DNA of 64,000 nucleotides from Lunularia cruciata (Eukaryota > Streptophyta > Marchantiopsida > Lunulariales > Lunulariaceae). Location of the stretch: positions 49,308,291 through 49,372,290 of the forward strand of contig OX419755.1 of NCBI GenBank assembly GCA_948567375.1, given 5' to 3'. The position numbers and the translations under genes are program-made. Of the stretch, positions 1 through 64,000 are shown in pieces; within the stretch, counting starts at the first letter, position 1; the number at the start of each line of letters is the position of its first letter. The notes beneath the pieces were generated by a model. That model was not told the origin of the DNA. It worked only from the letters and a program-made list of their open reading frames with translations, and did no database searches.

Positions 1-560
1 TGTTGTAATATGGAGTTAGGAAAAGCTTAATAAAAATATGGAGTTAGCATAACTAAATATAGCTAAAAAGTGGTAGAATTAGCATATAGATAACCATGCT
101 AGTAATAAAGGGAAGAAAGAGAGACATAAAAAGATTGCACAAAAGGAATAAGACTTGCCAAGGATCCACAACCACCCTAAGCTCTCTAAAGATGGATGCA
201 TATGAGATGTTATTAAAAGTGTTCTCAATATCCACTTGAAGAACTCTAGATGGATATCTTGGAGTGCTCTAATGCCTAGAGATATAGCCTCACAACCTCC
301 AAGTGTAGCAGCTCCAAACTGATGTGGATTGAGGTGTTGTTGGAAGGGAGAACAATGCTGAGGGACAATTGTATGACTAACAAAATGCAAGAAGATCTCC
401 ACAATAGCAATTGTCTAATGGCCTCTATCTAACAACTAGCATCTAACACTTGACTAATTGAAGTAGGAATTTCTATCTATATTAATGTTACAACCATCTA
501 AAATAGCTCAATAAAACCACTAGAGGGATCATCTACCTAGAGGTAATTTCTAAGATGCTC
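1..560 (-). pseudogene. LINE reverse-transcriptase fragment (relic 1)
   Basis: Read on the minus strand, this piece contains the N-terminal part of a plant non-LTR retrotransposon reverse transcriptase. Recognisable stretches are HQFGAATLGGCEA (around 290-330), DIHLEFFKW, and DIENTFNNISYASIFREL (around 190-230), which corresponds to the first catalytic block of this family, where the usual form is VD-x-NAFNSISR. Stop codons and frame changes break it up, so it is dead. The same segment is found at 57240-57530 in the second LINE relic of this window, clearly related but diverged. The left window edge cuts it, so the C-terminal part may lie outside. The upstream limit near 560 is uncertain because similarity fades there. 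Confidence 0.75.
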
Positions 561-1493
561 ATTTACTATCCTTGAAAAGCCTCTTGAGGAAATGCATGGA
601 GCAATGCATAATGGATGTGCAAAAGAATTAATCTATCAAGACAAAAGGGTCAAATTGATAGTGGAAGACCTCTAATGGTACTCCTTCTCTTGCTACAAAA
701 TGTAATAAGCATAAGGAGGAGATAGTCTCATCTATATGACTAGATATAGACAAGAGATGTAGAGCTTTTGCTACTCTAATATACTCTACTATACTCTGAT
801 GCTTGACCCAATATTCTAGGTTATCATAATTGAGTGGAATCTATAGTATCATGTGGTTGAACCTATCTTTGATAATATGTAGCACAAACAAACTCTTCAT
901 GTAGGGTAGAACAATCCTTTGCTTGAAATCTAGCATCCATCTCTCTTTGCCTTGCATGGCTTCCTTTAGTATATCAAAGACACCGTCATGGGAGTAAGAA
1001 GAATAAGAACAAAATTAACTCATCCATGGGATCACATGCAAATCAATCAAGTGGCAAAGGAAAGTCTATCTAGCCTCACCATGAAGTGTATGGGAAAGCC
1101 TATAGAATAGGCATGTACAAGGAAAACTAGTTTTAAATAACTCCAAAATATAACTTGCCTTGGATATTAACCATCCTCATGACTCAATCTATATCCTTGG
1201 AACAAAGGGATGGACAAAGCATTTGTAATCCAACATGTCATTGATCTTGATGTGATGAATCACCTTACTTGAGCATCCCAAGTGGTCCAATCATAATCAT
1301 TATGTATGTTTTTTCACGTGTGTCTTTACCCCTTGCAAGGTAAAGAGTCAAGATACATTAGATAAAGAGTCAAGATACATTAGGTGGTGTATCACAAGCC
1401 ACTCTAGGTTGCACTACATGGGAATCAAAACCATAACTAGCACAAGAATAACAAAAAGTAACACATGATGCTCCTCTTCTTAGTTCTTCATAC
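561..1493. other. Gene-free stretch, possible LINE upstream relic
   Basis: No open reading frame of note is present. Parts of the minus strand between 561 and about 1000 could be more of the decayed LINE, but I see no motif that proves it. A 23-bp unit containing AAAGAGTCAAGATACATTAG is duplicated in tandem near 1340-1385. Confidence 0.4.
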
Positions 1494-1715
1494 TTGCAAA
1501 ACCACATCCTACTCACATCCCACCTCACATGAGTAAATGCTAATTCTCAAGACACTAAAACATTATAAATTCTTGTAACTTTCAATTTGTATCTCCATAA
1601 TTTTCACTTACAAAACCACATCCCATTCACATCTCTCGCATGAGTAAATGCTAATTATCAAAACACTAAACTATTACTTCTTATAACTTTCAATTCATAT
1701 CTCTATAATTTAAAA
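1494..1715. repeat. Two-copy tandem duplication, about 115 bp unit
   Basis: The unit beginning CAAAACCACATCC at 1494 recurs at about 1611. Both copies contain ATGAGTAAATGCTAATT and a run reading TAACTTTCAATT followed by ATCTC-ATAATTT. The copies differ by several substitutions and small gaps, so the duplication is not recent. No coding content is visible. Confidence 0.7.
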
Positions 1716-4700
1716 AATAAATTCCAATGGAACTAGAAAATGAATAAAAATAAATAAAAATAAAAAGTTCAAGACACTTCCAAACCTAAATTTCTTCATA
1801 TCTTTCTATAGAATTCTCCATAGTCTTCAATTTAAACACCAGTGGAGCTTGAATTAATAGATTAATCTACTTGATTAGTAAATTAATATTCAGTTATTGA
1901 GCTCATACGTTGGAGAGTAAAAGCACACCGAAATAGCCATTTGCAAGTAATATTGCGAGTTCGACTAATAAAGACAAGTTTTATTTATCATTATAGGTGC
2001 AAACGTGATGGATTTACTTCGTCAAACGAGGATTAGACCAACCCAAGTTAATAAAAATCCAGACAAGTTTTTGATATAAAAGTACCTCGACTCATAGTTC
2101 AACTACATAATTGCAATAATTGCTATCTTTAAAAGAGTGTATTATCTCCGTGATTTTTTGTAGAATTCGTTATTATAGATTAGTAAAATAATTTCCCTTG
2201 CTTTAGAGAGAATTACAGAAATGGCTTATGAAAATCCATGGGAAGCAAGAGATGTTAACACAAAAGTTACTTGTATAAGCATGCCGTTTATGAGGAGATT
2301 AACATATAAAATTTGGGTCAATTGGTATGTGGGTCCAGCGAGACATATAAATTTTCATGGTCATTGATGACTTGTAATTGAAAAAGAACTAAATTATTAT
2401 AATATTAAATGTTTTGGTGTGCATTGTGTTAGTTCATATGGTTACAAAGAATGATTCATAAATTGATCCCAATCATTATTGCTCAAACATGAATCTTGGT
2501 ACTTGAATTTTTGTCTAATTACATTTCCTCATTGTCATTTCTATCATTCAATTTCACCCAAGTAGATACTTAGAGAAGGTATATAACAGCTTAAAGTTTA
2601 GAAAAAGACAAGAAAAAAATATGAAAGATAGATAAAAACACAAAGATAGATACTTCAAGCGTGAGTAGTAGTAATTTGCCACTTCACCAATTTTATGCCA
2701 TAGCTCCTTCTGCAATATTGCTCACATTTGTATTCAATAGATGGATCCTTAAAGAAAAGAAAAGCCAAAAGATAAAGAAGATGTATTTACGTTACCCATG
2801 AAACCACCGGAGTGATCAAGATGAAGAGAAGAAAGAGAGTACTAACTGATTGTTAACTTCAGTTAAGTGATCGTTAACTTCACCTTCTTTCATCACTACC
2901 TTCATAGCTAACTAGCACAATTAACTACTTTGGTTCTCTCATAGCTAACTTCATTGGCTTCAAGTGGTCGTTAATTCAGCTACATAGTGAAGGGTTCACT
3001 TCGGATTTGAAATAAACTGGTCTCAATCAAACGAAACTACCCGACCTAAACCAAGGCCTATGTGAATGAGGGAAATTATCCAGACACTGCGCCGAATCAT
3101 GGCAAACCAACATTGAATCCATCAAAAGAAACGGACTCTTCGAGAGAGCAAATCTGACAGGAATTAAAGTGGACCGAAGCCAAATCAATCCACACATCTC
3201 AAAGAAATAGTAATATGAATAAATGATTTCAGACATTCGTCCTTATTTGTCTAGATTAAAGTCAAACTAAATTGCATAGGACTGATTTACTAGGACTGAT
3301 TTGAAAGAATTGTAAACTGAAATTATTCGGAAACAAAAATCGTACTCATATTCGACATATAAGACTCATGACCACATCCCATGAAGTCGAACCTGACACA
3401 TAGTCGATTAATCTCTTATAATAAGATCATTAAAATCCAGATTGGAACGGGACCGCACTCATATGCTCTCTAATGTGCACTTGTGAGTAAACTAGAGGAA
3501 ACAGTGGCCATCACAGCTTTGGGCATCATTGTCGTGACATGAAGTAGCAGCACTCTTCTTATGGGTGACGAGATCTCATCGTCTTGATTGGATTCGAAGT
3601 TACCTTTTAGCACTTTAGTGTGATGTTCAAATCCGTCAGTAGCCTTGCTTACTTACTCACAGGGAAGAAATAACTGCGGACGTGGGGCAAACATTGGCTT
3701 GCGTTTACAAATGCTTACGTAAATCCTGATGCAAAATGTAAGATTGGATGTTACGGGGTAGCTATTTAGTCTCTTATGACTGGGAATTATATCTTGTGTC
3801 TGTTGTGACGCAGAGGAGAAGTCAGATCAACTTCAACCCGATACTTCTGGTCGAGCAAGGGTTTTAGCAACTGAGACGACTAAAACTTGGCAAAACTTTG
3901 CGAGAAGGTAGATTCACGACTGGAGACAATATGTTTTCTTGCTAATCGTTGGATGGAACTGTATCTTGATAAATTCTATACGGTGGCTGGCTGAAAATTA
4001 CCAGTTCCGCGCAATTTGACTTGCCCTTGCGTCTACAGTAGGAGATGGAGGAATCAAGAACTCCTTGAAACTATCTAACGACACCAGCAGTGTCAAGGAA
4101 GTTACTGTAAAGTGCTGCTGAATTTGTATGACGTGTGGTATGGGAGAAGCCGAAAGAATATTTCTGTCGTTGAGACTAGAGAGAACTGTACTATATGCAT
4201 CGAGCCATCGTGTGTATTGCAGGGCTGCCATATGGAAGCTCTGTTTCCACGATTTGTTTAGTTGATTGACGATTTCCATGAGAATTTCACGTGAGCAGAT
4301 AAGCCACACGTTCGCGCAGCGTGAAGCTTACTTTAGTCATATGTTAATCCAGTTGATTGGAGGAACTGGACATAGATTGCCAAGGACTACTCTAAGCCTC
4401 AAACGAGAAGAACAACACACCTCGTCTCAGAATTGCTGTAGAAGTGTATCTCTAGCTATAACGATAACCATGTTGCCGTTAAATGCATCTTGACAACTTG
4501 AAGAAAAATATATGCTCCTGTGCAGCCAAACCAGAAGAGTGAAAGCTTATAGCAACACACATCCAGTTCGCTATTTCCTCCCTGGTTATCAAATGTATCT
4601 TCAGGTTGTCTCGCAAAGGAGTGAAGGCATCAAAGTTCAGACTGATTTGACAAATTCTTGGTAGAAGTACGAACAGATAATGTGCTTTCCGCTCTGACAG

Positions 4701-5650
4701 ATTAAATTATCAGATCGAGTTGACAATATTAGAGGAAGAGCACAGCGACAGTGGCATCTGCAATTTGATAGCGCGGATACAAAACGACGCATGTCCGGGC
4801 CATGAGAATCCGGAAATCTACGCTGGTGTTTCAAGTCCATGACGGTAATAGACCGATTGAGTTCGGTATCTCGAGCGTTAGAAATTTTCAAACAAGCGTA
4901 TTCTGATCTGATTCTAAACTTATGACGCGGTGGTCGTTTCGATAAGAGAAGATTTAGACATTCCAGATTAGGAGAGACGAATTCAAACCAACCGCAAACC
5001 AACCGGATGTGTTCTGTCTCTTTCTTTGTTTTTACTCTCGTACCTTAGGGTACAACCAGAAGTACATTTATGGTACAGCAACAGTACTGCGAGTACAGTA
5101 GAAGAAAAATGCCGTACTTTGATGAGTGTCATTTGTGGTTCATGAAGATTTACTGGTCCATGCACCTGTGGTGTCAAGAAAGAGAAATCAGGCGTAGGTA
5201 GGTCGATAAGATCTTGAGATGATATATATAAACGAGTCAGCTCATTGGTCTGATAGACAACCAGCACGAATGCCAGTCCCTCGCGTGATGAGCAGGAGTG
5301 AAAATCATGACCATCCAAGACCGATTTATCACTTATTCATAATTCTACTGGCTGACTCAGCGTGGAAAGACTGGATTAGCACTAGTTTCAAAAGCAGCAG
5401 CATGCATTGTTGAATGGGAGGTCACAGTGGGCACACACACTGCTACTGCGGCAATCAACATTGCAGTTGGTTCATGTTCATCGTGCCGTACCTGCTTGTC
5501 TGTAGTTTGCATTTCTGCTTGGACTGATTGGTAATAATAGCCGGTATGATTCAGATTCTACCAAGTTGAATGGATCCGAGCAACTAAGATGCCCTCTTAT
5601 TACAAGAATTTTCTTTTTGTCTTGTACGTACGAGCCGACGAAAGGTATAA
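1716..5650. other. Unassigned DNA with protein-like minus-strand ORFs
   Basis: This stretch has higher complexity than the repeats around it. The minus strand has open stretches at 3998-4309 and 4637-5318, but I recognise no family. The first reads convincingly like protein (for example IVNQLNKSWKQSFHMAALQY) and ends just before a GTAATT that could be a splice donor, so an exon of an unrecognised gene is possible. I found no promoter or matching acceptor that would let me build a gene. Confidence 0.3.
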
Positions 5651-5743
5651 AAGTAGTAAAAAAACAAGAAGGATGGGAAGACCCCATCAAGCACTACCAA
5701 GGAGATACAAGGAGAAGACATAGGAGGTAAAATGTGGCTAAGC
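5651..5743 (+). repeat. Short dispersed repeat, copy 1
   Basis: One of four copies in this window of a roughly 90-bp sequence whose core reads AAGGATGGGAAGACCCCATC. The core can fold as GATGGG, loop AAGAC, CCCATC. It is followed by a segment similar to CAAGGGAGAGACAAAAA and then GTAAAATGTGGCTAAG. Other copies lie at 41023-41120 (minus), 42425-42515 (minus) and 44462-44552 (plus). All four lie outside the large retrotransposons. The class is unknown; a SINE or MITE is possible. Confidence 0.6.
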
Positions 5744-7380
5744 CCGATTGTATCCGTAAGGGTGGTGGGGGTTGAAATTGAAGTAGTTGTTGATACTAAA
5801 GAAGCATTCTAAGACTTCTAAGACTTACAATGTAAGTCGTTGCGTTTCTCAGATGCCTTCACTATAGTTGGATTGCTTTCGCATTGACTGCGTTCTCAAG
5901 TCGGCCAGGAGCTTCTCTGCAAAATCTTCCTGTCAAAATCACAGTCCTTGTATCTGAATAACAGGGTAAGTCATGCAAACGAATAAGTCCGCCTACACTG
6001 CTGGCAAGCTTTGTCATACAGACTGCAATTATAACTTTAGCGTCGATGCAATCCATCCAGAGATGGACTCAACAATACCCCAACTTAGGCATATAGACTT
6101 AACCGCACCCCAAGTTGGCAGAAAGCCTTAACAGAACCCCTTGAAGCCACGTGGTCGGACGTGTCATCCATATTGTTATGGTTGGCATTGGCGCCACCAT
6201 GTGAGCGGTAAACAAATATTCCAGGGTATGTTCCATGAAATTGAATCCTTCGAGTACAGTACGTGATTAAGAACATAAGCTAGCTGTTCGTGAAATTAGG
6301 TGCCTAGTAGCACACGCACGCCACATCAAGCTAAAAACGTTATTGTTAAGTCGTTCTGCCCCAAAACACCTGAATTCAGCTACTAATCTTCATGCCGCAG
6401 TTTTCCTTCATTCATTCCTTCCTTCATGCGGCAGTTTGCTATCTCTCACTGAACTCTACAATATTCCTGTCGGATCCAGAGCAGAGAATCTTGATAGTCC
6501 AAGTTAGAATCTATGACACTGATTTGCACTGAGACAAAAAGGCAGATCAAAGCCACGGAGATGTGTAAAGTGATAATTTGCGGACGTGTACAAACACTAC
6601 TACTGCTATTTGCTACTGTGACTACCGATAGGGTCCTTACCCTTAGCTACAGTAATTGCATGCTGTAAAAGATCCTTGCAAAGTCTTGGATGAAAATTGT
6701 AAACGGATTGAAGCTCCATGTATAATACAACACCCAGCACTTGCAATACGGTCACCGCAGCAAAGCTGCCTTCTCGGAAGTTCTAATGATTGATTAGTGT
6801 AAGTGAGTGATAATAATAAGGTCGTGCCCTGAAGAGCTTCAGTGGCCAACATCGTATCAACTGCCATCGAGGATTCTCTGAGTTCAAAGGTCTGAATTGA
6901 AAATGGAAGAACTTCTTGATATACCTTGCCGAGCACATCTCTACGATAATCTTCTATACCTCGCTTGATTACACCGCAGGTCATGCTCCTTTCAATAGAA
7001 TATTTTCGCATGAAATCATTGATAGGACTGAAAGAAACGGAAAGAGAAACAAGAGGAAACAAACTCTTTGCCACAGAATCATGGATACCAAAAACCATCC
7101 ACAGGATACCATATCTAACTTACGTATATACAAGAAGCGCACAAGTTCAGAATTGCAAAAGGTACTGTCTTTAATGCGGCTTTTCACGCGACCCTACAAT
7201 CCGACACATATGATAGGTGGTAGAGTTCTAATGAGCTCAGGTCAGAGCCAATTACCTTCTATCCTAGCTACTGTATCCATCCTTGAAAAGAAGAAACAAC
7301 ATTGGAACTTACAGATTCTGGATCCAGAAAGTTTGCTACTTGCTGGATTTCGCAATGGGCTTTGTGTCCGGAAATATAAT
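5744..7380. other. Unassigned intergenic DNA
   Basis: No recognised gene. Overlapping open stretches on both strands around 6640-7390 look like chance frames: they overlap each other on opposite strands and show no family motif. A short tandem pattern of CTTCATTC and CCTTC occurs near 6405-6430. Confidence 0.4.
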
Positions 7381-9414
7381 ATAATTTAGGGGAATCTTCC
7401 AAAATGCCCTTCTTAACATAAGTATTTTCCAGAATGCACTATTTTTTGTTTAAATTTCGTTACAGCTGTCACCAATATAAAGCAGAAATGAATTTCATTC
7501 ACGACCTCTCACGGCATGCGGTCCTCTTGTAATGATTACCACCACACTCTTTGCACTTCACGTCACCTCCCTTCACATCCCATTTTTGGTAAAGGTGTTT
7601 GTTCTGGTATTTCAACAGGGGATTTGTAGTGAATTTGGTTGTTGTTGTGATCTAGCAGGGTTATTAGGGGCATCCACTTAAGGGGGTCATGGGTCCTCGT
7701 ATTATGGCCTTTTGCACACCACACATGCTGCATCGCAGCTTGTCTTCTTCCGCTACTTCACCGCGCCATTTCATTTTCAATGTCTTAGGGCGGCACACAC
7801 CTTCTTATGAACGTGCTGCAGGATGGTTTCCTTGTCAGGAATTAGGATGTTGATGTCAATCAGAGCAATATACCCTGCATATACTGAGAGCAGTGAACTT
7901 CTCAGGTAGCTTGCCCGCTTGAATGCAACAACGACTTGGCTATTGCAGCGGCAACATAGTGACAAGGAAATTGCAACTCCTAGTATGCTCTGCCGAACAA
8001 GTATGACTTCTCAAATCAACCAATTCTCTTTTCTGTTTTGAAATTGAGACTTTCATAACTGAATTCATCCACTTGAGTTATTCGTTCATCCACTTGAGTT
8101 ATTCGTTCCATTATTTGGTGCATCATGGAGGCACTTTTCTTGATCATGCATGATTATCATGCCTATGGTATTTGTAGATGAATTGCACTCTTGAGGTTTT
8201 CCGTGAAAAATGCCCAATTTCCACGATTCTCAATGTCTATTATTGCAATGGGAAGAGGCACAACTTTCCTTCCTTGTGCCATCATGCACACAAGCCAACA
8301 TCACAGCACATCCATAGGTATTTTTGACGTGATATGCATTGCCTATGGCTCACATTTCATGTGTTTTGTATTGTGTTTCCAGCTTTTTGACTCTGTGAGT
8401 CTTTCGGGCTTTATATTCCATTGTTTCATTGTTTCATTAAGGATGATGGTTGGCTTATAATGCTCAAACATTGCTTGAGATGCCCATGTGCAAGCAAATA
8501 AGCAAATAAATGGAGGAATTCCTTGCTATTTGTTCTTTCAAAGCTACAATGCTAATTGTAGTTAGTTAGCACAAATTGAACAAGGTATGCTACAAATGCA
8601 TTGAAAAGATGCATCATCATCATGTTGCAACTTGCATCTTTTTTCAACCAATGCTTTCCATGCAATTTGATATGGGATCCACATAGCACTTTTACCAAGA
8701 ATGTAGGTTTGCATGTCACCAAGCATAACCTTGGAAAATGTGCCAATGAATGAAGCTATAACTTGTTGGGCAGACTCTATAGTGTGCCTTATCACCATTT
8801 TACAATATGTGAGTACTTGAGGTTTATGATGCACATATTAACAAAAAAAACCTTCCATTTTGTAGCACTTACAACAAAACCACAACTTTGATTTGCAATG
8901 AGATGCGCAATTTGACTTCTAGTCAATTGAAGTCTCTCTTCACTACTTATCTTTGCACCAACAAGACTTTATGCATATGTGTGGGCAGAAGGACAAATTG
9001 CAACACACTTGCTTGGCTCACTCTTCTTCAAAAAGTAAGGAGCATTGTGGCATAAGCTTTCAAGCGGGGTGAAAAGGACACATATTGTCAAAGTTCTCTA
9101 CATGTTGAAGTTGGGCATGCATGTTGTCGTACATGTCAATTCAAAGCACTCTATAGGTTGAAGCAAACACTCATGTCACTTTGTGTGTAAATTTGGTGGA
9201 GATATTATTGTAGCATCATGTGAGTTGAAGAGGTTAGGTGAGGTGAGGATTTTGGTAATAACTTTTGCAGTAGGAGGCATTTTAGGGGATACTTCTTGTA
9301 ATTAGGGCATCTAAAAAACTCCCTTATAATTTATGCTATTTTTTGGAATGAGGTGAAGGAATTTTGGAGAATACTTGTTTAATTAGGGCATTTTGGAAAA
9401 TTCCACTATAATTT
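7381..9414. mobile_element. Inverted-repeat-bounded DNA transposon relic, possibly Mutator-like
   Basis: The left end (7381-7435) and right end (9359-9414) are inverted repeats of about 55 bp with roughly three quarters of positions matching; both share TTCCAAAATGCCCT. The right end is duplicated once more just inside, at 9286-9345. On the minus strand, 8562-8834 has an open stretch (DMQTYILGKSAMWIPYQIAW) resembling the region just before the catalytic domain of plant MULE transposases, where forms like YQKAWR-RE are common. That resemblance is weak and comes from memory. No target duplication is obvious. A 24-bp tandem duplication (CATCCACTTGAGTTATTCGT) lies at 8064-8110. Confidence 0.4.
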
Positions 9415-9754
9415 ATGGCAATTTTTTGGAATGAGGTGAAATGTGCATACAAGTGTAATCAATATATAACTATATCTAATAGTATGATCCATGTGTAGTA
9501 ACCACAATTTAAGTTTTAGTTGCTCTTGGTGTGGATGTTAATCATCAAGTTTACCTCATTTTGGAGAAGTTTTAAATCATGATAACTATATTAGACATGG
9601 ACTTTATGTTAGCCCCATAGTCCCAACTCATTATTTTGGTGTTGTTACAGTCTATGGTCTCTAACCTCTAATCTCCAATTCATCACCTTGTCCTAATAAA
9701 AACATGAAAATGTTGGACTCAATGCCTAAAATGCAAAGCAAAAAGAGTACAATA

Positions 9755-10006
9755 GGGGGTTTCAATTTTACTATTGTGGAACCGTATGGGTAATGAGACC
9801 GATTCCAAATTCCATAGAAAAAAATACAAAGATCCATAACCAAGGAATCACTTATAATTAAATGGTCATGTATGGATTATATATCCACTCATGGGAAAAG
9901 TGCCCATGAGTGTTTGGATCTTTGTAAAAAGATTTCTAGAATTTAGAATTGAGCTTATTACCCACACGGTTCCACAATATAGCATTGTTAAGCAATTGAA
10001 ATTTGG
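9755..10006. mobile_element. Fold-back MITE with about 85-bp inverted arms
   Basis: The left arm (9755-9836) and right arm (9916-10006) are inverted copies: CTATTGTGGAACCG and TACAAAGATCCA on the left are mirrored by TGGATCTTTGTA and CGGTTCCACAATATAG on the right. The 79-bp spacer carries an inner inverted repeat, ACTCATGGG and CCCATGAGT. A transcript would form a long hairpin. No coding capacity. Confidence 0.75.
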
Positions 10007-10210
10007 AAGGACCAAGCAACCAGGTTAATTAATGTTAATTAATGTTTAGTTAGTAAAGATAATGCATTACAAGAGTGTGATGCATGGAGGAATTTCAAGT
10101 AGAATCTAACAAAAGAGCAATCACAAACAAGAAGTCATGAATCTGCCAAAACAAGTCAAGAATACTTGCAACATAAACTTCATTTCATTCTCCACTATCA
10201 AAACAATTTT

Positions 10211-10665
10211 TGTAACAATATGGAATTTAGCTGTGAAGTTAGTTAGGGCTAACAAAGTAGAAAATAGGACAAATTAGCCTAGAATATTTTGAAAGTATCT
10301 AAGAAGCTTCTTGCAAAGCTTCTTGGCTAGCTTAGCTTGCATCCCAAGTACGTAGCTTCTAGAAGGAAGCTCTAGAAGCTTCCAACTAGCTTAGCTCGCA
10401 TGCAAAGTAGACAACTTCTAGAAGAAAGTTTCTTGAGAAGCTTCTTGGTTAACTTGGCTTGCACTCCAAGAAAGTGGCTCAAGGAAGTCTCATGAGAAGC
10501 TTCTCAAGAGCCTTGTATGCTCCCTATACGTACCAAAGCCAAAGCTCATGCTAGGCATTTGGAATTTTCTATCATTCAAGTGTCCGAATGTGATCTTTCA
10601 TTCTTCTAATAAGAGAATGAAAGATTACATTGGGATAGTCTCTCCTCAGTCTCGGTCTTTTACAT
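10211..10665 (+). repeat. Element C 5' LTR with heat-shock-element-like palindromes
   Basis: Begins TGTAACAATA and ends TTTTACA. It holds an unusual density of GAA/TTC palindromes, including TTCTAGAA at 10357-10364, GAAGCTTC at 10375-10382, and CTTCTAGAAG with GAGAAGCTTCTT at 10413-10446. These match the inverted GAA/TTC pentamer logic of heat-shock elements. The 3' LTR and the solo LTR of this family are equally rich. Confidence 0.9.
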
Positions 10666-10680
10666 TGATATTAGAGCAAG
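10666..10680 (+). other. Element C primer-binding site
   Basis: TTGATATTAGAGCAA starts directly after the 5' LTR. It differs at two positions from TGGTATCAGAGC, the usual plant site complementary to initiator tRNA-Met. Confidence 0.8.
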
Positions 10681-11059
10681 AATGGGATGGATAGAATTTA
10701 TGGACCACCAAATCCATTTTCACTAAACCATTGGGATATTTGTGGCCAAGTACTACCCAAACATCATTTCACATAGTTCATCACCTCATGTTTTGGGTAG
10801 AATTTTCTGAATGCAATCACCTTGTCAGAGGAACACTTGGTGCTTCTGATTGTAACTTATGGAGAATGGTGGATGTGTTGCATCTATGTGTTGGTAAATT
10901 AGATAAATTGGGAGTAGTGTGATAAAGTAGTAGCTAGGGCGGCAATGCCTGAGGTTATCATTGCTATGTAGCAACAAATCGAGCACCTTACATGATTGTT
11001 GGATGAACAAGACCAGCAACGACAAGAGTACATAAAGAGAGCACCATTTTGAGAAGGAG

Positions 11060-14000
11060 AAGACCAAATCTGATTTCCAAAACCCAAGATATTTGATGGC
11101 AAGAATCTCCTAAGCATAGTGAAAATTCTTTATTTGATTTGATTGTGAATGTTATTTTGAGACTACACATCTTCAAGATGAACAAAAAAAAATCTTCTTA
11201 GCTTCAAGCCAATTGGACAGAGCAGCAAAGCTATGTTGGCAATTCCGAGTGGACCAAGCTGAAAGGCAATTTGTTGCACCAATCTTGACATAGGAAGAAT
11301 TCAAGGGTGCAATAATTAGGCAATCCCAAGTGATAAATGCCACACGAGATGCACAAGATAAGTTAGCAAAGTCAAAGTAGCTTGGTTCTGTAAGACGCTA
11401 CATCACTTAATTCTAGAAAACCCTTATGTAAATTTCATATATGAAGCTCTATATCGATTTGTGAGGGGCTTGAAGTCATGAACCAAATTAGAAGTGACTA
11501 TGTGAGAGCCAAAATACTTGAAAGAAGCTATGCAACTAGTAGAGCACTTTGATTCCTTGGTTGTGACACCTTGGTCTCGACCTTAATCTTCACAAAACCA
11601 ACTAGCACATTACATATGTGTGGAGGAGTTGGCACCAATGGTGATTGATGCCATCTAACAGAAACCACTTGGTGCAACGGATCGAGAAAGATTGTAGCAA
11701 AATAGCAGTTACTTTTATTGTCGCCAAATTGTACATTGCATTGTTGAATATCCACTCAAGAATGTGCAATCTTGACAAATTGCCCAAATGGAGGTTGTAG
11801 AGTGGAATGATCAAGAAAATAAGGAATCCCAATAGGAGATTTTGAGCTACCTATTGGGAATTTGATTAGTTCCAATGGGATTGAAAGCTTGACCTATGAA
11901 ATTTTGCTTCAGTTGCAAGGTACAATACTTGATTGTGGTTGTACAATTGTGGTTGATTTTGGAAATTTAGAGTATTTCATATCTATGCAATTAGTAAAGG
12001 AATTTAGTTTCCTATCAAGCCAATAATTGGAAGTAAATTGATAATGGTGGATGGTAGAAAGGATTTTATATATTGTACCTCACATCTTGTTACCTTCAAG
12101 ATTGGGAAGGAGTATTTGGAGTATATGAGATTTGTAGTGGCATTTCTACAATATGATTTCATTTTTAGTTTGATTTGGCCTTGGCTTGAGCATCATAAGG
12201 TTCAATTTGATTGGAACCAACAACAAATTCAAGTTCAACACCAAGGTAAGAATTTCCAAATAGGTTGTTTGGTACCTTTAAGTAAGACACCTAAGAATAG
12301 TCAGTCCCAGGATAAGAAGTTTGTCAAAAAAGTAGCTATAGAGCAAGCTTTGAAGTGAGATAAGTCCCAAGATGGGAAGTTTGTCAATGAAGAAGCCATA
12401 GAGCAAGCTTTGAAGGAAGATAAGTCTATTTTTGTAGTATGGATCAAGCCAAATGCACAAGAAGAATTTGAGGAGGGTCAAGAGCCTCATGAAGCAATGG
12501 TTGATCAAATAGTTCAAGAGTTTACATATGTGTTTTTGGATGATCTGCCAGAGGGATTACCCTCCAATTGTGGTATGCCCTTCAGGATTGAGTTATTGCC
12601 AAGGAGTACTCTAATCAGTGGACCAATCTATTGGCTCTCACCAAAGGAGTTGGAGGAGTTATAAATAACACTTATAGAGTTTTTGGAAAAGGATTTCATA
12701 CAACATAGTACATCTCCTTGGGGAGCACCAGTACTATTTGTTCCAAAGAAGGATAGAGTACTTTGTTTCAATATTGATTACCATGGGTTCAATAAACAAA
12801 TGGTGAAGAATGTATATTCCTTGCCTCAAATTGATGACTTGCTTAATCAATTGAGTGGAGCGTGATACTTCTCCAAGTTAGATCTTTGCAGTGGCTATTG
12901 GCAATCCCCATTGATAGGGAGGATGTGCAAAAGACTACCTTTTGCACAAGGTATGGGCATTTTGAATGGAGAGTTCAACCTTTTGGGCTTACTAATGCTC
13001 CAACACCCTTCATGGATCAGATGCATTGGGTGTTGGATGGTCTACTAGATTAGTACGTGATGGTGTTCTTGGATGATATTTTAATCTATAGCAAGATGGA
13101 GGTAGAACATATAAGTCATGTGCAAGAAGTCTTGAGGTGACTACGTCAATGGAAGTTTTATGGCAAGAAGTCAAATTGTGCCTTTTGGTAGAAGGAAGTC
13201 ACCTTCTTGGGTCACAAGATCTCATCAAAAGGGATCAAGATGGAAGTAGAGAAAATCAAAGCTATTATTAATTGGCCTACTCCAAAGGATGCCACGAAGG
13301 TGCAAGCATTCAATAGATTGACAAGTTTTTACCAGCGGTTCATCCATTAGTATGTGCATGTGGCAACACCATTGATTGAACTCTTGAGGAAAAAATCAAG
13401 CTTTCAATGGACCGCCAAGCATGAAGAAGCATTCCAAAAGTTGAAACATATAGTGTCTTCAAGATCTATTGTTCAACCATATGATCCTCAACTACCTTGT
13501 GTGATTGACTTTGATGCTTCTAACTTTGCTATTGAAGCTGTGTTGTAGCAAGAATTCCCCAATGAGTTACATCCCATTGCCTTTGTATCTTGCCAATTAA
13601 ACACCATAGAAAGGAATTACTTTACATGAGATCAAGAACAACTAGCAATGGTATATGTCACCAAAGTATGGAGGCATTACCTCTTAGGAAAACATGTGAT
13701 CATGTGATTCAATCACAAATCCTTGTTGCAAACATTACACTTGGAACACGTGAAGAGTTGAGACCATCAATGGGAGGAACAATTATAATTGTTATAATTG
13801 ACATCAAACTTAAGTACAAACCTGGTCAATTCTATATACTCTTGATGACCTATCATGATGACCTGATTGGAAGTCTCTTCCTCTCATCACGGTGGCATTT
13901 TTGATGGTATTAATTAATTCCAAAGTCCAACTCTAGTTTAAGATTGCTTTCCATCAAGATCCTTTCTTTCAAATGGCACAAAGTTGTCTTGCAGCATCCA

Positions 14001-15360
14001 ACAAGGAGTACAACACCTTCTCCTTCAAAGATGACCTTCTATTTTGTGAGACCCAAATTTATGTTCTAACCAAGTGTGATCTCTAACTTGTGCGCCTTCA
14101 AGAAGCCCATGACTTACCAATTGTTGGTCACATGAGTGTGGACAAGACCTTGGGTACTCTCCAACACCAATACTGGTGGCCCAACATGACATGAGATGTT
14201 CAAAAGTTTGTCCGATCATGTGAGAGCTACCAAAGCAACAAGGCCAACAACCAAAAACTAAGTGTACTCCTTCAATCACTTCCTATTCTATGTGCTTGAT
14301 GCAAACACATGAGCTTGGATCTCATCACGTCCTTGCCCAAGACAAAACAAGGTCACACAACAATTGTGGTGTTTTTGAATAAGCTTAGTAAGCAAATCCA
14401 TTTGGCACCAACCTTTGATATTGTGTATGGTCCAACGTTGGTGTAGATCAACTTCAACACTATCTTCAAGTATCATGGGATGCCTTGTGTACTCATCTTT
14501 GACCGTGATCCTCAATTCACTTGGAAATTTTGGCAAGCACTCTTCCAAATGCTTGGCACCAAGCTTGCTTTGTTAATAGCCTATCATCCTCAAACTGATA
14601 GAAAAATTGAACGTGAAAATTGCACCTTGGAGGATATGCTTCATGCATTTGGCAACATTCACCATACCAATTGGGGATGAATGTCTTGCAACTATGGAGT
14701 TTGGATACAATAATTCAAAACAAGCAAGCATTGGATTCTCTCCTTTCTTCCTCAATTTTGGCCAAGATCCATTTGTTCCAGATTCCCTTCTTGCTCCTCC
14801 TCCATCTCATGTCCCTCATACTTTCACCTTCTTGACCATCATATCCCAATCCCTCCAATAAGCAAAATCTCATCTCCTTGTTGCTCAAAATTGGCAAAAA
14901 CAATATACGGATCACCATTGTCATGATCTCACCTTTCAAGTCTGTAATAAGGTCATGCTCTCCTCTAGTAACCTACGGCTACCACTTGATACCCAAGTTT
15001 GTAAACTTTCCCCTAATTGGATATGACTCTTTGATGTCACCCAAATCATCTCTCATGTTGCTTATCGACTTGCCTTGCCTTTTCACCTTGTCTTCCACAT
15101 TCCCAAGTTGGAATTTGTTGTTCCTAACCCATCTTCTTTTTCCTCTTGTGTCCAACCTCTTCCTCCTCCTCCTCCAATCCTTATCAATGATCATGAGGAG
15201 TACAAAGTTGATTGTATCAGTGCGTGTTACCACATTCAACAAAGCCACCAACAACATATGGAGTACAAGGTCCTTTGGAAAGGGTATCCCCTTCATGATG
15301 CCACATAGGAACCTCTTCCTCATCTCTAGAATGCACAAATGGCCATCCAAGATTTTGAAG
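11060..15360 (+). pseudogene. Element C gag-pol relic with chromodomain
   Basis: Several frames with stops and frameshifts together spell a chromovirus polyprotein. Gag remains lie at about 11060-11570 (PKIFDGK). Protease remains lie at 11920-12290, with an FKIGKEY...FVVAFLQYDFI stretch. Reverse transcriptase runs 12500-13180 ([11 protein letters not shown], then PFGLTNAP, then FLDDILIYS at 13066-13092). RNase H lies at 13380-13720 (VIDFDASNFAI). The integrase HHCC zinc finger is at 14090-14260 and the catalytic core at 14480-14830 (FDRDPQFTW, HPQTDRKIE). A chromodomain at about 15195-15320 reads EYKVLWKGYP. Chromodomains direct integration to particular histone marks in this clade. The copy cannot make a protein. 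Confidence 0.9.
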
Positions 15361-15404
15361 CTTCAATGGTGACAAAGACGTCACCAACTAGCAATGGGGG
15401 AATA

Positions 15405-15812
15405 TGTAAAAATATGGAATTTAGCAATGAAGCTAGTTAGGGCTTATGAAGTAGCAAATAGGCCAAATTAGCCTAGAATATTACAAAATATCTAGGAAGC
15501 TTCTAGGGAAGCTTCCTAGTTAGCTTAGCTTGCACCCCAAGTAGGTAGCTTATGGAAGCTTCCAACTAGCTTAGCTTGCATGCCAAGAAGCTTCTAGAAA
15601 GAAGCTTCTTAAGAAGCTTCATGGTTAACTTGGCTTGCACTCTAAGAAAGTGGTTCAAGGAAGTTTCTTGAGAAGTTTCTCAAGAACCTTATATGCTCCT
15701 TATAAATACCAAAACTGAAGCTCATGCTAGGCATTTGGAGTTTTCTCTCATTCTAATGTCTCAATGTAACATTCCATTCTCCTTTTTCTCTCCTTGATCT
15801 TGGTGTTTTACA
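15405..15812 (+). repeat. Element C 3' LTR
   Basis: Begins TGTAAAAATA and ends TTTTACA. A TATA box, TATAAATA, is at 15701-15708. A perfect nGAAnnTTCnnGAAn array occupies 15586-15600 and continues as GAAGCTTC (15601-15608) and GAAGCTTC (15613-15620). This is the most complete heat-shock-element-like cluster in the family here. Confidence 0.9.
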
Positions 15813-16608
15813 ATTTTGATTCAAGTTCATTTTTGAACCTTGATTTGAATTGAGCAAGGTTATTTCCTTTGCATTGCTTTGTTAATTGATTGTTTCTCTT
15901 TGCACCGAGCAAGCACATCCTCAATATTGTTTGGGTGGGATTGGAACCCAACCCAAATTATGAAAACACCAAGTCTTGCATGGCCACCATGTGAGAAATT
16001 GATGATTCATTTTGTACCTTCTCAACTTGAGCTTGGAAAAAGGATTCAAAGAAACTCAAGCAAATTGGATCACTCTTAATCTCTTATCCCTATTCCTAGA
16101 TTGAATCTCATTACTTGTGCTCAAACTTTCTTGACTCCAACCCATGATCTCTTGACTTGTGAGACTCCATCTCTCTCCTTTCTTGGGCAAAATCTCTTGA
16201 CCATGAATTTATAGGACCTTCTGGATCTCTTGAGTGTGAATTTTTTGGACCTTTTGAATATGGTGTCTTCCATGCCAACATCCACAAACAATATCAAAGA
16301 TGATCCAAAGCAAGAAAATCCAAAGATGATAGGTTTAGAATGGTAGGTCATCACTATGCTTAGATTTTTGATTATATCATAAATCCAAAGCACTTTGCCC
16401 AAATCATAGGTAGAATTTGTAAAGATTGGTTCAAAAAACACCACTTTTAGCATCATTCTAACCTTTTTGGTGTGTGAAGGAGAGGCTTTTTGAGTACTAT
16501 GACATGAGACCAATTGTATAAGAATTTCGAACAATATATGAAGTCTTATAGAGAAGCTCACAAATGGATTATACCCCATGTAGAAGTGAAAATGAAACTA
16601 TACACAAT
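15813..16608. other. Unassigned AT-rich DNA right of element C
   Basis: Contains the right copy of the target duplication and then AT-rich sequence. The open stretch on the minus strand at 16121-16579 shows no recognisable domain. Confidence 0.4.
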
Positions 16609-17620
16609 AAACATACATTCATGTAAACCATGTAAATTTTTAATAAAATGTAGTGTTCCTATAGTGTCATGTTATTCTATGATTATGAACATACATTCAT
16701 GTAAAATTTGTAAATTTTCTTCAAATTTCACCCCTAAACCCTGAAATTCTTCTTGATTTGTTTTTTACCCTCTCCCTCTCCCAAAATATCTCAAAATCTA
16801 TCACTTCTCTAAAATTTGTCATGAAACTTCTCCTTTCTCTCATCCTCGCCCTTTCTCAAAACTTCCCAAAATTTATCACTTCTTGAAATCTCTCACCAAA
16901 TCTTTCTAAGTCTCCTTCCTCTTGCCTTCTCCCCGGAACATATTTATATCTTTCACTTCTCAAAATTTTGCACAATCCTTTATTTTGCTCTTGCACTCTC
17001 TGAAAATGTGTTGTTGCTCTCTCAATTAACTGTCAATATGACCATATTCCTTGCTTTCTCTCTTGATTCTCCCAAAATTTTGAACTCCTCTCTCAAACCC
17101 GGTGAATACATTTTCAGTCATAACTCATCTTCAAATAGAGAACATACATTCAGGTAAACTACATAAATTTTTAATAAAATGTAGCATTTCTATTATACCA
17201 TGTTATTTTATGACAATGATCATACATTCATGTAAACTATGTAACTTTTTTTCAAATTTCACCCCTAAACTCTAAAATTCCTCTCAATTTCTCTCCTACT
17301 CTCTCCCTTTCTCGGAACATCTCAAAATCTGTTGTGAAACTTCTCCTTTCTCTTATCTTCTTCCTTTCTTGGAAATTCTCAAAATTTGTCACTTCTTGAA
17401 ATCTCTCACAAAATCTTTCTAAACCTCTTGCCTCTTTCCTTTCTCCTCCACTCTCTTGGAACTTATAGAAATTTATCACTTCTCAAAATCTGTCATGGCC
17501 CTTTACTTTTGCTCTTGCCTTCTCCCAAAATGTGCCATTGTTCTCTCAATAAATTATTAATATGACTCCAAATTGCTTCCTTTCTCTCTCAATTTGGTCG
17601 TCCCTTGGAAGGTTATTGGC
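16609..17620. repeat. Two-copy tandem duplication, about 530 bp unit
   Basis: The unit starts AACATACATTCA at 16609 and again at 17141. Each copy runs through TTTTAATAAAATGTAG, TTTCACCCCTAAAC, a long pyrimidine-rich stretch, and ends near TTAATATGAC. The copies differ at many positions. The pyrimidine-rich body (CTCTCC, TTCTC) has no coding sense. Confidence 0.75.
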
Positions 17621-17844
17621 ATAACATGACCCAAAAGTATCAACAACTCAATGAACTTAAGGATTTCTTGGGAGACTAAAAGATTTTTTGTCAATCAAAG
17701 TAAGGATCCAATTCTTTCACTTGGAATGTTACAAGCATAGCATGACACAAAGCTTAAACCCAAAAATGTCAACAACTAAAAATGCCATGAAACTTTGTGC
17801 ACTCTACAGTAAGACTTTATCCCAAGAAAGGGTTCCACTATGGT

Positions 17845-18365
17845 ACATCCTAAACCCTATGCCCAATTGCTTTGACAATGACACTTTTCTTCAAATGGTA
17901 CCAAGTGTATACAATCACATCCCAGCCCATACAAGCTCAAAAACAACAATTCATGTACCTCAACCACATCCTAATGCATATGACTAAATTTTTTTTCCAA
18001 ACATACCAAAAACATTCCATTGAAGAACACAATCATATGCAAAACAATACTTTTGTTTTATTGATTACTATCAACTTTTTGATTATAACTTAAATAGTGT
18101 TCCATCCTAAACCCCACTCCCAATTGCTTTGACAACGATACTTCTCTTTAAATGGCACCGGGTGTATACAATCACATCATAGCTCATACAAGCTCAAAAA
18201 ACAACAATTCATATACCTCATCGACATCCTAATGCACACGACTAATTTTTTGTTTTGTACATACCAAACACATTCCATTGAAGAACACAATCAGATGCAA
18301 AATAATACTCTTATTTTATTGATGACTATCAAATTCTTGATTATAACTTAAATAGTGTTCCATCA
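17845..18365. repeat. Two-copy tandem duplication, about 255 bp unit
   Basis: The unit from ACATCCTAAACCC near 17843 recurs from CCATCCTAAACCCC near 18099. Both copies contain CAATTGCTTTGACAA, GTGTATACAATCACATC, CATTCCATTGAAGAACACAA and TTATAACTTAAATAGTGTTC. The duplication abuts the 3' side of the Harbinger-like pseudogene and may be part of that transposon's non-coding flank. Confidence 0.75.
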
Positions 18366-18369
18366 TTGT

Positions 18370-19333
18370 ATTTTTGGTTTCCTCCCTATTTTGCTCATGT
18401 GCAAGTGTAGGATCTTCATATCTAACTCATCTTCTTCTAAGAAATCTCCATCATCAACAACCCAAATATCAGCCCTATTGATAGAAAATTATGTAAAATC
18501 CCACATACACTAATCTATCTTAACAAATATGCATTTCTCCTTTCACTTTTGAGTGCACTCTTATTTCTCTCAAAGAACTCCATTTTGTTTTCAAAACTCC
18601 TATTGAGTGTTTATTACTACCCATGTCTGTGCCACACATCTATTGAAAATTTTTTGTCCTCAATTGTACTCTGCTTGAAAGATGGCACCAAGTGATACAT
18701 CAAAATGTAACCAGAATCTCCCAAAAGATATTGATTAAACTCAAAACTTCTGCTAGCTCCTTTGTGATTCAAATCATTCCAAAACTCTGATTTATTTAAC
18801 AAGCACTGACATTTAATGCCTTGACAAGAACTAGACATTCCTACATACACCAAAAAAGGATTGGAATATCAATGAAACAAGAAGAGAAGAAAGACACAAG
18901 AAATAAGATTATAATATCCCTAAAACTCCTACTCATTAGCATTTGCAATTTAGCTCGTTAAAAGAAGTACACGTACCTCCCATAAAATGGATTATTCTCC
19001 TATTATCCTCACAAATCACTTGGCTATTCAAAGAATATCAACATTTTTTACTATTATATAATTTGCCATCAAGTGTAGGTATGGGTGAAAGAGGAAACAA
19101 AGTGCAGTCCACCAAACCCATGTATCTTGGGAATCCTTTTTGAGCAAAAATAGATGAAATATGCTTTCGCTCTTTTGGATTAGGCCAAGACACTTAATGG
19201 TCAAGATTTTTGTAAATTGCTATCATTACTCTGTCAATGAAAGCTATGATCGACCCACAATGGTTGCCCACATGTTTAATCTGCAAGCTACATATGCTTC
19301 ATTCCTACATCAGCAAATCTATCAAAGGAGAGT
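18370..19333 (-). pseudogene. Harbinger-like transposase pseudogene, C-terminal part
   Basis: On the minus strand, 19143-18943 contains GFPRYMGLVDCTLFPLSP and YSLNSQVICEDNRRI, matching the first catalytic-Asp block of the PIF/Harbinger (HARBI1-type) DDE nuclease (usual form G-x-VDGT). 18853-18617 contains YLLGDSGY, the second catalytic-Asp block. Near 18500-18400 the string INRADIW-VDDGD resembles the C-terminal end of the family. Stops interrupt it. The N-terminal part lies 18.5 kb away at 37806-38040. The two halves were separated by insertion of element A and rejoin in frame if A and one copy of the target duplication are removed. Confidence 0.85.
19329..19333. other. Target-site duplication of element A, left copy
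   Basis: AGAGT here is repeated at 37806-37810. The host transposase reading frame continues correctly with a single copy, which fixes both element boundaries. Confidence 0.85.
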
Positions 19334-19783
19334 TGTCACGCTATTTGTAGTGTCGCATCTTGATTGCTCGGACACTGGAGTTGCAATGATAGTACTTAGA
19401 GTTATTTTAGCAATTTCTCAAAGACTACTTTCTGACGGTCAGATTTTGTGTTTGGGGTATTGACTTCACGGTGGAGCACACCGTCACTTTGCACCATTTG
19501 CACCATCAAGTGTGCCATCAGCGGGCCCATTAGGGTTTCAGACCTAGCTCAAGTCCATGGATATACTTTCAAAGTGCAGCTCCAGAGAGCTCACTTCTCT
19601 GATGCTGAGCCTTCGAGTTCTTGGCTATGGTGGATAGAGGCCGGCAAGCATCACCTGGATTTTCTTAGCTCGAGTGGGTGTGGGTTGATTGTAATCAGTG
19701 CCTAGTTGTTGACAGTTTATAGAAAGATAGATCAAATACTGATCTGAGTTGAGTGGATTCAAGAGTTGTAAACAATTTGATTA
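19334..19783 (+). repeat. Element A repeat Y, 5' copy
   Basis: About 450 bp from TGTCACGC to GTAAACAATTTGATTA. It matches 37263-37711 at the 3' end. Beyond GATTA the two copies diverge at once: this one runs into the leader, the 3' one into repeat X. So the 5' terminal repeat lacks X altogether. Confidence 0.9.
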
Positions 19784-21300
19784 CATCAAAGAAGTGAAAT
19801 CAAGGGGAAATTGGATGCAAGAACTTTGAGTGTTTGTGGTATCTCTAAGCTTGGTGGATTGTTGGTAGCTCAATTGAAGTTTAGTTTTTCCCTGGTGTGC
19901 AGAAGCTCATTGCTTGATGGAGATTTAGCAGTAAGGTAGACGGTGTGCGGAAGCATTGGCCAATTTTTGAGCATAGAAGGAGCAAATTTCAAGCAGTGGT
20001 TGTGATTTTGAGCTCAGGAGGTGAAGGCAGGACCAATTTGTTTTGAGTTGGGCTCAAAAAGTAAAATTGAAGGTGGAGTTGTGAAGCTATTCTCATGAAT
20101 TTGTGATTTGGGGAAACTCGTGTTTTCAATTTGGCTTGAGTGAAGAGTTAGAGGAGGATTTGACGGTCAGCCAACTTTAGGGTTTTTGTCAAATTTTACG
20201 TCAGATTTTGGCTGAATTTTATGTCAGATTTTGGCTAAATTTGGAGGAGTTCCGTTGGTTGGCCACATTTGGAGGAGTTTTGCCAAGTTGGAGTACTTTT
20301 GCAAGTTTGGAGAAGTTTTGCCAAATTTTGGAGAAGGTTCAAAGTGGCAAGAAGAAAGGCCTCATTTGGCCTCATTTGTCATTTAGAGGCTTTGTGGCAT
20401 AGGGCTGTGGGCTATGAGAGGCTACAAAGGCTGAATTTTAGCATTTAGAGGCTTCGTGGCATAGGGCTGTGGGCTATGAAGGCCTAGAAGGGCCAACAAG
20501 CTAGTTTGTTGGCATGAAGCTAGCTAGTTTAGAGGAGATCTTGGTCATTGGTTTGCAAAATCTACCCATCCTGCTAGATTGTGCACAACAAGTTTTGACC
20601 CCTAGATCTCTTGTTCCTAGACTAGTGCCCCAACCAACTGGTCCACCCTCACTTGTTATCTTGGTGACTGTGCTATTGTTATCTATACACTTGTAGCTTT
20701 GGCTAGGAGAGGCAGTTTGATCCCATTCTTGGTGGTCTTGGTAGCTTAGGACTTAGATACAAATTTCTCTTATGTCAAATGCCAAATGGTTATAGAGTCA
20801 ATCCCGTGTTGTTTTATGAGATGGAGTGTTTTCATTTAGATTTCTTGTGATTGGACCTCCTCCATTTTTTGCTTCTTGTTTGTGCACCACGTTTGTGTGA
20901 GGTGCCTTGACTTTTGAGCGTTGGTGCTCTAGTGTGCTCTCAGTAGTGAGGTTGGAGTGATGACCAGTCAGACTACCTTTGTTTCTCCCCGGTGAGGCAA
21001 TAAGTGATGATCTACATACCATGAGAGTGCATGTTGTGATGGTAGATTATAGGGTGCCCTTTCCTCTAGTGTAGTTATCTCGGTTAGAATTACATTAGTG
21101 TGTGGTGCTTAGTTGGTATTGGCACTTGGTGGTGTTGGCACTTGGTGGGGTTCTTGCGGTTGCAATTTGGGGTTCCAATTTGCTGTTGTAGTTTGCGGTT
21201 GTGTTTACTTTGTCACGACAGAGTTCTTTGGGGATTCCAGAGGAGATAGCCCTGTAATACATAATGGTTTACTCAGAGTGGTACTTGGTATCAGCTTTTA
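19784..21300 (+). other. Element A untranslated leader and candidate primer-binding site
   Basis: About 1.5 kb without coding sense. It is shared with element B (47371-48600), which argues that it belongs to the element. It holds short internal repeats: TTTTGGCTGAATTTT-type units at 20194-20340, and a duplicated segment around GGCATAGGGCTGTGGGCTATG at 20384-20440 and 20447-20490. Near its end, TTGGTATCAGC (about 21288) resembles the initiator-Met primer-binding site TGGTATCAGAGC; B has a more decayed version. The distance of almost 2 kb from the terminus to this site is unusual. Confidence 0.6.
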
Positions 21301-21309
21301 TCTTAGGTC

Positions 21310-22239
21310 CCAATGAGGGAGGAGACTGACTTTGAGTTGGAGTTTGATACAAGAGTTGATTCAATTGAGAGTGCACTTGGTGTGCCCGCACTGTTGTTGT
21401 AGGACATAGATGAGATTTATGGGGCCTCCAAAGGCCCTAAGCATTACTCTGGTACAGTGGATACCATTGAGTTGGATGACTTCATCCAAGAGTTCAATAG
21501 TTGATGTGATCTGTAGTAGATGAAAAACCCGACTTTGTTTACACCCTTCATGGCATAGAAGAGGTTGTTTCAGCATTTGGAGGGTCCACCAATGGATGAC
21601 TACCATGAGTTTAGGAGAGCTCATTTGGAGGAGATCAAGTTATGAGATAATATTGGTCTCCAAACTATGTCTCTATCACTTCAGGTTTGGTGGCCAAGAG
21701 TAGATTTGCTGTACCTACGAGTTCTAGCTCGAGTAGTGTTAGTGGAGCTAGTGGAGGTGCACTAGTTGGAGATAGTGCTACTACAAGTGGAGGTATCGCT
21801 GTAGGAGGTGGTATGGTACTAGGGTTAGACCACATGGTGGATTTCTTCCAATGTATGAGGCAAAACTACCAAGGAGTACAGACTGACAAGCTGAGGAGCT
21901 TGTAGGATTTCCAGGGGAAGGCTAAAGAGAGCCTACGCAAGGCATACACTTGTATGAGGTGGCTGATCAGTTTCACTCAAGGAGTTAGTGAGGCCCATGC
22001 AGTCCAGTTTTCATATGGGATATTAGACAGGGAGTTGCGACATAGAGTTTGTGATGCTACATTGTTCCAGACTACTTTGCCTACTTTAAAAGTGGTCTTT
22101 GGTTTGGCTGAGCGTATTGAGCTCAACATGGTGGAGGAGAGAGTGGTGACATCTGGATTTGGTAGGGAGACCTCATCCACGGCCGTGACTTCTTCTAGAG
22201 TGCAGGAGAGTGCACCATGCCTAGTTGGTTTTCAAGGAT
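21310..22239 (+). pseudogene. Element A gag, first half
   Basis: Broken frames encode a Gag-like segment, for example QHLEGPPMDDYHEFRRAHLE (about 21571-21630) and FSYGILDRELRHRVCDATLF followed by FGLAERIELNMVEERV in a frame open from about 21954 to 22244. The serine- and glycine-rich stretch at 21700-21800 is a linker. Element B has the same segments at 48850-49480. The gene is cut at 22239 by element D and resumes at 30044. Confidence 0.75.
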
Positions 22240-22918
22240 TGTGAGCCGGCCTGTCTCTCACTCAGGATGAACCTCTGATGGCTATTATGGTAGCGCACCA
22301 TGGACTAAGAAGGCAAGGAACCCCAACTCCATCATACTCCTCCAAGGCTAACACTCCAAGACTCAAGACCTTGCTCACTAGAGAACTCAATGAGAGAGAG
22401 ATAGTTGCAAATGAAAGGATGTTGAGTACCTCCTCACTCCTTGTTTATATACTTGTGAAATAGTTACGTACCAAAGTTACTAATTACCGTAGTAACTCAA
22501 GTTACTAGACTAAAAGTCAAGTAAAGTCAAAAAGTAGAAAGGAATATCCATTCACATGGGCATATTCCCCTTATCTTGACCCAACCACTAAAGCAAGGAT
22601 TCCTTCACATGGGCTATCCTTGGACTAAAGAAGAATCCAAAACAAAAAGGCTTGCGGGCCCAAGAGTTCTCAACTCTTTCCCCAAAGCCAAACACCTAGG
22701 AATAATACCAAGTCAACACACTAAAATCCAAAATAGTGGTGCTCATCTTTTCTACTTCCTCTAAAGTAAGGTCCCATCTATCTTAGCTATGACTAACTTT
22801 AGCTAACCATGACTAATATAGAACCATCCTTTATCTCTATATAAATAATATCTCTTAAGTACTTGTAATACCAAGCTAAATATCACAATACCACACACAT
22901 GCACAAATGGGTGTTACA
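22240..22918 (-). repeat. Element D 3' LTR
   Basis: On the plus strand it reads TGTGAGCCGGCC to GGGTGTTACA; the element runs the other way. It is 679 bp, the same length as the 5' LTR, with no mismatch found by eye. The short open frames inside it recur in all three LTR copies and are not genes. Confidence 0.95.
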
Positions 22919-22931
22919 TTTACCCCCGGAC
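22919..22931 (-). other. Element D polypurine tract
   Basis: The minus strand reads GTCCGGGGGTAAA directly before the 3' LTR, the place where plus-strand DNA synthesis is primed. Confidence 0.8.
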
Positions 22932-22966
22932 TAAGTTTTCACTTTGTCCTCAAAGTGAAGGTCTCT

Positions 22967-25900
22967 CTACCTTCTATGGTACATCTTCAACTTATCATGG
23001 TTAATCCTATCAAAGTGTCTTCCTCCCAACTCCTTGAGATCATAAGTGTAATTTCCCCACACCTTCTCTACTATGAAAGGTCCAAAGTACTTAGGCAAAA
23101 ACTTCTTTTGTACTCTCTTGAATCGAATGGAATCAAACAACATTACCCAATCACCTTCTTTGAAAGGCTCCACCTTCTTCTTGCCTTGCCTCTTGTCATA
23201 GCTCTCCTTTTGTTTCCTTTGGGCTTCCTCCACTCGAACCATAGCAACTGCTCTTGCCTCTTCCAACTCCATGAGTTGATCCTTCCTTGACTTCTCTGCA
23301 TCACTTCCTTGTGCTTTCTTCAATCTCCTATGAATGCTTTGGAAGGTAGGAAGATCAAAGTGAATAGGTAAGGTAGACTCAATACCATACACCAATTGGA
23401 ATGGAGAATATCCAGTGGAAGTCTTCATGGTTGTCCTATACTCCCACAAAACTGCATGAATCCTCTTGTCCCAATGATGTTTAGCCCCCTCCATTTCTGC
23501 ATCTTTGGCCAACATCATGCACAAGGTCTGATTGGTTCTCTCTGCCAAGCCATTGGAATTTGGCTTATAGGATGTAGTTACTCTATGTGTGATAGAGAAA
23601 TGTCGTAGCATGGCTGTAGTAATGCTTCCTGTAAACTCTCCTCCTCTATCAGAAACCAACTCCAAAGGGCATCCAAACCTAGTGATAATGCGTTCATAAA
23701 GAAATCTACCCACTTCATCTTCATTCTTGTCCCTCAATGGTCTAGCCTCAACCCACTTGGTAAGGTAATCAGTAACTACCACAATGTACCGATTGTTCCT
23801 TGGGGTTCTATTGAGAGGTCCTACAAAATCAATTCCCCACTTCTCAAAGGGTCCTAGCAATGGAATTGATCTAAGTGGTGGAGTGGATGTAGACTTTCTA
23901 GCAAAAGCTTGACAAACATGACAAGTTTTGCAATAATCAAGACAATCCTTGAAAATCCCTCTCCAATGGTAACCTGCATCTAGAATCTTGAAAGCAGTCA
24001 CCTTTCCTGCAAAGTGTCCTCCACATACTAAACCTTCATGAAACTCCTTTATGAGTAGGATAGACTCTTCCTTACCCACTGCTCTTCGAAGTAGACCATC
24101 TGCTCCTTGGTGAAAAAGAATATCCTCCACCATTGTGTAAGGTCTAGATCTTGCTGCAAGGGCCTTCCTCTCCCTAGCATGCATCCCTTCTGGATAGTTA
24201 CCTCTTGTCACAAAATCCACAATCTCCTTGTACTCCATTGGAATCTCTTGAGTGACTGAGATTGTCATGAGCTCCTCATCCGGGAAGGAATCATCTACTG
24301 GCTCATCTCCATCATGATCATAGGCTCTAGATAACAAATCAGCATTTGCATGTTTCTTTCCTGGCCTATCCTCAATTGTGTAGTCATACTCAGACAAGAG
24401 TATCATCCACCTTGCTAGTCTCCCTTCAACATTAGGCTTGTTGAAGATGTACTTCAAAGCCTTGTGATCCGTGACAATTGTGGCTTTCCCTCCAATCAAG
24501 TAGTGTCTAAACTTCTTGAGACCAAAGATCACTGCCAACCCTTCTCTCTCTGTGACAGAGTAGTTCTTCTCTGCTGAAACCATCTGCCTACTAGCATAAG
24601 CTATTGGATGATCATGCCCATCTTGGTCTAATTGACTAAGAGTGCATCCTATAGCTACATTAGAAGCATCAGTGTAGAGGATGAAAGGCTTACTCCAATC
24701 AGGTTTAGCAAGAATTGGAGCTACAACAAGGGATTGCTTGAGCTCCTCAAAAGCTTTGAGAGCCTCCTTGTCTTCCAAAATCACCATGTAATCTACACCC
24801 TTCTTCATGTAGATGGTCAATGCATAAGCCTTGTTGGAAAATGAGAAGATGAACCTCCTATAGTACCCAACCATTCCCAAGAATTGGCGTAACTTTGTCA
24901 AGCTTGAAGGGAATGGAAGGTCTGAGATTTTCCTCACCTTCTCAGGATCAACTGCTATTCCATCCTTGGAGATGATGTGCCCCAAAAGTAGACCTTCTTC
25001 ACATCCAAAAATGCACTTCTCTGGGTTGAGTGATGCATTTGCCTCATCCAAGCGTTGCAAGACTTTGATTAGGTGCTCAAAGTGCTCCTCCTTGCTCCCA
25101 TAGACACAAAAGTCATCAATGAAATCTCTCACAAATTTCCCAATGAAAGGTTCAAATACCTTGTTCATGAACCGTTGGAATGTGGCTGGAGCATTGCAAA
25201 GCCCAAAAGGCATGACCTTGAAAGCGTAAGTTCCCCAAGGTGTGGTGAATGTGGTGAGTTGTTGATGCTCTGGTGCAATCTTGATTTGGTTATATCCACT
25301 ATAACCATCTCCAAAACTGTACCTCTCATGACCTGCAACCTCCTCCAAGATCTCATCAATGAATGGCAATGGGTAGTAGTCCTTCTTTGTAACAGCATTG
25401 AGCTTCTTGTTATCCACACATACCCGAAGCTTGCCATTCTTTTTCTTCACAATGACAATTGGAGACACCCATTCTGAATTCTCCACCTCAAAGATAAATC
25501 CAGCCTCCTTGAGCTTATCAATCTCCTCCTTCACAACCAAAGATATTGGTGGGCTAATGCGACGTTGCTTTTGGCGGATTGGTCTTGCATGTGACTCCAC
25601 CTCTATCTTGTGCTCCTCCAAGGTGACTTCCTTCAAATCCTTGTAACTAAAAGCAAACACATGGATGAACTTGCGGAAAATCTCCTCAAATCTCACCTTC
25701 TCCTCCTTGGTAACATTTGGGCCATACTTGAGGGTAGATAACCTTCTCTCTACCTCCTCAAGTGTCAATGGTGATTTATCTGGGTCCTTCAAAACCTCTG
25801 GCTTAGGTGCAAAATCCATAGCACATAAAGGATACACATCTGAATCAGATTCAGATTCATCCTCCTCCGTGGAAGTCTCCTCTTCCATGCTTGTGTCCAC

Positions 25901-27793
25901 ACCTGAAGCTCCTCCTTCAGAATCTGATTCCCAATAATCAGAAGATGGGGTATCTGAATGTGAAGTGTTGGTGGTGTTAGTCACAGGAACAGTGACTCTA
26001 TGGTTTGATGGCCCAATCCTTAAGTACCCTTTGTGCCATCGATCAGTTGTGCGTGCTGCTCTCAACCATGGCCTCCCAAGAAGTAAGTCATAGCTTGAAT
26101 CCTTCAAGACTTGGAAAGTCATGAGATTTTGGACTCCCATAACTGAAACTACCACCTTATCCATCACTCCTACTGGTCGAACTTGTTGCTTGTTTGCCAT
26201 GCTCACCACAAATGTTGAAGGTCTTGAGGGTATCATACCCAACTTCTTCATCAACCTTTCTGACATGGCATTCACTGCTGATCCTCCATCAACCAATGCA
26301 TCCTTGATGTTGTGACCATTCACTCTCACATCAATCTTGGAGGCATATTCACAAGCCTCCCATGGTGCTGGCTTGGCATCCACCACCCCCATTGATACTG
26401 GAACTTTTGCCTTCTTCTTCTTCTTGCTCCTTGTAGAACTCAAACCACCTCTAAGCTCCTTTCTCAAGGTAGGGTTCAAAGCAATTAATTGGCCCACTGT
26501 GATGTTAGCCTTGTGACTACCAACATCCTCCAACACATTGTAGTTCCATTGTTGCTTTGAGATCAAGAAGTCCTCCATCCCCAACTTCTTCCTTGGAGTC
26601 TTTGTTGTTGATGGTGTTGAGGTGCGAGTGCTCCTAGTAGACATAGGAGTATCCTTGCTTGAAGTAAATCCTTGAGAAGAGTGAACATCCTCTGCAAAAC
26701 GAGCTCTCTTCTTCTCTTGTGCCAAAAGCTCCAAATTAGGACCCTTGGAGTTTGAGCACTCTCCCTTCTCATACTTGCTCTCAACCACATCTATGGATGC
26801 TATCCCCTTACCTTTGTTGGGATTAGGAGCCACTTGGGTTTCACTACCTCCCTCTTTCCCTCTATTGGCTCCCTCATAACCCCTTCCTCCATGGTAAGTG
26901 GAATTTGGGCAATTCCTTTGGATATGGCCTCTTCCTCCACAACCAAAACAATTTCTATCATTGAAATTGTTGGCTGGTTGGCCTCCTCTATATGGATAGT
27001 TTCCATAACTCCTAGGCCCTCTCCCTACATTCTGATCCACCTCTCTCTTCTCCCATAGTTGCACCACATTGATCTTGAGATCCGCAAGTTGTTCTGTGAT
27101 GGTTTGGAGTGGATCTTTTGGTGGAGGTGCAAGAACTGGAGCAACTACTACTTGTGGTGCAACCCTTGTCACCAAAGTATCAGAAGTTCCACCATACTTG
27201 TAGCCTTGAGGAGGATGCACAACCTCCTTCACCACCAAATCACTCTCATCCCCTTCCAAACTCTCCTCCATACGAATTGCGATCTTGATAGCTTCAACCT
27301 TGGAAGAAGGTTTCTCATATCTCACCTTGCTTCTAATTTGTGGTCTCAATCCTCCCACAAAATTCTTGGTGAGCATGGCCCCTATGCCAATCATTGTAGT
27401 CTCCACATCATCCCCACCCTTCCTCAACACTATGCGAAATCTGGACTCCAACTTTTCCACTCTTTCCACATAGACCCTCACTTTCTCTCCATCTCCTTGC
27501 TTGAGAAATGTAACCTCACTCATCAATCTCTCATAACTCTCATCAGGAAGAAAGTTCTCAATGAGTGCTGAAGTCAAAGTCTCCCAAGACTCCTCTTCCC
27601 CCTCTCTCCTCTCTCTCTTTTGGTATTCTGACTCATACCATGTAAGTGCTGCATCCTCAAAGAAATCTGGTAATAATGAGGCCCACTCATTCTTCCTCCT
27701 CTCATTGTTTCCTATGCAAGCTCTCTTGAAATCTCTCACAAAGGCCTCCACATCTTCTCCATCCTTGCCAAAGAAAACCGGAAGTTTCCCCAT
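22967..27793 (-). CDS. Element D Gag-Pol polyprotein, 1608 residues, intact
   Basis: One uninterrupted frame. I start it at the ATG at 27793 (MGKLPVFF); a GTG three codons earlier directly follows a stop. Gag with a retrotransposon capsid domain spans about residues 15-130. One zinc knuckle, CFGCGGRGHIQRNC, lies near 280. An aspartic protease (ALVDGGSAVNAM) lies near 500. Reverse transcriptase covers about 760-940 with catalytic FGDGYSGYNQI and FIDDF. RNase H (LYTDASNVAIG) lies near 1050. Integrase has an HHCC finger (CKTCHVCQ) near 1270 and a DDE core with GIDFVGP, SDRGGEFTG and NGLAERTN. The C-terminus ends soon after a GPF-type module, with no chromodomain. Together with the tRNA-Asp-like primer site this points to the non-chromodomain (Tat/Athila-like) side of plant gypsy elements, which is an inference. 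Confidence 0.96.
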   Translation of the reverse strand: MGKLPVFFGKDGEDVEAFVRDFKRACIGNNERRKNEWASLLPDFFEDAALTWYESEYQKRERREGEEESWETLTSALIENFLPDESYERLMSEVTFLKQGDGEKVRVYVERVEKLESRFRIVLRKGGDDVETTMIGIGAMLTKNFVGGLRPQIRSKVRYEKPSSKVEAIKIAIRMEESLEGDESDLVVKEVVHPPQGYKYGGTSDTLVTRVAPQVVVAPVLAPPPKDPLQTITEQLADLKINVVQLWEKREVDQNVGRGPRSYGNYPYRGGQPANNFNDRNCFGCGGRGHIQRNCPNSTYHGGRGYEGANRGKEGGSETQVAPNPNKGKGIASIDVVESKYEKGECSNSKGPNLELLAQEKKRARFAEDVHSSQGFTSSKDTPMSTRSTRTSTPSTTKTPRKKLGMEDFLISKQQWNYNVLEDVGSHKANITVGQLIALNPTLRKELRGGLSSTRSKKKKKAKVPVSMGVVDAKPAPWEACEYASKIDVRVNGHNIKDALVDGGSAVNAMSERLMKKLGMIPSRPSTFVVSMANKQQVRPVGVMDKVVVSVMGVQNLMTFQVLKDSSYDLLLGRPWLRAARTTDRWHKGYLRIGPSNHRVTVPVTNTTNTSHSDTPSSDYWESDSEGGASGVDTSMEEETSTEEDESESDSDVYPLCAMDFAPKPEVLKDPDKSPLTLEEVERRLSTLKYGPNVTKEEKVRFEEIFRKFIHVFAFSYKDLKEVTLEEHKIEVESHARPIRQKQRRISPPISLVVKEEIDKLKEAGFIFEVENSEWVSPIVIVKKKNGKLRVCVDNKKLNAVTKKDYYPLPFIDEILEEVAGHERYSFGDGYSGYNQIKIAPEHQQLTTFTTPWGTYAFKVMPFGLCNAPATFQRFMNKVFEPFIGKFVRDFIDDFCVYGSKEEHFEHLIKVLQRLDEANASLNPEKCIFGCEEGLLLGHIISKDGIAVDPEKVRKISDLPFPSSLTKLRQFLGMVGYYRRFIFSFSNKAYALTIYMKKGVDYMVILEDKEALKAFEELKQSLVVAPILAKPDWSKPFILYTDASNVAIGCTLSQLDQDGHDHPIAYASRQMVSAEKNYSVTEREGLAVIFGLKKFRHYLIGGKATIVTDHKALKYIFNKPNVEGRLARWMILLSEYDYTIEDRPGKKHANADLLSRAYDHDGDEPVDDSFPDEELMTISVTQEIPMEYKEIVDFVTRGNYPEGMHARERKALAARSRPYTMVEDILFHQGADGLLRRAVGKEESILLIKEFHEGLVCGGHFAGKVTAFKILDAGYHWRGIFKDCLDYCKTCHVCQAFARKSTSTPPLRSIPLLGPFEKWGIDFVGPLNRTPRNNRYIVVVTDYLTKWVEARPLRDKNEDEVGRFLYERIITRFGCPLELVSDRGGEFTGSITTAMLRHFSITHRVTTSYKPNSNGLAERTNQTLCMMLAKDAEMEGAKHHWDKRIHAVLWEYRTTMKTSTGYSPFQLVYGIESTLPIHFDLPTFQSIHRRLKKAQGSDAEKSRKDQLMELEEARAVAMVRVEEAQRKQKESYDKRQGKKKVEPFKEGDWVMLFDSIRFKRVQKKFLPKYFGPFIVEKVWGNYTYDLKELGGRHFDRINHDKLKMYHRR

Positions 27794-28030
27794 CTTAACC
27801 ACTCACTATCTTTCTTTTCTCTTAATTTTTTTTTTTTCTCTTTTCTTTTCTCTCACTCTATTACTAATAGAGTATATACATGACTAACACCATCTGAGAA
27901 TAATCCACTCTAGGGAACACAAAAGGTTCAGGTTGCTCCAAGATTTCTATAGCAACATCAAATCCTAGAGTGCATATTAATCTAACTCTCATGGATAGTT
28001 TATCCATAAGTTGAAAGATTATCTCCATCA

Positions 28031-28504
28031 CTAATCTTGAGAACTAGCTGATGAAGGTGGTAGTATTTCTGTAGCTGTACTAAGACTCTCTCCAAGATCC
28101 TTCACCAAAGTTTCCAAAAGTGCTTTTACTCCACTACACTCATGTCCTTTTGGAAGTCCTTCAACTCCACAAACCTCACACAACTCCTTGGTCTTAGATC
28201 TTCTCCCTCCCAATCTTGGTGAAGAAGGTCCAACATGCAAACCCAAGTCAAGTAAGCCTCTCCTTTCCCTCAATCTCTTGCTCTCAAAGGTTAATGGACA
28301 TGAACTTGCCTTATGTCCCTTCTCTCCACATAGAAAGCACTTAGACTCACTCTTTCCTCCAAGTGGTGTAGGTTTTTGGATCCTCTCAACACTCTCTTCA
28401 AATTCTATCGTAAACTCTCTTTTCCTCAAATCCACTCCTACAATCACCTCAAACCCTTGGGGAACCTTGCATAATCTCAATTTCCACTCTTGATGACCCT
28501 CCAT
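28031..28504 (-). CDS. Element D small zinc-knuckle ORF upstream of gag
   Basis: A separate 157-residue frame lies between the 5' LTR and gag-pol, in the same orientation, with its stop about 240 bp before the gag-pol ATG. I use the ATG at 28504 (MEGHQEWK); the GTG 8 codons upstream directly follows a stop. It contains a CCHC knuckle, CFLCGEKGHKASSC, near residue 57 and a second Cys/His cluster, CEVCGVEGLPKGHEC, near 107. A nucleic-acid-binding role is likely. Some Tat-lineage elements (Ogre type) are known to have an extra ORF before gag; whether this is homologous cannot be judged here. I do not recognise the rest of the protein. Confidence 0.65.
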   Translation of the reverse strand: MEGHQEWKLRLCKVPQGFEVIVGVDLRKREFTIEFEESVERIQKPTPLGGKSESKCFLCGEKGHKASSCPLTFESKRLRERRGLLDLGLHVGPSSPRLGGRRSKTKELCEVCGVEGLPKGHECSGVKALLETLVKDLGESLSTATEILPPSSASSQD

Positions 28505-29341
28505 GTTCCCAAAGATGAATCTAAACACTCAAACATGCTTTTTGTTGATCTCAAACTTCTCATGCATGAGATCTCCACTCTGCAGAATTGACCCTTCCTC
28601 ACAATGTCACTCAAATCTCCCAACTAATATGTCACAGTCCTCTGAAATTTTCCACACTTGATCACAACTCTAGGGCGTCCCTCCCTGCAAAATTTTAGAT
28701 CTTTTCATCGAGCCATTTGGCCTAGACACCTTTCTATTCAGCACCCATATTTCAGATTTGGTCTGAAAACCACCCCCCTCACTTCAAAAACTCATAACGC
28801 ACTGCGCAAAAATGATCTCTCTCTAATTTTTGTGGCACCAGGTAGGATACAATGCACTGAATTTTCTTGGAAATTTTCAGGACAATTCACTGAAAATTGA
28901 AGAAATGGCAGACTCTGTACAATTTTCCAGAGAGCATGCAGTTGCGGGAGCACTTTACCCTATCAACTTTCAAAAATTCTAGCCCAGTGCGCATAGAAGC
29001 TCTCTCAATAATTTCAAGTGTGCTAACTGAAAGATAACCCAAGCTATCATGTGTAGAAATCTCAAGTCCAGATCTCAAACTTGAGATTTTGCCCAAAATC
29101 ACCTTAATCCCCAAAATCTGCAATCCACCTCACACAATCTCTCCAATTCCTCTCATGTATACAAGATGTACAAAATCACCTCAAAGACATCATAATGAAC
29201 TACAGGGTATACAAATGGATCTTGGTTCTCTAACATAAGTTCAGCCCTCTCCTCTCCTAATGTTCTCTCCAAGTGAGCTCTCATAGCCTCCTTCTGCCTA
29301 ATGTAGAATTGGACGCGGAACATTATCTTGCCTTCTAGAGA

Positions 29342-29360
29342 GGTCCCGGCAACGGAACCA
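29342..29360 (-). other. Element D primer-binding site, tRNA-Asp-like
   Basis: The minus strand reads TGGTTCCGTTGCCGGGACC, four bases after the 5' LTR. The tail GTTGCCGGG agrees with the tRNA-Asp site of plant gypsy elements (TGGCGCCGTTGCCGGGGA), with two differences in the first six bases. Confidence 0.75.
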
Positions 29361-29364
29361 AAAA

Positions 29365-30043
29365 TGTGAGCCGGCCTGTCTCTCACTCAGGATGAACCTC
29401 TGATGGCTATTATGGTAGCGCACCATGGACTAAGAAGGCAAGGAACCCCAACTCCATCATACTCCTCCAAGGCTAACACTCCAAGACTCAAGACCTTGCT
29501 CACTAGAGAACTCAATGAGAGAGAGATAGTTGCAAATGAAAGGATGTTGAGTACCTCCTCACTCCTTGTTTATATACTTGTGAAATAGTTACGTACCAAA
29601 GTTACTAATTACCGTAGTAACTCAAGTTACTAGACTAAAAGTCAAGTAAAGTCAAAAAGTAGAAAGGAATATCCATTCACATGGGCATATTCCCCTTATC
29701 TTGACCCAACCACTAAAGCAAGGATTCCTTCACATGGGCTATCCTTGGACTAAAGAAGAATCCAAAACAAAAAGGCTTGCGGGCCCAAGAGTTCTCAACT
29801 CTTTCCCCAAAGCCAAACACCTAGGAATAATACCAAGTCAACACACTAAAATCCAAAATAGTGGTGCTCATCTTTTCTACTTCCTCTAAAGTAAGGTCCC
29901 ATCTATCTTAGCTATGACTAACTTTAGCTAACCATGACTAATATAGAACCATCCTTTATCTCTATATAAATAATATCTCTTAAGTACTTGTAATACCAAG
30001 CTAAATATCACAATACCACACACATGCACAAATGGGTGTTACA
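29365..30043 (-). repeat. Element D 5' LTR with promoter
   Basis: 679 bp, same length and apparently the same sequence as the 3' LTR. A TATA box, AAGTATATAAAC on the minus strand, lies at 29568-29579, a suitable place for the element's transcription start. Confidence 0.95.
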
Positions 30044-30640
30044 GGACAGGGTGGATAGCCTAGATCCTATGGAGCGAGTGGAGGACCTAGTGGAGTTAGA
30101 CTCTTACCTTCATTTTTGGGTCAACAGCAAAGTGAGTGGTGGTGTTGCTTGTTGGAATTGTGGTGGACCTCACCATTGGAAAGAGTGTACTCAAGGCAAT
30201 GGACCTAATACCTTGGGTGCATCACAACTAGCATAGAGGTAGTGTGAGCATTGCCACAAATTTGGTCACACTAGTGACCAATGTTTTGACCAACACTTGG
30301 AGTTACGGAGTGGTAGGGCTGCTATGGCAGGTAGTAGAGGAGCTCCAACTGATAGAGGACAAGGTAGTAGAGGTGGTGGTAGAGGATCTACACCTAGTAG
30401 GGATGCAATACATGCCTTTACTTCTGATATAGCTATGGCTACTTGGATTGAGTAGTTGGAGCAGAGATTGGCTAGTATGGCCATTACTTCGAGGAGATCA
30501 GATTCAGGTGTTAAGGCTTCCACCTCATATGCTGGTGATAGAGATGTTTTGGACTTCATGTATGGAGCAGCACATGTGGATGCATCTACATTAGTGACTA
30601 GAAGTACGTGCTCTAGAGCCTAATGGAGCATCAGTGGAGT
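30044..30640 (+). pseudogene. Element A gag, second half with two zinc knuckles
   Basis: Resumes the Gag reading after element D. Two CCHC knuckles are visible: CWNCGGPHHWKEC at 30150-30188 and CEHCHKFGHTSDQC at 30243-30284. Both fit C-x2-C-x4-H-x4-C. A shared frame between them is broken by a stop. Element B has the same pair at 49624-49662 and 49717-49758. Tandem knuckles bind the element's RNA in Gag proteins. Confidence 0.85.
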
Positions 30641-30961
30641 TGGACCTACAAAGAGGAGAGGTTGGGAGACAAATCAGACTTCCCCAGTCTTTTACACTAT
30701 CTGAGGCATTGCAGACAACATCCATGGCTCTTAGACATCCCACTACAAGTGTGGTAGGTGGTGATGGAGTGCATGATCAACTACCTGCTAGTCAGCCACC
30801 TACTACTACATAAATTAAGTCTAGCATGATGTTGGGTGTGGCTCAACTGATTATGCGATGTCCTTTGTTTTTGGCCAATGACATATTTACATTGGGAGTT
30901 GACCTAGCCCCAATGTTTTGGTTGGCTGCCATGTTGTGTGAGAGTAGGGATGATGCAGTTC

Positions 30962-31640
30962 TGTAACACCCATTTGTGCATGTGTGTGGTATTGTGATAT
31001 TTAGCTTGGTATTACAAGTACTTAAGAGATATTATTTATATAGAGATAAAGGATGGTTCTATATTAGTCATGGTTAGCTAAAGTTAGTCATAGCTAAGAT
31101 AGATGGGACCTTACTTTAGAGGAAGTAGAAAAGATGAGCACCACTATTTTGGATTTTAGTGTGTTGACTTGGTATTATTCCTAGGTGTTTGGCTTTGGGG
31201 AAAGAGTTGAGAACTCTTGGGCCCGCAAGCCTTTTTGTTTTGGATTCTTCTTTAGTCCAAGGATAGCCCATGTGAAGGAATCCTTGCTTTAGTGGTTGGG
31301 TCAAGATAAGGGGAATATGCCCATGTGAATGGATATTCCTTTCTACTTTTTGACTTTACTTGAATTTTAGTCTAGTAACTTGAGTTACTACGGTAATTAG
31401 TAACTTTGGTACGTAACTATTTCACAAGTATATAAACAAGGAGTGAGGAGGTACTCATCATCCTTTCATTTGCAACTATCTCTCTCTCATTGAGTTCTCT
31501 AGTGAGCAATGTCTTGAGTCTTGGAGTGTTAGCCTTGGAGGAGTATGATGGAGTTGGGGTTCCTTGCCTTCTTAGTCCATGGTGCGCTACCATAATAGCC
31601 ATCAGAGGTTCATCCTGAGTGAGAGACAGGCCGGCTCACA
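30962..31640 (+). mobile_element. Solo LTR of the element D family
   Basis: A 679-bp copy of the D LTR in plus orientation (TGTAACACC to GGCTCACA), inverted relative to element D. It is flanked by AGTTC at 30957-30961 and, overlapping the last A of the LTR, at 31640-31644. Element B is uninterrupted at the same site (50430-50450). I found about three substitutions against the LTRs of D, so it is also young. It arose by recombination between the LTRs of a former full element. Confidence 0.93.
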
Positions 31641-31735
31641 GTTCCTACTACTAGAACAGAGGTGGTTGATAGTGGAGCTGACTTGGTGAGGAGCATGGGA
31701 TCCGTTCAACGACCAATGGTTTATGGTAGGTAGCA

Positions 31736-32110
31736 ATGGCTAGACTAGAGGAGTTGCTAGCTAGACCGGCCTTTGAGAGAGCACGGTTCACACTTGGTGT
31801 TGTCCTATTGGATAACCAGAGGGGGATTTTCTGTTTGGTGGGACCTTTAGGGAAGGTCTATACACCACAGAGAGTCTTGTTAGACTTTGGTGCAGAGCCT
31901 CTTATGTTGGGGAAGGCTACAGTTGTTGGTTTGGAGTTACAGAAGACCAATGTGGAGAGGTGTCCATTTCAGATCCAAACATCTCTAGGTGGTGGTTTGA
32001 CATAGTACATCACACGTGGAGAGCTTGTTGACCAGGTTCAACCTGGTCATCCAGTTGATAGCTTGATGGTGAGAGCTCAGGCTATTGCAACAATAGCTAA
32101 GTCATTATGT
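31736..32110 (+). pseudogene. Element A protease domain
   Basis: An open stretch contains RVLLDFGAEPLMLGKATV, which fits the active-site block of a retroviral-type aspartic protease (D-S/T-G-A followed by a hydrophobic turn), with F in place of S/T. Upstream is FTLGVVLLDNQRGIFCLVGP. Element B has the matching LLDFGAQPLML at about 50670-50700. The frame ends at a stop near 32004 and relics continue to about 32110. Confidence 0.7.
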
Positions 32111-32239
32111 GTGCTAGTTGGGAGAGCAGTGTTATACCCCATGGGTTTCAACATTGACTATTGGGAGGAGACAACCTCCTATAGACCAAGTTGGTAGTCT
32201 GGTGAGGGACGGGTATGTCGCCTACCAATACGCTTTAGT

Positions 32240-32574
32240 AATGGAAGTCTTGGCTCACTTCAGTCCAAGACCATGGCAACATCAGTTTTAGCTTTTAGTA
32301 GTGCAGTTACTTGGCCTGGTGACTTGTTGGAAGGGAACGCCCATGCAGAGGATACTCTAGTACCAAAGGAGATCACTTGGATTTGGAGTACAAGTGGGAT
32401 TGTTCCATCTACCTTGGATGTTCCATTGTGGAGTTCAGAGGAGGCATTGCAGCAACATGTAGATCAGTTGGTGTAGTAGGGTTGGAGTAGAGCCTTTGTA
32501 CCATCAAGAGATGAGTGTGAGGATGAGCCTCCAGAGTTGATTACTTTGATACCTCTAAATACCACACTCATTGC
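32240..32574 (+). pseudogene. Element A segment between protease and methyltransferase
   Basis: A frame open from 32273 to 32476 encodes a segment also preserved in element B at 51064-51255 (SxIxPSTLDVPLWS-EEAL is common to both). I recognise no family. Conservation in both copies means it was part of the polyprotein, probably a linker or an N-terminal extension of the methyltransferase. Confidence 0.55.
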
Positions 32575-33535
32575 TTGGAAATATCCAATAGAGAGGATAT
32601 GCTTATTGGAGTTGTTTGGTGGGATTACCGTACTAGTTGTGGTATTATAGGCAAGTATACAAGTATAGAGGTATTTGTATATAGAGAGAGATGAGATTGC
32701 TAGGCAAGTCTCTCTACATCATGTGGCACACTTGGCCTATTGGTATCCGGAGTTATTACCAATGTCAGCAGTCAAAGGTTACCAAAAGACCCTACCAATA
32801 AACATTTCCTTACTGGGGTGCATAATCTAGAGAGATATAGAACTATTCACTTGGTGATTTCTGGATGGCCATGTAAGGAACATACACGTGCTGGTTGAGG
32901 TTTGAGTCTTCAAGATCCTCATTTTGGTGTGTTTTGGGAGATGTTATAGATACTACAACATCTCCAGATTCATCAGTCCGTTCCTCCAACTTACTTTTTG
33001 GAGCATGTTCCTTTGATGGGTGATTCTTGCTCCAAAGTGATGGTGAGTACACATCGGGTCCATTCTTGGATGGGACCTGCTGTATTGCTAGATGCAACCA
33101 TAGTGGGATCACGGGCTCATAGTCTTCATCTTTGGTGGACTAACCTCTTACCCAAAGGGGTTCTACAACGTGCTTATGATGGGATTCAATGACTTGACCA
33201 CATCCTTGTTGATGATATCTTGGATGTTGGGCGTCAGTCTCAGATAGTGGTAGTGGCTGATAGGTCACCTATGGCAATGGTGAACCTAGTTGGATAGCCT
33301 AGAGCCGCATTTCCCACACTCATGAATTTCCTCGGCTCTCATGCTTTTTGAGAAGGAGGACCTAGACTTGTTTGGGACTCACAATTACAATAGTTGGTGG
33401 AGCCCAACGTTGATGAGAGGAAGTGGGTGATGGGTTTTTGCACCGGTATTACCGTTGTTCCAACAGTGTTAGAGGCATCCAGGCATTAGGTGTTAGGTTA
33501 GGCTATGGACCTGAATTGTTTGACCTGGATTGAGA
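32575..33535 (+). pseudogene. C5-cytosine DNA methyltransferase domain in element A
   Basis: Broken frames preserve the ordered motifs of a C5-cytosine DNA methyltransferase. Motif I, LLELFGG (cofactor binding), is at 32603-32623. Motif IV, GWPC with the catalytic Cys codon at 32872-32874, is followed by LQDPHFGVFWEM. Motif VI, FLEHV (normally ENV), is at 32995-33009. A motif VIII-like GSRAHSLHLWWTN is at 33106-33144. Motifs IX/X lie at about 33425-33520 (MGF, then LG-AMDLN). Spacing and order are those of the family, roughly 310 residues. The residue after the catalytic Cys is Lys here but Gln in element B, so the ancestor probably had the usual PCQ. The domain lies between protease and reverse transcriptase. 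Several stops make it non-functional in this copy. Confidence 0.85.
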
Positions 33536-33959
33536 GCCTTGGCTTGGTAGAGCAGCATAGGATGCACTTGGACACTTGTGAGCCCTATGCCTATTGAGAT
33601 GATTCAGGCACATGGGGGGGGAGGGGGGGGGGTTATGGACCAAGTGGGCATGGTATTTGTGGGATACAACCTGTAGCTACTAGGGAGAGTGGTCTACTTA
33701 GAGTCCATCCAGGTGGGCATGTGCTACTTGGATTACACCCTTTGTCCACTTGGGATGCAGCTAAAGGACATGTGGAGCTTGCAACCATAGTGGAGGGAGT
33801 TTTTCACATAGAGGTTGGGACCTCTAGTGGTAGGGAGCATGACACTATTGCTCCCAAGGGGGTCAGTGTAGCAGCCAATTAGTACATCTTCCACTTTTAC
33901 TACAATTACAAAGGATACTTGGGAGCCAGATCTTGGACCCAAGCTTACTAGAGAGGAAA
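33536..33959 (+). other. Element A linker with a poly-G tract
   Basis: Shared with element B (52312-52686) but without a recognised domain. At 33614-33632 this copy has a near-pure run of G broken by one A, where B reads ATGTTTGGAGGGATGG. The run therefore looks like local slippage after insertion and could form a G-quadruplex. Confidence 0.5.
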
Positions 33960-35350
33960 GACGGAGGGTTTGGAGGTTCTTAAGGAGCCACATGAGTTGT
34001 TTTACCTTTAGTATGAAGGATTTGGGTGCTCTCAAGGGACCTGGTATATGGATTGAGTTGACTAGCAATACACCAGTTTTCTGACGTCCTTATTGATATA
34101 GTGAGATGGAGAGGACATTGATTTAGAGCCAGAGTAATGACCTTTTTGAGGTTGGTTTGGTGGAGATTTCACATGGAGAGTATGCATCAGCAACAATGAT
34201 GCTAGCCAAGAAGGATATGCATGGCAATTACATAGATAGGCAGATGTGTGGAGATTACCGTCCTATCAACCGACAGACCAGGGCTAATTGGTATGCCATG
34301 CCTACACCAAAGGAGATTTTTGATGCGATTGGGCATGCAAAGGTCTTCAATACTTTGGATCTTTGAGTGTGATACCATCAGTTCCCGATCAAGGAGGAGG
34401 ATAAGTCCAAGATAACATTTTGGGCTATTGATCCTCATGGCAAGGATGTGTTATATCAGTGGAGGTTCTTACCATTTGGGTTAAAGAACGCTCTTGCTGA
34501 GTTCCAAAGGGTCATGGATAGGATCCTAGCTGGATTGGATTTTGCTTGGTGCTATATTGATGACATTTTGATCTATAGCACTATTGTGGAAGAGCATGAG
34601 AGACAATTGTTGGAGGTGTTTGAGAGGTTGAGATCTCATGGATTCAAATTACATCTTGGGAAGCATAGGTTCTTCCCCAAGCAAGTTGAGTATTTGGGTC
34701 ACACTATCTACCCCAGAGGACTTGTGTTCAGTAGACCAAGGTGGAGGCTATTGCACATATTCCTCAGCCTACAAATGTGAGCAGAGTGCGAGCATTCCTT
34801 AGATTGGTGAACTTCTATCACCGTTATGTTAGAGGATTTAGTGTCATTGCCAAGGCCTTGACAAAGCTGACCAAGCTTACACATGAGTGGTGTTGGGGAG
34901 ATGAGTAGGAGAGAGCTTTTGTAGAGCTCAAGGAGAGGTTGACATTTGCTCCTATTTTGAGGAGACCAATCAAAGGACGACCATTTCAGGTTCATATTGA
35001 TTGGAGTATGTTGGGGCTTGGAGCGGTGCTCACCCAGCATGATGATGAGGGGAAGGAGTTTGTGCTGGCCTATGCTAGTCGCTCCAACAATTCAGCAGAG
35101 GTAAAGTATAGTTCATATGAGAGAGAGTGTGTGCTTGGCAACCATTTGGGCAGTAGCACATTTCCGATGTTACCTATTTGGTAACCCCTTCACTCTCATC
35201 ATTGATCATCAACCACTATAGTGGTTGATAGAGTCCGACAAGCTTTCAAGGAAGCTTGCACGATGGGCTCTGACTTTATAAGAGTATGATTTCACGGTTT
35301 TTCATAGACCTAGAGTGGTGAACCATGATACAGATGGGTTGAGTAGAAAC
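33960..35350 (+). pseudogene. Element A reverse transcriptase and RNase H
   Basis: Reverse transcriptase shows CGDYRPINRQTRANWYAMPT (34246-34305), KVFNTLDL, RFLPFGLKNALAEFQR (34461-34508) and the catalytic YIDDILIYS (34553-34579). A stop falls just after LDL. RNase H follows with VHIDWSMLGLGAVL (34990-35030), YASRSNNSAEVKYSSYE (35074-35124) and a frame-shifted C-terminal part ending near HDTDGL (35340). The domain order and motifs are those of Ty3/gypsy elements. Similarity to element B (53056-54480) runs throughout. Confidence 0.9.
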
Positions 35351-35479
35351 CCATGTCCCAACCAGTAGAATCGGATCGGAGCACGTTGGTAAGGTGAGAC
35401 AGATGAGGAGATGGTGCACAGTTGGCATGCATTGGCCTTTCTATGTATATTTTTAGAGGCTTTGGTGGTATCTCTCTCA

Positions 35480-36600
35480 GTGCATATAGGAAGAGTTATT
35501 GAGGTCATAGATCCAAAGAGTGAAGATATTGATACAGTTTAGCAAGACATTCATGATGATGTCTAATTGATAGATTTGCTTCACATTGGTGTTGTGGGTG
35601 GCACAATTGGGGCCAAGAAGAGAGACCATGTTCTTTAGCAAGCTTGACGGTTCAGATTGGAGAGAAGACACCTTTTGTGTGTATAAGAGGATGGTAGTTG
35701 CGAGTAGTACCACTTCTATCTCAAAGACCACAGTTGGTCCATAATGCTCATGAGGAGCTAGGACATTTTGGAGTAAAGCGTACATATAGCTTACTCCAAA
35801 GTCATTATTGGTGACGTGGTATGCAGACCAAGGTACAACAGTTTGTTGCTAGATGTGTGGTTTGTGACCAAGTTAGACCATCATTCAATGCTTCTACGCC
35901 ACAATTACACCCATTACCTATTATGGGATTGGGTTACTATTGGAGTTTGGACTTCATTGGACCTTTATTGCTGATTGTGAGACATCATCGATATGTTTTG
36001 GTGATGGTGGAGCACTTCTCCAAGTGGATTGAGTTGGTGGCACTTCCTGACAAGTCTAGTGAAGGGACAACTTCCTTGTTCTTGGATTGAGTTCTTAGTC
36101 ATTTTGGTGCACTAGCTGAGGTTTTGACTGATCAAGGTATAGAGTTCTTGGGGGAGTTTCATATCTTGTGTGACAAGGCTTTGATTGATCATTGTACTAA
36201 ATCCTGAGATCACCCTAAGGTAGATGGCTTAGTAGAGAGAGTGGTTCAAACGGTGAAGGGAGGATTGCAAAAGTATGGTTTGAAAAGAGGCCACTTGGGA
36301 GATTGGGATCTCTAGTTACCTTGGTTGGCCATGGGCTATCGGTTCAGCTGGCAAGCCTCCTTAGCATCCTTCTCTCCATACTTTCTAGTCTATTGACGAG
36401 ATCCAAATTTACCTGCAGCCATTTGTCGAGATGCTACTATAGTTTTGGACTTAGATGACCCCAATGTATGATGAGCACATGTTCCTAGCGGGCAAAGATC
36501 TTTCGGAGAGTGATGCCGGTGGCCTTTGAGAACTTGGTGATTGCTCAGCATAACGATACTTAAGGCTATGATACCATTCAAGGAGGAGGTTATAGACCCT
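35480..36600 (+). pseudogene. Element A DDE integrase
   Basis: The HHCC finger spans about 35730-35880, ending CVVCDQVRPSF in a frame open from 35821 to 36090. The catalytic core shows SLDFIGPL (first Asp, about 35947), then LTDQGIEFLGEF (second Asp, about 36128) and KVDGLVERVVQTVKGG (Glu, about 36235). This is a transposase-type DDE integrase, not a tyrosine recombinase. Stops and frameshifts are present. Confidence 0.9.
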
Positions 36601-36987
36601 TGATCTGTCGATCTCATCCAGGAGATTATGTATATCTACAGAAGACAACACCAATGACACTTGATGTTTTGATAGGCCGCACTATCTTGAGAGTGCGTGA
36701 GGTTTTGCCATCTAAAGTCCTTGTGTTAAAAGGATGTGATGGTGTTTTTTGGAAGGATAATGTGCGTAATTGTGCACCATACCACCTCCCAAACATTGAT
36801 GGTACTATGGACCCAAGCTTGGCACTTGTACGTGCAAGCTTGAGGTGTATGTTATGTGGCTCTTCTGGTGGAGCTACTACAATGTTAGTGTGTGATAGCT
36901 GTTCGAGAGGATGGCATATGGCATGTATGACTCCTCCCCTCATGATGGTTCCTCAGGTATAGGGGTTATGTCCTAGATGTACTTGAC
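36600..36987 (+). pseudogene. Element A integrase tail with PHD finger
   Basis: A frame open from 36600 to 36962 first gives an integrase C-terminal module (HPGDYVYLQ, TILRVREVLPS) and then a C4HC3 PHD finger. Cys pairs sit at 36846/36855 and 36891/36900, His at 36915, Cys at 36924, and the last pair at 36970/36979, with the usual spacing (CMLCG...MLVCDSCSRGWHMAC...LCPRC). An in-frame TAG at 36961 breaks it before the last pair. PHD fingers read histone H3 tails; in this position it would take the place of the chromodomain of chromoviruses. Element B has the same finger at 56054-56189. Confidence 0.88.
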
Positions 36988-37144
36988 CTATAGCTAGTTC
37001 ATTCTTTATATGGTATAGGTTGCAGACATGCAACTAACGATGGGGCTCCATAGCACCCGGCCTCTTGATCTTTGCCCATCATAGAGTTTACCATATCCTT
37101 GGAGTAGATGGCTATCTGGAGTTAGAGGGACCTAACCACCAACT

Positions 37145-37154
37145 AGAGGGGCAA
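37145..37154 (+). other. Element A polypurine tract candidate
   Basis: AGAGGGGCAA directly precedes repeat X, not repeat Y. Element B has AGGGAGGCAA at the equivalent place (56355-56364). Confidence 0.55.
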
Positions 37155-37262
37155 TTGTGGCACTTTAGAGCTTATGTATGACTTATGTGTGAGTTGTGCT
37201 TCTATAGTGTATGATTTTGGCAGCGATGTATGTTGTGTAACGATGTATATATGCATGATATT
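37154..37262 (+). repeat. Element A repeat X, inner copy
   Basis: About 109 bp, ATTGTGGCACTTTAGAG through TATATATGCATGATAT, lying between the purine tract and the second Y. It matches the terminal X copy at 37712-37805 apart from an 11-bp gap and a few changes. Confidence 0.88.
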
Positions 37263-37711
37263 TGTCACGCCATTTGTAGTGTCGCATCTAGATTGCTCAG
37301 ACACTGGAGTTGCAGTGATAGTGGTTAGAGTTATTTCAGCAGTTTCTCAAAGACTATTTTCTGACGGTCAAATTTCATGTTTGGGGTATTGACTTCACGG
37401 TGGGGCCCACCATCACTTTGCACTGTTTGCACCGTCAAGTGTGCCGTCAGCGGGTCCGTTAGGGTTTCAGACCTAGCTCAAGTCCAAGGGTATACCTTTG
37501 AAGTGTAGCTCCAGAGAGCTCACTTCTATGATGTTGAGACTTCGAGTTCTTGGCTATGGTGGACAGAGGCCGATGAGCATCACCTGGATTCTATTAGCTA
37601 GATTGGGTGTGGCTTGACTGTAATCAGTGCACAACTGTTGGTAGTTTATAGAGTGACAGATCAAGTACTGATCTGAGTTGAGTGGATTCAAGAGTTGTAA
37701 ACAATCTGATT
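37263..37711 (+). repeat. Element A repeat Y, 3' copy
   Basis: About 449 bp, TGTCACGCC to CAATCTGATTA, equivalent to 19334-19783. It differs from the 5' copy by scattered substitutions, so the insertion is old compared with element D. Confidence 0.9.
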
Positions 37712-37805
37712 ATTGTGCACTTTAGAGCCTATGTATGAGTTGTGCTTTTATAGTGTATGATGTTGACAGCGATGTATGTTGTGTAGTGATGTATAAACGC
37801 ACAAC
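37712..37805 (+). repeat. Element A repeat X, terminal copy
   Basis: ATTGTGCACTTTAGAG to GTATAAACGCACAAC, followed at once by the target duplication AGAGT (37806-37810). The terminal CACAAC and the initial GTTGTCAC across the left junction are partly inverted copies of each other. Confidence 0.88.
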
Positions 37806-38040
37806 AGAGTGCAAGTTGAATCTACATGGGAGTCTGATCCTTCCTATAACTCTTGAGGATTACCCTATGGTCTTTGATTAAACTCACCAAAGAGTTAAAA
37901 GAGTTCACATCCATTCTGGTGAGTTGTTTGAAAGCTTTTGGGGTTGAGATTTCTAAAATAATTAGTATTCTGTTACGTAGATAAGTTATTCTCGGCTCCC
38001 AATATCTATGACATTTGTAAAAATTCCCATCACCCAAGTA
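37806..38040 (-). pseudogene. Harbinger-like transposase pseudogene, N-terminal part
   Basis: Minus-strand frame from about 38037 to 37822 contains FKQLTRMDVNSFNSLVSLI (usual form F-R-M-s-x-sF-x-L), typical of the N-terminal helical region of HARBI1-type proteins, and ends at DQTPM. One stop follows, then the sequence reaches the element A junction. Across the junction the reading continues as IQLALSFDRFAD, which fits the next block of this family, in the piece at 18370-19333. Confidence 0.8.
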
Positions 38041-38290
38041 AAAAATTCATGGTCTCATTCTCATCTATAATAAAATCATATGGACTCACTCTAACCTACT
38101 CGATTGGACCTTCTAAATCAAAAGTATCATCATATGTTTCTAATTCTGCTCTCATGCACCATCAAATGTATTTCTCTAGTTTTTGTGTAAGCTCCTTATG
38201 TGTACTGCGTTGGGGCTTTGTAATAATAACCAAATATCAACTACTATACTCGGTAAATGTACCTTCGGGTGATTGTACACAATTATTACA
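38041..38290. other. Unassigned DNA upstream of the transposase relic
   Basis: AT-rich sequence without recognised coding content. It may be the 5' flank of the Harbinger-like transposon. Confidence 0.35.
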
Positions 38291-38760
38291 CAAGATAGAA
38301 GGAAGATTATTGCCAATAATGTGAAAGCAAGGAGGTTATCACCAAGATGTAACCTTGGGTGATGAAGACTAGCCTCAAAAATTGTCGGCCACTCTCGATA
38401 AATACTCAGGTAACAAAGCAAGGTTCAAATAACGATGGTCAACACACACACAAAAAAAAACCGTGCTCAAACAATGTTGGCAACACCATAAGGAAGATTA
38501 TTGCCAAAATGTGAAAGAAAAGAGGTTGTCGCTGAGATGGAACCTTGCGTGATGACGCCTAGGTTACATGGAACAAATGTTTGCAACTCTCCAGAATATC
38601 GCCAAGGTGTAACCTTGGGTGAAGAAACCTAGCTTCAAACAAAGTCAGCAACTCTTGATAAACATTCAAGTAACAAAGCGGAGTTCAAACAACGTTGGCA
38701 ACATACACCGAATTTTTGTGTGTGTTTTAACTATGTTTGCAACACCACGCGTACACTTGG
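38291..38760. repeat. Diverged tandem repeat, unit about 195 bp
   Basis: GAAGGAAGATTATTGCCAA at about 38290 recurs at about 38490, and the following AGAGGTTGTCGC / AACCTTGGGTGATGA-type segment recurs again near 38596-38625. Parts such as AACAATGTTGGCAACA and AACAACGTTGGCAACA are shared. The third copy is partial. Confidence 0.6.
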
Positions 38761-41022
38761 GAGATTAAGTTCAAATCCGACCAAAACAATAATGGTTTAT
38801 GACAGGTCACTTATGGAAAACTATCTCAATTTTACATGAGATAGTTAACAAATTCAACTTTGCATGTATGCACCTCCGTTTGATGCACCTTGTTCACAAA
38901 ATGTCACCTTGGCCGGTGCGGAAATATGGTCTAGATTAATGTTGTGGAAATATGATCTAGACTAATGTTGTGAAATTGCTTCAACAGACGAGGGTCGGAG
39001 GCTCATAAGAAAACTTGCTCTTTTTGATGAATGCTTCTGCTTACTGCTCACCCCGATTGAAAGCGCATGAGGGTTTGCAAGTGGAGAAGTTGCTCGACTG
39101 TGTGAGTATGGTGACTTACTTGCAGTAGGAATTCGAGACGTTCAACTTTTTGATTTCAACTTAGCAATTAATGATTCATTAATGTTTCTCGGAGGACAAC
39201 TGCACACTCCATAGCCATTTTAGCCATTTTCTCTCTGAATCACCTTTGTGGATGCCGTCGATGAGTTACGGAGTTCCGATCTACCATGTAATTTTGGCGC
39301 ATGTACCTCGGGTGATGGTTCATAAGATTTTTACATTCAGACGATAACAGTTACTACAGTGGCTTGTGAATTCCCGTATCTCTATAACTGAAACACCCCC
39401 GGTATTCGAGAATACCGCCACCAGGCTTGGAGCAAACTTGGACCGGAGTGAAATCCGCGAGTAATAATCGTGTACGCCATATTGATGAAGTGGAGAGACT
39501 CGATAACCTTGTGGAAGCCCCGTCAGTACTTGCAATTATAGGCTCCCTCGCGTCTGGGTTTTCAGGCGCCGCCGGAGCTAATTCTCTACAAAGGAACAAG
39601 AAAGTACTGTAGATCATTCTTTGCTCTTCAATCTTGCGAAGGAATTTGCTGCTGTCGTTTCCAGGGCTATTGAAGTCAAGTGATCGTAGACTTCGTAAGA
39701 ACGTAAGTACCTACTGGCTGCTAATCATTACTGCCTTCGTCTTTTGAATTCCGTCCGATGAGGAAGATCCAAGGAGCATAAAGTCTGCAACTTGGGTATC
39801 CTCGCCTTCTAAACGCAGTGTGCATGGACTCACTTCTCAGCCAAACGCATCATCTTTCAAACGAAGTCTGAAGTCAAAGGTTGTCTTCGCTTTTCATAAG
39901 CAACACCTTGGACCTCCCTCCATTACGCAAGATTTCATAACGTTACTAAGTGAAAACAAGTACAGGCCTGATAAGTGATAGTTCACTAACAGATAGAAAG
40001 TAAAGTATAAGGATCCACATTATTTGGCCAAGGGATTGAGCAGAACAACGACGGTTATTGGTCGAGAATATTACTAGCAGTGTTATGCCCATCACTGCGT
40101 CGTTTGGCCAATTATTCTAGTAGAACGAGTAACGGAGACCGAAGAACTTCAACTTGAAAGCGAGCAAGCCGTCTCCTGTCACGATTGTGTGTTGTATGCG
40201 CTGCGCACCAGGTAGCCGGTCACACGCCACTTTCGTCGCTCACTCGTTGGTTTCATCTGCTTCGAGTCTAAAATGCCGTTCAATATCGTCATCAATTCCT
40301 GTCCCATCGCATCCAGCACACTGACAAAAATATAGACCTCAACATAACTTAGTCGAATGTACCATGTAGGCCCCAACCTGAATGGGTAGAAAGCGAACTC
40401 ACCCGCTCCGGTCCCCAACTCGCGCGGAATCACCGATCATGACAATCGATCGATAAAGAGACCGGAGAAGTTCACCGATCCATTCACTTGTCCACTTCTG
40501 TACTGTACTGTTTTCATGACTTTTGTACTGAATTCGAGCAACTGCTGGTACGATGTCACCAATGACCACCAACTACACGCGTCCAGTTCTAGAATGCTGC
40601 CTGTCCTGATGGCTTGTATCTGAAACGTGTACTGTACACCAAATCCTCGAGAATACATACATTACAACAAAAGCTCATGAGAGAAAGGCTTTGCGTAAAC
40701 AGTAAGGCTGGGTTGACTGACCATAGATAGAAAACCGGCAGAAACTTGGACTTCAAAGTTTAACGCTGAGGTGATGTGAGGTGTCTTTCCACTGAGTGTT
40801 TGTTTATAGTTTGGATCGTAATTCGTTTTGCCTGCACTCCACCCATTGTTTGAAATCTGATTGGTGATACGTCAAATGCTACGTCAAATGCTTTATGGTG
40901 AGTTGCATATTCTCTTGTTAACTTCAAGCTATCGCCTCCTGGTTGCAGATCAAACATGAATCTCGTGGAAATCTCTTGATTAAAGTTTCCAAGACAAGGA
41001 AGCATTTTACCTCTTACCTCTT
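38761..41022. other. Unassigned higher-complexity DNA
   Basis: No family recognised. A 25-bp tandem duplication (ATATGGTCTAGATTAATGTTGTG and its variant) is at 38925-38975. The plus-strand frame at 39427-39612 (VERLDNLVEAPSVLAIIGSL) reads like protein and overlaps an equally open minus-strand frame, so it cannot be called a gene. Repeated TGTACTGTACTG motifs lie at 40495-40640. Confidence 0.35.
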
Positions 41023-41120
41023 AAGGAGCCCCATGTTACTTTTTTTTGTCTCTCCCTTGTACGGCTCGATGGGGTCTTCCCATCCTTCGTTTTTCCTACG
41101 CGGTCGCCTTTTTTTCTTTT
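41023..41120 (-). repeat. Short dispersed repeat, copy 2
   Basis: Minus-strand core AAGGATGGGAAGACCCCATC, flanked by AAAAGGCGACCGCGTAGG on the left and CAAGGGAGAGACAAAAAAA then AACATGGGGCTCC on the right. The left flank is shared with copy 3. Confidence 0.65.
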
Positions 41121-42039
41121 ACCTCTTACATTGAACTTTGAGTTTACTGCCTGCCAGTGAGAACCAGAGTTGGGTTTCTAAACTTGCGCTTTACGTCCAA
41201 TGTTAACTTTGTTCGAAAGTTTTCTCACATGTCCCACATTTCTGTTGAAAATGAAAAGGTTTCTTAAGTTTTTGCCCGTAAGGAGTCGGGGCTGTTACTC
41301 TTCAGTTAAAGTCCCAGGGGGATCGGATAACGTCTCACATTAATTTGAAGCGGATAACATATTGTCATATTTCGGTAGTAAAAGCCTATCTCCGGTTCTG
41401 TCCAATGAGAAACATATAGATCTTTGAAGATCTCACTATTTGCACAGGAGATACCTAAAAGATAAGTCTACAATTGTCTCATATCTGAAAGAATACAAGA
41501 TGGACTCTGAAAGAATTTGAGGTTTCTTTTCTTCCTCTTTCGTTTTGATACGTTGAAGACGCATACAAGCTACTTTTCTCACAATTTATAAGGTGTTTAA
41601 CAGTTAGCATGTTAGTTGGGTGAATTAGAATAATTGACCTGTATCTGCTTCGGTGCGGTGATAGACAAGGTTCCGAAAATGGGGTCTTCTTAGCTGGAGA
41701 AACTGTACAAGATTCAGGCTTGACTCCCTATCAGGAACTAACAAATAAAAAACTACTCCGAGTGGCGCCGATAATTCCGAACTCGGGTCTCCCATTATAG
41801 AGTATACCAGGTCCAGAAATCTCCTTTCAAATCAGTACAGATAGCTTAGTTTACTCTTGCTTAGCTTACTACGTTAGTTTAGTTTACTCTTGTAGGTTGC
41901 AAGGTCTCCAAAGATAAGGGCATGCAAGGAGGTCACTTTTTTTTCCCGCTAGCGTTGGAGTTATATTAAGCAATACATTTATTTTGATACATTCGTCAGG
42001 GATTGTGTAAGAATTTATGATATTAAGTGCCAGAACATC
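41121..42039. other. Unassigned DNA
   Basis: No recognised gene, RNA or repeat. A short duplication, TTAGTTTACTCTTG, occurs near 41850 and 41880. Confidence 0.4.
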
Positions 42040-42308
42040 ATTTTCATACTTTGTAATATATTTTAAACAGCAGGTATACATTATTCTAAAGAGTATAGTG
42101 ACGGGGACAATCCATAAGAGAGTAATCACATTAGATGATGTTGGGACACCATTTTCATACTTTGTAATATATTTTAGACAATATATTATTCTAAAGACTA
42201 TAGTGACCAAAATTATTTTTATAACTTGTAATATATTTTAGATAATATTATTCTAAAGAGAATAGTGATCGGGACAATTCATAAGAGAACATTCACATTA
42301 GATGATGC
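42040..42308. repeat. Tandem repeat, three units of about 90-110 bp
   Basis: Units begin near 42042, 42150 and 42216 and share TTTGTAATATATTTTA, ATTATTCTAAAGA and TATAGTGA. Units 1 and 3 also share GGGACAAT-CATAAGAGA and CACATTAGATGATG. Confidence 0.75.
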
Positions 42309-42424
42309 TTATTATGACACTCCAGTTGGTTAGAGACCATATGACTTGCATAGCTGGCTTATCTTAGGTGCAGTCAAGCAGGTTTTTTGCATAGAATCTA
42401 TAAGAGCTTTTTCTATTGGAACCT

Positions 42425-42515
42425 AGCCCCATTTTACCTTTTTCTTCTCTCCCATGTAGGGTTTGATGGAGTCTTCCCATCCTTCATGTTCTTTAACGCG
42501 GTCGCCTTTTTCCCT
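42425..42515 (-). repeat. Short dispersed repeat, copy 3
   Basis: Minus-strand core AAGGATGGGAAGACTCCATC with one change in the hairpin stem, preceded by AAAAGGCGACCGCGTTAAAG and followed by GGGAGAGAAGAAAAAGG and AAAATGGGGCTAGG. Confidence 0.65.
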
Positions 42516-44461
42516 CGTTTACTCTTGCTTGGTATACAAGCTTATCCAGGTGAGGATAAGCACATGTATCCAGCACTAAAGGCAAGCGTACGCATCCGTA
42601 ATCCATGAGTTAATCCTAACTGCGAACACAAGCAGATACCGTAAGGTGGTTGCTTTAACTTACTAATCCAAATTAGCACGACAGGTGTCCCTTGCTGTAA
42701 GTGCCAGCTTCAAAACTATTTCCAGAAGACAAGGCCCGTGAAATAAGCCATTGCCTTGAGTACTTAATTAAAGCATTGGTCAATCCAGAATTGAAATCGA
42801 GAAGTCAGCGATGAGCTTTTGTGTTCTTGTCGTTATAAGTTGCACCAATTCTTCTTACATGAACTACCATAGGCCATATCCAAACTGCTTGGGCTTGTAG
42901 ACGTTCATCATTGTCTGTCCAAGCATGTAGCTCACAAACATGGACTTCTTCGACTTAGGATGAATAGATATGACTGGAGAAGAGGCAAAAGAATATACAT
43001 ACACGTATACCCAAACATCACCAGAAGCAGAAAGGGATAGATCCATTCGAAACTTTATTAGCAGCAAATTAATATGTTTTATTCACAATAAAAGATTGAC
43101 TTGGTATTCCTCATTTCCAAGAAAATCTGGAAAGAAGTTCAATGTCTGCTGTGGAGGGACTAAAACTCTCGCGGATCAAAGGGGCCAATCTTAAGCTATG
43201 GACTCTGTGTTGGCTATAGTAGGGAAGCTCCTTGATCCTCCGCGGCCCCCACCGCCCAGTAATGATTCAAATGACCTTTCAAGGTTGTTCTTCTGACCCT
43301 CTCCCTCTTCCGACTCGTGGGGGATAAGGAAGACGGGATCGAAGCACGTCTGAGAAACGAATATTGTCTAGGACGACCGATGGAAGTCATGGTGGGTGAG
43401 GTGAAGGAAATATTGAGATATTATGTGAGGTGAAGGGCACCATTCACAGGTGTATCTGCGTCTCCTTCGCCGGGCTTTGATCAACAGATTAAAGATACTC
43501 GAACATCCCGGAGGGATGACGGGCGGGCCTGCTCCTGTGGAACGGGCCCGGTGGCTCTTGTCGGTTCGATTTTTCACTGTACTTCGCTAGAGGACACGTG
43601 TGGGGACCTAAAATCAACAGTCAGATCCGTTATTGGCTTTGCATCCTCGTCTAGTTATTCAGTCACTCGTGCATGTCCACCTTCCTTATAACTTATAACC
43701 AACCATTCTTTCAATTTACGGCACTTTAGTATTGAACTTCATGTGGGTGGGTACGAGGGATGTTGCGATGCACTTTTTAAACAAAGGACCAGTACCACGC
43801 ACTCGAGACTCCATCAAAATTGATCGTTATGAAGCCTTAATTTGTCCCGACATTCCACATCCGATGGTGGCTGGGGATACGAATGGATAGATGGAAGGAG
43901 AAAATAAAACTGCTTTATCTCTCATGCTACTCCCGCCTAGTGGGAGGTAGAAAATGTTTTCGGTACACTGTATGTGAAGTCTTTAGGGACAGCGGAACAT
44001 AAAATCCAGTAGGACTCTAAAACCTTAGAAACCCAAGCCATATGTGTTTGTACCATATGTGGAAGATTGTCTACGATGTATAGGAGTCGAGAAGCAAAGC
44101 TTGGAAATACGTTTTACAGTAAAGTCAAAATCTTGGAAGAGTTTTCTTTCTTTTATTTCAATTATTTTTCTTACTTTTCTATCAATTGTGACCACCATCT
44201 CCGAATCATAGTGCAAGCATCTTATTTTCGTCGAGAAAAGAGGACTTGAATGACACACATCAGTATTGAAATCAGAACTTGTACAAACTTGCTCAAGGAG
44301 CCTTTACGTATCTCTCAATTCCGATAACACAGTATTCGGTCACTACCACATATGTTCGCTGTAAACTACCGTATGTCTTTTTCTAATATTTTGTGCAGGT
44401 TTGTTACAGTCACTAAACCTGCTAAACACCTGTTGCCTGCCTGCAAGATTGTAAGTTACAT
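42516..44461. other. Unassigned DNA
   Basis: No gene recognised. A GC-rich patch at 43440-43570 (GCGGGCCTGCTCC, GGAACGGGCCCGG) stands out from its AT-rich surroundings but matches no RNA gene I know. Confidence 0.35.
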
Positions 44462-44552
44462 TATGGGGAAGAGGCTCCACATAGAACACAAGGATGGGAA
44501 GGCCCATCAAGCCCCACAAGGGAGAGACAAAAAATATAGAAGGGGGCTAGGC
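44462..44552 (+). repeat. Short dispersed repeat, copy 4
   Basis: Core AAGGATGGGAAGGCCCATC followed by CACAAGGGAGAGACAAAAAA and GGGGGCTAGG. It lies just beyond the 3' end of LINE relic 2. Confidence 0.6.
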
Positions 44553-44639
44553 ACCAATAGCATTGATATGAGAAATCTGCCCTATCACACCTAAGATGTC
44601 GGATCTATGCAAGGGGTAAGGTCTATAAACAACGGGAGT

Positions 44640-46108
44640 ACCTGAAGAAGCATCACTTAGAGTGGTTGCTCTCCTATGCTCTCCGTAGAGCAATGGACAC
44701 ATGCTGTCTAAATTATATTAGCAAATATAATAAAGAGAGTGGTACCTCTGGCATCTAATATGATAAGCTCTTGTGTATTCCTTGAAAATATGTCAAATGC
44801 CATGTCCATAGCTCCATATAACTCCAAGGCTAGAGGAAGAAAGAGGTGACCTTGTTGCATACCCATATATTTGGAGACCTTGCGTGCTACAGCTCTGCTC
44901 ACCGCCCATCCAAGAGGATGAGTAATCACTCCTTCCAAATCTGCATCACGCATAGGGTCTATAACCACAACATCTGCCATTGTCACCTGATCATCTCAAA
45001 CCAAGTATAAGTCTGCTCTAACACATGTCGTTTGCAAAGAATGTGAACGCTCTCTCCAAGCAAGGTATTCACTCTCTCGTGCCATAGCAAACACTATCCC
45101 TATCGGGATCATGGGTAGCTATCCTTGTCCTCGTAAGGACACCGTGTCATACGGACCACTGCTACATCTAGTGTAGAGCAACACTCACAAGTGAGTAACA
45201 AAGATGCAAATAGGTGGACCAAACTTAGGTGAGACCTCATCATTATAGAGAAAGTGGCTAGTGCAAGTCTGAATGTCATAATGTAGGGTCAAGCTAGGAT
45301 CCAAGATCCTGCACCCTTGCCGGAGCAAGAGCAAAGACGTGCTCTAGTGGCCCAAGGGATGGATGAGTCAATTACGAGAGAATGTAGCATATGTTGACAT
45401 TGCACTCCATCAAGGAAGACTGCAAATCTCTAGTCCAATCTAATGGTAGTGAAGCAAAGGATGGGAGGTCCTCCCATGCCTGTGGAGATGGCCCATCTCT
45501 TGTCTGCCACAATAACACTTGGAGAGAAAAGGATCCCTCTTTCACCTTGGTTACATAAGTCTCCAAAACAAGCCTATCAACAACCTCAAAATGGGATGAA
45601 AGTAGGGGTGCCAAGAGAGCCCAACTAGCCAAAATGCTATGGGTTCCATCTCCTCCATAGATAATAGGCCTACCCCTTTGCATGAGATCAATAGAGATCT
45701 CTGTCTACATGCCAAATCCCCCATCATACATTCAAAAGTCCTTGGTCCAATAATATTACCAAAGACTCCTATAATCCTCCTATCAAAAGCTCTCAAACAT
45801 GATAGGAAAGTCAAGGAAGACGGAACCGTGCAAAGAAGATAAGTTGGTCAACGAGCATAACTAAAGGAGAGTATACCAAATGCCACATCCAAATCTCCTA
45901 GTAGAGGAAGGTCATCCACATGGAGAATATTCTTTGCAAGTGCAACGTCCAAGAAGCATGTGACAAAATCCTTGATCCTATGGGCACTCCAAGTATATGT
46001 AGTCCATCTATAGATGTGACACACCCCTCTAAAAGCTCAAGGTGGGGAGGGATACCTAAAGGGGACCATATTATGCACTTTGATACCTTGACTGTCAAGC
46101 CTACAAGA
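44640..46108 (-). pseudogene. LINE relic 2, C-terminal part
   Basis: Minus strand, read from 46108 down. LTVKVSKCIIWSPLGIPP and ILGVPIGS (46098-45960) are the block after the catalytic site of this plant LINE type (K-C-x-WSP...LGVP-GS). VDDLPLLGDLDVAFGILS follows near 45900-45850, then FERMMG-like and MEPIAFWLVGLSW (45640-45600). Near 44990-44710 come MADVVVIDP, HLFLPLALELYG and, after a stop, RQHVSIALRRA, the usual tail of the ORF. Many stops. The N-terminal part lies at 57030-57620; element B inserted between the two. Confidence 0.85.
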
Positions 46109-47370
46109 TGTCATTTGTAGCATCATAACTAGATTGCTCGGATTCTAGAGTAGTAGTGTTGGTAGTTGTAATACTCCGAGGATAGGAGACCTGAAGAGAA
46201 ACACACCATGCGAAACACACACTTTCACACTCAAACTCTAATGCCCCAAACGAGCACCTTCTCTTTATTATATAGGCAAAGCGGATCTCCTCCAATGAAG
46301 CTCCACCATAGGATTAGGTACATAGATAGGTGATATGTCAGTAAGCTCCACCCTTGGATTACTTACTTGGATGGGTGTCATGTTGGTCCTGGTCCTATCT
46401 GGTTGGTCAAACAAGCTTTGACCGGAGGGAATCTTTTAGGGAATCTTCCTGTAGGAATCTCAAAATCACGTGGGTGAGGTACCGTTAGAAAGCTCTCGAC
46501 GAGACAAAGTAGGGAGGTGGGTGAGGTACCATTGGAAAGCTCTCAATGAGACAAAGCAGGGAGGGAGGGAAGGCCAGCCTTTCTTCCGTTGGAGGTGGGT
46601 TGGGGGGTGATGTGCACATTTTCAAGGCCTAATTCATCTATTTCGGCCTCCAAAATTGCCTTCAAAGATTTCAAGTATATTTCGGTTCCAACTCTATTTG
46701 TAGAAGTCCCCTTTGGTGATACCTCTTTCTGATCTATTCAGTCCATCCTGTGTAACATCCTTCCAAATGTTACCAACCCAATTTTGACCTTCAAATCATA
46801 TGTCTAGCTATTGATTCTAAGGTTTTCAAATCTATTTTGGTTTTCTACACTATTAGTAGAAGTACCCATTTGGTGATACTTCTATCTAATCTATTTTGAC
46901 CATCATGTATAACATCATTCTAGATGTTACCAAACCAAATTTCACATCTAGATCATATGGCTAGCTCTTGGTATTACAGTAGTCAAGAGTATTTTGGTAG
47001 TTACACATAGACTACTTGTTGACGGTCAGATTTTGTGTTTGGAGTACTAACTACATGGTGGTGCCCACCATCACTTAGTACCATTTGCACCATTGGGTGT
47101 GCCATCAATGGGACCGTTAGGATTTGAGACCTAGCTCGAGTCGAGGGGGTATACTTTCAAAGTGCAGTTCCATAGAGCTCACTTCTTCAATGTTGAGCTT
47201 TTGAGTTTTGGCTATAGTGGATGGAGACCGGTGAGCGTCACTTGGATTCTCTTAGCTAGAGTGGGTGTGGCTTTATTGTAATCAATGTCTAGTTGTTAGT
47301 AAATTATAGAGTGACAGATCAAATATTGATCTAATTGAGTGTGATTCAAGTTGTGTAAATGAATTGATTA
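46109..47370 (+). repeat. Element B repeat Y, 5' copy, interrupted
   Basis: 46109-46166 and 46979-47370, split by a solo LTR. It ends at GAATTGATTA, where the leader begins, and like element A it lacks the X segment at this end. Confidence 0.85.
46167..46978 (+). mobile_element. Solo LTR of an unidentified LTR family
   Basis: 812 bp, TGTAATAC to GTATTACA (8-bp perfect terminal inverted repeat), flanked by the perfect 5-bp duplication GTAGT (46162-46166 and 46979-46983). The uninterrupted sequence is seen at 56525-56560. Inside are a perfect-spacing 47-bp tandem duplication (46470-46563, AGAAAGCTCTC and GAGACAAAG) and a diverged duplication of about 150 bp (46675-46826 and 46829-46970, GTAGAAGT and TTGGTGATAC). 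No coding part. The orientation cannot be fixed, so the strand is nominal. Confidence 0.85.
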
Positions 47371-48610
47371 CATTAGAGAAATGAGGTCAAGGAGAAATTG
47401 GGTGCAAGAACTAAGACTATTGGTGGTATCTCCAAGACTTGCTGATCATTGGTAGCTCAATTGGAGTTTTGATTTTCCCTAATGTGCAAAAGCTTGTTCA
47501 ATTGATGCAAATTTCATAGTCAAATAGATGGTGTGTGGAAGCACTGGCCAAATTTTGAGCAAAGAGAAGCATTTTCAAGTAGTAGATGTGATTTTGAGCT
47601 TAGGAAGTGAAAGCATGATCAATTTTGTGTGAGTTGAGCTTAAAAAGTGAAATTGAAGGTGGAGTTGGGACCCATTTCCGTGAATTTGTGATCTGGAGAA
47701 ACCCATCATTTCAATTTGGCTTGAGTGGAGAGTTAGAGTATTTGGCGGTCAACCTAATTTACAAATTTATGTCAAATTTAGAGGCTTCAAGGCATAGGAT
47801 TGTGGGCTATGAAAGCCTAGAAGGGCAAGCAAGCTAGCTTGTTGGCGTGAAGCTAGCTAGTTTAAAGTAGATTTTGGTCATTATTTGGCAAAATTTGCTC
47901 ACACTACTAGATTGTGCACAATAAGGTTTGACTCCTAGATCTCTAGTTCCTAGACTTGTGCCCTAGCCAATTGGTCCACACTCACTTGTTGTCCTAGTGA
48001 TTGTTCCATTTCTATCTATACAATTGTAGCTTTGGCTAGGAGAGACAATTTGATCACATTCTTGGCAATCCTAGTAGCTCAGGAAGTAGATAACTCATAT
48101 TATGTCAAATCCAAAATGGTAGCAAAATTAATCTAGTGTTCACTTATGAGATGAAGGATTTTCATTTAGATTTCTTGTGATTAGACCCCTTCCATTCTTT
48201 GCTTCTTGTTTGTGCACCATGTTTATGTGAGGTGCCTTGACTTTAGAGCGTTGGTGCTCTGGTGTGCTCTTGGTAGTGATGCTAGAGTGATGACCACTCA
48301 TACTACCTATGTTTTTCTTCGATGAGGTAGGAAGTGATGACTTGCAAACCGTGAGAGTGCGTGTTATGATAGCAGGTTATAGGTTGTCCTTTCTCTTAGT
48401 GTAGTTGTTGTAGTTAGAGCTACATTAGTTGGTGATGTTTAGTCAGTGGTGTTAGCACTTGGTGGTCATTTTTGGTGGGTACTTGCGGTGGTTCTGGTTG
48501 CGGGTTGCAACTTCTGGTTACTTTGCCATGATAGAGTTCTTTGGGAATTCTAGAGGAGATAGCATTGCAATATGCAGTGGGTTTACCAGAGTGGCACTCG
48601 ATATCGGCCA
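47371..48610 (+). other. Element B leader
   Basis: Aligns along its length with 19784-21300 of element A, with a somewhat shorter GGC-rich part. The candidate primer-binding site has decayed to CTCGATATCGGC near 48597. Confidence 0.65.
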
Positions 48611-48699
48611 TGTATTTGATGTCCTAGTGAGGGAGGAGATTGACTTTAAGTTGGAGTTTGACATAAGAGTTGATTCAGTTGAGAGTGCACTTGGTATGT

Positions 48700-49790
48700 A
48701 CGCATTCTTGTTGTGGGACATGGACTAGATTTACGGAGCCTCCAAAGGTCCTAGGTGTTACTATGGTATGATAAATACCATTGAGTTAGATGGCTTCATA
48801 TAGGAGTTTGATAATTGGTGTGATTTGTTGTAGATGCAAAACCTGACTTTTTTCATACCCTTCATGGCATGGAAGGAGTTATTTCAGCACTTGGAGGGTC
48901 TATTGATGGACAAATACCATGAGTTCAAGAGAGCTCACTTGGAAGAGATTGAGCTATGGAGACAATATTGGTCTTTGAATTATATCTCCATTACTTCAAG
49001 TTTGGTTTCTAGGGGTAGATCTGTAGTACCCATGACTTCTATCTCTAGTAGCATTGGTGGATCTCTTGGAGATGGTGCTACTACAAGTGGTGGTTTAGTA
49101 TCGGGGTTTAATCCCATGATGGAGTTCTTCCAATGTTTGAGGTAGAACTACTAATAGTGCGGATTGACAAGTTGAGGGGCTATAGGAGTTTTAGTGGAAG
49201 GCTTGAGAGAGCCTATGCAAGGCATACACTCGTATGAGATGGCTGATCAACTTTACTTAGAGAATTGCTGAGGCCCAGGTAGTCCAATTTTGGTATGGGA
49301 TCCTCAATAGGGAGTTGCAATGTAGAGTCCATGATGCTACGTTGTTATAGGTTAATTTGGCTACTTTGGTAGTGGTCTTTGGTTTGGTTGAGCGTATTGA
49401 GATTAACATAGTAGAGGAGAGAGCGGTGACATCTGGATTTGGTAGGGAGACCTCATCCACAATTGTTACTTCTTTTAGAGTGCAATAGAGTGCACCATGC
49501 CATGTTGGTTTTTGAGGATAGGGTGGACAACCTAGATCCTATACAGTGAGTGGAGAGCCTAGTGTAGCCAGACCCTTACCTTCATTTTTAGGTCAACAGC
49601 TACTAGTGAGTGGTAGTGTTGCTTGTTGGACTTGTGGTGGACCTCACCATAGGAGAGAGTGCACTTAAGGTTGCAGACCTAATACCTCTGGTGCATCACA
49701 ACTAGCACAAAGATAGTGTGAGCATTGCCATAGATTTGGTCACACTAGTGATTGATGCTTTGACTTACACCCAAAATTACAGAGTGGCAG
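48700..49790 (+). pseudogene. Element B gag with two zinc knuckles
   Basis: Open from 48834 to 49145 (MDKYHEFKRAHLEEIELW), then broken. The knuckles are CWTCGGPHHRREC at 49624-49662 and CEHCHRFGHTSD-C at 49717-49758, the second with an in-frame TGA before its last Cys. The gene is continuous here at the site where element D sits in A. Confidence 0.8.
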
Positions 49791-50539
49791 TGCTACTATG
49801 GCACGTGATAGAGGAGCCCTAGGTCATGGAAGTCAAGGTGGTAGAGATGGTGATAAAAGATTACAACTAGTAGGGGTGCAGTACCTACCCTTACTTTTGA
49901 TATAGCCATGGCTACTCACATTGAGCAGTTGGAGTAAAGATTGGCTAGCATGGTCATAGCTTAGAGGAGATCAGATTTGGGTGTTGAGGCTTCCACATCA
50001 AATGTAGATGATAGAGACATCTTAGACTTCATGTGCGGAGCAACACAAGTGGATGCATTTGTTGCAATGACTAGGAGTGCAATACATGCTCCAAAGCCTA
50101 CAGTAGCATCAGTAGAGTTAGACCCATAGAGAGGAGAGGCTGGTAGATAGGTTAGACTTCCCTAATTTTTTACATTCTCTAAGGCACTATAGACAACATC
50201 CATGGCTCCTAGATGTCATAGTGCATGTGTGGTAGGTAGTGATATGGTGCATGATGGACTACCTACTAGTCAATCACCTGCTACTACACAGATTAAGCCT
50301 AGCACGATTTTGGGAGCAACTCAACTGATTATGTGCTTTCAATTATTCTTAGCCACTAACATGTTTACATTGGGAGTTGACCTAACCATAGTGTTCCATT
50401 GGTTGCCAAGCTTTGTGAGAGTGGTGATGATGTGGTTCTTACTACTAGAGCAAAGGTGGTTGATAGTGGAGTTGACTTGGTTGAGTAGCATGGGATCTGC
50501 TCAATGACCAATGGTTTACAACAAGCAACAACGGCTAGA

Positions 50540-50840
50540 TTGGAGGAGTTACCAACTAGACTAGCCTTTGAGCAAGGGCGGTTTACACTTGGATTTGTCT
50601 TATTGGATAACCAAAGGGGGATTTTTTGTTTGGTGGGACCTTTAGGGAAGGTCTATACACTATAGAGGGTCTTACTAGACTTTGGTGCACAACCTCTTAT
50701 GTTGAGGAAGGCTACAATTATCAATTTGGAGTTACGGAAGATTGATATGGAGAGGTGTCTATTTCAAATTCAAACAGCTCTAGGTGGTGGTTCTACACAA
50801 TACATCACATGTGGAGAGGTTGTTGTTTAGATTTAGCTTG
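50540..50840 (+). pseudogene. Element B protease domain
   Basis: LLDFGAQPLML (about 50670-50700) corresponds to the protease block of element A and again has Phe in the usual Ser/Thr place, so this was a family feature and not a random change. Confidence 0.65.
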
Positions 50841-51063
50841 GTCATCCAACTAGCTGCGTGGTGAGCACTCAAGCCATTGCGATTGTCGTTGAGTCATATG
50901 ATATGTTAGTTGAGAGAGCACTGTTGTACTCGATGGATTTTAATATTGACTATTGGGAGGAGACAACCTATTGTAGACTAGGTTGGAAATCAGGTGAGAG
51001 ACAAGTATGTTGCCTACTTGTATGCTTCAATAGTGGCAGTCTTGGCCCACCATAGTTTGGACC

Positions 51064-51255
51064 ATGGCGGCTTCAGTTTCAACTTTTAGTGGTTCTATTA
51101 CTTGGCATGGTGACTTATTGGAGGGGAATGCCTATACAAAGGATACTCCAGTACCAAAGGAGATCACTCAAATTTGGAGTATGAGTGCAATTTTTCCATC
51201 CACCTTGGATGTTCCTTTGTGGAGTGAAGAGGAGGCATTGCAACATGCAGATTAG
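51064..51255 (+). pseudogene. Element B segment between protease and methyltransferase
   Basis: Open frame matching 32279-32476 of element A (PSTLDVPLWSEEEALQ). Function unknown. Confidence 0.55.
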
Positions 51256-51339
51256 TTGGTGCAACAGGCTTGGAGTGGAGCCTTTGTATCACTAGGTGAC
51301 CAATATGCGGATGAGCATCCAAAGTTGATTACCTTGAAC

Positions 51340-52310
51340 CCTTTAGATACCTCACTCATTGCTTGGCAATATCCAATAAAGGGAGTATGTTTATTAGAGT
51401 TGTTTGGTGGGATTAGCTATAGTATTACATGGGAGAATACAAGTACAAATGTACTTGTATGTGGAGAGAGATGAGACTGCAAAGCAAGTCTCTTTACATC
51501 ATGTGGTACACTTGGCCTATTGATATCTTGAGTTATTACCAATGTCAATAGTCAAGGGTTACCACAAGATCTTTTCAATAGACATTTTGTTGTTGGGGAT
51601 GCAAGATTTGGAGAGATATTGTCCCATTCATTTGGTGATTTTTGGATGTCAAGAACATACACATGTTGGCTAAGTTTTGGGTCTTCAAGATCCTTGTTCT
51701 GATGTGTTTTGGGAGATGTTACAGATATTATGATATCTCTAGGTTCATCATTATGTTTCTCCAGCTTACATTTTAGAGAACAGCTCTTTTATTGGTGATT
51801 CTAGCACATGGGTAGTGGTGAGTACACACTTAGGTCCATTCTTGGATGGGACATACCTTGTTGTTGGATGCAGCTAGAGTGGGATCACGGGCTCATCATC
51901 TTCATCTTTGGTGGCAAACCTCTTACCTAGAGAGGTTTTATAGTGTGCTTATAATGGGATTCAATGACTAAGGTTACATCATTGTTGATGATATATTGGA
52001 TGTTGGAAGTTAGTCTCAGATGGTGGTAGTGGCTGATAGGTCATCTATGGTAGTGTTGAACCTAGTTGGACAGCCTAGAGTCACTTTTCACACACTTATG
52101 AGTTTCCTAAACTCTCATACTTTTTGAGAGGGAGATCTTGGATTGGTTTGGGACTCCTAGTTACAATAGTTGGTGGAGCCCAATGCCAATGAGAGAGAGT
52201 GGGCAATGGGTTTTTACATTGGTATTATTGTTGTTCCAATAGTGTTAGAGGCATCTAGGCATAGGGTGTTAGGTCAGGCCATGGACCTAAACTTTTTGAC
52301 CTAGATTGTG
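51340..52310 (+). pseudogene. C5-cytosine DNA methyltransferase domain in element B
   Basis: Independent copy of the domain seen in element A. Motif I, LLELFGG, is at 51391-51411. Motif IV survives as GCQEH near 51643, with Gln after the catalytic Cys but a 6-bp loss of the preceding Trp-Pro. Motif VI, YILENS, is at 51767-51784. A motif VIII-like GSRAH lies near 51885. Motif X is uninterrupted as LGQAMDLN at 52271-52294. Where A and B differ, one or the other usually carries the canonical residue, so their common ancestor had a complete enzyme motif set. The copy has stops and frameshifts and is dead. Confidence 0.83.
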
Positions 52311-52686
52311 AGCCTTGGCTTGGCAAAGCAATGTAAGATGCGTTTGATAGGCATCACCACTCTGACACTTGTGAGTCTTGTGCCTATCAAGATGATTCAG
52401 GCACATGTTTGGAGGGATGGACCAAGTAGACATGGTATTCTTGGGACACAACCAATGGCTACTAGGGAGAGTGGTCTACTTGGAGTCCATCCAGGTGAGC
52501 GTGAGCTACTTGGATTACACCCTTGGTCTACTTGGGATGTAGCGAGAGGATGTATGGAGCTTGCAGCCAGATTAGAGGGAGTTTTAACATTGAGGTTGGG
52601 ATCTGAAGTGCTTGGAGGCTCTCCCAAGGGCCTAGTTTAGCAGCCAATTTGCACATCTTCCACTCCTATGATAGTTACAAAGGATA

Positions 52687-53049
52687 TGTAAAAGACCAAG
52701 ACCAAGGAGAGAAATAAGAGAATGGAAACTCACATTGGGACACTTGAATGTGGGAAAACTTTGAATGGTTATCATGAGTTTTGGCTTTGGTATTTATAGG
52801 TAGCATACAAGGCTCTTGAGAAGCTCCTCAAGAAGCTTCCTTGAGCCGCTTTCTTAGAGTGCAAGCCAAGTTAACCAAGAAGCTTCTCAAGAAGCTTTTT
52901 AGAAGCCGCCTACTTGGGGTGCAAGTTAAGTTAGTTGGGAAGCTTCCCAAGAAGTTTCCTAGATACTTTTTGAATATTCTGAGCTAACTAGGCTTATTCT
53001 CTACTTTTTTAGCCTTACTAACTACGTCACCAAAGTACATATTGTTACA
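52687..53049 (-). mobile_element. Solo LTR of the element C family
   Basis: 363 bp, minus orientation, flanked by GGATA (52682-52686) and AGATA (53050-53054), a 5-bp duplication with one change. Element A has the empty site at about 33902-33910. On the minus strand it carries TATAAATACC and several GAAGCTTC and TTCTTGAGAAG palindromes, as in the LTRs of element C. Confidence 0.9.
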
Positions 53050-53055
53050 AGATAC

Positions 53056-54480
53056 TTGGGAGCCAGATCTTGGACCCAAGCTTACAAGAGAGGAAAGATG
53101 GAAAGTTTGGAGGTTCTTGAGGAGCCACTAGTTGTTTTACATTCAATATGAAGGATTTGGGTGCTCTAAAAGGACTTGGAATTTGGATTGAGCCAACTAG
53201 CAATACACCAATGTTTTGACGTCCCTACAGATATAGTGACATGGAGTGAGCATTGATTCACAACCAGAGTAATGACCTTTCTGAGATTGGTTTGGTGGAG
53301 ATTTCATATGGAGAGTATGCATCAACTACAATAATGCCAACCAAGAAGGATATACATGGCAACTACACCAAAATGCAGATGTGTGGAGATTACCATCCTA
53401 TCAACTGACATACTAGGGCTTATTGGTATGACATGTCTACACTGGAGGAGATCTTTGATGCAATTGGGCATGCAAAGGTCTTCAATGCTTTGGATCTTCA
53501 AGAAAGATATCATCAATTGTCAATCAAGGAGGAGTATAAGTCCAAGATAACATTTTAGGCTATTGATCCTCACGACAAGGATGTGTTATATTAGTGGAGG
53601 TTCTTACCATTTGGGTTAAAGAATGCTCTTGTTGAGTCTTATAGAGTCATGAACAGGATCCTAGTTGGATTGGATTTTGCTTGTTGCTATATTGATGACA
53701 TTTTGGTCTATAGTACTATTGTGGAGGAGCATGAGAGACAATTGTTGGAGGTGTTTGAGAGGTTGAGATCTCATGGACTCAAATTACATCTTGGGAAGTG
53801 TAGGTTCTTCCATGAGCAAGTTGAGTATTTGGGTCACATTATCTACCCTAGAGGATTTGGTGTTCAGCAGACCAAGGTGGAGGTAATTGCACGTACTTCT
53901 TAGCCTTCAGATTTGAGCAAAGTATGAGCATTCCTTGGGTTGGAAAACTTCTATCATTGCTATGTTAGAGGATTTAGTGCCATTGCCAAGGCCTTGATGA
54001 AGCTGAATAAGCTTATACAAGAGTGTTGTTGGGGAGATGAGCAAGAGAGAGCTTTTGTAGAGCTCAAGGAAAGGTTGACATCTACTCCTATTTTGAGGAG
54101 ATCGATCAAAGGATGATCATTTCAGGTTCACACTGATTGGAGTATGTTAAGGCTTGGAGCAAAGCTCAACCAATATGATGATGAGTGTAAGGAGTTTGTG
54201 GTGGCCTATGCTAGTTGCTCCAACAATTCAACAGAGGCAAAGTATAGTTCATATGAGGAAGAGTGCTTGGCATTAGTATGGGTAGTAGTACATTTTTTAT
54301 GTTACCTATTTGGTATCCCCTTTACTCTCATCACTGATCATCAGCCATTGAAGTGGTTGATGGAGTCCAAAAAGCTTTCAAGGAAGCTTACACAATGGGC
54401 TCTGATTGTACATGAGTATGATTTCATGGTTATTCATGGACTTGGAGTGGTGAACAATGATGCAGATGGGTTTGAGTAGA
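53056..54480 (+). pseudogene. Element B reverse transcriptase and RNase H
   Basis: MQMCGDYHPIN (53376-53408), RFLPFGLKNAL (53599-53631), catalytic YIDDILVYS (53689-53715), EQVEYLGHIIYPRGFG, then RNase H with VHTDWSMLRLGAKL, YSSYEEECLALVW and LITDHQPLKWLMESKKLSRK in a frame open from 54144 to 54479. More of the RNase H frame is open here than in element A. Confidence 0.9.
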
Positions 54481-54549
54481 AACCTATGTCCCAACCAGCA
54501 AGATCAGACTGGAGCACATTGGCATGGTGAGACAAACAAGGAGATGATG

Positions 54550-55800
54550 CTAATTAGCTCGCATTTTCCTTTCTTTGTATATTTTTTTGAGGCTTTGGTG
54601 GTATCTCTCTCAACCTATAAAGGAGGAGTTATTGAGGTCATAGATCTAAAGAATGGAGATAGTGGTACAATTCAGCAAGGCATTCATGATGATGTCTTAA
54701 TGATGGATTATCTTCACATTGGTGTTGTGGGTGGCACAATTGGGGCAAAGGAGAGAGACCATGTCCTTCAACGAGCTAGATGGTTCAGATTAGAAAGCAG
54801 ACACCTTCTTCATGTATGGGAAGAAAGTAGAGTGAGAGTAGTACCACTTCCACCTTAGAGACCATAGTTGGGTTGTCATGCTAATGATGAGCTAGGACAT
54901 TTTGGAGTAAATCATACATATAGTTTACTCTAGAGTCATTATTTGTGGCACAATATGTAGACCAATGTACATCAATTTGTTGCAAGATGTGTGCTTTGTG
55001 ACCAAGTTAGAGCATCATTTAATGCTCTTACACCATAGTTACACCCATTACCTATCATAAGATTAGGGTATCGTTGATTGTGAGACACCATCAATATATT
55101 TTGGTGATGGTGGAGCACTTTTCCAAGTGGATTGAGTTGGTGACACTTCTTGACAAGTCTAGTGAAGGGACGGCTTACTTGTTCTTGGATCAGGTCCTTA
55201 GTCATTTTGGTGCACAAATTAAGGTTTTGATTCATTAGAGTATAGGGTTCTTAGGGAAGTTTCAGGTCTTGTGTGACAAATCTTTGATTGTTCATCATAT
55301 TAGCTCTTGAGATCGCTCTGAGGTAGATGGCTTAGTCGAGAGAGTGGTTCAAATAGTGACGAGAGGATTACAAAAGTATGGTTTGCAGAGAGGCCACTTG
55401 GGAGATTGGGATCTCCAGTTACTTTGGTTGGCCATGGGCTATCAGTTCAGTTGGCAAGCCTCCTTAGTATCCTTCCCTCCTTACTTTCTACTCTTTGGAT
55501 GAGATCCAAATTTACATGCAACCATTTGTCAAGATGTTACTATAGTGTTGGACTTGGATGAGTCAGATGTATGGATGAGTGCATGTTCTCAATGGGTAGA
55601 GATCTTTTGGAGAGTGATGCCGATGGCCTTTGAGAACTTAGAGATTGCTCAACCTAGGGATACCTTATGCTATGCTACCATTCGAGGAGGAGTTTATATA
55701 CCCTTGATCCATCAATTTCATCCAGGTGACTTTATATATCTATAGCATATAGCACCAATGACACTTGATGTTTCTACAAGCCGCACTATCTTGAGAGTGC
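54550..55800 (+). pseudogene. Element B DDE integrase
   Basis: Relics of the HHCC finger at 54880-55010, the core with HYQYILVMVEHFSKWIELV-like sequence (55090-55140), DGLVERVVQ (55326-55352) and the region after the Glu (LGDWDLQL, about 55400). The stretch around the first catalytic Asp is partly deleted (near 55065-55080). Confidence 0.8.
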
Positions 55801-56195
55801 GTGAGATTTTGCAATTTGGAGTCCTTGTGTTGGAAGGACATTTAGTACTTCTTGAGCTAATCTCTTATTGTTTTTGTGCATTAAGCTTAGGAATACGTTT
55901 ATTTGCCACTATGATGGCTGGTCATAGTTTAGTCAAGATTTTAAGCTATAGTGTTGTTTGGAAGGATCATGTGCACAATTGTGCGCCATGCCACTTCCCA
56001 AACATTGATGGCATTATGGACCTTAGCATGGCACTTGTACGTGTAGGCTTGTTGTGTATGTTATGCGGCTCTTTTAGTAGAGTTGCTTCTATGTTAGTGT
56101 GTGATAGCTTTTTGAGAGGATGGCATATGGCATGTATGATTCCTCCACTCATGGTGGTTCTTGAAGAACAATGGTTATGTCCTAAATGTACTTGA
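55758..56195 (+). pseudogene. Element B integrase tail with PHD finger
   Basis: A 145-codon frame gives the integrase tail (TLDVSTSRTILRVREIL), an extra segment of about 100 bp missing from element A, then the PHD finger at 56054-56189: CMLCG, MLVCDS, RGWHMAC, WLCPKC. The fourth zinc Cys is replaced by Phe (56108-56110). The last pair, lost behind a stop in A, is intact here, and the protein would end two residues after the finger, so the finger was the true C-terminus. Confidence 0.85.
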
Positions 56196-56354
56196 CCATA
56201 GCTAGTTTATCTTTTATATGATATAGATTACATACATGCAACTAGTGAATGGGACTTGATAGCACCCGACCTCCTGATCTTTTTCCCACCACAAGGTATA
56301 CTATATACTTGGAATAGATGACTATCTAGAGTTAGAGGGACCTAACTGCTAGCT

Positions 56355-56472
56355 AGGGAGGCAATAGTGGCACTTTAGAGTCCATGTATGACTTATGTGT
56401 GCGTTGTGCTTCTATAATGCGTGATGTTGACAACGATGTATGTTATGTAGCGATGTATATATGCACGATAGT
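56355..56472 (+). repeat. Element B purine tract and inner X repeat
   Basis: AGGGAGGCAA (56355-56364) followed by X (56365-56472, TAGTGGCACTTTAGAG to TATATGCACGATAGT). Confidence 0.8.
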
Positions 56473-56923
56473 TGTCATGCCATTTATAGCTTTGCACCTA
56501 GATTGCTCGGACTCTATGGTAGTAGTGTTGGTAGTTAGGAGTATTTTGGTAGTCACTCATAGACTACTTGTTGATGGTCAGATTTCATGTTTGGGGTATT
56601 GACTACATGGTGGAGCCCACCGTCACTTAGCACCATCCGTACCATTGGGTGTGCCATCAGTAGGACTGTTAGGGTTTGAGACCTAACTCAAGTCTAGGGG
56701 ATATACTTTTGAAGTGCAACTCTAGAGAGCTCACTTCTTTGATGTTGAGCCTTCGAGTTCCTAGCGATGGTGGATAGAGGTTGGCAAGCATCACTTGGAT
56801 TCTCTTAGCTAGAGTGGGTGTGGCTTGACTATAATCAGTGCACAATTGTTGGCAGATTATAGAGTGATAAATTAAGTACTGATCTGATTCAATGTGATTT
56901 GAGTTGTGTAAATAGACTGATTA
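56473..56923 (+). repeat. Element B repeat Y, 3' copy
   Basis: TGTCATGCC to TAGACTGATTA, about 451 bp, uninterrupted. It shows the empty site for the 812-bp solo LTR in the 5' copy. Confidence 0.88.
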
Positions 56924-57028
56924 TTGTGGCACTTTAGAGTCCATGTATGACTTATGTGTGAGTTGTGCTTCTATATTGTGTGATGTTGACAATGATGTAT
57001 GTTATGTAGCAATGTATATACGCACAAC
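56924..57028 (+). repeat. Element B repeat X, terminal copy
   Basis: TTGTGGCACTTTAGAG to TATATACGCACAAC, then LINE sequence. It ends at the same bases as element A. Confidence 0.87.
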
Positions 57029-57029
57029 A

Positions 57030-57620
57030 AAGTTGTAGCTCATAGTCAAGTGATCAAAGGCTTGCCTAATCTGATCTATGGGGCCCATAATGTGTATATC
57101 ATTTGCTAATGAGTGAAATACACACCTTGGCATGGCAGAGTAGTAGATAAAAGAGCTCTAAAGTGAGCCACGGCAAACAAAGGTCCCCTTAAAGGATCTC
57201 CCTATTGCATATCGACAATTGACTCCAAGACGGTGACTCCCTCCTATGACCACCCATGGTAGTAGTAAAGGGAAACAAGAGAGCCATGGAATGGCCACAC
57301 AAAGAGAATCGGACTTGCCAATGATCCATCGGCCTCCCTAAGCTCTCTAAAGATGGATGCTTGAGAGATACTATTAAAAGTGTTCTCAAGATCCACTTGT
57401 AGGACAACACACTCCAGATGGATATCTAGGAGTGCCTTGATGCCTAGGGAAATAACCTTGCAACCTCCAAGTATAGCCATTCCAAATTGATGTGGATTGA
57501 GATACTCTCAACATTAGGATTGATGTTGAAGAGCAATGGTGCGGCTAACCAAGCGTAAAAACACATCTCTCCAATGGCAATTGGTCTAATGTCCCCTTGC
57601 TCTAATTAGAAATAGATTTT
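57030..57620 (-). pseudogene. LINE relic 2, N-terminal reverse-transcriptase part
   Basis: Minus strand, read from about 57500 down: HQFGMAILGGCKVISLGIK, VVLQVDLENTFNSISQASIF (57410-57350), a PFHGS...SLYYYHGW block near 57290-57245, GDPLRG (about 57195), and VFHSLANDIHIMGP near 57120-57075, where the family usually has ADD. AFDHLTMSY then meets the element B junction. The C-terminal part is at 44640-46108. Confidence 0.85.
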
Positions 57621-59750
57621 TAGAAATAAAAAGTCCTGATCCATTACCCTTGATGTGAAGTAATCACTTCTCAATTCTCCATAGCCTTCAATCTAGGTAC
57701 CAATGGAACCGAAATTGAAAAATAAACAGAATCTACAATTCACTCATGTTAGGCATGCAAATGAGCACTCTAAACTCTAAAATATCCTTGCTTCCATTCC
57801 CCCCTCTCCCCTTCCCCCACATATTCAGTACCAGTTATTTTACGTGAGAAGACACATCCTGATATCTAATATATCTGATCTGGATCCGAAGTGGTGCTGT
57901 GTTTGCAAGAGATCGCCCACGGAGACTTAAAGGAGGATTGCCATTAAGTTTGATCAACCGAAGTGTTTATTTTATACACGGTAATCTGCAACGAGGTTTA
58001 ATCTCAAAAGAGTTCGATTCTTGCACACAAGACAATAGGGGCGTCCCGAAATCGTGCACTACACTACTCCTTACGAAGAGTTCCGGGTGTGGTTCTAGAA
58101 TATAACTACGAGGGAAGATGGTTCGCTCATAGGCGGCATATTTAGCATATACTAGTTGGGTGGCCATGTTATGAAGCGACCAGTTCTCATATTATTAATC
58201 GAGATATTACTGAATTTAAATGTTGTTAATAAAGAGTCCTGTCTTCAATGCTCAAGAGTGATAGTGGACAAATGAAACTCCCTAACATCCTCTTCCGTTC
58301 TACTTGCTTTCTAAGTCGTATCTTCTCTCCTGTCCAAACTGGTTTTAGGTAATTGGGCGGTAGAAATTTGGAGTTCACAATATGACTCGTAGAAAGTAGA
58401 AATGTCCATCTTTCTTTCACACCTTTTCATAAGCCGAGTTGCTGTTAATAACGAAGATTACTGGTAGGTGCAGATCGCCCGCAATAACCAGAAAAATCAA
58501 AGAAGAAATTATTGGCCAAGTCTCAGTTACCTGCGTGCAAGAAATTTCACCAGCCTGAGGAGGAAGAATCGGTCCCACTCCAAGCTAGCTCAAAGCAGGG
58601 TGGTTTCCGAGTTGCACCTTTGCAGCCATTAACCGCCAGTTGAGAACTGGGAGGAGTTTAAAGTGGGCGCTCGTGTTTATGCACAGAATAGGGTGTCCGC
58701 ACAAGGACTGACAGGCTCAACGAGTCACGAATCTTACTCTTTACCGATTAGGGAGAGGACAGCTATCTTTCCCAGTCTACCGGTCTACCAGTCGACCGGA
58801 TGGCCGACTCAGTCGTATCGTCTCCGTCGCTGTTATGCAATTCATTCCCATTTTACGGGATAATATAGATCGCCTCACCTACAGCAGTGGTAACGCCTAT
58901 GTCGACGTGAGCCACGATCTTCTGGGGAACTGGACCGAACTTGTGTATCTGTACTGTAATGTACTGCAACTTTCATAGAATCTCCTCCAAATTGGCCCGG
59001 ATGCCTAAAGCTGGTCCCATGACTAAAGTACCATGTGGCCACGACGCAGGACTCTTGATTAGAGCACAACTTAATTACTGTAGTTTCCAATTACCGGTGC
59101 TTTCGTAGCAAATCCAAATGGGAGAACTCAGTTAGCTTGATAACCACGTCAATGTAGACGTCGCTCGAAATTTGGTTACGGAGGCATGAATCGTCACATG
59201 AAGCGTTGGTATTTAAATTTAGAGGTTCCATGACAGCCCATGAGGGATCGTTTACCTCTCAAGACAGCTGTGGTAGGCCCCAGTCTCCGGTTCGAGATTC
59301 TTCTTGTCACGCCTCTCACTGCACGCGTTCCGTTGCTGGTGTGGGGAAACTTTCGAAGTCGTTCGTTCGTATCAACGTCGTCTGTCGGTTCGTTCTGTTT
59401 CGTTCGGTCATGCCAGGCTTGGCTGGGCTGGGCTAAAGAGTTTAATTGTGTGCTTGCAGGAGATTCGATTCTATTTGACCGCGCCGACTCTATTCGAACG
59501 CGCCGCGTGCAGCAGCATCATATCATCTACCACTTGCAGCGTAGCTGGGAAAGAGTCCTGGCTTACAGCTCTCTTTTCATCAAGGGCGGAGCGGAAGCAG
59601 TAGGAGGAGCGCCTTCAGCCATCGTCAAATCCTCTTAAGATCAGGACTTTCGTTCTACTTTCCCAGCCTTCAATAACCTCCTAAGTCTCTCTCTTCAGCA
59701 CTGAGTGCAGCAAATCATTCTAGTTGCTAGACATCAACCTGGGGCGGTGG
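57621..59750. other. Unassigned DNA upstream of the host gene
   Basis: From about 57850 the sequence becomes more complex and GC-richer. No family is recognised. Between 59200 and 59640 two plus-strand frames overlap in different phases over a GC-rich patch with CGTTCGTTCGT and CGGTTCGTTC repeats, more like an untranslated first exon or promoter than a coding region. Confidence 0.35.
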
Positions 59751-59754
59751 AAAC

Positions 59755-59761
59755 TATAAAT
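59755..59761 (+). promoter_or_regulatory. TATA box of the DUF1442 gene
   Basis: TATAAAT lies 489 bp before the start codon. Transcription would begin near 59785, leaving a 5' leader of about 460 bp with a pyrimidine-rich stretch at 59890-59980. A short upstream ATG at 59986 is immediately followed by a GCAGGTGTGC that could be a donor of a leader intron. Confidence 0.45.
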
Positions 59762-60243
59762 CCACCTCTTGACGCAAGTAGACAAGCGATCCTTTTACCT
59801 TCTTGGACCATAACTTACATTCCACGATAGGGAGGAGTGGAGAGCATCGCCCCTTCTGTGCATAGAGGAGTGCAGAGCGGAGGGTGTTAGTAGTTTCTTC
59901 TGATTTCTTCATTTGTCATTTCACCGCCATCTCCAACATCAGTCTCTCCCAACCTCTCTGGAGCCCCACCACTTTCAATTCAAAATGCATGCAGGTGTGC
60001 TTCGGGCTTTTCTTCTTCAAAATTGATCAGCATACAGGGTTTCTTAGGGTCCCAAAAGTTTGGATTTGCTTAAAAGGCGGCAGGAGACAGCACGGAGAAT
60101 GTTAGATTGGCTTTTTGAAGGAGTTGTACATACTACCTAGTCGAGTATCCAAGTTGAGGGGGTTGAGGAGCCATTGCCCTGAAATCAATTTGTCCCCAGT
60201 GTGTTCAAATCAGAGCGTCAGGCACTTATTGAACACACGAAAC

Positions 60244-61160
60244 ATGGCCTGGTCACCTGACAACGCTGCAAACGCTTACTTGGAAACCATCAGACTGGTA
60301 AGCAACGCTACTTCAACGGGGAAAAGAGTCTGTGGAGTCGTAATTGGTGTTGTTATCTCAGACGATGCTGAAGATCTTGCTCTTCACACCTCGATTTCTG
60401 ATGACATTGATTACGTGTTCTATTGGTTTAACATTGTCCGCTTCGAGTTTCTAACGAGCATCATGGTGCTTGTCTCTTGCAGTGTAAACTTGATCATCAA
60501 AGGCGCTACACGGCTCTGAGGCATTCAGAGCCTCATAGTACAGAGCTCATTGCCGCTCTGGCTGCTGGAATGAACTCACAGTTGATTCTTGAAATTTGTT
60601 CATCCGCCGCGCCATCGACAATCGCCTTAGCCGCTGCCGCACGTCAGACTGGAGGGCGTCTGATTTGCATTTTGTCCGATTCTAATGCACTTCTGCATGC
60701 GATGGTGGCGATGAAGGAGCTGAATCTTGCTGGAGTTGTCGAGTTTATGGTTGGTGATGCAAAGGAGATTGTTGAACAATTTCCAAATGTCGATTTTGCT
60801 CTTGTTGACTGCAAGGAAGAAGATTGCACAGGCATTTTGGATCGTCTGAGCCTCAATCCCACTTGCGCCGTGGTGGTAGCCGATAACCTCTTCGACCGGA
60901 ATGCAACCACTGCGTATGGAAATTTTGTGAAGAAAAGACCCGGTGCCAGTTCAATCACGCTCCCTATTGGCAAGGGTATTGAAGTCACCCGCTTCAGCAG
61001 AGTGGAGGACGCCAGATTAGTAGGACTTGATGATTTGCATGATCCTAGGAATTCCGATGAGATGAAACGAGAGAACAATAAACTTAGGAAGGGAAGGCGA
61101 GTGAGGTTCTTCATCGAGACGGAAGAGCATAGCGGCGAATCGGAGGACGGTTGGTTCTGA
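60244..61160 (+). CDS. DUF1442 family protein (methyltransferase-like), two exons
   Basis: Exon 1 is 60244-60297 (MAWSPDNAANAYLETIRL). The intron, 60298-60482, begins GTAAGC and ends TCTCTTGCAG. Exon 2 is 60483-61160, ending TGA. The junction is in phase 0 and the product has 243 residues. The start MAWSP-NA-NAYL and LIAALAAGMNSQLILEICS, then TIALAAAARQTGG, VEFMVGDAKEI, VDFALVDCKEED, VVVADNLF and LPIGKGIEVTRF match the plant DUF1442 family in order. That family has a Rossmann-type S-adenosylmethionine-dependent methyltransferase fold, but its substrate is not known to me. The acidic and basic tail (KLRKGRRVRFFIETEEHSGES) is family-variable. The whole second exon is open and unbroken, so this is a live host gene among dead transposons. 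An overlapping antisense frame is a shadow. Confidence 0.93.
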
Positions 61161-61268
61161 TTTTGAACAACTGCCAATGATGTTCACCTTATTAGCCTTC
61201 TACAAACTTTATTGACATGAAGAAACTTTTCAACTCGTTTGTTTTCCTCACTCATCAGCGTCTATAGT

Positions 61269-61859
61269 ATGTCTCACGAAAGATGTGGGAGGTTCGACGA
61301 CGTCGATGACGCTATTTCCTTTAGAAGAGGAAAGCCGGTGGTAACCTACTATCACGCTGAGGGCATCCATCACGATCTGGTATGACTGAAGGGGCTTCAA
61401 CACCAACAAGAAGTTTCAACTATCCAAAAGCTGCGGGTGAGTTTGTGTTCCCCTACCGTCAATCTTGTGTTTATCACTAGAGGTTTGCGGACAATTATTC
61501 ATGCCTGACAAATACTAAGGACGACACTTACAAGCAGATGCAATGTCCACTTATGTTGCCTTGTTCAGTTTATTATGTATATTATGTATTCATTGAACTA
61601 ACCTTGCATGTTTTCCGTTTCGTAGATTATTGCAGATACGACGATATCCAATCGCGCTTCTTCATTTGAGAGAACAGGTGCTACTACGAGATCACTATCT
61701 GAGAAAAACGGCCTCCACTTTCATCGGACTGTTGAGCCAGACCTAGTTTCTGCCAGAAGTGATAATCTTATCTCCGGCCTTGTTAAATCAGTGAATAGTC
61801 GTAGGACTTATGACAACAGGAATCAGTACTTTAGGAGGGAAGCTCATGAGTCTATGTAA
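61269..61859 (+). CDS. Possible small two-exon gene
   Basis: Exon 1 (61269-61379, MSHERCGRFDDVDDAISFRR to HHDL) meets a GTATGA donor. Exon 2 (61626-61859, IIADTTISNRAS to AHESM, stop TAA) follows an acceptor TTCCGTTTCGTAG with a good pyrimidine run. The two join in phase 0 to 114 residues. I recognise no family. It starts 108 bp after the stop codon of the DUF1442 gene, so the two exons could also belong to an alternative 3' end of that transcript. Evidence is only splice signals and an open frame. Confidence 0.35.
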
Positions 61860-64000
61860 TTTTTTGGACAAGCAAGAAAGCTGTCTTTCACAAATGCGAG
61901 ATTCCACTCTGTACGATTTAGTTCTCTTTTGGTTGGCTGCTTGGCTGTTTGTGACATAGTTGAATTTAGATCCGAGCGTAGCTCTTCGCACTCGCACGTT
62001 TTTAGCTTCTGAACAGCCAAAAGCATTGCTTTAGCCAGTTCAACTGGCATAAGTTTCGACAGTTATGAGCATTTGACGTCAGTCCCAGTGTCAGGTTACT
62101 CCTCTAACCTATTCTAAATCCTCAGCAACTCAATGACTCGCAATCCTGTCCGGAAGTGATACAATTCTGGCTCATGATAGTGCACACCCATTGTTATACC
62201 TTTCCAATGTAGCTCTCTTTCGTAATGGCTAACAACAGTGTCTTCAACCTCTTCGGAAGAAGTATTTTACATCTGTACGTAAGCAATCGCTATTTACCCA
62301 AGGATTCTCCTTGCAATTCTAGCTGCCAGCAGTCTAGGACCTTCTAACTTACATCCTGAAGACTAAATCAAATAGAAATGATTGGGCACGAAATTGAGTG
62401 GACGAAACACGACAAGATTGTAGTCCACTGCTACCGGAAACGAAAAATCATGTTGTATACTGGGGCGGACATGTCTGATGAGCGTTTGACTGAGTGAGTA
62501 AACAATGATCTCGTACAAACGCGGTGTTGCGTGAAGATTCCTTTGGTGCTCCAAGCAGCGCTGGTGGTTTTTCCGCTGGTGGGTTCATCTTGTGCATCCA
62601 GCGTCCTGTAACACCAACACTCATAAATGTCTGTTTCTAACGGACCAACATACTCCATACTGACAATTGTAAGTTTAGCTCTGTAACCATGGAAGGATAC
62701 TACTATATTGCTTGATGTCTGGATTTAGATCTTTCAAACTGCAAGTCAACGCCGACCTTCTCAGCTCACTAACTGAAGATGCGTTCAAATGCCGAGAAGA
62801 CCTGTGAAGCCCCATGCGTATTTGAACTTTTCTAAACCGCAATTGAGATGTGGCGGAGTTCTGTAAAAATCACTGGTAGAATAATATAAAGTTGGGGAAT
62901 CAATGGTTTTGTGATTTAGTATTGGATGAACCTACATCCAACCATTGCCTTTACCCTAGACGGTTACCTTTGCTTTAAAATGAATCCTCTGCTTTTTCGC
63001 AGCACCTTGCTCAGAAACGCACTCTTCTCTTATTAGATGGTGCATACCACTCTAAATATTGAATGCTATACCATGTTCGTGAAATTTGTCAAACTTTATC
63101 GCTCTTGTATTTTATGTTTATTTTGTTGTTTTGTCAATTCGTACTTGCTTATATCAGCGTGGCTTCGGTTAGCATCGATTCTTGCATGTACTTGCTTCCA
63201 TCTGGCAACTCCAACTCTGGGTTTCAGTCAGGTCATACATGGATTTGGATCCCCCGTAATGCCAGCGGCTTCTGCTTTCCACTTCTCTTATACCTTAGTT
63301 GGAGTGTCAGGTTGACACACTAAAGCTCGTCAACCGTGTCCACAAGGTCATCCACATTTGCAGCATACTACAATAGGGGGTTTTAGAAATAGGTTTGGCG
63401 GATGTCTAGGGGAAAAATAAGAAATTTCGTAATAATTTTTAGTGAACTCTATAACGTTATGAGATGGTAATAACTAAACGCTCTGTAACTTCAGTTAAGG
63501 GATATATTCAGCTAATTGCATTCATTTATAAAAATCAAATCCTACCTTATGGATGTTTTGGAATGCCGTAAGTAAATAAATGATTGTCAGAAAGAGTGAC
63601 GTGTTTCTTCCGGAGGGTGGCCACATAATCATTTAGTCACGTATTGATGATCTGTTTTAGTATTCAAGATCCAAAATGGCCCCGCCCAACAATTCAAATT
63701 TGTAAACTGAAATTCACCACCCTCATTAGCAAAGGTGCGAGTTGTCAGGCAAGTAACGATGGTTTTGTAGTTTCGAATTGGTGTGGGAAATGATCAGCGC
63801 CACCGTGCGGCAACCAAGAAATTGATGAGAGTGTGACTATTCTCACACTAGGAGTGCAACAAACTTTTTGCAATGGGACATCAAGTACAGCGATTTAGTG
63901 TAGGACTCCATTATCGACGACGCTGATCCGGGACGTATAGAGTCATCTTTGGATTCGCAACCTCAACAGCCATTAGGGAAATTTGGAGACTTGTTGAGGA
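61860..64000. other. Unassigned DNA to the window end
   Basis: AT-rich with some higher-complexity parts. Frames at 62363-62658 (minus) and 63037-63323 (plus, hydrophobic) show no recognisable domain. No RNA gene or repeat recognised. Confidence 0.35.

Follow-up and report, generated by a model that had tools for sequence, protein, structure and literature searches.

Cytosine methylation is a host weapon against transposons, and the usual picture of this arms race is reversed if selection maintains such an enzyme within an element. A 64,000-nucleotide stretch of the Lunularia cruciata genome, hereafter the window, raises the question of whether a Gypsy retrotransposon can carry a cytosine methyltransferase of its own and, if so, where the enzyme came from and what it does for the element. 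A sequence-only reading of the window had proposed such a domain, with ordered C5-methyltransferase motifs between protease and reverse transcriptase in two copies.

Two decayed copies of one Gypsy lineage

The window contains two decayed copies of one Ty3/Gypsy lineage, both on the plus strand: element A (19333–37806) and element B (46979–57029). Gag, protease (PR), DNA methyltransferase (DNMT), reverse transcriptase (RT), RNase H (RH), integrase (INT) and PHD finger were placed in both copies by profile matches, and the two share the order repeat A1, gag, protease, DNMT3-type methyltransferase, a UAG-CAR-YYA stop, RT, RNase H, integrase, PHD finger and repeats B1, A2 and B2. The succession that marks Ty3/Gypsy elements, PR, RT and RNase H followed by a DDE integrase, was recovered in both elements with profiles and in their relatives with Pfam.

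Starting from the left, element A begins with TTGTCACG at 19333, just downstream of GAGAG, and its 5′ LTR-like repeat A1 (19333–19783) pairs with repeat A2 (37262–37712) at 88.7% identity and without gaps. Gag (21436–22239; profile E 6e-25 and 1e-40) is interrupted at 22240 by a nested young Gypsy on the minus strand (22240–30043), and the remainder of gag, a CCHC knuckle, lies at 30105–30200 (weak profile match, E 0.0026). The nested Gypsy is not part of the finding; its LTRs are identical at 679 of 679 positions, and its reading frame of 1,611 amino acids (22970–27802, minus strand) is open, with Pfam matches to gag, protease, RT, RNaseH and rve and none to a methyltransferase. Also outside the finding is a lone LTR from the nested family in inverted orientation (30958–31643, minus strand; 99% complementary to 29362–30047), which splits element A again. 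Beyond it follow the protease (31814–32173, E 4e-35), the methyltransferase and stop motif discussed below, RT (34181–34711, E 5e-55), RNase H in two frames (34894–35293, E 5e-24 and 5e-19), the DDE integrase (35707–36396, E 6e-86) and a PHD finger (36843–36980, E 9e-15) that also passes Pfam (PF00628, E 9e-8, 32.4 bits against a cut-off of 24). Repeat B1 (37154–37255; 80% identical, with gaps, to 37712–37801), A2 and B2 (37712–37806) close the element, which ends in CGCACAACA with GAGTG just downstream.

Element B repeats this plan, with a 5′-truncated A1 (46979–47370; 82% to 56531–56923), gag (48750–49674, E 6e-31 and 3e-35), protease (50609–50965, E 1e-29), RT (53316–53846, E 5e-49), RNase H (54030–54425, E 1e-44), integrase in two frames (54841–55499, E 9e-20 and 5e-38), PHD finger (56052–56189, E 3.5e-13), B1 (56364–56466; 93.2% to 56923–57025), A2 (56467–56923; 79.7% to repeat A1 of element A, 19328–19783) and B2 (56923–57029), again ending in CGCACAACA. 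A dispersed GAAGCTTC-rich repeat occurs at 10303–10470, 15496–15619 and 52687–52963, the last copy being inserted in element B between DNMT and RT. A third, heavily decayed Gypsy at 12746–14698 has left profile traces of RT, RNase H and integrase.

A DNMT3-type domain in both copies

Both window copies of the family (2 of 2) contain the methyltransferase domain. In element A it spans 32594–33543, so that the location first proposed, 32575–33535, was nearly right, and shows motifs I–X in two overlapping matches (32594–32827 in frame 1, E 2.4e-19; 32755–33543 in frame 0, E 1.9e-82). In element B it spans 51391–52319, with profile matches at 51398–51976 (E 2.4e-30) and 51804–52319 (E 1.1e-44) and motif I read directly. 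Motif I (LLELFGG) lies at 32603–32623 in A and 51391–51411 in B, and motifs I, IV (PC), VI (ENV), VIII and IX–X run linearly in both copies, unpermuted, unlike those of DRM. The first 86 proteins to be gathered, including two fish proteins of DNMT3 type, went into the profile; as it contains proteins found with a window piece, these matches are not fully independent evidence. At the thresholds used, it matches nothing else in the six frames of the window.

Both copies are dead. Frameshifts and stops interrupt each of them, with a single frameshift and several stops in the domain of element A. Motif VI of A is EHV, two residues of motif IV are missing in B, and the last arginine of motif VIII has become His in both. 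Motif IV of element A keeps GWPC, as do the proteins P0002 and P0016 in the liverwort clade of an eight-member alignment, A3. Mismatches between the A and B domains by codon position (61/310, 47/312 and 66/312) indicate near-neutral change, as expected because both copies are dead.

On single decayed copies, Pfam gives PF00145 11.1 bits in element A (cut-off 22; E 0.26) and no family at E 1 for two pieces of element B, and a PDB search with one decayed copy as query returned nothing relevant. Such scores below the Pfam cut-off are what might be expected of chance motifs or a decayed unrelated protein, a reading that is refuted, leaving it a negligible chance, by the order of all motifs in two copies and by matches at up to E 8e-92 to proteins bearing PF00145. 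A search with the frame-0 piece of A recovers 13 proteins, with E values from 8e-92 to 2e-28 (11 from Marchantia polymorpha, one from Sphagnum fallax and one other). Relatives above the PF00145 cut-off include P0002 (35.6 bits), P0004 (35.1), P0035 (39.2) and P0049 (23.4); the family is unmatched in P0012, P0013 (E 0.01) and P0083 (E 5). The NCBIfam C5-methyltransferase family TIGR00675 matches 8 of 8 members of A3, the member shown scoring 39.9 bits, under the curated cut-off of 100.65.

Alignment A3, which has no window rows, was used as a search profile against the PDB. DNMT3A and DNMT3B came out on top (best 85.8 bits), ahead of 4onj (‘DNA methyltransferase’, 51.5 bits), which we take to be a plant DRM, HaeIII (46.2 bits) and a tRNA C38 methyltransferase of DNMT2 type (44.5 bits). 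Profile comparison with fish DNMT3B is colinear from motif I to motif X at 99.3% probability. Judged by the PDB ranking, the domain is closer to DNMT3 than to other C5 families. It shares with the host DNMT3 of animals and non-flowering plants an unpermuted catalytic domain and the type of motif VIII, but it is embedded in a retroelement, and Pfam lists no PWWP, ADD or DUF3444 in the seven relatives scanned. The original proposal thus holds in its main parts: profile matches place the motifs with PR upstream and RT downstream in both elements, and the PR-RT-RH-INT profiles, the Marchantia matches (best E 8.3e-92) and the DNMT3 ranking all describe a Gypsy element with a captured cytosine methyltransferase.

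A probable leaky stop between DNMT and RT

Between DNMT and RT, both elements carry TAG CAG CCA on the plus strand (33869–33877 in A, 52638–52646 in B), each in the frame of the following RT and, in B, also in frame with the end of DNMT. UAG-CAR-YYA is described in a passage of PMC3542737 as the type I readthrough signal of tobamoviruses. A scan of bacterial genomes with the DNMT alignment gave 195 pattern matches, among which the sole such locus is L081 (CADCWO010000201.1, 1–9285), a cyanobacterium-binned contig that is probably eukaryotic contamination of the assembly. Here gag, PR and DNMT share one open reading frame that ends in TAG CAA TCA, and RT-RH-INT-PHD continues open in the same frame for 1,047 codons. 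The ends of L081 overlap by 127 bases, showing that it was assembled as a circle, so its terminal repeats are unreadable.

The motif is therefore present in all three DNA copies seen (A, B and L081), of which L081 is the sole independent second case, A and B being homologous. CARYYA follows 8 of the 2,264 TAG triplets on both strands of the window, the sites in A and B included, and on the plus strand it was observed four times against 2.4 predicted by base composition. From these sequences, the leaky stop is very likely to be used. Our reading is that Gag-PR-DNMT would be the main product and the Pol part a minority readthrough product, which would place DNMT on the Gag side and yields a measurable prediction of how much enzyme enters the particle.

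A family conserved across liverworts, a moss and green algae

Three protein searches, the third listing the best 120 of 309 matches, yielded at least 189 proteins. Among the matches listed, 187 of 189 combine DNMT with at least one retroelement domain, and the other two are fish DNMT3-type host proteins. The named sources in these matches include the liverworts Marchantia polymorpha and Calypogeia fissa, the moss Sphagnum fallax and, among algae, Haematococcus lacustris, Monoraphidium neglectum, Scenedesmus sp. and a model tagged Chrzof1, presumably Chromochloris zofingiensis. Long open reading frames are found in the relatives from liverworts, one moss and green algae. The EukProt entries P0119 and P0147, which we assume to come from transcriptome assemblies, are named as ‘complete’ ORFs; P0084 and P0167, which bear bacterial MAG names, are probably contamination. 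Marchantia polymorpha alone has at least 15 annotated proteins of the DNMT-Gypsy kind, 8 of them named partial, and as it is a standard laboratory plant, what a retrotransposon gains from DNA methylation can be tested directly.

Two domain orders occur. The window type, PR-DNMT-RT-RH-INT(-PHD), is found in liverworts and moss, whereas the named green algae belong to a sister lineage in which DNMT follows RNase H and precedes integrase, RT-RH-DNMT-INT-PHD. For residue counts we kept the 171 of 187 listed matches with a near-complete single DNMT domain, dropping 16. The catalytic Cys is present in 170 of these 171, the Glu-Asn of motif VI and the last Arg of motif VIII in all 171, and the Gly of motif X in 168. 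The residue preceding the catalytic Cys is more variable: Pro in 84 domains, Glu in 75, Ser in 8 and Asp in 4; with Glu for Pro in so many, some may be altered enzymes. When 105 polyproteins with DNMT after RNase H are compared in pairs, identity averages 45% in DNMT, 42% in RT, 53% in RNase H, 50% in integrase and 48% in PHD, as against only 18% and 15% in the two linkers that flank DNMT, in a sample collected partly via DNMT that may flatter the DNMT figure. By this measure DNMT is kept as firmly as the core enzymes RT and integrase. Comparative sequence evidence makes it almost certain that the element is a DNMT3-Gypsy maintained by selection.

The PHD finger, with at least 143 matches in the collected proteins, occupies the place of a chromatin-reader module. 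Chromoviruses carry a chromodomain at the C terminus of the integrase; elements A and B carry a PHD finger there instead. With Pfam, P0013, P0049 and P0083 have a PHD finger and no chromodomain, P0035 has neither, and the PHD-containing reading frame of element A has no chromodomain at E 1.

Further domains accompany some relatives. After the PHD finger, 81 of 189 proteins among the matches listed (P0013, P0070, P0091 and others) have a C-terminal domain with DPxxGxG...ND...SPxF motifs. Its resemblance to D12 adenine methylases is weak (best E 1.5e-4 among five members; 17.4 bits against a cut-off of 22 for the member shown), pointing to a possible second methylase in one retroelement; elements A and B have no match to it. 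A subset of DNMT-after-RNase H elements (P0049 and others) has a G-patch between DNMT and integrase.

A viral origin of the domain was considered and rejected. Of the 600 pattern stretches listed from IMG/VR, at least 94 are relatives and 80 were kept; they mostly cover part of the DNMT domain, their best segments are only 23–44% identical, and none is a close viral source.

Published counterparts and origin of the domain

A DNMT3-bearing Gypsy is known in print from one charophyte, and what is new here is a variant layout and a wider range. KnitGypsy-Dnmt3 of Klebsormidium nitens has Gypsy domains, DNMT3 in its coding region and DIRS-like repeats (PMC5890265). Compared through this published description, it shares with elements A and B the Gypsy backbone, the DNMT3-type methylase and the repeats, but its DNMT lies inside the Pol ORF, whereas that of A, B and L081 lies upstream of the leaky stop together with Gag and protease; a DNMT in Pol would instead fit the sister clade with DNMT after RNase H. 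No protein among the matches listed is named as the K. nitens element. The PHD finger after the integrase and the leaky stop between DNMT and RT are new anatomy, and a term search of the main text of PMC5890265 found no ‘PHD’. SymbioDIRS-Dnmt3 and SymbioLINE-Dnmt of Symbiodinium (PMC5890265) are likewise retrotransposon-borne DNMTs, and the former occurs in two domain orders, as do the DNMT-Gypsy relatives, but they belong to tyrosine-recombinase (DIRS) or LINE elements and not to Gypsy elements with a DDE integrase.

According to a passage of a 2019 article (PMC6338049), land plants lack transposon methylases, an absence on which the article bases an argument about defence against viruses. 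The same passage reports Gypsy and DIRS retrotransposons with adenine or cytosine methylases in green algae and charophytes, without detail of which kind occurs in which group, so that green algal elements of this kind may already have been known. Titles and abstract openings of open-access papers held no other report of a DNMT-Gypsy in land plants or chlorophytes.

The sequence-only reading had pointed to retrotransposon methyltransferases from charophytes and dinoflagellates, correctly in substance (KnitGypsy-Dnmt3 in the former, DIRS and LINE types in the latter; PMC5890265), and had taken the domain to be an ancestral part of the element. The latter view is well supported by conserved residues, by an identity like that of the core enzymes and by trees in which elements A and B group with those of liverworts. 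The DNMT tree comprises two window pieces and 73 of the 86 proteins; A and B pair in it (support 99) within a clade of Marchantia and Calypogeia (100). The RT tree (38 rows) places the window with Marchantia (99) and then P0035 (92), and in the INT tree (45 rows, no Marchantia INT) the window copies join Sphagnum P0012 (96). By identity, P0012 is also nearest to element A (65% over 161 columns), a ranking that decay blurs. The two domain orders come apart in the pol tree (40 rows, elements A and B left out) with support of 99/90 and 100/99.

These trees are compatible with a single capture followed by a move; their host DNMT3s are limited to two fish proteins. We consider it quite possible, with real reservations, that a green-plant-wide Gypsy lineage captured DNMT3 once, before the green algal and land-plant elements split, carried this methylation writer and the PHD reader ever since, and later moved the writer between the Gag side and the Pol side, in either direction. 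Separate captures of related DNMT3 genes (at least two, with one gene entering between PR and RT and another between RH and INT) are rather unlikely. That the two DNMT positions coincide with two pol clades would suit them, and independent captures were found in other element classes by de Mendoza et al. (PMC5890265). However, the retroelement DNMTs all group together against the two fish proteins, the sole host DNMT3s in the tree, and the DNMT and pol trees share the same main split. P0083 bears on both sides: it has DNMT before RT and yet is placed with DNMT-after-RH elements in the INT tree (90) and, at an unsupported placement, in the DNMT tree, as separate captures would allow; in the pol tree it is basal, against them, though on a long branch beside the outgroup, and its grouping with the other DNMT-before-RT rows there has an AU p of 0.36. 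If the single capture is right, the Klebsormidium case is one member of the lineage and not a separate local capture, a move between the Gag side (leaky stop, land-plant type) and the Pol side alters the amount of enzyme made, and the elements are long-lived epigenetic self-markers of green plant genomes.

What the enzyme may do for the element

The explanation that we favour overall, and hold to be somewhat probable, is that a Gag-packed DNMT marks the element's own new DNA. Ribosomes would mostly stop at the leaky UAG, so that DNMT is made in Gag-like amounts as Gag-PR-DNMT and packed into the particle. There it would methylate cytosines of the newly made DNA duplex, either ahead of insertion by the integrase-PHD part or in the course of it, and new copies would arrive pre-marked and host-like. 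Such marks might hide them from the sensing of foreign DNA, or might start them silent and less harmful. This mechanism is a guess based on the position and conservation of the DNMT and on the published yeast activity of SymbioDIRS-Dnmt3 domains, which passages of PMC5890265 describe as de novo CG methylation. The Klebsormidium Gypsy DNMT, the sole Gypsy one tested in print, gave no methylation in yeast according to the same passages, a result that the authors call inconclusive. As a counterpoint, de Mendoza et al. note that retrotransposons lacking a DNMT transpose in the same genomes (PMC5890265). On sequence and analogy, it is conceivable, at somewhat less than an even prospect, that the element's own DNA is the substrate. 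The ADD domain is a PHD-like histone reader in animal DNMT3. By analogy, the PHD finger could steer integration or the methylase through histone reading, although we regard such steering as doubtful.

The target of the enzyme might instead be host chromatin, either where the element inserts or across the whole genome; the PHD finger would then select the site, and the enzyme would serve as a weapon or to stabilise heterochromatin. The same element carries a PHD finger beside its integrase, PHD and DNMT are both well conserved, and animal DNMT3 has PWWP and ADD domains (PMC12344493). In the window lineage, however, DNMT and PHD belong to different ORFs, DNMT to the Gag-side one, so that work in the particle fits better, and we judge a host target to be unlikely. 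More improbable still is a non-DNA task for the domain, such as methylation of genomic RNA or a structural or RNA-binding role. Glu in place of Pro before the catalytic Cys in 75 of the 171 domains would be compatible with such a task, and RNA methylation has been raised for SymbioLINE by de Mendoza et al. (PMC5890265), but motif VIII is of DNMT3 type (AHRxRxxW), the best match is DNMT3, above DNMT2, and GWPC is kept in element A, P0002 and P0016.

The sequence-only reading had suggested that the enzyme could have methylated new cDNA, as a form of self-silencing or host mimicry. A footprint of such self-methylation was sought in base composition and rejected as not specific. CpG content is 0.16–0.23 in the DNMT elements, 0.14 in the nested Gypsy and 0.49–0.83 in three other stretches of the window. 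The nested Gypsy, whose ORF has no methyltransferase match in Pfam, is equally CpG-poor, so the depletion reflects general host methylation and does not prove self-methylation.

Terminal repeats and surroundings

The terminal repeats of the elements are unusual. In both (2 of 2), an A repeat of about 450 bases opens the element and the 3′ end consists of B1 (about 100 bases), A2 and B2; repeats A1 and A2 are LTR-like, yet repeat comparisons find no B repeat after A1 in either element. Homology between A and B stops near the end of B2, at 37810 and 57033. The flanks of element A, GAGAG and GAGTG, form an imperfect 5-base target-site duplication (4 of 5), readable for A only because the left end of B is truncated. 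By eye, no usual primer-binding site or polypurine tract was recognised in either element. A1 and A2 have diverged by 0.125 (K2P) in element A and by 0.213 in element B, indicating that both insertions are old; for B1 and B2 the values are 0.206 in A and 0.071 in B.

The arrangement A-coding-B-A-B is that of DIRS elements and is common to A and B; de Mendoza et al. report it for KnitGypsy-Dnmt3 and still assign that element to Gypsy (PMC5890265). The tyrosine recombinase that characterises DIRS is not what accompanies it: both elements have integrase profile matches, and in P0013, P0035, P0049 and P0083 the Pfam matches include rve but no tyrosine recombinase. In split-repeat elements, the internal B1-A2 junction has reportedly been proposed as a template that restores the ends. 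By analogy it may do so here too, combined with a DDE integrase. DIRS elements with a Dam-like adenine methylase presumably also join split repeats to a retroelement methylase, as here. Such elements are cited in passages of PMC5890265 and PMC6338049.

Elsewhere the window holds no tRNA and no Rfam match, and 18 of the 20 ORFs scanned have no Pfam match. The DUF1442 family is typical of plants, and a host-like fragment of such a gene, which points to a land plant, lies at 60432–61160 (Pfam E 4e-23), in surroundings of nearly normal CpG content.
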